Assembly: GCA_903872065.1 (NCBI GenBank)
Contig: CAIQJJ010000830.1
Location: 1-36,311 of the forward strand
Length of the DNA: 36,311 nt
Source: an uncultured Anaerolineales bacterium
GTDB lineage: Bacteria > Chloroflexota > Anaerolineae > Anaerolineales > UBA4823
Direction of reading: 5' to 3'
In this document: in pieces, positions 1 to 36,311 of the stretch
Position numbering within the stretch: the first letter of the stretch is position 1
How the letters are laid out: each line of letters begins with the position of its first letter
Position numbers and translations under genes: made by a program
The notes under the pieces: generated by a model
What the model was told of the DNA's origin: nothing
Database searches by the model: none
What the model saw: the letters and a program-made list of their open reading frames with translations, nothing else

Positions 1-358
1 CCTGCGGCAGCAGATTGTACGACTGGAAGATGAAACCGATCTTTTGGCCGCGGATGTGCTCCAATTGGGTGCGATTCATCTTGCTCACATCCTCGCCGGC
101 CAGGCGGTATGCGCCAGAGGTGGGGCGATCCAGGCAGCCCAGGATGTTCATCAGGGTGCTTTTGCCTGAGCCAGAAGGGCCCATGATGGCGACAAATTCG
201 CCGCTTTGGATGTGTAAATTGATCCCATCCAGCGCTGTCACCTGCATATCACCCATCTGGTAAATTTTTCTCATCTCGGTCACTTCGATGATATTGTTTT
301 TCGCCGGGGTCGGGATGGGTTTGCCGCCCGGCCCTGGCTCAGGAATGCTGCTGTTCAT
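1..358 (-). CDS. ABC transporter ATP-binding protein, MacB/LolD type (3' part outside the window)
   Basis: Only the first 119 codons are inside the window. The product is the nucleotide-binding subunit of an ABC exporter of the MacB/LolD/FtsE group, which energises export of drugs, peptides or lipoproteins together with a MacB-type permease. The Walker A motif GPSGSGKST is at residues 60-68 and the Q-loop glutamine in FQSYNLLPQ at about 112, after which the window ends. An N-terminal extension of about 20 residues, rich in Pro and Gly, precedes the usual start of the domain. The ATG overlaps the stop of the upstream membrane-fusion gene (ATGA, bases 355-358), so the two are translationally coupled in one operon. 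The permease gene presumably lies beyond base 1. Family assignment is firm; the exported substrate cannot be told. Confidence 0.93.
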   Translation of the reverse strand, partial: MNSSIPEPGPGGKPIPTPAKNNIIEVTEMRKIYQMGDMQVTALDGINLHIQSGEFVAIMGPSGSGKSTLMNILGCLDRPTSGAYRLAGEDVSKMNRTQLEHIRGQKIGFIFQSYNLLPQ

Positions 359-1941
359 TGGTTTGTCTCCACAATGCCTGTGGTCACAATATCGCCTTCA
401 TTCAGCCCGGACTTGATCTCAGCATAGGTCAAATCCATGATGCCGACTTCGACAATGTGCAGAACAGGTTTGCCATTGGTCATCACGAAGACGCCATATT
501 TGCCGGCGGATAATTCGCGCAGCGCCTCGACCGGCGCCAGCAGCACCCCTTCGGCTTTGCTGTTGATGATCTCAACACTGGCATTTAATCCGATGGGTAG
601 GGTCTGCGGCTTGGCAAAAGAGGTCAAGTCCAGCGAGGCCAGCGCCCGCACTGCGGTCACATTTTGCACTGAGGTCAGGCTGGGGTCTATACGGGTGATA
701 TGGCCGGTGAAGGTCTGGTTGGGCAGGGCGTCGAAGGTCACTTCGATCGCGTAGTTCAGTCCCACACTGTTCATGTCCGATTCATCTACCATCACTTCGA
801 GCATAGGCTGTTTCATATCGGCCAGCGTGATGATGGGGCTGCTGCTCACGTTATCGCCTACCTGGGCGTTGACAGCTAAGATAACGCCGTCGAACGGGGC
901 GACGATGGTTTGCCTGGCAATGGCCTCTTGTTTGACCACCAGTTGCGCCTGGGCGTTGGCTAATTCCGCCTCTGCCAGTTTGACATCGTATTCATCGGGC
1001 GCCGCTTTCAGATCAGCGAGTTTCTGCTCCAGTTCAGCCACCTGCGCCTTGGCCAGGGCGACATCCACCGCCGGCGGATTTTTGAGCGCCTCGAGCGTCT
1101 CTTGCGCCTTTAATAATTCTCCTTGCGCCTTGGCTAAGGTTGCCTTTTTCTCGGCAATCTCTGCCTCAGTGGGCGTTCCCAGGAACCAGTTCAAGTTAGC
1201 CAGGGCGCGGTTGCGCTCGGTTTTGGATGCAGCCAGGTTGCTCAAAGCCAGCGCCTTATTGGCGTTCTCTTCGGGGGTTCCGCCGGTGCGGTCATACATA
1301 TCCTGCATGCGATCGACTTTCTCTTGCGCCAACAAATAGGCGGCGCGCGCGGCTTCGACCTGTTCCTGGCTGCCGCGGTCGTAATTCAAATAGTTAACCG
1401 CCTTTTGCGCTTCGGTGACGACATCCTGAGCATTGATCACTGCCAGTTCCGCGGCTGCGATAGAGCTTTCAGAGGGATTCAGCAGCGTATCCAGCGCCTC
1501 CTGCGATTTGGCCAGGTTCACCTCTGCTTGCGCCAGGGTGACTGCGTCAGTGCCAGCTTTTAATTCATCCAGCGTCTTTTGCGCCTTAATCACCGCCAGT
1601 TCCGCCGAGCTTAATTGGGCGGCCAGCGTGGCGGATGATTCGGTGCTTTCCAGCGTGGCCAGGATATCCCCAGTGTTCACCTCGTCGCCCACTGCGACAT
1701 TCAGCTCAGTTAATTGGCCGCTGCTTTTGAAACTTAGCTTGACTTCCGCTGCAGATACTACCGATCCGGTACCGCTGGCTGAGATGATCAGATTGCCCTT
1801 GCGCACGGTTGCAGTTTGCACCTCAGATTCAGTGCTGGTTTGCGGCGCAGCCTGCGTTTTGTTGTAATATAAATACCCGCCTCCACCTGTGACAACTACC
1901 AAAACTGCCACGATAAACCAGAAACCAATTTTTCGAGCCAT
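355..1941 (-). CDS. HlyD/MacA-family membrane fusion (periplasmic adaptor-like) protein
   Basis: A 528-residue adaptor subunit of an ABC or RND exporter. Residues 6-28 form one N-terminal membrane anchor. The first lipoyl half follows at about 75-99 (GQLTELNVAVGDEVNTGDIL), then a very long Ala/Glu/Lys-rich helical hairpin from about 103 to 345. The second lipoyl half lies near 345-374 (APFDGVILAVNAQVGD), and a beta-barrel/membrane-proximal part runs to the C terminus. The hairpin is longer than in typical MacA, which suggests a long coiled coil. The ATG has AGGAGA just upstream. The gene is first in the operon with the ATPase gene and is divergent from a TetR gene across 196 bases. Those bases contain a TATACT element at 1999-2004 (minus strand) preceded by 11-bp-spaced repeats. 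Family is sure; substrate unknown. Confidence 0.93.
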   Translation of the reverse strand: MARKIGFWFIVAVLVVVTGGGGYLYYNKTQAAPQTSTESEVQTATVRKGNLIISASGTGSVVSAAEVKLSFKSSGQLTELNVAVGDEVNTGDILATLESTESSATLAAQLSSAELAVIKAQKTLDELKAGTDAVTLAQAEVNLAKSQEALDTLLNPSESSIAAAELAVINAQDVVTEAQKAVNYLNYDRGSQEQVEAARAAYLLAQEKVDRMQDMYDRTGGTPEENANKALALSNLAASKTERNRALANLNWFLGTPTEAEIAEKKATLAKAQGELLKAQETLEALKNPPAVDVALAKAQVAELEQKLADLKAAPDEYDVKLAEAELANAQAQLVVKQEAIARQTIVAPFDGVILAVNAQVGDNVSSSPIITLADMKQPMLEVMVDESDMNSVGLNYAIEVTFDALPNQTFTGHITRIDPSLTSVQNVTAVRALASLDLTSFAKPQTLPIGLNASVEIINSKAEGVLLAPVEALRELSAGKYGVFVMTNGKPVLHIVEVGIMDLTYAEIKSGLNEGDIVTTGIVETNQ

Positions 1942-1998
1942 AATCTTCTCCTTTGTGTCTTCGTTGTAAGTCTCAATCTTTCTTTGCTGCCAACTTTC

Positions 1999-2052
1999 AG
2001 TATAAAAGGCAATTGTTTAGAAATTGTTAAGAAGCCGTATGCACATTATTTA
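1999..2052 (-). promoter_or_regulatory. Candidate promoter of the hlyD-ABC operon with Pho-box-like 11-bp repeats
   Basis: Read on the minus strand, TTAAC begins at 2030 and TAAAC at 2019, exactly 11 bp apart. TATACT, a good -10 box, begins at 2004, exactly 15 bp after the start of the last repeat. Weaker units (TAAAT at 2052, CATAC at 2041) keep the same period. No -35 box is obvious, as expected for an activator-dependent promoter. The geometry equals that in front of the response regulator gene and pstS in this window. The region is AT-rich, so chance similarity is possible. Confidence 0.45.
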
Positions 2053-2075
2053 GATATTCCTGTGAAATTTTAAAC

Positions 2076-2118
2076 TTGACAGCGTCAAGATTTTGGGGGA
2101 TAATCTTGACGCTGTCTA
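2076..2118 (+). promoter_or_regulatory. tetR promoter overlapped by a duplicated operator
   Basis: A near-consensus sigma-70 promoter: TTGACA at 2076-2081, a 17-bp spacer and GATAAT at 2099-2104, predicting a start near 2111. A perfect inverted repeat with 15-bp arms (2078-2092 and 2102-2116, 9-bp spacer) covers it. Each arm sits in its own smaller palindrome, TTGAC-AGC-GTCAA (2076-2088) and TTGAC-GCT-GTCTA (2106-2118), with centres 30 bp apart, about three helical turns. This fits two TetR dimers on one face of the DNA, one over the -35 and one at the transcription start. Autorepression is an inference from the position. Confidence 0.8.
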
Positions 2119-2137
2119 GTTTAATGGTCAAAAAAGA

Positions 2138-2743
2138 ATGTTAGAGAATAAAAAGTATCATCACGGCGATTTGAAAAACGCCCTCATCCAGGCCGGCATC
2201 GCGATTCTCTCCGAAGAAGGCCTTAACGCCCTCAGCCTGCGCAAGGTCGCCCAGCGGGCGGGAGTCAGTCATGCCGCGCCATACGCCCATTTTGCCGATA
2301 AGCAAGCCCTGGTGGCGGCGATTTCAACGGAGGGCTACCGCTGCCTGTACGATCAAATGTATGCCGTGGTGCAGCTTTATCGCGATGATCCGCAGCGCCA
2401 ATTATTCGAGGGCGCCTGGGCTTATGTCCAGTTTGCCCTGGACGATCCGGCCCATTTTAAGATCACGCTTTCCGGCGCGGTCGAAATGGAAAAAGAGTAT
2501 CCCGCCTTTGTGGAACTCTCCCACAAGAGCTTTGAGTTGGTGCTTGAAATTGTGCAGCGCTGCCAGTCTGTGGGGACGCTTAAACCTGGCTCACCTGTGC
2601 TAATGGCGATGAGCGTCTGGAGTCTTGTTCACGGTTTTGTCTCTCTCTACCTGGAAGGGCAGTTTGCCTCTGAGTTTTCTGATCCAGCCGTGCTGCGCCA
2701 GGCGCTCATCTTCGCTCTGGAACAAATGATCTCCCATTATTGA
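2138..2743 (+). CDS. TetR/AcrR family transcriptional repressor with WHG-type C-terminal domain
   Basis: A 201-residue dimeric repressor of usual TetR length. The N-terminal helix-turn-helix lies in about residues 7-55 (LSLRKVAQRAGVSHAAPYAH is the recognition part). The C-terminal half carries the pattern VWSLVHGFVSLYLEGQF around 165-181, typical of the WHG ligand-binding domain of TetR proteins. It is divergent from the hlyD-ABC export operon and is preceded by a strong promoter covered by a double palindrome, so it probably represses itself and perhaps the exporter in response to a small molecule. Its 3' end overlaps the convergent acetyltransferase gene by 7 bases, with no terminator between them. 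The ligand is unknown. Confidence 0.93.
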   Translation: MLENKKYHHGDLKNALIQAGIAILSEEGLNALSLRKVAQRAGVSHAAPYAHFADKQALVAAISTEGYRCLYDQMYAVVQLYRDDPQRQLFEGAWAYVQFALDDPAHFKITLSGAVEMEKEYPAFVELSHKSFELVLEIVQRCQSVGTLKPGSPVLMAMSVWSLVHGFVSLYLEGQFASEFSDPAVLRQALIFALEQMISHY

Positions 2744-3948
2744 TAGTTTAACCCCGGAAAGAAAGCCGGCAAGGGGAAAAGCGCCGCGATCACCTCGGCC
2801 AGCGCTCCAGGGGCGCTGAAACTCACGCCAGCCGCATCGCCCATCACCAGGCGCGTCATCGTTGCCGTATCCAGTTCCAGGCGATCGGCTCCGCGCTGAA
2901 TGGTGCAGCGGTCGTCGTCGTTGCCGGCCAGCAGCGAGCCGTTTTGGCTGAAACGCAGCCCGCGCCGCAGTTTGCTCTCCAACCGTCCTCGCACATAGCC
3001 GCCCAGGTCGGCCATCAAGCCGCTGAAATTGATGATGCGCATGGTATGCTCGCGCAGACTCGCCAGTTGGCTGCGTCCGCCGCCTTGTTCAAGCAGGGCG
3101 ATCAGATCAGCGTCTTGCCAGGCGACTGGCGCTGAGATCTGGCTGATTCCATGCTGCGCCAGCGCCAGGCTTAATCCGCCGGCCAGGGCGGCGCGGCTGC
3201 CGGCGTATTCACTCAGATGGCGTATTTTGGGCGCGCCGGCAGCCATGGCGTCCCAGGGTATGCCCAGCAGCAGATAGGCGGCGGCTTGTCCATCTCGCTC
3301 TACCATCCACTGATCGGCGTGGATGTAGCCGTTCGGTTGGTAGAGCGCCCTGGCGAAATCATCGGGCCGGCGCAGGAAGTGCATTCCCTCCGCCTGGTAA
3401 AGTTGGCTGCAGCGCACCGCATCGGCGCTGCTCAAGGCGCGCAGGGCCAGGCCGCGGGTCTCCACCTGCAACTGCCCTGGCCGCAGATCGAAATCCAGGT
3501 AGCGCCCACTCAACGCGCATCCGGCGCGCGTATATAACCCGCGGTCGCCGGAAATGAGCATCAGCCGCGCCCCTTCCAACATCAGTTGTTGGGTGCAGTG
3601 CTTTAACAGCCGCCCGGCCAGCCGCTGCTCGCGAAACTCCGGGTGGGTGCAAACGCCGCCGACGCTGCCCACGCGAATCAAGCCATCCGGCGCTTTCAGG
3701 CGGTGATGGAAGATGCCGATTTGCGAGACCGGCTGACCCCGGTAGGCGATTAGATAAAGTCCCCCCCTGCGCGGGGCTGGCTCGTCTGCGACCGATTCGT
3801 CCGGCTCTTCTCTGCCGGCTTCGTCGCCGCTGGCCTCGTCGCCGCTGGCCTCGTCGCCAAAGCACAGGCGCGCCAGGCGGCTGCAGGCGCTTCTCTCACT
3901 GCCTCGCATCAGGCGAGGCCCATCGAAATCTGAAGTTAATTCTGTCAT
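2737..3948 (-). CDS. GNAT-family N-acetyltransferase, Eis-like architecture
   Basis: A 403-residue protein with an N-terminal GNAT domain whose acetyl-CoA-binding motif is visible at about 95-115 (VGGVCTHPEFREQRLAGRLL). A second, degenerate acetyltransferase-like part and a C-terminal region resembling the SCP2-like domain of Eis proteins follow. Eis-type enzymes acetylate amines such as aminoglycosides or protein lysines; the substrate here is unknown. The start at 3948 is chosen over an in-frame ATG at 3966 because AGGAG lies 7 bases upstream of it. Residues 31-57 form an acidic insertion built on a 15-base tandem repeat (GDEAS, GDEAS, GDEAG). The gene converges on and overlaps tetR. It is probably a single-gene unit. 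Confidence 0.8.
   Translation of the reverse strand: MTELTSDFDGPRLMRGSERSACSRLARLCFGDEASGDEASGDEAGREEPDESVADEPAPRRGGLYLIAYRGQPVSQIGIFHHRLKAPDGLIRVGSVGGVCTHPEFREQRLAGRLLKHCTQQLMLEGARLMLISGDRGLYTRAGCALSGRYLDFDLRPGQLQVETRGLALRALSSADAVRCSQLYQAEGMHFLRRPDDFARALYQPNGYIHADQWMVERDGQAAAYLLLGIPWDAMAAGAPKIRHLSEYAGSRAALAGGLSLALAQHGISQISAPVAWQDADLIALLEQGGGRSQLASLREHTMRIINFSGLMADLGGYVRGRLESKLRRGLRFSQNGSLLAGNDDDRCTIQRGADRLELDTATMTRLVMGDAAGVSFSAPGALAEVIAALFPLPAFFPGLNYQ
3821..3860 (-). repeat. 15-bp tandem repeat inside the GNAT gene
   Basis: About two and a half copies of TCGTCGCCGCTGGCC (plus-strand reading) at 3821-3835, 3836-3850 and 3851-3858. On the minus strand they encode GDEAS-GDEAS-GDEA in frame. 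The unit length is a multiple of three, so copy-number change would lengthen an acidic loop without breaking the gene. Confidence 0.85.
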
Positions 3949-3977
3949 GTTGATACTCCTGATCAAATCTTCAAAGG

Positions 3978-4030
3978 ATGCCCTATTTTAACATTGTCAA
4001 AATCGCAAAAGCCAGTCAAAATAAGGGCAT
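3978..4030. repeat. Imperfect inverted repeat between the GNAT and GGDEF genes
   Basis: Arms ATGCCCTATTTT (3978-3989) and AAAATAAGGGCAT (4018-4030) match except for one unpaired base. Between them lies TTTTAACATTGTCAAAA, itself nearly palindromic. The site sits between two divergent genes and could be an operator for either. No promoter of good quality is visible, so the role is unknown. Confidence 0.35.
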
Positions 4031-4083
4031 ACAAAATTCGTGTGTGGTTGTCCATGGAAAATTGCCCGGCAATGAGGTAGACA

Positions 4084-5754
4084 ATGCCTGATTCAATCGT
4101 AGAACTTGAAGAGCGCCTGGCGCAAGCCCAAACGCTTATCGAACAAATTGATGCGCTAAACGATCTCGCCTGGAGTTTACGCAATTATCAGACGGAACGC
4201 GCCCTGGAACTGGCGCAGCGCGCCTGTGAGTGGTCAACCAACGGTGAGTATTCTGCTCAACCCTATTCGCTGGGGGCGGCGATGAGTTTGATCACGCGGG
4301 CGTATATAGACCACCGGCAGGGAAAACTAGACCTTGCATTGGATGAATGCTTTCGGGCGCTGGCTTTGGTGGATGCGGAAAAACCCGGCCGGGTGGTGAT
4401 TGAAAGTTTGCGTTTGATCAGTTGGATTTATTACTACCTGGGCGATCATCCCAACGCCCTGGATTATAGTCTAAAAGCCGTGGCTCTTGCCCGCGCCGGT
4501 GGATATCGTTTACAACAAGCCTCGGTTTTGGATGCGCTGGCGATGATTCATGCCGCCTCAGGCGACGTTGACCAGGCTTTGAATGAGCATGAAGAGGCGC
4601 TGCAGCTCGCCCGCGAGGTCAATGATGAGGTTTTGGAAGCCATTGTGATGAACAACAACGCGTACGTCCTTTTAGAGCAGAAGGAGTATGCACGCGCCCT
4701 GGAGCGCGGGATGAAAAGCTGGGAGCTTGTGCGGCGGTTGAACTTGAATAAGCAGCGTTCGGATGTTGCGGACACGCTGGCGCAGATTTTGCAGCAGATG
4801 GGAGAGCCGGCGCGCGCCGAACAACTGATGCTGGAAACATTGGCGATCGACCGCGAAACGCAGCAGGATTTGGGACAGGCATATACTTTATTGAACCTGG
4901 GCGGGCTGCGCTTTTCGCAGCGAGACTTCGCCCGCGCCGAGGTGGATTTCCTCCAGGCTTTGGAAGTCGCCGCCAGGATCGGCGCGCGTCCCATCCAGAT
5001 GGATTCCTACCATTCCCTCGCGCGTGTGGCTGAGCAGAAGGGCGATTGGCAGCGGGCGTTTACCTATCATAAAGCCTTCCACGAATTCTACAAAGAACTG
5101 CACAACGAAAGAACCAGCCAGCGGATGTCGATCCTCAAAGTAGCCCACCAGGTTGAGACCGCCAAACGTGACGCGGAAATCTATCATTTGCGCAATGAAG
5201 AATTATTGCGCGAGATCGAAGAGCGCAAGAGGGTGGAGCAGGCTTTGCAGGAACTGGCCATTACTGATCCATTGACTGGTTTGCACAACCGGCGTCATTT
5301 TTTCAACCTTGCCGAGGCGTTGTTCAACCAGGCGGTGCGCTATCAGCGCCCGCTTTCCATTATTATTCTGGACATTGACCGTTTCAAGCAGGTTAACGAT
5401 ACTTATGGGCACCTGGTTGGCGACCAGGCGATCCGGCATCTGGCTGATGCGATCAGGCATTCGATCCGCCTGGCCGATGTGACGGCGCGTTTTGGCGGCG
5501 ACGAGTTTGTGATCCTGCTGCCCGAATCCGATCTGCCTCACGCCCTGGGGGCGGCTGAAAGAATGCGCGATTATGTCGCCACGTATCCAATCTGCGTTGC
5601 TGAGGCAAGCTTTCATGTGACGCTCAGCATCGGCGTTGCCACGATGCAGTACAGCGGTGAGACGATGGACCTCTTGCTGGAGCAGGCCGATCGCGCCCTC
5701 TACGCCGCCAAAAACAATGGCCGCAACCAGGTGCAAACCTATCGAGCCTTCTGA
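4084..5754 (+). CDS. TPR-repeat diguanylate cyclase (GGDEF domain)
   Basis: A 556-residue cytoplasmic protein that probably makes cyclic di-GMP from two GTP. Residues 1 to about 335 are tetratricopeptide repeats (for example A-L-EHEEALQLAREVND and NLGGLRFSQRDFARAEVDF), a protein-binding scaffold. A charged coiled-coil linker follows (EELLREIEERKRVEQALQEL, about 370-390). The GGDEF domain runs from TDPLTGLHNRR (394-404) to the end. The active-site loop is intact (GGDEF, 471-475), and the product-inhibition I-site RLAD lies at 462-465, exactly five residues before it. No membrane segment or signal peptide is seen, so its input probably comes through a TPR partner. GAGGT precedes the ATG by a few bases. 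No c-di-GMP effector is encoded nearby. Confidence 0.93.
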   Translation: MPDSIVELEERLAQAQTLIEQIDALNDLAWSLRNYQTERALELAQRACEWSTNGEYSAQPYSLGAAMSLITRAYIDHRQGKLDLALDECFRALALVDAEKPGRVVIESLRLISWIYYYLGDHPNALDYSLKAVALARAGGYRLQQASVLDALAMIHAASGDVDQALNEHEEALQLAREVNDEVLEAIVMNNNAYVLLEQKEYARALERGMKSWELVRRLNLNKQRSDVADTLAQILQQMGEPARAEQLMLETLAIDRETQQDLGQAYTLLNLGGLRFSQRDFARAEVDFLQALEVAARIGARPIQMDSYHSLARVAEQKGDWQRAFTYHKAFHEFYKELHNERTSQRMSILKVAHQVETAKRDAEIYHLRNEELLREIEERKRVEQALQELAITDPLTGLHNRRHFFNLAEALFNQAVRYQRPLSIIILDIDRFKQVNDTYGHLVGDQAIRHLADAIRHSIRLADVTARFGGDEFVILLPESDLPHALGAAERMRDYVATYPICVAEASFHVTLSIGVATMQYSGETMDLLLEQADRALYAAKNNGRNQVQTYRAF

Positions 5755-5787
5755 AGATATTTGTCCTTATTAAAGCGCTTGTAGGGA

Positions 5788-7005
5788 CTACGAAACCAAC
5801 ACTTCATGCGGCGCGCTGGCGACGCATCCCCGGTCATCGAAAACGTTCAAGAAGCAAACACTGGTGTTCAGGGGGATGGCGCTTTCTACCTCGCCTGTCA
5901 GGGGATCGAATTTCGCCGGCAGGCGGTTGAACTTGCGATCCTGCCACTGCCCAAGCGCCCGCGTGAAATTGATCTCCGCGGCGAGGATCGGACGGGCGCT
6001 GTCAAATTTCGCCCATAGACGCCCGCTTTCCTGTCCGCATGCGACCAGGCGCGGCAGAGGCGCTCCCTGGCCTAGCTGGCTGTCGGCGAAGACGCCGATC
6101 TCAGATGGCGCCCAACCATCGGCGTGGCTGTGCGGCATTTCCACGCGAATGCACAGGGTAGCGTCGCCGGCCGGCAGGCGGTAGGATTTTTGCAGCGAGT
6201 CCAGTGGGTAAGCAAAATCATTGGTGCCACTGACCCAGCACAGCGCCAGGCGCGCCGCTGGCAAGTGGACGGATGGGTCCCACAATTTTAACCAGCGTTC
6301 GACCAAATGCGGTGGGCGGTTGGGAAAGACAGTGTCATTCCAGACCGAGTTGTGGCCCAAGAAGCCGCAGCCGTAGACCGGGATGGCGCATTTCAATCCT
6401 GGTACAACCCCTGCTGTGATGCTGGTCATATAGCCGCCCCACGAAATCCCCGTTACGCCGATCCGGCTGGCATCCACCCCCGGCTGCGCCGCCAGCAGGG
6501 CGCGCGCCCGGCTGACCGCCGCCATGACGTGGAAAACCCATTGATCCCGGATTTCTTCGCCGGCTGCATCGAAGGACGCGTCCCATCCTGGCGGGCCGCC
6601 GAAGGGGTGGCGGGCGTGAGAGACGCCATCTTGAACTTGTGGTTTCTCAGGGACGCAGCCGCACTGATCTATGGCGATGGCAGCATACCCGCGCCGGTTC
6701 CAGATGCGCACCCATTCATCGAAGGCGGTTCCGCCGCCGCCGTGCAGCAAGATCATCGCCGCGCAGCGCCCTCCGGGCGGCAGGTAGGGTAGTCCCATCC
6801 AGGCAAAGACGCGGGTCGGCTGGTCTTTCCAGGGGATGTTTTCAAAGAATAGACCTTGTACACCGGGGGCGCGGTGTTCGGTCGCCGGCCAGGTTGCCGG
6901 CGGTTGATCCACTGCGGCCAGCTCCCAGGGGATGGAAGCGTCACTGGCCGCAGGTTGAAGAATCGAGGGAGATGTATTTGTGTCCATTCCCCGATCATAC
7001 CGCAT
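5788..7005 (-). CDS. Alpha/beta hydrolase (acetyl xylan esterase / prolyl oligopeptidase-like family)
   Basis: A 405-residue hydrolase of the group that includes dienelactone hydrolase-like and acetyl xylan esterase proteins. The oxyanion stretch MILLHGGGG is at about 84-92. The nucleophile elbow GISWGG (Ser188) is classical. The acid is probably Asp263 in SGTNDFAY and the base His292 or His294 in MPHSHADGW. No signal peptide is seen, so it should act in the cytoplasm. About 90 residues after the hydrolase core form a beta-rich C-terminal part. The start is uncertain: ATG at 7005 has no clear ribosome site, and an in-frame ATG at 6987 has GGGGA too close to it. The gene is divergent from an EthD-like gene over a 36-bp palindrome, so both may answer to one regulator. 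Substrate unknown. Confidence 0.82.
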   Translation of the reverse strand: MRYDRGMDTNTSPSILQPAASDASIPWELAAVDQPPATWPATEHRAPGVQGLFFENIPWKDQPTRVFAWMGLPYLPPGGRCAAMILLHGGGGTAFDEWVRIWNRRGYAAIAIDQCGCVPEKPQVQDGVSHARHPFGGPPGWDASFDAAGEEIRDQWVFHVMAAVSRARALLAAQPGVDASRIGVTGISWGGYMTSITAGVVPGLKCAIPVYGCGFLGHNSVWNDTVFPNRPPHLVERWLKLWDPSVHLPAARLALCWVSGTNDFAYPLDSLQKSYRLPAGDATLCIRVEMPHSHADGWAPSEIGVFADSQLGQGAPLPRLVACGQESGRLWAKFDSARPILAAEINFTRALGQWQDRKFNRLPAKFDPLTGEVESAIPLNTSVCFLNVFDDRGCVASAPHEVLVS

Positions 7006-7033
7006 TCGTCCAGATGGGACAATCGCAGAATTA

Positions 7034-7077
7034 ATAATACGATAATATTGATAAATATTATCGTATTATGGTAAAAT
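7034..7077 (+). promoter_or_regulatory. Perfect 36-bp inverted repeat and promoter between divergent genes
   Basis: Arms of 16 bp (7034-7049 and 7054-7069; left arm ATAATACGATAATATT) are separated by GATA. The right arm lies inside a plausible sigma-70 promoter: TTGATA at 7048-7053, an 18-bp spacer and TAAAAT at 7072-7077, reading toward the EthD-like gene. A repressor bound here would block the -35 and spacer. The arms are AT-rich but contain the conserved core ACGATAATA, which is unlike a simple hairpin terminator. The cognate regulator is not in the window. Confidence 0.7.
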
Positions 7078-7126
7078 GGGGTCATTGTCTGTTTATCGAA
7101 TGTGTAGTAAGAAAGAAGAGGTTGAC

Positions 7127-7447
7127 ATGGCTGAAGCAAGATTAATTGCATTGTATCCCTATCCATCCGATGTTGAGCAGTTCGAGCGTGACTATCAAGC
7201 GCATCTCAGGCTGCTGCGCGAGAAGCTGCAGCTTCCCGAAGGCGTCAAGCCGTATTCGGTGACGCGTTTTGTGGAGATCCCCGTTGGGAAGCCCGCTTTC
7301 TACCAGATGTTTATAATGACTTTCCCCTCGGCAGAGGCGCTGCAGGAGGGATTGAGCAACCCGGCAATGGTGGAACTGGCCGAGGACGCGGTGCGTGTTT
7401 CTTCTGGCGGGCCGCCAGTAATTATGGCCGGCGTCGAAGTCGCCTGA
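7127..7447 (+). CDS. EthD-family small protein (dimeric alpha-beta barrel)
   Basis: A 106-residue protein with the features of EthD-like proteins: an N-terminal strand MAEARLIALYP, a DVEQFERDYQAHL helix, and a C-terminal PAMVELAEDAVRVSSGGPPVIMAG segment. Members fold as ferredoxin-like dimers and include small reductases and breakdown proteins of unknown substrate. The start at 7127 is preferred over an ATG at 7076 because GAAGAGG precedes it and because 7076 lies inside the -10 box of the promoter. It stands alone, divergent from the alpha/beta hydrolase, and shares with it the 36-bp palindrome. The exact reaction is unknown. Confidence 0.8.
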   Translation: MAEARLIALYPYPSDVEQFERDYQAHLRLLREKLQLPEGVKPYSVTRFVEIPVGKPAFYQMFIMTFPSAEALQEGLSNPAMVELAEDAVRVSSGGPPVIMAGVEVA

Positions 7448-7509
7448 AGGAAAGTGTCCTGGCGCGGTTGAAGATTGCGCTTTTTCTCGTTCTGAAAATA
7501 GCGCCATTC

Positions 7510-7555
7510 AAAATTTCACTGCAGAGACCGCAGAGAAAAACTTAGCGGTCTCTGC
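7510..7555 (+). repeat. Intergenic hairpin repeat, copy A
   Basis: AAAATTTCACTGCAGAGACC begins at 7510. A perfect 11-bp hairpin follows: GCAGAGACCGC (7521-7531) and GCGGTCTCTGC (7545-7555) with a 13-base loop. A closely related element lies on the minus strand at 19464-19517, also intergenic and with the same AAAATTTCAC leader and a 14-base loop. The downstream bases are not a U-run, so it is not a classical terminator. The remaining intergenic sequence from 7448 to 7708 holds nothing else I can support. Confidence 0.75.
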
Positions 7556-7708
7556 TTTCGCCGCGGTGCAATTTTCATCCTTTGGGGTGTTGCCAAAAGA
7601 GGGGAAATAAACCCATCATTTTTGTTTGGAATTTCGCCCTGTGTATCGGCGCAAAAAGCGATAAAATAGCTCCACAATTGATCTCTGAACGATACAGAAA
7701 GGTCTCTC

Positions 7709-8791
7709 ATGTCGAAATCGAAAATTACCCAAGACGTGGTTCTTGCGGCCTTGTCCAAAGTACAAGAGCCAGAATTGCACAAGGACCTCGTTACATTGAA
7801 GATGATCCGCGATGTCCAGATTGATGGCAGTAAAGTCCATTTTACAGTTGTCTTGACCACGCCGGCCTGCCCGCTGCGCTCACAAATTCAAGCCGAAGCG
7901 CGGGCGGCGGTGGCGGCCATCCCTGGCGTCGAAGAAGTTGAAGTGAAATTTGACGCCAATGTTCCCAACGATGGACGCCCGCGCGGCCTGCTCAATCTGC
8001 CGATCCGCAACGCGATTGCCATTGCTTCGGGCAAAGGCGGCGTGGGCAAAAGCACCGTGGCGGTCAATGTCGCGGTTACCCTGGCGCAGAGCGGGGCGCG
8101 CGTCGGTCTGCTGGATGCGGATATTTATGGCCCTAACATCCCCACCATGATGGGCATCGAAAGCCTGCCTCCCATGCAGGGAGAAAAGCTGACCCCGGCG
8201 TTGGCGTATGGCGTCAAAGTCATGTCCATCGGCTTCCTGGTGAAGCCCGGCCAGCCTTTGATCTGGCGCGGCCCCATGCTGCATTCAGCCATCCGCCAGT
8301 TTTTGAGCGATGTGGAATGGGGAGAACTGGATTACCTGGTGATTGATCTACCGCCCGGCACAGGCGACGCCTCCCTCAGCCTGGCGCAGTCGCTGCCCCT
8401 CTCTGGCGGTGTGATCGTCACCCTGCCGCAGCTTGTCTCGCGTGAAGACGCCGTCCGCTCGCTGGAAATGTTCCGCCAGTTGGAAGTGCCGATCCTGGGC
8501 ATTGTCGAAAATATGAGCTACCTGGAACTGCCGGATGGTACCCGCATGGATGTCTTTGGCGCGGGCGGTGGCAAGCAGATGGCTGCCGAAATGAACACGC
8601 CTTTTCTTGGGGCCATCCCGATGAACCCGGCGGTGCGGATTGGCGGCGATACGGGCAAGCCCATCACGATCAGCGAACCAGATGCGCCGTCGGCTAAGGC
8701 TTTGCGCAGTGTGGCGGAGAGTGTGGCAGCCCGCCTCAGCGTCGCAGCCATGGCGCAGGATAGCTTTATCCCGATTAACCTGATCGGATAG
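7709..8791 (+). CDS. mrp: Mrp/ApbC-family P-loop ATPase (Fe-S cluster carrier-like)
   Basis: A 360-residue cytoplasmic ATPase of the Mrp/NBP35 group, members of which bind and hand over Fe-S clusters. An N-terminal MIP18/DUF59 domain occupies about residues 5-85, with its conserved Cys54 in TTPACPL. The deviant Walker A motif GKGGVGKST is at 108-116, the switch I region [12 protein letters not shown] at 134-145 and the DLPPGTGD motif at 213-220. After ENMSY (267-271), where many members carry CxxC for the bridging cluster, this protein reads LELPDG, so the dimer-interface cysteines are absent. AAAGG lies upstream of the ATG. The next gene (RicT-like) begins 6 bases after the stop, indicating co-transcription. 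Fe-S loading by other ligands, or a different role, remains open. Confidence 0.92.
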
Positions 8792-8797
8792 CGCGGT

Positions 8798-10177
8798 ATG
8801 TATATTCTCGGAATTCGCTTTCAAACCGTTGGCAAACTTTATCACTTCGATGCTTCTCACCTCCCCGATCTGATCCCAGGCGATTTTGCCATCGTGGAAA
8901 CCAGCCGCGGCGTGCAGCTTGGGCAGGTGATCCTGGTCGTCAAAGACCCACAGCGCCCGCCGGATGGCGCCTGGAAACCGGTTCAGCGCAAGGCGACGCC
9001 TCGCGATCTCGTGCTGCGCCAGGCCTGGCAGCAGCGTGAGGCCGAGGCGCTTGCCTCGTGCCGCGAAAAGGCGAAAGAGTTAAATTTTCTCAACGTCAAA
9101 TTCTTTGCTGCGGAATACAGTTTTGATGGCAGCCGCCTCTCATTTCTGTACGGTCTTGAAGAGGGCGATAAGGTCGATCTCACCTCGCTTAAGCGCGTCT
9201 TACAGCGCGCCTATCACCAATCCCAGGTGGAGATGCACCAGATCGGGCCGCGGGATGTCGCCAAGCTGCTCGGTGGGATGGGGGCGTGCGGCCTGGCGCA
9301 GCGCTGCTGCTCAACTTTCCTCACCGATTTCAGTCCTATCTCCATCAAGATGGCCAAAGAACAAGGCATCTCGCTCACCCCCACTGAGATCACCGGGATG
9401 TGCGGCCGCCTGCGCTGCTGCCTGGTTTATGAATATGAGCAGTATGTCGAGGCGCGCAAGACCCTGCCGAAACGCAACAAACGGGTGATGACGCCGGCCG
9501 GGGAAGGGAAAGTCGTAGACGTGTTCCCTCTGCAGCAGGCGGTGTTGGTCTTGTTGGAAAATGGCGTCACACATACTTTTCCCAACAGCGATCTTCAACC
9601 CTGGGACGAACTGCAAGCCTTACAGCAAAAGGCGCAGCTCCCCTGCCCCAGGCATCCTGAAGGCGGCTGCAACTGCCAATTGCTGCCCGCGCCAGCTGAA
9701 GCAAATCTGCCGCTGGAAGTTGAAGAACAAGATGACGATCAATTCATGGAATTTGAAGGCGAGAATTTGATCCTCTCACGTCCAGAGTCGCGCCTGGCGC
9801 CTGAGCAAACGCCATCAGATAAGGCAGCATCTTCTCCGGCTGAACGAGGCAAAAAGCCCTCCACATCCCGCGCCGCGATCAATAAAGCCTCAGTAGAAAG
9901 ACCATCTGCCCCTCGTCCACCTGCTCCCAGGCCGCCGCGCCCGCGTGCTGAACGTCCTGCGCCGCCGGAACGCACAGCGGATCATAAGCCCGATCGCGCC
10001 GCCCGGTCTGATGCGGCGGAGGGTGAACGGCCGGCGCCGCGGCGTCCGAATTCGCCGCGCCAGGAGCGTCTCTCTAAGAAAGGCGGGACTGAACCGGCGC
10101 GTGGGAAAGTTCCGAAAGGCCCGCGGCGTCCTCCGAAACCGGCTGCGCCGAAAGACGATGAGCCACCCGAATCCTGA
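8798..10177 (+). CDS. ricT: RicT/YaaT-like PSP1-domain protein with long basic disordered tail
   Basis: A 459-residue protein whose first about 285 residues match the PSP1/RicT family. In Bacillus, RicT with RicA and RicF forms an Fe-S-containing complex that directs RNase Y in mRNA maturation. Family cysteines are present: CGLAQRCCSTFL (Cys164, 170, 171), CGRLRCCLVYEYE (Cys202, 207, 208) and a CPRHPEGGCNC cluster at 283-293. The DFSPISIKMAKEQ stretch typical of the family is at about 177-189. Residues 300-459 are a low-complexity tail, acidic at first and then very rich in Arg, Pro and Lys, probably disordered and possibly RNA-binding. Bacillus RicT is much shorter. It follows mrp by 6 bases. 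RicA and RicF are not in the window. Confidence 0.88.
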   Translation: MYILGIRFQTVGKLYHFDASHLPDLIPGDFAIVETSRGVQLGQVILVVKDPQRPPDGAWKPVQRKATPRDLVLRQAWQQREAEALASCREKAKELNFLNVKFFAAEYSFDGSRLSFLYGLEEGDKVDLTSLKRVLQRAYHQSQVEMHQIGPRDVAKLLGGMGACGLAQRCCSTFLTDFSPISIKMAKEQGISLTPTEITGMCGRLRCCLVYEYEQYVEARKTLPKRNKRVMTPAGEGKVVDVFPLQQAVLVLLENGVTHTFPNSDLQPWDELQALQQKAQLPCPRHPEGGCNCQLLPAPAEANLPLEVEEQDDDQFMEFEGENLILSRPESRLAPEQTPSDKAASSPAERGKKPSTSRAAINKASVERPSAPRPPAPRPPRPRAERPAPPERTADHKPDRAARSDAAEGERPAPRRPNSPRQERLSKKGGTEPARGKVPKGPRRPPKPAAPKDDEPPES

Positions 10178-10207
10178 TCGTGTTCCTTACTTTTTCATCC
10201 AAAAATT

Positions 10208-10933
10208 ATGTTAACCCCTGAAAATTGGCAAACCCCTCAACGTATCCTGGTCATTTTAGCGCACCCGGATGACCCTGATTTCTTTTGCGGCGCGACCCTG
10301 GCGCGTTGGGCCGCCGACGGCCACACGCTTTCTTACTGCCTGCTCACCTGCGGCGATAAAGGCACCAAAGATCGCAATCTGTCTCCCGACGATCTGTGCA
10401 GCATTCGCCAGGGCGAGCAGCGCGCCGCGGCCGCGGTGACGGGTGTGCAAAAAGTCTCTTTTCTTTCCTACGCCGATGGCTACATTATCCCCGATCTCAA
10501 ACTGCGTCGCGATATTGTGCGCATCATCCGCCAGGAGAAGCCCGATATCCTCGTCACCTCCGACCCTACCAATTTGTATATCGGCGAGAGTTATATCAAT
10601 CATCCCGATCACCGCTACGCCGGCCAGGCTGTGTTGGATGCTTTCTTCCCCGGCGCCGGCAGTCACCTGTTTTTTGAAGATTTGTGGCGTACTGAAGGGC
10701 TTGAGCCTCACAGCCCGCGTGAAGTGTGGATCACCCTCACCAGCCAGCCCAATGTCACTCTCGATGTCACCGAGCATTGGCCGGTTAAAATTCGCGCCCT
10801 CTACGAACACGCCAGTCAGATCGGCAGCGACCGCGAGAAATTTACGGAGCGGATGAAATCGCGCCACACCGCCGATAGTACACCTGAAAACCCTCGGTAC
10901 GAGGAAAAATTTCGCCGCCTGGTATTTGGTTGA
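10208..10933 (+). CDS. PIG-L family deacetylase (LmbE-like), first copy
   Basis: A 241-residue zinc-dependent deacetylase/amidase of the family that includes BshB, MshB and Mca. The metal motif AHPDD is at 18-22, followed by the usual glycine/aromatic stretch FFCGATLARWAADGH. The second metal motif HPDH is at 132-135, within ESYINHPDHRYAG. It has no signal peptide. The gene starts 30 bases after ricT and is followed after 12 bases by a DinB-family gene and then an M20 amidohydrolase gene, so it is part of one operon. Substrates of the family are N-acetylglucosaminyl compounds or thiol S-conjugates; which one applies here is not visible. Confidence 0.9.
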   Translation: MLTPENWQTPQRILVILAHPDDPDFFCGATLARWAADGHTLSYCLLTCGDKGTKDRNLSPDDLCSIRQGEQRAAAAVTGVQKVSFLSYADGYIIPDLKLRRDIVRIIRQEKPDILVTSDPTNLYIGESYINHPDHRYAGQAVLDAFFPGAGSHLFFEDLWRTEGLEPHSPREVWITLTSQPNVTLDVTEHWPVKIRALYEHASQIGSDREKFTERMKSRHTADSTPENPRYEEKFRRLVFG

Positions 10934-10945
10934 AAGGAGTGAATC

Positions 10946-11518
10946 ATGCTTGACTTTACCCCCGTGCGTAAAAAACAGCTTACCACAAACCAATTGGCTG
11001 CTGGTCTGAGCGTGGACGATTTGCGCGCCCTGACCAATGAGATGGTTGATCGCATGTTGGCTGTGATCGCCGATTGCACCGACGCCGATGTCATCTTTTT
11101 GCCGGTGGACCCTGAAGCGGAAGATCAGTACGCCACGAGCCCAGAAGATGCCAACGCCGCCTGGACCCTGGCGCATGTCATTGTACATACCACCGCCTCT
11201 TCCGAAGAATCGGCCTTCCTGGCGGCGGAGATGGCGCGCGGCGTCAATCATCACGGCCGTTCGCGCGCCGAAGTTCTCTGGCGCAGCATCACCGCGATTG
11301 AGCAGTGCCGCGCTCGCCTGGAAGAGAGCCGCCGCATGCGCCTGGCCAGCCTGGATTTATGGCCCGCTAATCCTGATCTGGATATCCAATATGAACCCTG
11401 GTCGGGCGCGCCGCCGGTGAACGCCAAGGGCCGTTTTATCATGGGGCTGCGCCACGACGATTCGCACCTGGCGCAGATCACCGAAATTGTCCGCCAGGCC
11501 AAAGCCTCGAGGAGTTAA
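10946..11518 (+). CDS. DinB-family putative metal-dependent protein
   Basis: A 190-residue four-helix-bundle protein of the DinB/YfiT superfamily, several members of which are thiol S-transferases (bacillithiol, mycothiol). The metal-binding histidines appear intact: His77/His81 in WTLAHVIVH and the C-terminal HxxxH motif [10 protein letters not shown] (His170 and His174). AAGGAG precedes the ATG (TGAAAGGAGTGAATC, 10934-10945). It lies between a PIG-L deacetylase and an M20 amidohydrolase with short spacing, and the next gene starts 1 base after its stop. The neighbourhood resembles a conjugation-and-cleavage module, but the thiol used by this organism is not known from the sequence. Confidence 0.8.
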
Positions 11519-11519
11519 T

Positions 11520-12737
11520 ATGACCGATTTTTTCGCCCAGGCGAATGAACTGTATGAATTTAGCCGTTCTCTGCGGCGTGATTTTCACCGCCATCCCGAA
11601 TTGGGCTTTCAGGAAGTGCGTACGGCCGGCATCGTGGCGCGTGAACTGAGCGCCCTGGGTTTTGAGGTATCCACCGGCGTTGGCAAGACTGGCGTGGTGG
11701 GGATGCTCGAGGGCGGCGCGAGCGGGCAGGCGCAGCCGCCGCGCACGCTGCTGCTGCGCTTTGATATGGACGCTCTGCCGATTACGGAGGAAACCGGCGC
11801 GGAGTACGCCTCGCAAACCCCCGGCCTGATGCACGCCTGCGGCCATGATGCGCATGTCGCGATTGGCCTGACCGTCGCCCGCCTGCTGGCAGCCAACCGC
11901 GCTCAACTGGGCGGGAACGTCAAGTTCGTCTTTCAGCCGGCTGAGGAAGGCATGGGCGGGGCGCAGTCTATGATTGACGATGGCGTCCTCGAAAATCCGC
12001 GCCCCGATTTTGCCCTGGGGCTGCACGTGTGGAACGATCGCCCGGTAAATTGGATGGCGATCACCGATGGCCCGATCATGGCCGGGGCCGAAATCTTCAA
12101 AGTGCAGATCAGCGGCAAGGGCGGGCATGGCGCACTGCCCAACCTGGCTATAGACCCCGTCCTGGCCGCGGCGCAGGTCATTACAGCTTTGCAAGGGATT
12201 GTCTCGCGCAATGTTTCGCCTCTGGAAGCGGCGGTGGTCAGTGTGACCACGGTTCATGGCGGCGAGGCGTTCAACGTTATTCCGCAGGCAGTTAACCTGA
12301 GCGGCACCATCCGCACCTTCGACCCTGCCACGCGCCAGCGCGTCCTGGATCGTTTTCAGCAGGTGATTCAAGGCGTGGCCGAGGCGATGCAGTGTCGCGC
12401 CGCGATCGAGATCATTCCGCTCACCGCGGCGGTGGTCAATAATCCTGCCGTGTCCGCCCGCGTGCGCCAGACACTTGTCCAGGCTTTGCCGCGGGTTGAG
12501 CTGCACACCAATTTCATCACCATGGGATCCGAAGATATGTCTTGCTTTATGCAGCAGATCCCTGGCTGCTTTATCTTCGCCGGTTCAGCCGATGCCGAGC
12601 GAGGTTTGAACTTTTCTCATCACCATCCGCGTTTTGATATTGACGAAGCAGTTCTGCCGCGCGCCGCGGCCTTGATGAGCGCCGCGGCGGTGGATTTGTT
12701 GGGCTCTCCCTCGCCGCTCGCGGGAAGCGCCGGTTAG
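11520..12737 (+). CDS. M20 family amidohydrolase (M20D, hippurate hydrolase/aminoacylase-like)
   Basis: A 405-residue metallo-amidohydrolase that removes acyl groups from N-acyl amino acids or related amides. Visible metal and active-site motifs are RHPELGFQE (24-32), MHACGHDAH (104-112), the catalytic glutamates in QPAEEG (139-144), His169 in LGLHVW and the C-terminal HHHPRFD (367-373). A lid/dimerisation domain runs from about 190 to 300 (GKGGHGALP at 199-207). The start at 11520 is chosen because CGAGGAG lies 6-7 bases upstream; a start at 11487 would overlap the DinB gene. The last 12 residues (GSPSPLAGSAG and before) are encoded by repeat-like GC-rich DNA. No signal peptide. It closes the PIG-L-DinB-M20 group. 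Confidence 0.88.
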   Translation: MTDFFAQANELYEFSRSLRRDFHRHPELGFQEVRTAGIVARELSALGFEVSTGVGKTGVVGMLEGGASGQAQPPRTLLLRFDMDALPITEETGAEYASQTPGLMHACGHDAHVAIGLTVARLLAANRAQLGGNVKFVFQPAEEGMGGAQSMIDDGVLENPRPDFALGLHVWNDRPVNWMAITDGPIMAGAEIFKVQISGKGGHGALPNLAIDPVLAAAQVITALQGIVSRNVSPLEAAVVSVTTVHGGEAFNVIPQAVNLSGTIRTFDPATRQRVLDRFQQVIQGVAEAMQCRAAIEIIPLTAAVVNNPAVSARVRQTLVQALPRVELHTNFITMGSEDMSCFMQQIPGCFIFAGSADAERGLNFSHHHPRFDIDEAVLPRAAALMSAAAVDLLGSPSPLAGSAG

Positions 12738-12801
12738 CGGATGATGACTTGTGGACGCCAAGATTCTCCCTCCCCATTCATGGGAGGGTCGGAGGTAAGC
12801 G

Positions 12802-13680
12802 ATGAGCAGCAATGGGCATAAAAAAGAGCTTTATTTTACCCAGGTTCCCCAACGGGTGGTCTCTCTCGTTCCTTCGCTGACCGAGAGTTTGTTCGAGCTT
12901 GGCTTTGGCAAGTCGGTGGCGGCGATCACCGATTACTGCGTCCACCCGGCGGAGGCGCTCAAGCATTTGCCGCGCATTGGCGGGCCGCGCACGCCGCGCC
13001 TGGCCGATATCCTGGCGCTCCAGCCCGATCTGGTGATTGCCGACCAGGATGAGAATACGCGCGAGGCGGTTGAAGCTCTGGAGGCCGAGAACGTCCCCGT
13101 CTGGGTGACTCAGCCCTGCACGGTGCGCGAGGCGATGGATATCTTATGGAAGATGGTCGAGTTGTTTCGCGATCCCAAAGCTTCGGCGCGCCTGCAAACC
13201 CTGGAAGTTACCTTGAACTGGCTGGCTGACGCCGAGCAGTCCTCGTTTTCCTATTTTTGCCCCCTCTGGCAGGAAGCGGACGAGTCGCCCTGGTGGATTA
13301 CGTTCAATGAATTCACGTATATGCACGATCTGCTGCGCTTGATGGGCGGGCGCAACGTCTTCGCCCAGCGCCGCCGCCGTTACCCGCTGGAAGCTGACCT
13401 GGGCCGCGCCGAGGCGCAGCCGGCCGCCGGGCGCGACACGCGCTACCCGCGCGTGCCGCTGGCCGAGGTCTGCGCGGCGCAGCCGGAGGTTATCCTGCTG
13501 CCGGACGAACCTTTTGCCTTCGATGCGCAGCAGCAGGCGCAGCTTGCCTCGTGGCTGGCGGAGACGCCGGCGGTGAGGAACGGCCGCCTGATCCATTTTG
13601 ATGGCAGTCTGATCACCTGGCATGGCACGCGCCTGGCGCGCGCCCTGCGCGATCTGCCGCAGTTATTGGCGGTAAGTTGA
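12802..13680 (+). CDS. BtuF/TroA-like helical-backbone metal or cobalamin-binding protein, cytoplasmic
   Basis: A 292-residue protein with the type III solute-binding fold. SLVPSLTESLFELGFGKSV (21-39) and HLPRIGGPRTPRLADILAL (55-73) are the standard N-terminal motifs of BtuF-like proteins. A C-terminal lobe follows, containing WWITFNEFTYMHDLLRLMGG and ITWHGTRLARAL. Exported relatives have a signal peptide or lipobox; here the protein begins MSSNGHKKELYFTQ and goes straight into the first strand, so it should stay in the cytoplasm. GGAGG precedes the ATG by 6 bases. No BtuC/BtuD permease or ATPase gene is adjacent, which argues against a simple uptake role. Ligand unknown; a corrinoid or metal sensor/store is possible. 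Confidence 0.82.
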   Translation: MSSNGHKKELYFTQVPQRVVSLVPSLTESLFELGFGKSVAAITDYCVHPAEALKHLPRIGGPRTPRLADILALQPDLVIADQDENTREAVEALEAENVPVWVTQPCTVREAMDILWKMVELFRDPKASARLQTLEVTLNWLADAEQSSFSYFCPLWQEADESPWWITFNEFTYMHDLLRLMGGRNVFAQRRRRYPLEADLGRAEAQPAAGRDTRYPRVPLAEVCAAQPEVILLPDEPFAFDAQQQAQLASWLAETPAVRNGRLIHFDGSLITWHGTRLARALRDLPQLLAVS

Positions 13681-13705
13681 CTTTTTCTTTTGAAGATGCT
13701 AAACT
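13677..13705 (+). promoter_or_regulatory. Probable korA promoter
   Basis: TTGACT at 13677-13682, a 17-bp spacer and TAAACT at 13700-13705, overlapping the stop codon of the preceding gene and lying 33 bases before the korA ATG. It suggests that korAB can be expressed apart from the upstream genes. Confidence 0.55.
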
Positions 13706-13738
13706 GTTGTTTTTACAAACTCAACCAAAGGAGTGAGC

Positions 13739-15571
13739 ATGTCTATGGAACCAAGCGTTAGCGCAAGCCCCTCTCCGCAAACGGAGACCCCGGTCGTCAA
13801 CGATTTTTCGCTGACCGTGGCTACTGTCAACGGATCGGGCAGTCAGACTTCGAACCTGACGATTATGCGCGCCATCTTCAGGATGGGCGTTCCCGTGTCA
13901 GGGAAAAATATCTTTCCTTCCAACATTCAGGGCCTACCCACCTGGTATACCATCCGGGTGAGCAAGGACGGTTTTGTCGCCCGGCGTGAAGAACATGAGA
14001 TCGTCGTCGCCATGAACCCGGCCTCTTTTGCCCAGGATGTGAAGGATGTTGTATCGGGCGGGTTGTTTCTCTACGATGACAGCATCAAATCCCCCATTGA
14101 GCGCAAAGATATCCTCACCTACCCGATGCCAGTGAAGAAGATCATCCGCGATTTCAACGTCCCCTCCAATTTACGCGATTACACGTCCAATATGGTTTAT
14201 GTAGGGGTGGTGGCTTATTTACTGGGCATTGATATGCAGAAATTATGCCAGGCTCTGGAGTTTCACTTCAAGGGCAAGCAGAAGGCGATTGACCTCAACT
14301 ATGGGGTGGTGGACGCCGGGTATCAGCACGCCCAGAAGACCTTTTCACCGCAGAACCGCTACCGCGTCGAGCAGATGGATAAGACCGCCGGCCTGATCAT
14401 GACCGATGGCAACACCGCCGCCGCGCTGGGTTCGTTATACAGCGGGATGCAGTTGTGCGCCTGGTACCCGATTACCCCCGCTTCCAGCCTGGCGGAGACC
14501 GTGCTGGAATATGTCCCCAAGCTGCGCAAAGACCCTGAAACCGGCAAAACTACCTGCGTCGTCTTGCAAACCGAAGATGAGCTGGCGGCGATCGGCGTCG
14601 CGGTGGGCGCTGGTTGGGGCGGTCTGCGCGCCATGACCTCGACCTCTGGCCCTGGCATCAGCCTGATGAACGAGTACATCGGCCTGGCCTATTACGCTGA
14701 GGTGCCGGTGGTGATCTGGGACGTGCAGCGGATTGGGCCGGCCACCGGCATGCCCACCCGCACCGCCCAGGGCGATTTGATCGAATGCGCCTTTTGCAGT
14801 CACGGCGATACGCAGCAAGTCGTCCTGCTGCCTGGCTCGGTCAACGAGTGTTTTGAGCATGGTTGGCGGGCTTTCGATATCGCCGAGCGCATCCAGTCGC
14901 CGGTCTTTATCCTCTCCGACCTGGATTTTGGCATGAACCAGTGGATGACTGAGCCTTTCCGCTACCCCGATGTCCCCATGGATCGCGGCAAAATCTTGTG
15001 GGAGGGCGATCTGGAACGGCTGAATGGCGATTGGGCGCGCTACAAAGATGTTGACGGCGATGGCATCCCATACCGCACCGTGTTGGGCAACCGCCACCCG
15101 CGCAGCGCCTATTTCACCCGCGGCACGGGGCATACCGAGCAGGCCACTTACAGCGAGGCCCCCGAAGTGTGGGAGAAGAACCTCGACCGCTTGAAGAAGA
15201 AGTTTGAGTTCGCCCGCCAATTGGTGCCGCCGCCCGTCATTGAGACGACGCCCGGCGCGGAGATTGGCTTCATCGCCTATGGTTCGACAGACTCGGCTGT
15301 GCAAGAGGCGCGCCATCACCTGGCGCAGCGCGGCATCCAGACCGATTATATGCGTTTGCGGGCGTACCCATTCCCGGCGCAGGTCGGCGACTTTATCCGC
15401 AGCCACGCCCGCAACTATGTGATTGAACTGAACCGTGACGGGCAAATGCACCAGCTTTTGAGCCTTGATCTGCCGCAGGAGGTCAGCCGCCTGACCTCGC
15501 TTTCTCACCTGGATGGTTTGCCAATGACCGCCCGCTGGATTGAGAAGGCATTTGAAACCCAGGAGAAGTAG
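13739..15571 (+). CDS. korA: 2-oxoacid:ferredoxin oxidoreductase, fused gamma-alpha subunit
   Basis: A 610-residue subunit of the enzyme that oxidatively decarboxylates a 2-oxoacid (typically 2-oxoglutarate) with CoA and reduces ferredoxin. Residues about 25-200 are the gamma domain (NGSGSQTSNLTIMRAIFRMG, VPVSGKNIFPSNIQGLPTWY). The alpha pyrimidine-binding domain begins near 218 (DGNTAAALGSLYSGMQLCAW, YPITPASSLAE) and includes TEDELAAIGVAVGAGWGG and TSTSGPGISLM. A transketolase-C-like domain closes the protein. The ATG at 13739 is favoured because AAAGGAG lies just upstream. The gene is followed after 2 bases by the TPP-binding beta subunit. The KorA name fits the fused layout, but specificity for 2-oxoglutarate over pyruvate or branched 2-oxoacids is not proven by sequence. 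Confidence 0.92.
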   Translation: MSMEPSVSASPSPQTETPVVNDFSLTVATVNGSGSQTSNLTIMRAIFRMGVPVSGKNIFPSNIQGLPTWYTIRVSKDGFVARREEHEIVVAMNPASFAQDVKDVVSGGLFLYDDSIKSPIERKDILTYPMPVKKIIRDFNVPSNLRDYTSNMVYVGVVAYLLGIDMQKLCQALEFHFKGKQKAIDLNYGVVDAGYQHAQKTFSPQNRYRVEQMDKTAGLIMTDGNTAAALGSLYSGMQLCAWYPITPASSLAETVLEYVPKLRKDPETGKTTCVVLQTEDELAAIGVAVGAGWGGLRAMTSTSGPGISLMNEYIGLAYYAEVPVVIWDVQRIGPATGMPTRTAQGDLIECAFCSHGDTQQVVLLPGSVNECFEHGWRAFDIAERIQSPVFILSDLDFGMNQWMTEPFRYPDVPMDRGKILWEGDLERLNGDWARYKDVDGDGIPYRTVLGNRHPRSAYFTRGTGHTEQATYSEAPEVWEKNLDRLKKKFEFARQLVPPPVIETTPGAEIGFIAYGSTDSAVQEARHHLAQRGIQTDYMRLRAYPFPAQVGDFIRSHARNYVIELNRDGQMHQLLSLDLPQEVSRLTSLSHLDGLPMTARWIEKAFETQEK

Positions 15572-15573
15572 CC

Positions 15574-16620
15574 ATGAGTCAGCAAATTCCGGTTGAACCA
15601 CGCGCCCAGGTCAACCTGGTCGGTTTTAACAAAAATGATTATCGCGGCCTGCCCAGCACCCTGTGCCAGGGCTGCGGCCATAACTCGATTGCCAGCCAGA
15701 TCATTGCGGCTTGCTACGAGTTGAATATCGTCCCTGAAAATGTGGTCAAGTTCAGCGGCATCGGCTGTTCGAGCAAAAGCCCCACCTATTTCCTCAGCCG
15801 TTCGTTTGGCTTCAACGGCCTGCATGGGCGTATGCCCTCCCTGGCGACTGGCGCGCTCTTTGCCGATCACACGGTCAAGGGGATGGGGATCAGCGGCGAC
15901 GGCGATACGGCCAGCATCGGCTTCGGCCAGTTCAAGCACATGGTGCGCCGCAACGTGCCGATGGTCTACATCGTTGAAAACAACGGCGTCTATGGCCTGA
16001 CCAAGGGCCAGTTCTCAGCCACCGCCGAGGTCGGCTTGAGCCTCAAGCACCAGGGCGTCAACCCTTACATGCCGGTGGATATTGCCTGGGAGGCCCTGGT
16101 GGGCAACGCTACCTTTGTCGCGCGCTCCTTTGCGGGCGATCCCAAGCAGGTCAAAGAGTTAATCAAGGCTGCCTTCAGTCACCGCGGCATCGCCGTCTTG
16201 GATATCATCAGCCCGTGCGTGACTTTTAATAACCAGGAGACCGCCCTGCACTCGTACGCCTGGGGCAAAGAGCATGAGGTCACCATTCACGATGTGGCCT
16301 ACGTCCCGCCGGCCGAAGAGATCACCGTCGAGTACGAAGAAGGTGAAGACAAAGATGTGACCTTGCACGATGGATCGCACATCATCTTAAAGAAAATCGG
16401 CCACGATCACGATCCCACCAACAAAACGGCCGCGCTGCGCATCCTGGAAGAGTCGAACAATTGCAACTGCCTGCTCACCGGCCTGTTGTATGTCGCTCCC
16501 AAGGAGCCGTCTTTGATAGACCTCTACGATCTGCCGGATACCGCTCTCAACCGTCTGCCAGAGAGCCGCCTGCGTCCCGCCCCGGAGACGATGCAGCAGA
16601 TCAATTCCATGATGTTCTAG
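15574..16620 (+). CDS. korB: 2-oxoacid:ferredoxin oxidoreductase, beta subunit (TPP and Fe-S binding)
   Basis: A 348-residue catalytic partner of the upstream alpha subunit. The Fe-S ligands of the family are seen: CQGCGH (Cys31, Cys34), GIGCSSKSP (Cys65) and SPCVTFN (Cys215). The TPP motif begins with GDGDTASIG (108-116) and ends with ENNGVYGLTKGQ (135-146). The C-terminal about 110 residues are more variable. Its start lies 2 bases after the korA stop, and a strong terminator follows its stop, so korAB is the end of the transcription unit. The complex works in the cytoplasm and feeds reduced ferredoxin to anaerobic or microaerobic metabolism. Confidence 0.93.
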   Translation: MSQQIPVEPRAQVNLVGFNKNDYRGLPSTLCQGCGHNSIASQIIAACYELNIVPENVVKFSGIGCSSKSPTYFLSRSFGFNGLHGRMPSLATGALFADHTVKGMGISGDGDTASIGFGQFKHMVRRNVPMVYIVENNGVYGLTKGQFSATAEVGLSLKHQGVNPYMPVDIAWEALVGNATFVARSFAGDPKQVKELIKAAFSHRGIAVLDIISPCVTFNNQETALHSYAWGKEHEVTIHDVAYVPPAEEITVEYEEGEDKDVTLHDGSHIILKKIGHDHDPTNKTAALRILEESNNCNCLLTGLLYVAPKEPSLIDLYDLPDTALNRLPESRLRPAPETMQQINSMMF

Positions 16621-16635
16621 TGCGCTTGCCCGGAC

Positions 16636-16678
16636 AACCCTAAAGGTCTTCTTAGACCTTTAGGGTTTGTCTTTTTTT
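16636..16678 (+). terminator. Rho-independent terminator after korB
   Basis: A 14-bp perfect stem (AACCCTAAAGGTCT at 16636-16649 and its complement at 16654-16667) with loop TCTT is followed by TGTC and seven Ts. It sits 15 bases after the korB stop and before the convergent SIS gene. A partial echo of the right arm (AGACCTTTAG) recurs at 16679-16688. No U-run serves the minus strand. Confidence 0.93.
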
Positions 16679-16693
16679 AGACCTTTAGACTTG

Positions 16694-17422
16694 TTACAGG
16701 TACGTCAGCCGGCCGCGGTAATGCTCCAGCCAACGCTGGTTGTGCGCATCGCCGCCGTCCAGGTTGGCGCTTAAGAAAACGGGGGTATCGCCGGTGTGTT
16801 CCAGGATCAGGCTGGCGGCGCGGGCGATGACCGCGTTCAGCATGGCCGCCCCGGTCACAGTGGAGGATGGGCCGACCTTTTGCAGCAGGCCGGGCAGTTC
16901 CACCAGCGCGTCGCCGATGGGGGCGCGGTTATCCAGCACCAGGTCGGCGACCTCGAAGAGGCGCGGCATGCCGGCGGCCCGCGGGGCGACGGAACTGGAA
17001 TAGGCCACTGAGGTCAGGGCAATCACATACGCGCCGCGGGCCTTGCCGCCCTGCGCGACCTCCACCGCCACGGCGTTGCGCCCGGAGACCGAGTGGACGA
17101 TCAACACGTCGCCGGCAGCGATGGCCGATTCGGCGATGATCTGCGTCCCGAAGCCGGGCAGCCGCTCCAGCCGGCTGGTCAGCGTCACCGGGCGCACATC
17201 GGTGGTCAGGCCGGGCGGCAGGATGGGATTGACCGGCACCATGCCGCCGGCGCGATAAAACAGTTCTTGCGCCAGGATGCCGGCATGCGAAGCGCCAAAC
17301 ACGTACAGCAGATGTTCGCTTTCGATGGCCGCGGCCACTTTTTGGGCGGCCTGTTCGAGCGCCTCGCTCTGCGTGTCGCGCACTTCTTGCAACAAACGGA
17401 TCACCTGATCAAGATAGTTCAT
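16694..17422 (-). CDS. SIS-domain sugar-phosphate isomerase-like protein (second of a tandem pair)
   Basis: A 242-residue cytoplasmic protein of the SIS_2/"sugar isomerase domain" type. The phosphosugar-binding loop FGASHAG is at 42-48 and the Ser-rich loop HSVSGRNAVAVEVA at about 110-123; the domain order is as in single-SIS proteins. SIS proteins isomerise, deaminate or cleave phosphosugars, or sense them. Its ATG follows the stop of the upstream SIS gene directly (TAGATG), so the two are co-translated. They are clearly related along their length (HxAGGxV, DxxVxSVSGxxxxxxEVA, LVLDNxAPxGDALxE), implying gene duplication and perhaps a heteromer. In this locus, isomerase/deaminase action on an amino-sugar phosphate is plausible but not shown. 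Confidence 0.87.
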   Translation of the reverse strand: MNYLDQVIRLLQEVRDTQSEALEQAAQKVAAAIESEHLLYVFGASHAGILAQELFYRAGGMVPVNPILPPGLTTDVRPVTLTSRLERLPGFGTQIIAESAIAAGDVLIVHSVSGRNAVAVEVAQGGKARGAYVIALTSVAYSSSVAPRAAGMPRLFEVADLVLDNRAPIGDALVELPGLLQKVGPSSTVTGAAMLNAVIARAASLILEHTGDTPVFLSANLDGGDAHNQRWLEHYRGRLTYL

Positions 17423-18157
17423 CTAATACCCCTTTCGCAGTCCTTCCGCCACTACCTGGCTGACCAGCGACGCGCCGTCCGGGCGATTGACGCTCGGATA
17501 AACGGTCGGCTTCAGGCCGCGCGCCAGCATTTCTTCGATCGTCCCGGCCACTACCGCCCACATGGTGGTCGCCGCACCCAGGCCCGATTCGGGGCAGACC
17601 GGGTAATCCAGCCCTTCCACTTCCAGCAGCGCGTCGCCGTAGGGGGCGTGATTGTCCAGCACCAGGTCGGCTGCTTCATAAAGATGCTTGCCGGAGGGAT
17701 GCTCCGAAACCAGGCGTGAACTGTAGGCCAGGGCGGTCAGGGCGATCACTTTCAGCCCGTGGGCGCGTCCTTGCAAGGCGACTTCGATCACGTTCGCCGT
17801 TTTTCCTGAGACGCTGCCGACGAAAAGCACATCCCCGGCGCGCAGTTGGTTGGTATCGAAGACATGTTTGATGTAGCCGTAGGAGAGGTCGCTGCCGGCA
17901 GGCAGGGGGACGTCGGCGCGCGTCCGCACCAGGTTGTTCACATTCAGCCCAAAAGTGAGGGCGCTCAGGGCCACCAATCCACCGGCGCGGTGGATCAGTT
18001 CGCTGGAAACCATGTGGCCGCTGTCGAAAATGTGGATCGCTCCGCCGTTGGCCAGCGAATCGGCGCACAGCCTGGCCGCGGCCTTGATCGGTTCGGTATC
18101 GGCGGCGATTTCGGCAATTTTGGCCTGTAAAGTTTCAAAATAACGTTCGATTAACAT
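17423..18157 (-). CDS. SIS-domain sugar-phosphate isomerase-like protein (first of a tandem pair)
   Basis: A 244-residue protein of the same family as its downstream neighbour. The phosphosugar loop is IFDSGHMVSSELIHRAGG (about 43-60) and the second loop GSVSGKTANVIEVA (about 114-127). The first loop has DSGHM where the neighbour has GASHAG, so the two copies differ at the substrate site. The start at 18157 has AAAGGAG 5 bases upstream; an in-frame ATG at 18199 lies in the pseudogene and has no such site. It probably acts on phosphosugars in the cytoplasm. Upstream lies a decayed membrane-protein gene and then the BadF-type kinase gene. Confidence 0.87.
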   Translation of the reverse strand: MLIERYFETLQAKIAEIAADTEPIKAAARLCADSLANGGAIHIFDSGHMVSSELIHRAGGLVALSALTFGLNVNNLVRTRADVPLPAGSDLSYGYIKHVFDTNQLRAGDVLFVGSVSGKTANVIEVALQGRAHGLKVIALTALAYSSRLVSEHPSGKHLYEAADLVLDNHAPYGDALLEVEGLDYPVCPESGLGAATTMWAVVAGTIEEMLARGLKPTVYPSVNRPDGASLVSQVVAEGLRKGY

Positions 18158-18164
18158 GCTGACT

Positions 18165-18487
18165 CCTTTGAAAGTATCGTTGGCGCGCGCCCAGGGCAAG
18201 GCTGCCGGCGGCGCTGGCCATTAGGGGAATAAGGGATAAGAGATTGAAAAAATGCTGCGCCGCCGGCATCTGCCACGCCGGCTGGCGGCGGTTGACGAAG
18301 TCGAGTACCACTGCATTTGCAAGCCATTGATGCGAAAGTGCAGTTCCGTGTCCAACATGCGCGGGATGAAATAGCGGTAATCGTGTCCCACCAGGGGTAA
18401 GTCGCCTGGACATAACCAACCAGGAACAGGCTCAGGATTGCCCAGGAGAGGAGCAGTAAGAGGATGGTCCCAATGCTTCATGGCGGC
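18165..18487 (-). pseudogene. Frameshifted remnant of a multi-pass membrane protein gene
   Basis: This 340-base gap between the BadF and SIS genes holds pieces of one protein in three minus-strand frames. From the ATG at 18481, one frame gives MKHW. A second frame gives the hydrophobic helix TILLLLLSWAILSLFLVG followed by YVQATYP. After a shift in the C-run near 18385, the first frame gives VGHDYRYFIPRMLDTELHFR and INGLQMQWYS. A third frame near 18310-18170 gives NLLSLIPLMASAAGSLALG, which may be a terminal helix. Adding one C to the run joins YVQATYP to LVGHDYRYF smoothly. The arrangement suggests a large internal deletion plus point frameshifts. The original family (perhaps a large glycosyltransferase-like membrane protein) is a guess. 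Confidence 0.65.
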
Positions 18488-18496
18488 AGATCATAT

Positions 18497-19423
18497 TCAC
18501 TTTCCTAAATCATAGAGCGCCATCTTCCCCAGAGCGATCGCCGGCGCTTCGCTGCCCAGGAGAAAGCGCGCCTGCGGGAACTCATCCAATATCCCCTGGC
18601 GCAGGGGGGCCAGGATCAGTTCGCCGGCGTTGAGCAGGCCGCCGGCCGCCGCCACCGTGAACGTCTCGGCGGGAGTGAACAGGCTGCGCGCCGCGTGCAG
18701 CCCCAGGGCGGCCAGGTCGGCGGCGACTTTGGCTGTGATCCGGCTGGCCAGGGGGTCGCCTTCCTGCGCCAGGCGCGTCACCACCGCCGCTACCCCCCCG
18801 ATCTCGGCGCGGCTGAGCGGCTTTTGGTACGCCAGGTGCACCAACCCACGGTGAAAGTTTTCATAAGTCAGGTTGAAATGCTGCGCTACCCCTTCCACCA
18901 GGCGGGTGGGCAGCGCAGCGCGGCCCTCGTAGGCGCGCGCCGTCGCTCGCAGCCCGAGCAGCCCCATCGCATAAGCGCTGCCCTCGTCGCCGAGCAGTGA
19001 ACCCCATCCGCCGCAGGCGGACTGCCGCCCGTCGTCGGCGCGGATCGCCCAGGCGGTCGCGCCGGTCGCCGCCACCACGCCCACCCCATGTGGACGGTAG
19101 ACGCCGGCGCGAGCGAAGACCACGTCCCTTTCATTGTAATAACGATAGGCCGCGTTGGGACAAAGCTCGCTGAAGGTTTCTGGCCCAAAGCGCGGCCCCA
19201 CCAGCCCCGAAATGAAATGCTCGACCGCTTTGCCCTCGACCCCGCCAGTCTGCAGCGCCTCTTGCACCGCACTGTACACCGCCTGCTGCGCCTGGGCAAA
19301 GGCGACGAAATTGGTATTGACATCACTGGAATGGCTGACGGCCAGCACGCGCCCGCTCAAGTCCATTAATACAGCCTGGCTGCGTGTGCCGCCGCCCTCA
19401 AGAGAGATTAAATATCCTGTCAT
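18497..19423 (-). CDS. BadF/BadG/BcrA/BcrD-type ATPase, N-acetylglucosamine kinase-like
   Basis: A 308-residue sugar kinase of the ASKHA fold; this branch contains N-acetylglucosamine kinases. The phosphate-1 motif is LEGGGTRSQAVLMD (8-21), the phosphate-2 region GVVAATGATAWAI (115-127) and the family signature GGWGSLLGDEGSAYAMG is at 138-154. The adenosine loop VAAAGGLLNAGELI is near 255-270. Length is normal. The ribosome site is weak. It sits between the DUF5107 gene (116 bases upstream, with an intergenic hairpin repeat) and the membrane-protein remnant, in a locus with a sugar importer and a PIG-L deacetylase. Phosphorylation of an imported amino sugar is the likely role; a ketone/CoA-reductase activator role of the wider family is less likely by context. 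Confidence 0.85.
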   Translation of the reverse strand: MTGYLISLEGGGTRSQAVLMDLSGRVLAVSHSSDVNTNFVAFAQAQQAVYSAVQEALQTGGVEGKAVEHFISGLVGPRFGPETFSELCPNAAYRYYNERDVVFARAGVYRPHGVGVVAATGATAWAIRADDGRQSACGGWGSLLGDEGSAYAMGLLGLRATARAYEGRAALPTRLVEGVAQHFNLTYENFHRGLVHLAYQKPLSRAEIGGVAAVVTRLAQEGDPLASRITAKVAADLAALGLHAARSLFTPAETFTVAAAGGLLNAGELILAPLRQGILDEFPQARFLLGSEAPAIALGKMALYDLGK

Positions 19424-19463
19424 AGCAAAAAAATAAACGCTGAAAATAACGCTGTTGAGAGTA

Positions 19464-19517
19464 CAAAGACCGCTGAGTTGTTCTCGGCGTGCTCAGCGGT
19501 CTCTGCGGTGAAATTTT
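19464..19517 (-). repeat. Intergenic hairpin repeat, copy B
   Basis: Read on the minus strand it begins AAAATTTCACCGCAGAGACC and has an 11-bp perfect stem (AGACCGCTGAG at 19467-19477 and its complement at 19492-19502, loop 14 bases). Leader and stem match copy A at 7510-7555 closely. The element lies between the DUF5107 stop and the BadF start. It may slow transcription or mark RNA ends; no U-run follows. Confidence 0.75.
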
Positions 19518-19539
19518 GGCGGCAGCAAAGCCTGCGCCG

Positions 19540-21561
19540 CTAGTCGTTAATGCTGCGGAAATCAATGCGCGCCGGCGGCGGATAGAGCGCCTGCATCTCC
19601 TGGCGAGAGATCTCCTGGCGCGCCACACCGCGGCGGGCGGCTTCGCGCCGCGTTTGCAGCTCGAACCACAGGTCGGTCAGAGTCACCTCGCCCTCGCGCA
19701 CGATGGCGTACTCGCGCTGCAAGACCTCTTCGACCGCCGCCAGGTCGTCCAGCGCCAGGGCGAAGCGCCCGCGCAAAATCTGCACCCGGTCGGAGGCCTG
19801 CACCGCCGGCGGCAGCCCGGCGTAGACCGCCATGCCGCGCGCCCACTGCCCGGTCTCGGCCAGCTTTTCCAGGTATTCGATGGCCAGGCCGGTTGGCGGA
19901 TTGCCCGCCTGGGCGGCCAACTGCCAGGCCTTTTCGTAATACGCATTGGCCTGGGCGGCGTCCTTGCGCCGCAGGCTCAAGATCGCCAGGTTGCGGTAGG
20001 CCCAGGCTGAGGGCTGCTGGGCGATCGATTCTTGCCAGGCCTGTTCCGCCCCGTCTTCGTCGAAGCGTTCCATGCGCATGACGCCCAGATGCAGCAGGCT
20101 GTACCAGTTGCGCGGCGCTTGTTCAAGGCGCTGCACCCATTCATCCTGCACCATCCATTCCCCTGGCAGGTCAGCCGCCTCTTGCGCCGGCAAAGCGCCC
20201 TCATTCAGCAGCGCCAGCCATTTTTTCTGCTCTGCGCCCAGGCTGGTTTCAGGGAAGACGAACGCTGGCGGCAGGCCCGCTTCCGCCGCCGCCGCCCGCC
20301 GCCTGGCCTCCAGTGCCCCCCAACCGGAGGCGCTTTGTAAGATCACTGACGAGGCGTGATCGGCGCGCTGCCGGCAGCTTGCCTCGAGATCGTACAGCGC
20401 GGCGACGGATACCTGGGCATGGAGCGATTGTTCCACCGTCCGCCAGGCGGCCGTCCAATCCTGTCCGTGCACGCGTTCCGCTTCCGCCTCCACATACCCA
20501 AAGATCTGTGTCCAGTCCCAGGTGGTATTGGCCGGCATGGGCAGCCCATGTACTTGCGTCGGGGCCAGGCCGCCTTGAATCTCCAGATAAGCTTCGCCGG
20601 GCTGCGCCAGGAACTCTTGCCAGTGCCGCCCGCCGGGGTGCGTCCCCCAGCAGAACAGCTTGCGATACTTCAGGCGGCTGGTTGAGGCCTCGATGAAGCC
20701 GCCGCCTTTTTCGTCCAGGGCTGCTTCCCAGGGCATGGGCGTATCGTCGCACTGGAAGAAGAACTCGTTGGCAAAGGTGGAGTTGAGCGAATACGTGCCA
20801 TCCGCCCCGTTCAGCGAGGGCAGGTGGGGCATTTCGGTCACGCCAAAGGCGGCCCCGTTCACATCGAACACGCCGTAGATGGCCTGCGCCGCCGGCGAAA
20901 GCACACGCACGCCGGGCCGCTCATTGACCGCGGTGTTCGTCCACCAATACATCGAAGTGGGGGCGTCATTCGGATTGACCACACGGGTGTAGGCGATCAA
21001 AAAAGGAAAGCCGGGCGGCAGGTAAAAATCAATTTGCCAGAGCAGGCGCTTGCAGCGTTCGAACTCGTACAGGCGCAGGCCGGGCGAACCGTCGGCGGCC
21101 TGGATGGCGGCGGCGAAGAGCGGCGAGCAGGTGGCGAAGGTATGCCCCACCTGCCCGATATTCCATTCGATGCCGCCGGAGAGCCAGGCGTTGCGGATCG
21201 CCAGGTTGGCCGGCTGAAAGACCGGGTTGCGGTGCAGCAGTTCGCGCTGCTGCGGTTTGTAAACCAGTGAGATCAGGCGTCCGCCCACTTCGGGCAAGAA
21301 AGTCGCCTTAAGAAATTCATTTTCCAGCACGACCGAGCGGAAGGTCAGCGCCTGGCGCTGGCGCGTGTACTCGTCTTGCATGCGATAGGGCAGGACGCGG
21401 AAAGCCGTTTCCCAGCCCAGGTAGGCGAGCTTGGCCTCGGGGAAAGGCGGGCGGGTCTTGATCTCCAGGCTGATCGCCGGATCGCGAAAGAAGGGCAGGG
21501 GATTTTCCGCTCCGAGCGGCGCGCCGGGGATGGTGAGGGGTTCGCTGCGTAGTTCAGTCAT
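19540..21561 (-). CDS. DUF5107-domain protein with C-terminal TPR repeats
   Basis: A 673-residue cytoplasmic protein. The N-terminal part carries the DUF5107 signature: LENEFLKATFLPEVGGRLIS at about 79-98, then the pattern ELLHRNPVFQPANLAIRNAW and SGGIEWNIGQVGHT. This resembles the galactose-mutarotase-like beta-sandwich of carbohydrate-active proteins. The rest of that region has many conserved Trp and aromatic residues. From about residue 430 to 640 tetratricopeptide-like helices follow (WYSLLHLGVMRMERFDEDGA, AWAYRNLAILSLRRKDAAQA). No signal peptide. The start at 21561 lies 4 bases after the permease stop and has AAAGG upstream, so it is translated with the transporter operon. The biochemical function is not known; a glycoside-related hydrolase or sugar-binding role inside the cell is an inference from context. 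Confidence 0.85.
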   Translation of the reverse strand: MTELRSEPLTIPGAPLGAENPLPFFRDPAISLEIKTRPPFPEAKLAYLGWETAFRVLPYRMQDEYTRQRQALTFRSVVLENEFLKATFLPEVGGRLISLVYKPQQRELLHRNPVFQPANLAIRNAWLSGGIEWNIGQVGHTFATCSPLFAAAIQAADGSPGLRLYEFERCKRLLWQIDFYLPPGFPFLIAYTRVVNPNDAPTSMYWWTNTAVNERPGVRVLSPAAQAIYGVFDVNGAAFGVTEMPHLPSLNGADGTYSLNSTFANEFFFQCDDTPMPWEAALDEKGGGFIEASTSRLKYRKLFCWGTHPGGRHWQEFLAQPGEAYLEIQGGLAPTQVHGLPMPANTTWDWTQIFGYVEAEAERVHGQDWTAAWRTVEQSLHAQVSVAALYDLEASCRQRADHASSVILQSASGWGALEARRRAAAAEAGLPPAFVFPETSLGAEQKKWLALLNEGALPAQEAADLPGEWMVQDEWVQRLEQAPRNWYSLLHLGVMRMERFDEDGAEQAWQESIAQQPSAWAYRNLAILSLRRKDAAQANAYYEKAWQLAAQAGNPPTGLAIEYLEKLAETGQWARGMAVYAGLPPAVQASDRVQILRGRFALALDDLAAVEEVLQREYAIVREGEVTLTDLWFELQTRREAARRGVARQEISRQEMQALYPPPARIDFRSIND

Positions 21562-21565
21562 GAGT

Positions 21566-22423
21566 TTAGCCTTTGAGCGCCCCAACCGTCAAGCCGCGCT
21601 GAATCTGGTTCTGGAAGATGACGTAGACGATCAGCGTCGGCAGCATGACGATCACAATCGCTGCGAACAGCCCGCTCCAGTCGCTTTGGTAGCGCTGCTG
21701 ATGCTGCAAAAAGGCCAGGCCTTGCGACAAAACATATTTATCGCTGGAAGTGAGCAGCACCAGCGGCAGGATGTACTGGTTCCACATCCCCAGGAAGTTG
21801 AAGATGCCCATGCTGACCAGGCCGTTCTGCGCCAGGGGGATCACGATCAGGAAGAACAACTGGTAGTTATTCGCGCCGTCAATGATCGCCGCTTCAATCA
21901 AATCGGAGGGAATCGTTTTGAAGAAGCCGGTTAAAAAGAACACTGTAAACGGCAGCGAATAGGCGATATACACCAGGATCAACCCAAAATGGGTGTCAAT
22001 GATCTTCATGGACTGGAGCAGGAAGAAGAGCGGCACTAAGGCCAGCATGACCGGGAACAACATGCCGCCCATGAAGGCGTAAAAGATGATGCGGTTGCCG
22101 GGGAATTCGTAGCGCGCCAGCACATAGCCCGCCATCGCCGAGAAGAGCAGGGTGAAAAAGATGGACGGCAGGATGACGGTCAGGCTGTTGACCAGGTACA
22201 GGCCGATATTGGCCTTGGTCAAAGCGCGCACAAAGTTGTCCCACATCAACTGGGCCGGCAGCTGCCAGGGGCTTAAGAAAATCTCCTTATCCGTTTTGAA
22301 GGAGGTGACAATCACCCACAGCATTGGAAACACGACGATAATCGTCCAGCTTGCCAAAAACAGGTAGATGACGGTGTTAATGATAATTTCAAGCAGTTTA
22401 TTTGGCGATCCTTGGCGTTCCAT
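21566..22423 (-). CDS. Carbohydrate ABC transporter permease, MalG type
   Basis: A 285-residue inner-membrane permease with six predicted helices, the first at about 13-33 (VIYLFLASWTIIVVFPMLWV). The EAA loop that contacts the ATPase is EAAIIDGANNYQLFFLIVIP near residues 176-195. It pairs with the MalF-type permease gene 18 bases upstream. No ATPase gene is found in the locus; as in many CUT1 systems, a shared MsmK/MalK-like ATPase elsewhere would serve it. Sugar specificity cannot be told, but neighbours point to an acetylated amino sugar. Confidence 0.94.
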   Translation of the reverse strand: MERQGSPNKLLEIIINTVIYLFLASWTIIVVFPMLWVIVTSFKTDKEIFLSPWQLPAQLMWDNFVRALTKANIGLYLVNSLTVILPSIFFTLLFSAMAGYVLARYEFPGNRIIFYAFMGGMLFPVMLALVPLFFLLQSMKIIDTHFGLILVYIAYSLPFTVFFLTGFFKTIPSDLIEAAIIDGANNYQLFFLIVIPLAQNGLVSMGIFNFLGMWNQYILPLVLLTSSDKYVLSQGLAFLQHQQRYQSDWSGLFAAIVIVMLPTLIVYVIFQNQIQRGLTVGALKG

Positions 22424-22441
22424 GGTTTACCTCTCTGGCGA

Positions 22442-23350
22442 TCAATATTCTACGGCTTCGCGGCGGGTGACGCGCATCGTCAGCGCCGAAAGGGTGAGCA
22501 TGAGCAGGAAGAGCGATACTGCAATCGCCGTAGCATAGCCAAAGCGGCTCGCCTCAAACGCTTGCTCATAGAGGTAGGTGGCCAGCACGTCTGCTGGACG
22601 GGTTTGCGACGAGCCGCTGACCACCATCACGCGAGTGATGGCAAACATATCGAACGCGCCAAGTCCCGAAAAGACCAGGGCGGTTTGCATCGTGTCCCAC
22701 AGCAGGGGGATGGTGATATTCCAGAACTGGTGCCACCGGTTGGCGCCGTCAATGATGGCGGCTTCGTAGAAGGTTTGCGGGATAGCTTCCATGGCTGCCA
22801 GGAACAAGACCATGTAAAAGCCGGCCGCCTGCCAGACCACCACCGCGCCAATGGCGATGCGCACGGTGCGTTCATCTCCCACCCAGACCGGGATGCCTTC
22901 AAAGCCAAAGATTTGGAAGAACCATTCCAGGTGGGCGGCTTGCAGCAGCGAGGTCAGGATGCCGATCGTGGGGTGGTAAACGTAGCTCCACAGCACGCCG
23001 ATCGAAATGATCGAGATGACCTGCGGGAAGAAGAACGTCACGCGGAAGAATTTGCTGAAGCGAATGCGCTGGCTGATCATAAAGGCCAGGAACAGGCTCA
23101 ACGAAATGATGATAATCGGTAGGAAGAGCAGGTATTGCAGATTGTGAATTAAGGCATTCCAGAAAAATTCATCATTGATCATGCGGACATAGTTGTACAA
23201 CCCAACAAAGGGCTGGTTGGCGCTGACGCCTTTCCAACTGGTGAGCGAGTTATACATGGATCGTGCATACGGGTAGATCACGAAAACCAGGTATAAAATG
23301 ACGGCTGGCGCCAGGAATGGGATAATGACGCGATATTTATGCTTATACAT
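22442..23350 (-). CDS. Sugar ABC transporter permease, MalF/UgpA type
   Basis: A 302-residue inner-membrane permease with six helices, the first at about 10-31 (IPFLAPAVILYLVFVIYPYA). The EAA loop is EAAIIDGANRWHQFWNITIP at about 195-214. It lies between the binding-protein gene, from which it is separated by 127 bases containing a stable hairpin, and the MalG-type gene. It forms the channel together with the latter. Length and motif are typical of CUT1-family importers. Confidence 0.94.
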   Translation of the reverse strand: MYKHKYRVIIPFLAPAVILYLVFVIYPYARSMYNSLTSWKGVSANQPFVGLYNYVRMINDEFFWNALIHNLQYLLFLPIIIISLSLFLAFMISQRIRFSKFFRVTFFFPQVISIISIGVLWSYVYHPTIGILTSLLQAAHLEWFFQIFGFEGIPVWVGDERTVRIAIGAVVVWQAAGFYMVLFLAAMEAIPQTFYEAAIIDGANRWHQFWNITIPLLWDTMQTALVFSGLGAFDMFAITRVMVVSGSSQTRPADVLATYLYEQAFEASRFGYATAIAVSLFLLMLTLSALTMRVTRREAVEY

Positions 23351-23400
23351 AGGTGGTCTCCCTACCAGGTAATTTTGCCTTTAGGAACAAGATCATGGAT

Positions 23401-23443
23401 TTCCGGGATGGGAAAGCCTGAGAACAGCTTCCCCATCCCGGAA
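23401..23443 (-). other. Intercistronic hairpin between binding-protein and permease genes
   Basis: Arms of 17 bases (23401-23417 and 23427-23443) pair with one mismatch and leave a 9-base loop; the core is CCGGGATGGG/CCCATCCCGG. No U-run follows in either direction. In sugar-importer operons such a stem often protects the upstream mRNA and reduces read-through, giving more binding protein than permease. That role is inferred from position. Confidence 0.7.
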
Positions 23444-23477
23444 GAATAGATCAAACCTTGTTCAGCCTTACACGGGA

Positions 23478-24926
23478 TTATTTCGTGCGCTTGAACTTGG
23501 TGACCTCAGGATCGGCCTTGACCTTATCGGCCATCTTTTGGACAGCTTCGATGTACTGATCGGGGTTGATCTTGCCAGTGAGCAGTTCGCCCGTCTTGGC
23601 GTCCGCTTCCTTGCCCAGGTCGCTGTACCAACCGCCGTAGTTCATCCAGGGGAAGGTCTTGCCAGCGCAGACTTCGGCCAGCTTGACGGCGGATTCCATG
23701 CCGGCGCTGACCTTGACGCCCTCGGTGCCGCCGTAGACCGGCATCATCGAGCTGACGTTGACCGCGAAGTACTTGGCGCTGTCCTTGGACATCAAGCAGC
23801 GCAGGTATTCCATGCCCGCGATGGGGTTCTTGGCTTTGGACGGAACGATGAAAGGTTCGCCGCCCGCTGCCAGGCAGGCATCGCCCTCGCCGGGGACCTG
23901 GTTGATCACCATGTCGAAGCCCTCGGGGGTCGAGCTCTTCATTTCGTTTTCCAGCCAGGTGCCGCACGGAATGAAGACGGCTTTGCCCTTCAGCCATTCC
24001 GCCTGCGACTCGGTGTGGTTGAGGCCCTCGGTGCCTTCCATGATGTACTTGTTTTCGTACAGTTGGTACATCTCTTTAACGGAACTGACCACTGCATCGC
24101 TGTACCAGGCTTTGTCTTCCAGGTTGTCAATGTCAATCATTGCCTTCATGCCGCCCTTCTTGAAGATCATGTGATGCAGGCAGCCGAAGAGCATGTAGCC
24201 GGGGTATTTACCCTGGTAAGTCCAGGGGGCGATGCCGGCGGTTTTGATTGTCTCGCACAAAGCCAACATTTCGGGCCAGGTCTTCGGATAAGTCCAGCCC
24301 TTGTCCTTGAACAGGGTGCTGCTGTACCAGATGCCGGCCACAGTGTAACCCACGTTGACGGCGTACAGTTTGCCATCAATCAAGTTGCCATCCTGCGAAC
24401 CAGGGAAGAGCGACTGTTCGAAGGTTTTGCCGGGATTGTCGAGCGACATGGCGGCCATCAGGGGGGCCAGGTCGAGCAACTGACCTTCAGAAACCAGCGC
24501 GCCGTAGTCCAACGCGCCCGCGCCGCTGTTGTCAATCACATCGGGCGGGTTGCCGCCGACGAACCGTGGGCGGAGTTTTTCACCAACGCCCTGGATCGGT
24601 TCAACCGTGAGTTTGCTGCCCGGGTGAACCTTGGCAAACAGATCGGCGCCATATTGAATGTAGGCGTGACCATAACCACCGGAGAAGAAAACGCCCTCGG
24701 CAGTGACGGGTTCGGGCATCTTCAGTGGGTTGACGGCGTCCGCGGCGACTTCGAAGGGCAGGTCAAGCTTGGGGGCTGCCGTCGGCTCTTCCTTCTTCGG
24801 TTCCTCAGCCTTGGGGGCGGTGGTAGCGGTGGGGGCCGCTGCCGGCTGTCCGCAGGCTGCCAAAACGGTCGCGCCGCCAACCATGGCGGTGGTCTTCAAA
24901 AAGTCACGTCGGGTTAACTTCTTCAT
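23478..24926 (-). CDS. Extracellular sugar-binding lipoprotein of a CUT1 ABC importer
   Basis: A 482-residue solute-binding protein. The N terminus combines a twin-arginine motif (TRRDFLK, residues 5-11), a hydrophobic stretch and a lipobox LAAC with Cys25. It should therefore be exported folded by Tat and anchored by lipid on the outer face of the membrane. A Pro/Ala/Thr/Glu-rich linker to about residue 60 follows, then the bilobal family-1 binding domain (GGYGHAYIQYGADLFAKVHP; WLKGKAVFIPCGTWLENEMK). The start at 24926 has AGGAGG 8 bases upstream; a longer start at 24962 lacks support. It supplies substrate to the two permeases downstream. The ligand is unknown. The 192 bases upstream contain no promoter I can defend. 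Confidence 0.92.
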   Translation of the reverse strand: MKKLTRRDFLKTTAMVGGATVLAACGQPAAAPTATTAPKAEEPKKEEPTAAPKLDLPFEVAADAVNPLKMPEPVTAEGVFFSGGYGHAYIQYGADLFAKVHPGSKLTVEPIQGVGEKLRPRFVGGNPPDVIDNSGAGALDYGALVSEGQLLDLAPLMAAMSLDNPGKTFEQSLFPGSQDGNLIDGKLYAVNVGYTVAGIWYSSTLFKDKGWTYPKTWPEMLALCETIKTAGIAPWTYQGKYPGYMLFGCLHHMIFKKGGMKAMIDIDNLEDKAWYSDAVVSSVKEMYQLYENKYIMEGTEGLNHTESQAEWLKGKAVFIPCGTWLENEMKSSTPEGFDMVINQVPGEGDACLAAGGEPFIVPSKAKNPIAGMEYLRCLMSKDSAKYFAVNVSSMMPVYGGTEGVKVSAGMESAVKLAEVCAGKTFPWMNYGGWYSDLGKEADAKTGELLTGKINPDQYIEAVQKMADKVKADPEVTKFKRTK

Positions 24927-25118
24927 AAAATCTGCCTCCTGAAAATAGATGATTTGGGTCAAACTGAAAAAAGGTTGGATAACGGTTTTCTCTCTGTGGG
25001 CCGGGGTGGCCTCACGAGAACACGGGTGGATCGGAGCAACGTGGATGAGAATATTGGCTGGCAGACACCTCCTTCTCCCTGGCGGGGGATGAATGATTTC
25101 CTTCCGGGCCAGGAACCC

Positions 25119-25967
25119 CTAGCCCACGCGTTGCAGACGGCTGGCTACGTCTTGGGCAAAACGCTGGATGTGTTCTTGCACGAAGGCAGCCACATCTTGT
25201 TGGGGATTTTCGATGAGCGGGGTCAGGTCCATCGCATAAGATAAGCCGAAGGCGTTATCTACCCCATGGGATTCAAAATAGGTGGCGTTGGCGCGCCGGC
25301 GGCCCATGGAGGCCAGGTCGTAGCGTTTTCCACCGGCGATCTGCGAGTCGAATACGCCGAGCAGGGCGGATTGCAGGTTTTCGTGCTGGCTGAGATTCAT
25401 GCCCACTTTATCGTTGTCTACCATCCAATCCAGGTCGCGCCATACCTCGCAGCCGTAAACTTTCTGCGGGCGTTCCTCCGCCGGCAGGCTGCGCAGGGCG
25501 GCGATCACTTTCAGCGCCACGCCGACGTGGGTATCGTGCTTGTCGGCCAGGTTGTGCGTGTAGACGAACTGGGGGTGCGCGGCGCGCAGCAGAGCGGCCA
25601 GGTCTTCTACTGGCTGTGGGTTGCGTCCATCCTTGACACTCTTGCTCGGATAGTCGAGCAGCGCCAGGGCGGCAAACTCGCCGACGATAGCGGCTTTCTT
25701 TTGCTCCTTAAAGCGCACCTGGCGCATGGCCTCGTCGGTGTAGTTTTGGTAGATGTCGGCGCGCGGCGAGCCGCGTCCGTCTGTGACTACTACCCCGCTA
25801 AACCAGCGATCCATTTGCTGGAAGCATTCGATAATCGGCGCCGCGGCCATAATTTCGATGTCGTCCTGGTGAGCGGCGATGGCGATATGTGTGGTGCGCG
25901 CCAGGGCCTGCTCGACCGGCAGACCATCGGGGATAAAAATTTCAGCCGTGGGAAGATGAAAATTCAT
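25119..25967 (-). CDS. PIG-L family deacetylase, second copy (variant metal motifs)
   Basis: A 282-residue metal-dependent deacetylase-like protein. The first motif reads AHQDD (32-36) instead of AHPDD, and the second reads HNLADKHDTHV (138-148) rather than HPDH. This is a pattern found in a distinct branch of the PIG-L/LmbE family. The glycine/aromatic region DGRGSPRADIYQNYT (63-77) is also of this branch. The start at 25967 is supported by AAAAGGA upstream. It lies between the ROK kinase and the sugar-binding protein genes. In this locus it may remove the N-acetyl group of an imported amino sugar or its conjugate, taking the place of NagA; this is inference. Confidence 0.85.
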   Translation of the reverse strand: MNFHLPTAEIFIPDGLPVEQALARTTHIAIAAHQDDIEIMAAAPIIECFQQMDRWFSGVVVTDGRGSPRADIYQNYTDEAMRQVRFKEQKKAAIVGEFAALALLDYPSKSVKDGRNPQPVEDLAALLRAAHPQFVYTHNLADKHDTHVGVALKVIAALRSLPAEERPQKVYGCEVWRDLDWMVDNDKVGMNLSQHENLQSALLGVFDSQIAGGKRYDLASMGRRRANATYFESHGVDNAFGLSYAMDLTPLIENPQQDVAAFVQEHIQRFAQDVASRLQRVG

Positions 25968-26035
25968 AGTTTTTCCTTTTGAACACACAAGGCTCTTGTA
26001 TTGTAAACCGATCTAAGTTGCTTGGATAGTGGCGA

Positions 26036-27445
26036 TTAGATTAATTCTGGCAGGCTGGCGGCGGCGATGGATTGGCCCACACGGCGGCTCTTTTCATCGG
26101 GCAACTGCACGCGAATGCGGGCGGCCAGGTCAGGAAATTCGGCTTGCAGCACCTGGTTGGCGTAATCCAGGATCAGGCTTCCGCCGCTGCCTGAGGTGCA
26201 GCGTCCCAGGATCAGCGCGTGCTTGACTTCATAGAAGTCGGCGTAATGCGCCAGGGCGTAGCCCAGGTAAATGCCCATGCTCTGCCAGATTTTCTGCGCG
26301 CCCTCGTGACCGGCTTCCAGTTTCCCCTGGACGAATTTAAGTTTTTCGGCGTCGGTCACGCCGGCGGGCAGTTCGATGCCAGCCTTGCCGGCCAGGCGGA
26401 AGACGCACTGCTGCGAGAAATAGAGCGCCCCGCAGCCGATGTCGCCCGACCATTCATCTGCCGGCGCCTGCGGGTTGTAATCCACCGGCGCGAAGGCCAG
26501 CTCGCTCAACCAGTTCATCACATGGCCGTGCATGTCCACATAACCGGCGGCTTCGCTGGAACCCAGCGCAATCCCCAGGATGCCATTGTCTTCCAACGAC
26601 ATCGAACCCGCCAGGGCGGTCACATCGCCGTCGTTGATCACTTCCAGCGGGACTTTGAGTTCGTCGCGGATGCGCAAGAAGAGGTTTTTGATCTCGCCAA
26701 AGCGTTCCGCTGGAATGCCGCGGAACAGCGAGGCCACCATGGGTCGGTTGTCAATGTAGATGCCGGCCGAACTGCCGCCAATGGCGTCCACGCGCGGCAT
26801 TTTGGCCGCCGCTGATTGCAGCGCTGCCATGATTTCGCGGTAGTGGTACTCAGGGTCGCTGTGTTTGCGCGGCTCCCAGACCACCTCTTCACTGTACACG
26901 GCCTGGCCGTCAATCACCGCGCTCACCTTGCGGTCGGACGCGCCCAGGTCGAAGCCGATGCGGCAGCCGTTCAGGTGCCGTCCCAGGTTTTTGGCGATCT
27001 CGCGCGCTGGCGGTACTGCAGACGGGTTGCAGCAAACGACGGTGAAATCCTGTTCGTAGACCTGCTGACCCATAAAGTGATAGTCGAAGGCGCGCTGGCC
27101 GCCGGGGGCGTAACACTGGCGGATGGCTGCGCCGATCGGTCGTTCGCCTTGGCGGTCGGGCAGTTCGCCGATGTACACTTTCCAGCCGCCGCGCTGCCAG
27201 AGCAAGAACTTGACCAGCCGTTCGACGTAGTCGAAGTTGGCGGCCGCGGCGGGATGCTGCGCCGGCAGGACGACTGTTTCAAAGCGGGAGACTTCGCCGT
27301 TATTCCGCTCCAGGCCGATCACCAGCGGGACGCCCTCCGCCTGGGCGGCGCTGCGAAAGGCGCGGTTGATCAACGAAGCGGGGATGAAATCGCTGTCCAG
27401 CGGGGGGATATATTTGGGTTGGATGAGGTTGAAGAATTGCTTCAT
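26036..27445 (-). CDS. ROK-family sugar kinase-like protein with extra N-terminal domain
   Basis: A 469-residue protein, about 150 residues longer than common ROK kinases. The ROK/ASKHA part starts with IGFDLGASDRKVSAVIDG (163-180). It continues through GGSSAGIYIDNRPM, the catalytic-loop NDGD (271-274) and the phosphate-2 motif GIALGSSEAAGYVD (291-304). The zinc motif CxCGxxGC of typical ROK proteins is absent; instead there is GDIGCGALYFSQQC. The first about 160 residues have no feature I can name (LVIGLERNNGEVSRFETVVL and WQRGGWKVYIGELPDRQG look like beta-strands). No helix-turn-helix is seen, so it is an enzyme candidate rather than a repressor. It starts 21 bases after the repressor stop, without a clear ribosome site, suggesting coupling. 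Confidence 0.82.
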   Translation of the reverse strand: MKQFFNLIQPKYIPPLDSDFIPASLINRAFRSAAQAEGVPLVIGLERNNGEVSRFETVVLPAQHPAAAANFDYVERLVKFLLWQRGGWKVYIGELPDRQGERPIGAAIRQCYAPGGQRAFDYHFMGQQVYEQDFTVVCCNPSAVPPAREIAKNLGRHLNGCRIGFDLGASDRKVSAVIDGQAVYSEEVVWEPRKHSDPEYHYREIMAALQSAAAKMPRVDAIGGSSAGIYIDNRPMVASLFRGIPAERFGEIKNLFLRIRDELKVPLEVINDGDVTALAGSMSLEDNGILGIALGSSEAAGYVDMHGHVMNWLSELAFAPVDYNPQAPADEWSGDIGCGALYFSQQCVFRLAGKAGIELPAGVTDAEKLKFVQGKLEAGHEGAQKIWQSMGIYLGYALAHYADFYEVKHALILGRCTSGSGGSLILDYANQVLQAEFPDLAARIRVQLPDEKSRRVGQSIAAASLPELI

Positions 27446-27466
27446 GCGGCAGATTCCGTTTCAAGA

Positions 27467-28681
27467 TCATTGTTTTTGAAATAGCAAAGAATAGTTACTG
27501 GCCATGAGCGCCGAAACGCCCAGGATGACATCATTATCTTTCAGATCGCCGATTTGCACGCTGGTCTCCTGCGCCAGGCGGCCCAGGGTAGCTTGCGACA
27601 TCGTTTCTTGAATGGCGGCCAGCCAGGGTTGGCCGAAGCAGGCCATATCGCCGATCAGGATGATTTTGTGGATATTGAGGGTGCTGATTAAATTTGCCAG
27701 GGCGATTCCCAGGTAGCGCCCGGCTTCCAGCACGATCTCCTGCGCCAATGCATCGCCTTCAGCAAAAGCCTGCTCAATCAGTTCCAGCGTGATCGAACCG
27801 GCGTGCTTTGCCAGGGCAGTTGGCTGTGGGTATGGGGGGATGCGCATCACAGCAAGTTCGGCGCGCTGCACCAGAGCGTTGGCGCTGGCCAGGGTCTCCA
27901 GGCAGCCCACGTTGCCGCAGCGGCAGGATAAGGTCTGGTCGGTGGTTACAACGATATGACCAATCTCCCCTGCCGATCCGCCATCGCCTTGAAAGATCTG
28001 CCCATTGATGATGATGCCGGCTCCGATGCCATGTCCGACGCGCACCACCACCATGTTGCGCGCCTCCGAGAGATCGGCGGCATAGATGTATTCGCCCATG
28101 GCGGCGGCCTGGCAGTCGTTGAGCAGGCAGACCGGCAGGTGATAGCGTTCTTCGAGCAGCTTGCCCAGCGGCAGGTTGACCCAATCCAGGTTGACGGCGT
28201 TGATCACGACGCCGTCTTTGCTGTTGATCAGGCCCGGAGCGCCGATGCCAATCCCTACCAGGGGTTGGTGAGTCGGCAGGCCTGGCCCGATCAGGTGGTC
28301 AATGATTTCGCAAGTCGTTTGCAGGGCGGCTTCACGGTTGCATTCTTTGATCGGGCGGCTGACGAAAGCGCAGATTTGCCCGCGCAAATTGACGATGGCC
28401 CCGCTGAATTTGTTGCGCGCCAGGTCCAGCCCGATCAGGTAGCGCGAGTCCGCGGCAATGTCTAATAAGATAGGAGATTTTCCACCCAGCGAAGAGCCTG
28501 TCCCCACTTCTTTCACCAGCCTCTCGTCAAGCAAGTCTGAGACGATGTCCGAAACCGTGGTGCGCGTCAGGCGGGTGACGCGGGCGATCTCGGCGCGGCT
28601 GATATCAGAGCGCTCGAAGATCGTCTTCAACACCAGGTTGCGGTTTTGCTCTTTGATTTGATGGCGAGTGGCTTTTTCCAT
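27467..28681 (-). CDS. ROK-family transcriptional repressor (NagC/XylR-like)
   Basis: A 404-residue regulator with an N-terminal winged helix (residues about 8-60; SRAEIARVTRLTRTTVSDIV is the recognition part) and a ROK sugar-binding domain. The zinc site is complete: His242 in GEIGHIVV and Cys253, Cys255 and Cys260 in CRCGNVGC. The kinase-like residues N188-D189 remain, so sugar binding is expected. Members repress sugar catabolism until their sugar or sugar phosphate binds. A promoter and an 11-bp-arm palindrome lie directly in front of the gene, which indicates autoregulation. It starts the group of ROK kinase, PIG-L deacetylase and ABC importer and is probably their local regulator. Confidence 0.92.
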   Translation of the reverse strand: MEKATRHQIKEQNRNLVLKTIFERSDISRAEIARVTRLTRTTVSDIVSDLLDERLVKEVGTGSSLGGKSPILLDIAADSRYLIGLDLARNKFSGAIVNLRGQICAFVSRPIKECNREAALQTTCEIIDHLIGPGLPTHQPLVGIGIGAPGLINSKDGVVINAVNLDWVNLPLGKLLEERYHLPVCLLNDCQAAAMGEYIYAADLSEARNMVVVRVGHGIGAGIIINGQIFQGDGGSAGEIGHIVVTTDQTLSCRCGNVGCLETLASANALVQRAELAVMRIPPYPQPTALAKHAGSITLELIEQAFAEGDALAQEIVLEAGRYLGIALANLISTLNIHKIILIGDMACFGQPWLAAIQETMSQATLGRLAQETSVQIGDLKDNDVILGVSALMASNYSLLFQKQ

Positions 28682-28712
28682 AGAAGTGGGGAAACAGGAT
28701 ATAACACCGTTG

Positions 28713-28771
28713 GCTTTGTAAGTTCATTGTACTTACAAGGCAGAGTATAACAAATTTTTCAAAAAAGTCAA
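28713..28771 (-). promoter_or_regulatory. Promoter and operator of the ROK repressor gene
   Basis: On the minus strand, TTGACT (28766-28771), a 16-bp spacer and TATACT (28744-28749) make a good promoter. Directly downstream, over the expected start, lies an inverted repeat with 11-bp arms (28713-28723 and 28731-28741, one mismatch, 7-bp spacer; core TTGTAAGT-N7-ACTTACAA). Size and layout match operators of ROK repressors. I found no second good copy of the core in the other intergenic regions of the locus. Confidence 0.75.
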
Positions 28772-28781
28772 TATATTCTTC

Positions 28782-31370
28782 TTACGGGTGCGGATGGTAG
28801 TATCCCTGGGCGTGCATGCGCTCGTGCAGAGTGCGCCGCGCGGCTTCCAATTCCAGGCGCATGCGTTTGTAGACGCGATCCTCGGCGCGCGTGCCGACTG
28901 TATCCAGGTAAACCAGAGCGCCCTCAATCTGCTCCAGGATCGTGACTCCGTCCGCCGCCGCCAGCAGCGGCGACCCGGCGACCAACGCCATCACCGGCGA
29001 GGAGTGGGCGGCGATGATTTCACGGCGATCGGAATAGCCGCCGCGCACCAGCAGCGCCAGCCAGGAGCTTTTGTCCACCTTAACCGACCAGTGGCCGGCC
29101 GCTTCCCAATGATCTCCCGCAGTGTTTGACACCGCGGCAGTCTGGCGGATCTCGCCGTTGACGATCAGGTCGACGCGTGAGACCGGCGTAGTGACGCTGG
29201 CAACCTGCCAGTGGACATCCAGCGTTCCGCCGCTGGCGGGCAGTTCCAGACGGCTGCCCATCGGTTTGCCCTCGACGGTGAACTCTAGCAAGGGGCCATA
29301 GCTGACGAAGGTCTCGGCGCGGCGCACAGCTTCCATCCAGGCCTCGTAAGTGAAGGGTGTATCGTGCGCCAGGCGGGCGTAAGTGCGCACTGTGCCCACT
29401 GCCGTGCTGGACGCCATTTTGTCCGTGCCGCCCACCGCCGCCAGCCGGTAGCCGCAGTTCAAATAGCGGTACCAGTCCGACAGCGAATAGGGGTCAATCC
29501 CGGCGTATAGATTTTCCCAGGAGGTCATTTCGATGGCGTCAATTTCGCCTTGCACCACACCGGCGGCATGTTCGGCGCGCGGGTTGGGGAAATGCGGCAG
29601 CACCACCAGCCCGCCTTGCTGTTTGCACTGCCTGGCCCATTCGAGCAGCAGCCCATCCACCGCGTCGCCCAACGCGGCTTCATCCGGGCCGCCCCTGGTC
29701 ATGGGAGCGATGATCGGCCCCCGGTAGCCCAGGAGCGAAATATGCCCCATCACGTGCTGGCGATTCTCCGTCCCCACACGCACCAGGTATTCGCCGTCCC
29801 CGCCAGTCTCGCGCGATCCCCACGTGTTGCGCCCGTCAAAATCGCCGACATTGGTCATCAGTTCGCCCCACTGGCTGGCCAGCAGGTTAATCACGTTCAC
29901 CCCTTCCGCCGCCCCCTCCAGCAGCGCCGAGATCGGCGACAGGAAATGCACATGCGTATCCGCCGTCACCCAACCCTTCTCGCGCCAGGGCAGCCGCTTC
30001 TCGATCTCGATCACCACCTCTTGCGTCTCAGGCGTGATCTGCAGGACTTGATGCACCGGCCGGATCTCGAAGCCCTTGGAGACCTCCAGGTACACTTTCC
30101 CCACCGGCAGCTTGACCACCGTCTCGCCGTTGATGTAAGTGCAGGGGTGCATCGGGCCTGGGCGCTCCCAATCTACATGGGCGAAGTCCACACTATAATC
30201 CTCAAACCAGGCCGGGTTGAGGATGCGGTGGCGATCCACCGGCGCCAAATACTCGCCGGCCTCGCCGTGCAAATGCAGCTTGACCGGCGTCGCTTTGCGG
30301 CTCTCTTTTTCCACCACGCGCAGCTTCACCACCTGCGTCGCCGTCTCGATGGGTGTGAGCTCTTCGGAAAGTGGGGAGTGGGAAGTGGGAAGTGGGGTGG
30401 GGTGGGTGAGGGCGAGCCGCCCATCCCACAGATGAAAGCGCGCTTGCGGGTGAGCAGTATATTCAATGATCACCTCATTGGCTGCCTGGCGCGGCATCTG
30501 ATTGTTGTAGCCGCTCTCCCAGGCTTCATTATTATACAACGGGCGCGGCGTAGCCGAGATGACCTGCCCCAGGTCGAGTTGGATTTGCGCCAACAGCCCG
30601 TTCTTGTCCAGGTCGGGTTGGAACGCCATACCTTCCGGCAGGCGCAGGCAGGCCTTGCGGCGCGTCTCCCAGCGCAGCGGCAGCGCCTCCACATTGCCCG
30701 CCGCCAGGCCAGAGACAATCAGCAGCCCACAAACCGGCTCGAAGCGGATGGCGACGATCGCTTTTTCCGCCGCCGCGTTTTCCCAATGCGGATTTTCCCA
30801 CGCCCAGAGCCAGTGCATCAAAGGCGACCAGTCGGCGGTGGCGGCGCGCGTCTGCGTAAAGCCCCAACCGGGGTTAAGCTGCTCGTGAGCGGCGCGCATT
30901 GGGTGCGGTTTGTGCTGCGCCACCGCCTCGAAGCAGTTCTCGCCCCAGCCGCGCTGGAAGGCGCCCAACTGATGGCGGCGGCGGATGGGCAGGCGCGCCT
31001 CGCTGCCGTCGGCGTAGCAGATTACATAATCGGCAGCGTGTTCACCCAACCGCCCATGCCCGCTCGAAGCGGGGATGAAGCCGTCCTGGTTGAACTCCAG
31101 CGGGCGTATATCCGAGGTGTGCAGAAAAACCAACCAGCGGGCATGCGTCGGGCTGACCTCGACCCGCACGGGCTGATCGTACAGAACAACCGGCGTCTCG
31201 ACCTGGAAGGGGATGCCCCAGGCGGCGCACTGCCCCTGCGGGGCGTGCGGGCGCGCCTCCAACAGCGTTTTTGAGGCGGGGGTTTGCTCCAGGCTGGATA
31301 AAGGTAGATTCCCTTGAAAAGGGAGAGGGGAGAAGAAAGGTGAGACCGGGCCATCAGAAATCGCAGGCAT
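28782..31370 (-). CDS. CehA/McbA-type PHP-domain metallohydrolase
   Basis: An 862-residue protein. The C-terminal half holds a PHP-like domain: GWVTADTHVHF with metal ligands Asp471, His473 and His475, the glycine/aliphatic run EGVNVINLLASQWG, then VVLPHFPNP with His593. The family contains carbaryl hydrolase CehA and many carbohydrate-locus proteins of unknown substrate. The first about 450 residues are beta-rich and not recognised. GGAGG precedes the ATG by 5 bases. Two parts appear to derive from low-complexity DNA: residues about 8-30 (PVSPFFSPLPFQGNLPLSSL) and about 320-345 (LTHPTPLPTSHSPLSEE). No signal peptide. It lies between the UroD-family gene (87 bases upstream) and the ROK repressor. 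Hydrolysis of an ester, amide or phosphoester of the imported glycoconjugate is possible. Confidence 0.8.
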   Translation of the reverse strand: MPAISDGPVSPFFSPLPFQGNLPLSSLEQTPASKTLLEARPHAPQGQCAAWGIPFQVETPVVLYDQPVRVEVSPTHARWLVFLHTSDIRPLEFNQDGFIPASSGHGRLGEHAADYVICYADGSEARLPIRRRHQLGAFQRGWGENCFEAVAQHKPHPMRAAHEQLNPGWGFTQTRAATADWSPLMHWLWAWENPHWENAAAEKAIVAIRFEPVCGLLIVSGLAAGNVEALPLRWETRRKACLRLPEGMAFQPDLDKNGLLAQIQLDLGQVISATPRPLYNNEAWESGYNNQMPRQAANEVIIEYTAHPQARFHLWDGRLALTHPTPLPTSHSPLSEELTPIETATQVVKLRVVEKESRKATPVKLHLHGEAGEYLAPVDRHRILNPAWFEDYSVDFAHVDWERPGPMHPCTYINGETVVKLPVGKVYLEVSKGFEIRPVHQVLQITPETQEVVIEIEKRLPWREKGWVTADTHVHFLSPISALLEGAAEGVNVINLLASQWGELMTNVGDFDGRNTWGSRETGGDGEYLVRVGTENRQHVMGHISLLGYRGPIIAPMTRGGPDEAALGDAVDGLLLEWARQCKQQGGLVVLPHFPNPRAEHAAGVVQGEIDAIEMTSWENLYAGIDPYSLSDWYRYLNCGYRLAAVGGTDKMASSTAVGTVRTYARLAHDTPFTYEAWMEAVRRAETFVSYGPLLEFTVEGKPMGSRLELPASGGTLDVHWQVASVTTPVSRVDLIVNGEIRQTAAVSNTAGDHWEAAGHWSVKVDKSSWLALLVRGGYSDRREIIAAHSSPVMALVAGSPLLAAADGVTILEQIEGALVYLDTVGTRAEDRVYKRMRLELEAARRTLHERMHAQGYYHPHP
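30373..30406 (+). other. G-run cluster with quadruplex potential inside the CehA-like gene
   Basis: Six runs of three or four G occur at 30373-30376, 30380-30382, 30387-30389, 30394-30397, 30399-30402 and 30404-30406. The units resemble a 7-base repeat GGAAGTG/GGGAGTG. The run is on the template strand of the CehA-like gene and encodes a Pro/Thr/Ser-rich insert. Quadruplex formation is predicted from the runs only. Confidence 0.6.
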
Positions 31371-31457
31371 GATTACCTCCAGGGATCAGGTCGAAAAATG
31401 GTTGCAGGCCGGCTGGCCGGCCCAACGCGCCATGATGTCCTCGCGGCGCATTTCTCT

Positions 31458-32519
31458 CTAGTCGTATCTTCCATATTGATCAATCGCCTCCAGCATGGCA
31501 AAGATATTGGCCATACTTACATCGCGCTCGATAACATGTGATGGGCCGATGATGTAGCCTCCGCCGGCCCCCAGGGTGGCGATGGCCTTTTGGGTGTGCG
31601 TCTTGACCTCCTCCGGCGTCCCGAAGGGCAGCACCGACTGCACGCCCAGCCCGCCGGAAAAGGAGAGCCGGCTGCCGTACGTCGCTTTCACCCAGGCGTG
31701 ATCGACACATTCCGGCTGCACCGGGTTGAGGACGTCTACACCGGTTTCGATCAGGTCTCCCACCAGGTCGTTGATCTTGCCGTCGCTGTGATATTCAATC
31801 AACACGTCAGGCTTGATCTCGCGCGCCGCCTGGATGACGCGCTGCAAGCGCGGCTGAAACCAGGCGCGCCACATGCGCTTGCTCATCAGCAGGCTGTTTT
31901 GCATCGAAACATCATCCCCCAACTGAATCATATCCACCCCGGCGCGGGCGTAGGCGCGGGCGGCGACCACGCGCCGGTCGGTGATCTGATCGAGCAGCAC
32001 GTGCGCCTTCTCATCCTTCAGCGAGATGTCCTCGAACAGGCGATCCATCGAACGCAACTGCCAGGCGATCTCGAAGACCGTCTCAGCCAGCCCGCCGCAG
32101 ACTGCATAGCCGCGGGTGTGCAGTTCGGCCACGCGCCCCTCGAGCCCGGCGTAGCGGTATTCGGCGTCCAGATCGGGCCAGGGAAAGTGCAAAATTTCAT
32201 CCACACTCTCAGCGCGTTCGAGCGGGTAAAAATACTCGGCATACTGCCCGATGCTGTCCCATATCCGCCCGCGCCCCCATTCATCCCAACTCATCTGCGG
32301 GCGGGTGAAGTAGGATTGGTAATCGGTCGCCAGGCGGGTGGCGGCCGGCCCAACATAGAAGATATCGTCTTTGAGCGCCGGCATCAGATCTTGATTGCCG
32401 AAATGCTGGCGCAATTGGTGGTAGACATAGGTTTCCATCAGGATGTGGCGCGGAATGCGATCAGGGGTCTGGCGGTGGGCGGCGGTTAATACGCGTTGGC
32501 GGGAAGTCATCTCAGTCAT
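31458..32519 (-). CDS. Uroporphyrinogen decarboxylase (URO-D) family protein
   Basis: A 353-residue TIM-barrel protein of the URO-D superfamily. The N-terminal motif is SRQRVLTAAHRQTPDRIPRH (6-25), and near the C-terminal third lie EYHSDGKINDLVGDLIETGV and DVLNPVQPECV, typical of the group that includes corrinoid-linked methyltransferases (MtaA/CmuA-like). True HemE enzymes have other N-terminal residues, and no haem-synthesis gene is near, so HemE is unlikely. AGGAG precedes the ATG by 6 bases. It is divergent from the PhoB-like regulator gene and is first in the minus-strand carbohydrate locus. The substrate, perhaps a methylated or carboxylated compound, cannot be deduced. Confidence 0.85.
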   Translation of the reverse strand: MTEMTSRQRVLTAAHRQTPDRIPRHILMETYVYHQLRQHFGNQDLMPALKDDIFYVGPAATRLATDYQSYFTRPQMSWDEWGRGRIWDSIGQYAEYFYPLERAESVDEILHFPWPDLDAEYRYAGLEGRVAELHTRGYAVCGGLAETVFEIAWQLRSMDRLFEDISLKDEKAHVLLDQITDRRVVAARAYARAGVDMIQLGDDVSMQNSLLMSKRMWRAWFQPRLQRVIQAAREIKPDVLIEYHSDGKINDLVGDLIETGVDVLNPVQPECVDHAWVKATYGSRLSFSGGLGVQSVLPFGTPEEVKTHTQKAIATLGAGGGYIIGPSHVIERDVSMANIFAMLEAIDQYGRYD

Positions 32520-32571
32520 GGCAGCTCCTGGGGGAATATGTTTCGTTTTTTAATCTTTCGTCAATTATACC

Positions 32572-32625
32572 TTTACAACCTCTTAAAAAGTCGTTATCCT
32601 TTTGTTAACCTTGATCGATTATCCT
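32572..32625 (+). promoter_or_regulatory. Pho-box-like array (four 11-bp repeats) and -10 box before the response regulator gene
   Basis: TTTAC, TTAAA, TTATC and TTAAC begin at 32572, 32583, 32594 and 32605, an exact 11-bp period. TATCCT at 32620-32625 begins 15 bp after the last repeat start and serves as -10. No -35 consensus exists, as for PhoB/PhoP-activated promoters. The next gene encodes the PhoB-type regulator, so this is a candidate autoregulatory site. The predicted leader before the ATG at 32645 is short. Confidence 0.75.
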
Positions 32626-32644
32626 TTCCCCAGGGATTGAACCT

Positions 32645-33352
32645 ATGACCACGATTTTGCTTGTCGAAGATGAACCTGGTTTGCAAGAAGCCCTGATCTA
32701 CAACTTGCAGCGCCAGCAGTATACCGTCGAAGCCGTCGGCGACGGGCAGGCGGCGGTAGAAGCGGCGCGCCGCCTCCACCCCAACCTGGACTTGATCATC
32801 CTGGATGTGATGCTGCCCAGGCTGGATGGCTTTGAGGTCTGTCGCATCTTGCGCCAGGAGATGAGCATCCCGATTGTGATGCTCACCGCCCGCGATGACG
32901 AAATTGATCGCGTGGTCGGTTTGGAGATCGGCGCGGATGATTACGTCACCAAGCCGTTCAGCATGCGCGAATTCCTCGCCCGCATCAAGGCCCACTTGCG
33001 CCGCGAGCGCCGTTTGCAGGCCGACAGCGCCGCGGCGGACGCTGCCGCCAACGAGGTTTTGCGCTTCAATAATTTGACCATTGACCTGACCCGCCGTGAA
33101 GTAGCGTTGAACAACATCCCACTGGCTTTGAAACCCAAAGAATATGAGCTGCTTTTGTTCCTGGCGCAGCGGCGCGGGCAGGCGCTCTCGCGCGAGCGGC
33201 TGCTCGAATACGTTTGGGGCTGGGAGTTTAGCGGCAACACCCGTACAGTGGACGTGCATGTCCGCTGGCTGCGGGAGAAAATTGAACCTGACCCCTCGCA
33301 GCCTGTGCGCATTGTCACGGTGCGTGGGTCGGGCTATCGTTTTGAAGGTTGA
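32645..33352 (+). CDS. OmpR/PhoB-family response regulator, PhoB/PhoP-like
   Basis: A 235-residue DNA-binding regulator. The receiver domain (1 to about 120) has the acidic pair E8/D9 in LLVEDE, phospho-acceptor Asp54 in [13 protein letters not shown], Thr81 and Lys103 in [12 protein letters not shown]. The C-terminal winged helix (about 135-232) shows [20 protein letters not shown] and [20 protein letters not shown]. The histidine kinase gene begins 5 bases after its stop, and pstS follows. Direct repeats with an 11-bp period occur before both this gene and pstS, the expected target type for a PhoB/PhoP protein. A phosphate-starvation regulator is therefore the best reading; a cell-envelope (WalR-type) role is the main alternative. 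Confidence 0.92.
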
Positions 33353-33357
33353 TATTG

Positions 33358-35133
33358 ATGTTTCGTTCGATCCGCTGGCGCATCGCCTTACCCTATGTCA
33401 TTTTGATCCTGGCCTCCATGCTGGCCCTGGGTGTGATCTTATCCAATTTTCTGCGGCAGATTTACCTGGACGATCTGGAAGCGCAGTTGGCGACGGAGGC
33501 GCGCCTGGTGGGCGAGGCGCTTCGTCCGCTTTTGGAGCATTCTGTTGGCGCGCCTGCCAACGGCGAATCCGCCGCCCCCTTGATCGAGCAGGCCGCCAGG
33601 GAATGGGCCAAAACTCTGGGGGCGCGCCTGACGATCATTGCCCTAGACGGCGTTGTCTTGGGCGAGTCGGATGACGACCCGGCGTTGATGAGCAATCACG
33701 CCGATCGCCCGGAGGTGATTGCCGCCCTGCGCAGCGGGCAGGGCAGCAGCATCCGCTTCAGCCACACCCTGGGTTATGATATGCTCTATGTGGGAGTGGC
33801 TTTTCCGAATCCACAAAACCCGCTGGCTGTTATTCGTGTAGCCGTCGCACTTAATCGCATCCAATCTCACCTGGCTCAATTGCAAGGCATCTTGTTCAGC
33901 GCTACTCTGTTTGTGGCCGTCCTGGCGGTGTTGCTGGCCGCCTGGATTGCCGCCCGCGCCTCGAGTCCTCTGCAGCAGTTGACCCATGCAGCGCGCCAGA
34001 TGGCAGCCGGCGAATTGAGCGACCAGCCGGCAGCGGTCAATATTGATGAGATCGGCCAGTTGACCCAGGCTTTTAACCAGATGTCTGTCCAACTGCGCCA
34101 GCAGTTTCGCACGCTGGAGACAGAGCGCGGGAAGCTGTCGGCTGTGCTGCAAAAGATGAGCGACGGTGTGCTGATTGTAGACCAGCAGGGTCTGGTGCAA
34201 CTGCTCAACCCGGCGGCAGAGCGGATGCTCAGCCTGCTGGCGCGCGAGGCGGTCGGCTCGCCGCTGGCAGAAGCGGTGCGCCATCATCAGCCCTTTGAGG
34301 TCTGGCGGCAGTGCCAGGAGACCGGCGAGGGCCAGCAGGCGACATTTGAATTCAGCCGGCGGATTGTCTTGCAGGTTGTCGCCACGCCGCTCGACCAGGC
34401 CCTGCCTGGCAGCATCCTTTTGCTTTTCCATGATATGACCCGCCAACGCCAGATCGAACGCCTGCGGCGCGATTTTATCAGCAATGTTTCGCACGAACTG
34501 CGCACCCCCCTGGCTGCGCTTAAGGCGCTCACTGAAACGCTGCGCGATGGCGCGCTGGAAGACCCCCCGGCGGCGCGCCGCTTTTTGGCGCGCATGGAGA
34601 CCGAGGTGGACGCGTTGAGCTTGATGGTGGCTGAACTTCTGGAATTGTCGCGCATCGAGTCCGGGCATGTGCCGCTGATGCTGCAGCCCACCGCGCCGAT
34701 GGAAATTGTCGGCCCGGCTTATGAGCGCTTGTGTTTGCAGGCTGAGCGCGCAAACCTCTCGCTGACCGTCGAATGCGCGGAGGATCTACCGGATGTGTTG
34801 GCGGATGCCGGGCGAGCGCAGCAGATTGTAGTCAACCTGCTGCACAACGCTATTAAATTTACACCGGAGAATGGCCAGGTGATTGTCGCGTGTGAACCTC
34901 AAGGGCGTTTTGTGTGTTTCTCGGTGCGCGATACGGGCATCGGCATCTCGGCTGAGGATTTGCCGCGCATCTTTGAGCGTTTTTACAAGGCCGACCGTTC
35001 GCGTTCCAGCGGCGGCACAGGATTGGGCCTGGCGATTGCGCGCCACCTGGTCGAGGCGCATGGGGGCAAAATTTGGGCCGAGAGCCAACTTGGGCAGGGC
35101 AGCACGTTCAGTTTCACTATTCCAATCGCCTGA
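33358..35133 (+). CDS. Sensor histidine kinase, PhoR/WalK-like
   Basis: A 591-residue membrane kinase, partner of the preceding regulator. TM1 is at about 9-30, an extracytoplasmic sensor domain at about 31-176 and TM2 at 177-199. HAMP follows at about 200-252, then a PAS domain at about 258-365 ([20 protein letters not shown]). The HisKA domain has phospho-acceptor His379 in [16 protein letters not shown]. The ATPase domain shows the N box [11 protein letters not shown] (493-503), G1 DTGIGI (525-530), F box RIFERFYK and G2 GTGLGLAI (553-560). The ATG at 33358 is preferred; GAAGG lies about 9 bases upstream. The large sensor domain makes it look more like WalK/PhoR of Gram-positives than short E. 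coli PhoR. Confidence 0.93.
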
Positions 35134-35152
35134 ATCAGTTCATTCTTATGAT

Positions 35153-35198
35153 AGTGCGGCATTTATGGTGTAACCAAAAACACCGTAAATGCCGCACT
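35153..35198 (+). terminator. Long hairpin after the histidine kinase gene, probable terminator
   Basis: A 19-bp stem (35153-35171 and 35180-35198, core AGTGCGGCATTTA) with one G-U type mismatch and an 8-base loop. The tail GTTTGTT is a weak U-run. It separates the two-component operon from the Pho-box array of pstS, so pstS should depend on its own promoter. Confidence 0.7.
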
Positions 35199-35203
35199 GT
35201 TTG

Positions 35204-35279
35204 TTAACCAAATCATAACAATCCATTGAATGAATGTTAACCACCCCTTACCCTGTTGTTAAACGCTCGGGAGTATCCT
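35204..35279 (+). promoter_or_regulatory. Six-unit Pho-box array and -10 box before pstS
   Basis: TTAAC, ATAAC, TTGAA, TTAAC, TTACC and TTAAA begin at 35204, 35215, 35226, 35237, 35248 and 35259, a constant 11-bp step. TATCCT at 35274-35279 begins 15 bp after the last unit, as in front of the response regulator gene; TAGACT at 35280-35285 is an alternative -10. There is no -35 consensus. The array should bind several dimers of the PhoB-like regulator. Confidence 0.85.
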
Positions 35280-35318
35280 TAGACTGTAAAAAATAAACTA
35301 TCTACGAGAGGATTATGT

Positions 35319-36311
35319 ATGAATACATATCGCAAATTCAACCTTTTATTCGCAGGCATCGCCATCTTGACGCTGATCTTGAGCGCCTGCGGCAGTTCCG
35401 CCGCCATTGCGCCGGCCACTGCAGTTCCCGCCAAATCTGAACCCACCGCAACCATCGCGGCTGCGCAGCCCACTGCCACGACAGCTTCAGCGAACACTGG
35501 TGTGGCTTTACCCGAGGTAGACCCGGCGACTGTCTCCGGTAATATTGTCGCCGCGGGTAGTTCCACCGTCTATCCCTTGGCGGAAGCCCTGGCCGAACGT
35601 TTCAAGGATGAGGGCTTTGCCGGCAATGTCACCATAGACAGCATTGGCTCCGGCGCGGGTTTCGAGCGCTTCTGTAAAACCGGCGAAACCGATATTGCCA
35701 CCGCTTCGCGCAAAATCAAAGACGCCGAGATCGAAAACTGCAAGGCGATTGGCCGCGCGCCGCTCGAGTTCCGCGTCGGCACTGACGCGATTGCCTTCGT
35801 GGTGAGCGGCGAGAATGATTTCCTGAAGGATGTCACCCTGGCGGAACTGGCGAAAATCTTTTCCAAAGACGCCGTTAAGTGGTCGGACGTGCGCCCCGAA
35901 TGGCCGAACGAAAACATCCTGCGCTTTTCTCCCGGCACCGACTCGGGAACATTTACTTACTTTGTCGAAAACGTGATGGCCCCGGCTTATAAGAACGCTG
36001 AAGGCAAAGCCGATGTGGAAACGGGCAAGAAGGCCCTGCTCGATGCGGCGAATATCCAATTCTCTGAAGATGACAATGTGCTGGTGCAGTGGGTTGTAGG
36101 CTCCAAATACGCCATCGGTTATTTCGGCTTTGCTTACTTCTCTGAAAACCAGGGCAAGCTCAAGGCCATTTCTTTGAATGGCATCGCGCCTTCCTTCCAG
36201 ACGGCTGAAGATAACACCTATCCCATGTCGCGCCCCTTGTTCATCTACTCGGACGCCAAAATCCTGAAGGACAAGCCCCAGGCAGCCGCCTTCGTCAACT
36301 TCTTTCTGACG
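35319..36311 (+). CDS. pstS: Phosphate ABC transporter substrate-binding lipoprotein PstS (3' end outside the window)
   Basis: The first 331 codons are inside the window. The signal peptide has Arg/Lys near the start, a hydrophobic core and lipobox LSAC with Cys24, then a Ser/Ala/Thr/Pro-rich linker to about residue 70. The PstS domain begins with NIVAAGSSTVYPLAEALAER and contains the phosphate-binding signatures SIGSGAGFERFC, DIATASRKIK and RFSPGTDSGTFTYF. The protein lies on the outer side of the membrane and delivers phosphate to PstCAB, whose genes probably follow beyond the window. The start at 35319 is chosen because it gives the signal peptide; an ATG at 35315 is in another frame. AGAGG lies upstream. 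It is preceded by a six-unit Pho-box array. Confidence 0.93.
   Translation, partial: MNTYRKFNLLFAGIAILTLILSACGSSAAIAPATAVPAKSEPTATIAAAQPTATTASANTGVALPEVDPATVSGNIVAAGSSTVYPLAEALAERFKDEGFAGNVTIDSIGSGAGFERFCKTGETDIATASRKIKDAEIENCKAIGRAPLEFRVGTDAIAFVVSGENDFLKDVTLAELAKIFSKDAVKWSDVRPEWPNENILRFSPGTDSGTFTYFVENVMAPAYKNAEGKADVETGKKALLDAANIQFSEDDNVLVQWVVGSKYAIGYFGFAYFSENQGKLKAISLNGIAPSFQTAEDNTYPMSRPLFIYSDAKILKDKPQAAAFVNFFLT

Follow-up and report, generated by a model that had tools for sequence, protein, structure and literature searches.

A candidate N-acetylglucosamine operon from an Anaerolineales bacterium in which a PIG-L deacetylase probably stands in for NagA

An operon from an uncultured Anaerolineales bacterium is predicted to import and break down N-acetylglucosamine (GlcNAc), or short oligomers of it, with a PIG-L family protein performing the reaction of NagA after a ROK-fold kinase. 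Judged from gene families and conserved context, we regard this reading as probable. What appears to be new here is a GlcNAc pathway in which NagA has probably been swapped for the unrelated PIG-L, a swap that also appears in a related sialic-acid operon. NagA is the textbook enzyme for one step in the breakdown of amino sugars, and its gene serves to judge from genomes whether growth on chitin, cell-wall or sialic-acid sugars can be expected. If this PIG-L subfamily does the NagA step, pathways may be miscalled as incomplete in many Anaerolineae. In the proposed route an NgcE-type importer would bring in GlcNAc or short oligomers, the ROK-fold kinase would convert GlcNAc to GlcNAc-6-phosphate, PIG-L would remove the acetyl group to give glucosamine-6-phosphate, and a NagB-II deaminase would yield fructose-6-phosphate; the deaminase gene is on another contig in this genome, and many relatives carry it within the operon itself. 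This resembles the classical nag pathway (NagK-NagA-NagB), also in its NagB-II form, in having import, a kinase, a deacetylase and a deaminase. It differs in that the deacetylase is PIG-L and not NagA, and in that the ROK-fold kinase falls outside every Pfam and NCBIfam model.

We analysed a stretch of 36,311 nucleotides, which we call the window. Gene calls and family scans placed ten genes at 28681-16694, every one on the minus strand, in the order ROK repressor, divergent ROK-fold kinase, PIG-L, NgcE-type CUT1 importer, DUF5107 protein, BadF protein and two UPF0309 SIS proteins (Table 1). A preliminary description of this DNA had proposed a one-directional gene run for the import and conversion of an amino sugar or glycoconjugate; all ten genes were found where it had placed them, and their families and conserved context support its general reading. 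The identical ten-gene order occurs again in locus L089 of Anaerolinea sp. isolate D180_metabat.33, so the gene cluster is more than a chance arrangement. The ten genes look like one transcription unit, with a promoter-like site, a dyad and a terminator-like stem, where scans of the region gave seven promoter-like sites against 3.7 expected, only modestly above chance, and 15 terminator-like stems against 14.6 expected, which is the chance level. The dyad matched once in the region with up to 3 mismatches allowed, compared to a mean of 0.02 in shuffled sequences, and was present upstream of ROK genes at 40 of 49 distinct loci (the window counted) versus 1 of 4900 shuffles. The operon is probably controlled by the ROK repressor via this dyad before the repressor's own gene. 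The NCBIfam model nearest to the repressor is NagC (213.9 bits, cut-off 650).

Table 1. Features of the putative operon and its flanks (positions in the window)
Feature	Position	Strand	Basis
Promoter-like site TTGACT-16-TATACT, TG before second hexamer	28744..28771	-	Motif scan
Putative ROK operator, perfect dyad TTGTAAGT-7-ACTTACAA	28716..28738		Shuffle test
ROK-family repressor, 404 aa	27467..28681	-	Pfam ROK 192.5 bits
Divergent ROK-fold sugar kinase, 469 aa, ~158 extra N-terminal residues	26036..27445	-	Structural match
PIG-L deacetylase, candidate analogue of NagA acting on GlcNAc-6-phosphate	25119..25988	-	Pfam PIG-L
CUT1 substrate-binding protein, NgcE type	23478..24962	-	TIGR03851
CUT1 permease 1	22442..23350	-	Pfam BPD_transp_1
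CUT1 permease 2	21566..22423	-	Pfam BPD_transp_1
DUF5107 protein, TPR-like C-terminal part	19540..21585	-	Pfam DUF5107 105 bits; weak TPR-type matches
BadF/NagK-like kinase	18497..19423	-	Pfam 76.6 bits
UPF0309 SIS protein 2 (SIS2), without NagS Ser91 and Glu94	17423..18199	-	NF002805
UPF0309 SIS protein 1 (SIS1), 8/9 NagS site residues kept	16694..17422	-	NF002805; 9eol_A 4.2e-47
Terminator-like 14-pair stem, between operon and convergent gene	16636..16667		Scan, reported on + strand

The PIG-L protein scored 59.1 bits with PF02585 (gathering score 28.2). PIG-L proteins have the metal and catalytic motifs HxDD and HxxH, and the window protein has H40, D42, D43, E45, H151 and H154, present in all 12 aligned rows. 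Profile searches showed weak similarity to solved PIG-L structures (best E 0.0017); at E up to 0.01 it matched 2ixd and 6p2t only, with no solved Dac among the matches. Against NCBIfam there was no NagA (TIGR00221) match and nothing other than weak matches to the bacillithiol deacetylases BshB2 and BshB1, the best curated ones, at 27 bits. These could be taken to mean that PIG-L serves a biosynthetic pathway for a thiol or glycoconjugate and not sugar breakdown, but the scores are far under the cut-offs of 195 and 182 and the neighbouring genes encode importers, hexosaminidases, kinases and deaminases, making this reading extremely improbable.

The preliminary description had called the gene upstream of PIG-L a ROK kinase. 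The 469 aa protein has no Pfam or NCBIfam match, and Pfam ROK (PF00480) is absent even at E up to 0.1. By contrast, residues 159-469 of a predicted model (mean pLDDT 69) match ROK kinases by fold, best the ManNAc kinase 2yhy (Z 20.8, rmsd 4.0, 276 aligned) and also the GlcNAc kinase 7p9l (Z 20.0, rmsd 3.6, 279 aligned). The name is therefore right for the fold only. The ROK signature consists of GE-G-H and zinc cysteines (E239, H242, C253, C255 and C260 in A5). It is absent from the window kinase, where hhalign sets SELAF against GEIGH, position 318 is occupied by F or L in 10/10 rows and there is no CxCG run. Residue D272 is invariant in A1 and is paired by hhalign with the Asp of the ROK 'ND'. 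This protein is probably a GlcNAc kinase.

We compared the deacetylase genes adjoining this kinase at 101 distinct loci (110 loci minus L039 and L040, where the kinase is too short, and minus seven duplicates), a sample that rests on the best 80 of 532 relatives and is biased towards the window's subfamily. The PIG-L subfamily adjoined the kinase at 79 loci, NagA at 13, neither at nine and both at none. All NagA neighbours that were scored, nine among the 13, were over the TIGR00221 cut-off. In a tree of the kinase the neighbour changed between NagA and PIG-L at least two times: NagA was the neighbour in 7/9 rows of a deep clade and, inside the PIG-L part, in 6/10 rows of a clade with SH-aLRT 97. 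Locus L190, with the order ROK repressor, permeases, GH3, NagB-II, NagA and kinase, has the same operon design and, by its gene families, is the classical version of the window operon. Ornatilinea apprima P3M-1 (L084) carries the operon together with GH3 and has a NagB-II gene close by. Within 9 kb of the sampled PIG-L loci we found NagB-II at 27/79 and GH3 at 15/79; in the flanks of many of them, Hydrogenedentota included, there was no further nag gene. The part of the operon formed by the ROK repressor, kinase, PIG-L and importer thus recurs elsewhere, whereas the tail of DUF5107, BadF and two SIS genes, which the preliminary description had joined to the same pathway, was found as a unit at just two of the loci, those of the window and L089.

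Genome content followed the same division. Kinase-profile matches were present in 24 of 400 genomes of the phylum, and ten entered the co-occurrence test; four weak matches were dropped (G205, G378, G380, G392) because these loci match the ROK repressor instead, and nine deep-clade genomes, mostly NagA-linked, and G213, a long lone branch, were also left out. All ten genomes with the window's kinase subfamily also hold the PIG-L subfamily, which has a total of 12/400. NagA was over the cut-off in 2/13 PIG-L genomes and in 9/10 kinase genomes without PIG-L (Fisher p 6e-4, kinship ignored), and the tenth of the latter had a NagA score of 223.9 bits against a cut-off of 225.65. For 10 of the 13 PIG-L genomes the NagA search gave nothing above 27 bits.

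A PIG-L protein of the same kind as that of the window is encoded in a sialic-acid operon of genome G374. On one strand this operon has GntR, NanE, two ABC-ATPase-like ORFs, an oligopeptide-type binding protein, two permease-like ORFs, and NanA-like, ROK/NanK-like, YhcH, PIG-L and NagB-II genes. NanE is over its cut-off at 208 bits; the NanA, NanK and NagB-II matches are under their curated cut-offs. With NanE, NanA-like, ROK/NanK-like, YhcH and NagB-II genes it is like other sialic-acid (nan-nag) operons, but PIG-L occupies the place expected for NagA, and the genome has no NagA hit above 27 bits. The product of NanE is GlcNAc-6-phosphate, so the G374 deacetylase should act after phosphorylation. 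Both this operon and the PIG-L/NagA exchange beside the same kinase support the earlier proposal of PIG-L in place of NagA, and PIG-L most likely carries out the NagA reaction on GlcNAc-6-phosphate, as far as gene context can indicate.

The order of the steps could also be the reverse. In the chitin route of Thermococcus and Pyrococcus, the enzymes are Dac, GlmA and the SIS-type deaminase GlmD (compare the NCBIfam name NF041128). By analogy, PIG-L would deacetylate imported GlcNAc or GlcNAc2 before phosphorylation and the ROK-fold kinase would be a glucosamine kinase. The window binding protein is indeed of the GlcNAc/diacetylchitobiose type, passing the NgcE model TIGR03851 with 468.5 bits (cut-off 399.65). 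In addition, PIG-L family deacetylases have been described in amino-sugar breakdown in these archaea (PMC4101496, PMC9779004), with TkDAC working on GlcNAc2 (PMC4101496). However, Dac takes a free disaccharide whereas the window context points to a phosphorylated monosaccharide. NagA's known reaction requires GlcNAc-6-phosphate, and because the same kinase family adjoins NagA in 13 loci, the window kinase should make this compound; the G374 PIG-L shares its operon with NanE, a source of it, and no Dac structure was matched at E up to 0.01. We therefore consider deacetylation before phosphorylation unlikely. The preliminary description had suggested that a PIG-L/SIS route with an intracellular DUF5107 protein would be new. 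A PIG-L deacetylase in chitin breakdown was already known from TkDAC, but judging by titles and abstract openings, no PIG-L GlcNAc-6-phosphate deacetylase has been reported in the open-access literature searched, and neither '6-phosphate' nor 'NagA' was returned by a text search of PMC4101496. Streptomyces csnH, considered as a further PIG-L deacetylase, was rejected as it is a GH4 hydrolase (PMC5635096).

The statement that the pathway is without NagA and NagB is correct for the cluster and incorrect for the genome. Contig C171 has adjacent NagB-like and NagA-like genes of divergent sequence, both scoring under the curated cut-offs (122.5 vs 236.9 and 158.6 vs 225.65, respectively). In G437, which has an operon like the window's, NagA is over the cut-off and next to NagB-II, and G221 likewise holds both PIG-L and NagA. 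Since the window genome and G437 both hold a NagA or NagA-like gene, PIG-L does not merely fill an absence there. On contig C649, NagB-II and GH20 genes are neighbours. NF046059 is the best match of the NagB-II gene (C649 gene/L177:10772-11827) despite a score of 237 under the cut-off of 430. The C649 gene is the likely deaminase. The NagB-II gene is outside the window operon, which calls for caution, and a search allowing up to 9 mismatches detected no dyad ahead of either the GH20/NagB-II genes or the two C171 genes. Matches to PF01182 on C394 and C764 were rejected as NagB; they are 6-phosphogluconolactonases, the C394 one directly after zwf.

The two SIS proteins had been proposed as a deaminase or isomerase replacing NagB. 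The pair comes last in the operons of both the window and L089, and in L186 a UPF0309 gene sits between NagA and the kinase. Both proteins pass NF002805 (PRK02947, cut-off 135) with 281.9 bits for SIS1 and 203.4 for SIS2, and neither is of the NagB-II type, a different SIS family that relatives of the window operon use and that exists in the window genome and in L186 itself. Moreover, UPF0309 relatives in Planococcus, Priestia and Rhizobium are in nag operons already holding nagA and a deaminase gene, and those in Microvirga and Nitratireductor are beside amidohydrolase genes and genes named 6-phosphogluconolactonase. With SIS2 also lacking two NagS residues, a replacement of NagB by this pair is very unlikely. 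Over 239 aligned residues SIS1 shares 39.7% identity with Streptomyces NagS (SCO4393), a GlcNAc-6-phosphate dehydratase, and it has all six activity residues (His53, Arg64, Ser91, Glu94, Asp179, Asn228); the site comparison in Table 1 uses the nine residues named in PMC12680351. SIS2 is 33.0% identical. Both are under the level of at least 58.7% identity given there for Streptomycetaceae. Since NagS homologues at 33, 26 and 36% identity had no or negligible activity in that account (PMC12680351), the NagS function is not transferable to SIS1 or SIS2. The pair may carry out an accessory step on GlcNAc-6-phosphate-like sugars, and the co-location of UPF0309 and nag genes provides context for a family whose characterised member seen here is NagS.

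The BadF protein may be a second GlcNAc-type kinase. Its best solved match is the MurNAc/GlcNAc kinase 8zo3 (1.1e-18); it is like Clostridium MurK, a BadF family MurNAc/GlcNAc kinase, in this match and unlike it in being distant and in a genome without MurQ over the cut-off. The predicted structure of the DUF5107 protein is poor (mean pLDDT 52), and in the open-access text retrieved DUF5107 is named only in work on another subject. It is conceivable, but quite unlikely as a whole, that the four-gene tail is a second entry branch of kinase, etherase and glycosidase feeding GlcNAc-6-phosphate to PIG-L. BadF would then phosphorylate 3-O-substituted GlcNAc such as MurNAc, the UPF0309 pair would eliminate the 3-substituent by C2-C3 chemistry like that of NagS and MurQ, and the DUF5107 protein would be an intracellular glycosidase replacing the GH3 of relatives. 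At the 79 PIG-L loci DUF5107 occurred four times and never together with GH3 within 9 kb, too few to claim such a substitution. If the second branch were real, UPF0309 would be a new etherase of the MurQ type within a genome that lacks a recognisable MurQ (NF003915; best gene 40.1 bits, cut-off 168). UPF0309 and BadF genes are also present in genome G309. An SIS_2 hit on contig C42, considered as MurQ, proved to be a third UPF0309 protein.

Ten genes run in one direction on the minus strand between 28681 and 16694 in the order ROK repressor, 469-aa protein, PIG-L deacetylase, CUT1 binding protein, two permeases, DUF5107 protein, BadF kinase, and two SIS proteins. Gene positions and family searches confirmed this arrangement, which a preliminary description had noted. 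The CUT1 binding protein scored 468.5 against a cut-off of 399.65 with NgcE, the curated model for a GlcNAc/diacetylchitobiose binding protein. The first gene of the operon is preceded by a promoter-like site and by a perfect dyad, whose consensus is ACTTTGTAAGT-N-CA-N-TG-N-ACTTACAAAGT. Of 49 distinct loci, counting the window, 40 carry the dyad 5' of their ROK gene; the search pattern was derived from the window and from dyads already observed, and it matched 1 of 4900 shuffled regions.

Positions of the operon, of genes near it in the window, and of the sialic-acid run in a compared genome
Feature	Position	Strand	Remark
Ten-gene operon	16694-28681	-	
469-aa ROK-fold protein	26036-27445	-	
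PIG-L deacetylase	25119-25988	-	
SIS2	17423-18199	-	UPF0309
SIS1	16694-17422	-	UPF0309
CehA/McbA family metallohydrolase	28782-31370	-	145 bits (cut-off 80), no Pfam match; stops 100 bases short of the first operon gene
URO-D/MtaA-type methyltransferase-like gene	31458-32519	-	close to the operon; several relatives (L035, L036, L103, L110, L116, L128) have a related gene after their permeases
Another PIG-L gene	10208-10933	+	window genome has eight PIG-L matches
Run in genome G374	5741-16435 of L284		11 genes; a sialic-acid operon that includes oligopeptide-type ABC genes

The 469-aa protein matched no family in Pfam or NCBIfam. Its predicted model (mean pLDDT 69) has a ROK kinase fold across residues 159-469, and a ManNAc kinase (Z 20.8) and a GlcNAc kinase (Z 20.0) are among the best fold matches. 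Alignment to ROK proteins showed that it retains the 'ND' aspartate and lacks both the GE-G-H histidine and the zinc cysteines. This kinase was found by sequence search (E <= 0.001) in 11 of the 38 genomes of the window's family, one of them (G010) having a weak partial match. The search also covered 400 phylum genomes and the contigs of named genomes; among the matches listed from the latter, the loci are mostly from Chloroflexota and Hydrogenedentota, with a few from Planctomycetota, Acidobacteriota, and Elusimicrobia. The sole match in 72,556 plasmid records is a ROK-like kinase from Subdoligranulum variabile (Bacillota; L223, OY725879.1) that is 50% identical; no nag gene was recognised within 8 kb of it.

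We scored the neighbours of the kinase by tblastn at the 108 loci where its gene is close to full length, including the best 80 of 532 relatives in named contigs, which gave 101 distinct loci. The deacetylase gene adjoining the kinase was PIG-L at 79 of these, NagA at 13, and neither at nine; at none of the 101 were both beside it. Within 9 kb, the PIG-L loci contained NagB-II (27 of 79), GH3 of the NagZ-like type (15 of 79), and recognisable CUT1 permeases (35 of 79), and six of the 13 NagA loci contained NagB-II. The operons of two such loci, ROK repressor-permeases-GH3-NagB-II-NagA-kinase (L190) and ROK repressor-kinase-PIG-L-permeases-GH3-NagB-II (L080), differ in both deacetylase and gene order. 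In the tree built from these 101 kinases, those with a NagA neighbour occur at two places, a deep clade (seven with NagA, two without) and a group of six inside a clade of 10 in the PIG-L part (SH-aLRT 97), so that the neighbour changed at least twice. The curated NagA model was run on nine of the 13 NagA neighbours, and all nine passed its cut-off.

Across genomes, NagA exceeded its cut-off in two of 13 with the PIG-L gene versus nine of 10 that have the kinase without PIG-L (Fisher p 6e-4, kinship ignored); in the tenth it fell 1.8 bits short. The PIG-L subfamily is present in 12 of the 400 phylum genomes, and these include all 10 that have the kinase subfamily of the window. One of the 10 (G434) carries the two genes on separate contigs. 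Of the two PIG-L genomes that lack the kinase, G221 has a NagA above cut-off, and no nag gene adjoins its PIG-L gene, which lies near a contig end. The other, G374, has PIG-L inside a co-directional run behind a GntR-like regulator: NanE (208 bits, above cut-off), two ABC ATPase ORFs, an oligopeptide-type binding protein, two permease-like ORFs, a NanA-like lyase, a ROK/NanK-like kinase, YhcH, PIG-L, and NagB-II, the regulator, ATPase, and permease labels being read from ORF starts without a family search. NanE exceeded its cut-off in one of six genomes searched, in this run.

In the sialic-acid pathway NanK and NanE yield GlcNAc-6-phosphate, which NagA then deacetylates. The G374 run differs in having PIG-L at the place of NagA, and no NagA match above 26.5 bits was found in that genome. 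This is the strongest reason for placing PIG-L after, rather than before, phosphorylation, where it would act on GlcNAc-6-phosphate. The earlier suggestion that PIG-L stands in for NagA is well supported by gene context, namely the exchange beside the kinase and the G374 operon. Searches of an open-access library turned up no earlier description of a PIG-L protein acting as GlcNAc-6-phosphate deacetylase.

Two observations speak against a simple replacement of NagA by PIG-L in the window genome. Its contig C171 carries a NagB-like/NagA-like pair, both below their cut-offs, and alignments of the NagA-like protein to NagA enzymes of solved structure cover most of it (best E 2.5e-31). Genome G437, with an operon matching that of the window gene for gene, also has a NagA above cut-off adjoining NagB-II. 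Because of these genes, the cell that carries the window operon may have two parallel routes, one of them this operon.

Both SIS proteins belong to UPF0309/PRK02947, and their closest solved structure is NagS of Streptomyces coelicolor. NagS dehydrates GlcNAc-6-phosphate, and three homologues at 33, 26, and 36% identity are reported to have negligible or no activity (PMC12680351). SIS1 (39.7% identical to NagS) keeps all six activity residues and SIS2 (33.0%) lacks Ser91 and Glu94. Among seven of 41 matching plasmid records from named bacteria, UPF0309 genes lie alongside nagE-nagA-nagB (Planococcus, Priestia), alongside a SIS gene and nagA (Rhizobium), between a 6-phosphogluconolactonase-named gene and an amidohydrolase gene with a CUT1 importer next (Microvirga, Nitratireductor), after a PTS (Enterococcus raffinosus), or without adjoining sugar genes (Vibrio campbellii). 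In 20 Chloroflexota loci, UPF0309 adjoins a NagA-like gene in four (L231, L233, L236, L243), and such a gene is farther off on the same stretch in four more (L239, L241, L244, L249). The proposal that SIS proteins replace NagB is not supported, since UPF0309 genes are co-located with nagA and nagB elsewhere; from this company UPF0309 looks like an accessory step rather than the deaminase. The deaminase of the window genome is most likely a NagB-II encoded beside a GH20 gene on contig C649. Tandem UPF0309 pairs also occur outside the window operon, at L243 (genome G270) and L237 (G240).

Among the loci sampled, only the window and L089 combine DUF5107, BadF, SIS2, and SIS1, and DUF5107 occurs without the rest at L033, L143, and L039. 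No MurQ above cut-off was found in the window genome, and the closest match of BadF is a Clostridium MurNAc/GlcNAc kinase. One short contig of genome G309 (L244) groups UPF0309, GH3, BadF, GntR, nagA, and NagB-II, a set that resembles cell-wall sugar (MurNAc) salvage with UPF0309 possibly at the place of MurQ, which we regard as a lead rather than a finding.

Follow-up and report, generated by a model that had tools for sequence, protein, structure and literature searches.

The 185-bp intergenic region that precedes a pstS-type gene in an uncultured Anaerolineales bacterium (Chloroflexota) carries six direct repeats with an 11-bp period which, judging from their sequence context, very probably form a PhoB/PhoP-type Pho box, the target of a phosphate-starvation activator. 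The gene lies at the end of the stretch of 36,311 bp that we analysed as a whole (hereafter, the window; Table 1). The conservation of the repeats, the phosphate genes that follow them, and their constant 15-bp offset to a -10-like hexamer lead us to place this Pho box at a -10 promoter, covering its -35 region. Since the same layout is found before phosphate genes across the Chloroflexota, we regard it as the version that this lineage has of a known switch and not as a new kind of system.

Table 1 Features of the window around the two repeat arrays.
Feature	Position	Strand	Evidence or remark
Second six-unit 11-bp array, before response-regulator gene	32550..32609	+	TTAAT, TCAAT, TTTAC, TTAAA, TTATC, TTAAC; score 24/30
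-10-like TATCCT of second array	32620..32625	+	15 bp after start of last unit (TTAAC 32605)
OmpR/PhoB-family response regulator gene	32645..33352	+	Response_reg and Trans_reg_C domains
Sensor histidine kinase gene, PhoR/PnpS/WalK-like	33349..35133	+	HAMP, PAS, HisKA, HATPase
Hairpin with 22-bp stem, between kinase gene and array	35150..35201	+	-36.8 kcal/mol, z -8.2
Six-unit 11-bp-phased array before pstS, predicted Pho box	35203..35264	+	Direct reading, period scoring, 14/14 family orthologues
-10-like hexamer TATCCT	35274..35279	+	15 bp from start of last unit; predicted -10
Shine-Dalgarno-like GAGAGGA	35306..35312	+	Precedes pstS ATG at 35319; direct reading
pstS-type phosphate-binding lipoprotein gene	35319..36311	+	Runs off contig end; TIGR02136, PF12849

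The intergenic region (35134-35318) separates a sensor-kinase gene from the pstS-type gene, the product of which scored 233.8 bits against TIGR02136 (cut-off 206.6). Direct reading of the array gave the pentamers TTAAC (35204), ATAAC (35215), TTGAA (35226), TTAAC (35237), TTACC (35248) and TTAAA (35259), with an exact 11-bp register throughout. The claims of an earlier note on this DNA, namely six TTAAC-like pentamers in 11-bp phase without a slip and then a TATCCT at 15 bp from the last pentamer start, were therefore borne out. Scored against TTAAC, the array matched 25 of 30 letters. Shuffling the intergenic region 20,000 times with a first-order Markov model gave 22 at best, and shuffling the whole window 200 times gave 21 at best; among the periods 6 to 24 scored across the window, none except 11 exceeded 20. 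The array thus has the tandem direct repeats with 11-bp period typical of Pho boxes, although Tandem Repeats Finder did not detect it because its units are too divergent. Only two of the six pentamers are exact TTAAC, and this weakness of the single units would suit a chance or AT-rich low-complexity repeat devoid of function. Such an origin is practically untenable against the shuffle tests, the conservation across genomes and the coherence of the downstream genes, and the conservation data already refute it.

Other elements were seen in the window. Two tandem 11-bp copies of AATTGTTAAGA, possibly due to chance, occur at 2011-2033 upstream of a minus-strand gene (355-1941). The hairpin that precedes the pstS array lacks a clear T-run and might be a terminator; no counterpart appeared in the intergenic regions read from relatives, and we rejected the hairpin as a dispersed repeat given its single copy in the genome.

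Conservation before pstS orthologues had been proposed as a check in the earlier note, and it proved complete in the family wherever upstream DNA could be read. A search with the pstS protein, run on 37 further genomes from the family, showed the array at the same offset in all 14 orthologues with readable upstream DNA (that of the window included), in contrast with none of the 14 paralogous binding proteins retrieved by the same search. Distances between TT.A[AC] motifs in the family upstream regions peaked at 11, 22 and 33 bp. Nine pstS arrays and the array before the regulator gene could be aligned without gaps: the GTTAA of the last unit and a TANNNT at an offset of exactly 15 bp were invariant in these 10 arrays, which served for training, the third unit was usually TTGA(C/A), and the fifth was the weakest. 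In the loci of one genus (g19; L013-L017), register with the -10 is kept by the units at -48, -37 and -15 but lost by 1-2 bp in the fifth and outer ones. Close PstS relatives in MAGs labelled as Verrucomicrobia and Spirochaetaceae (L208, L214) lack the array, which may reflect transfer or misbinning.

For scans of genomes we used R1, a sequence-only profile that includes the -10, and R2, a shorter core model. As R1 contains the -10, spacing measured on its own matches is biased, so we used a gene-anchored control in which canonical PstS genes were located by TIGR00975 alone and their upstream DNA was then inspected. A phased array whose TTAA stands exactly 15 bp ahead of TA...T preceded eleven of the 13 genes, while shuffles predict 0.0; arrays at other offsets from 9 to 23, or on the reverse strand, were not found at these loci. 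Five of the 11 arrays overlap R1 matches and the others are new. The same arrangement appeared in a third, named collection upstream of most pstS relatives from Anaerolineae and other Chloroflexota. Thus, as in known Pho boxes, the most downstream repeat takes the place of the -35 and keeps a constant distance to the predicted -10.

We aligned 65 R1 sites that did not belong to the training set, in which the 15-bp offset is not independent since they were selected with R1. Four units hold the information: counted from the -10, TTNAC stands at -48, (C/T)GTTAAC at -37, (C/T)GTTAA at -15 and, between the last two, a weak TT at -26. A G at -2, present in 71% of the sites, is suggestive of a promoter of the extended -10 type that would depend on an activator. 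The two outer units are strong mainly in the family of the window and some neighbours, and are poor in information across the wider set. Order-wide, the conserved element is a core of four units set at a constant 15 bp from the -10, the outer two units being mainly a family feature. We therefore rejected the six units as a lineage signature: the earlier note was right in seeing here the Pho box of a lineage, as its conservation indicates, but what is conserved is the four-unit core and not the six-unit form.

This geometry also bears on the direction of control. The overlap of the units with the -35 region makes it conceivable that the bound regulator blocks RNA polymerase instead of recruiting it, and some Streptomyces PhoP sites do repress. 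However, there is no conserved alternative -35, the frequent G at -2 points to activator dependence, and the spacing matches that of activated E. coli promoters, in which 10 bp separate the boxes from the downstream -10 (PMC1906773); a phosphate repressor site is thus very improbable. A TTGAC of the third unit was also considered as a -35 element and rejected, since the -10 is 48 bp further downstream.

The regulator-kinase pair encoded directly upstream is our candidate to act on an activator site of this type. The regulator has a receiver and a winged-helix domain, and the kinase a HAMP-PAS-HisKA-HATPase architecture. Both proteins are below every NCBIfam equivalog cut-off shown, including those of PhoB (219, cut-off 296.2), PhoR (274.5, cut-off 334.2) and PnpS (347.9, cut-off 400); the best-scoring equivalogs are YycF/WalR for the regulator (240.9, cut-off 340) and WalK for the kinase (406.9, cut-off 725). 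With such scores, the PhoBR name and the phosphate role of the pair are based on context, that is, on synteny and on the co-occurrence of array and regulator. In the family, the array co-occurs with the regulator orthologue (13/22 vs 1/16, p 0.0016, uncorrected for relatedness and genome completeness), and one genome (G003) has a complete syntenic operon regulator-kinase-array-pstS-pstC-pstA-pstB-phoU, with the pst and phoU names read from translations. RegX3 of Mycobacterium tuberculosis (2oqr), a phosphate-responsive regulator, is the closest solved structure to ours over the whole length (E 2e-60), a likeness by protein sequence similarity alone.

The next-best independent array of the window, also of six units, is located directly upstream of the regulator gene. 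Both R1 and R2 were trained with it, so its matches to these models are not independent. With the same -10 offset as the pstS array, it makes it probable that the regulator gene is controlled by its own product, which presumably binds both arrays. This second array was not found upstream of the family orthologues of the regulator gene other than that of the genome under study, three or four loci being unreadable, a result that speaks against the Pho box reading; a member of another family (G042) does have one.

Alternatively, another OmpR-family regulator encoded elsewhere, for instance WalR/YycF- or MtrA-like, might bind the array, the adjacent pair not being cognate. The top scores of the pair, even if sub-cut-off, are indeed those of YycF and WalK, many OmpR-family paralogues are probably encoded in the genome (249 first-look candidates), and WalR boxes likewise have an 11-bp period. 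Nevertheless, the genes that follow the arrays are phosphate genes and not cell-wall genes, which together with the YycF score below the cut-off does not fit a WalR/YycF regulon. Moreover, the pair directly precedes the array in many relatives, the array is also found before the regulator gene both here (G000) and in G042, and its presence tracks the regulator orthologue, all of which renders this alternative improbable and favours a Pho box served by the adjacent pair.

Under the Pho box reading, the kinase would activate its partner regulator when phosphate is low, and the phosphorylated regulator would bind the array head to tail, each DNA-binding domain on one 11-bp unit and each dimer on two. 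The last unit would cover the place of the -35 and end ~10 bp before the -10, a placement from which the bound regulator could recruit RNA polymerase through sigma and turn pstS on. The promoter-proximal unit would then hold sigma instead of a -35 element. In relatives, the whole pst operon would be switched on in the same way, and the array before the regulator gene would provide positive autoregulation.

The earlier note had also suggested scanning Chloroflexota relatives for phased arrays before pst, pho and ugp genes, and the scans strongly support its expectation. In the order, 54 of 251 genomes had an R1 site at E<=0.001, with ~0.25 chance matches expected (the E-values being rough); more than 60 sites were recovered in relatives, nearly all of them preceding phosphate genes. 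In the phylum, 24 of 400 genomes had a site, eleven of them outside the order, with ~0.4 chance matches expected from the same rough E-values. The array therefore shares with Pho boxes its location before pst/pho genes and its conservation there in relatives. Four non-training sites (G002, G006, G008, G009) sit between the regulator-kinase pair, which they directly follow, and a canonical PstS gene of another type, and others are found before canonical pstS (G003, G034), a UgpA-like permease (G034), SurE (G002, G013) and an arsenate-reductase-like protein (G010), with a weak match (E 0.107) before a 2-aminoethylphosphonate transaminase (G002).

The first genes downstream of the 65 aligned sites encode PstS (36), SurE (6), methylglyoxal synthase (4), PHP-domain proteins (3), PhoU (2-3) and a membrane protein without name (2), in addition to one each of PhoB, CHAD, GntR, ArsC-like, UgpA-like and surface-polysaccharide-like proteins and five of no known kind. 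These labels were read from translations, those of CHAD and GntR by translation alone; one representative each of PhoU, SurE, MgsA, PhnW and PstS passed NCBIfam cut-offs, whereas for the UgpA- and ArsC-like proteins these names are the best matches but fall short of the cut-off, as do the family matches of the PHP-domain protein. The surE gene, for a 5'/3'-nucleotidase, has Pho-type arrays upstream in several families of the order (L114, L115, L168, L176, L178, L093, L102). The four arrays before methylglyoxal synthase (L145, G317:C1:1298405; L127, G346:C1:707683; L137, G332:C16:14711; L139, G376:C19:13884) have at least four CCTTAAC-type units and the same -10 offset, and come from members of the phylum with small genomes (0.9-1.8 Mb); this enzyme might be a phosphate-releasing bypass under Pho control. 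Arrays also precede a membrane protein of ~215 aa without any NCBIfam match (L172, G194:C186:93442; L091, G031:C29:9948), a candidate member of the phosphate regulon.

In the genome under study, R1 and R2 both find the same two strong sites. R2 had been expected to reveal more, and added only a weak third one (L087, G000:C315:4645-4689), with four phased units before a gene for a 245-aa membrane protein and no -10 at 15 bp. So small a number of sites counts against the Pho box reading.

The lineage consensus, the strict promoter geometry and the list of candidate regulon members are what this work adds. A phylum-level Pho box and promoter geometry would serve the Chloroflexota, which are widespread and genetically little studied, by making genes of phosphate limitation predictable from sequence, such as surE, PHP-domain hydrolases, arsC-like, phnW, ugpA-like and methylglyoxal synthase genes. 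The most surprising candidate is the last, found in relatives with small genomes; if truly controlled in this way, the enzyme would release phosphate from triose phosphate during starvation. It is possible, though less likely than not, that the phylum at large shares one strictly measured phosphate promoter, defined by the core of four units, the third of them weak in a conserved way, the fixed 15-bp offset and the extended -10, perhaps with a distinct arrangement of regulator and polymerase and with unusual regulon members such as methylglyoxal synthase. Our search of the open literature on Chloroflexi and 'Pho box' found no paper devoted to the subject by its title; an earlier computational description is possible, given the Chloroflexi collection of RegPrecise 3.0.

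Pho boxes made of 11-nt direct repeats are textbook knowledge (PMC4415409), and the consensus unit found here, GTTAAC(C/A), resembles the known units CTTAACCT and GTTCACC. For the Bacillus PhoP consensus, our open literature search retrieved no statement. The E. coli PhoB boxes are likewise 11-bp head-to-tail repeats placed ~10 bp before the -10 (PMC1906773, PMC4415409), but their unit is CTGTCAT and at least two units are described. In Streptomyces, PhoP also binds multi-unit arrays of 11-nt direct repeats, with a unit, GTTCACC (PMC4415409), that is one base from GTTAACC, its core being TTCAC instead of TTAAC. Units overlap the -35 region in Streptomyces glpQ1 and glpQ2, and S. coelicolor pitH2 has four core and two less conserved units within a 64-nt footprint (PMC7866108). 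Hence, the two to four units that the earlier note gave as usual do not exhaust the known range, as longer arrays (six units at pitH2) had already been described. Streptomyces pstS itself has two units (PMC7866108, PMC2605767), whereas the array described here shows a weak fifth unit and a fixed -10 offset. The cyanobacterial SphR box, three copies of CTTAACCT with 3-bp linkers before pst and phosphatase genes (PMC1906773), shares with our array the TTAACC core, the 11-bp period and at least three units; three are described there, whereas here the core has four units, of which the third is degenerate, and is joined by two outer units in the family. The departure from the E. coli and Streptomyces consensus claimed in the earlier note thus stands for the CTGTCAT of E. 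coli, but the Streptomyces unit differs by only one base and the cyanobacterial one, to which the note makes no reference, is close.
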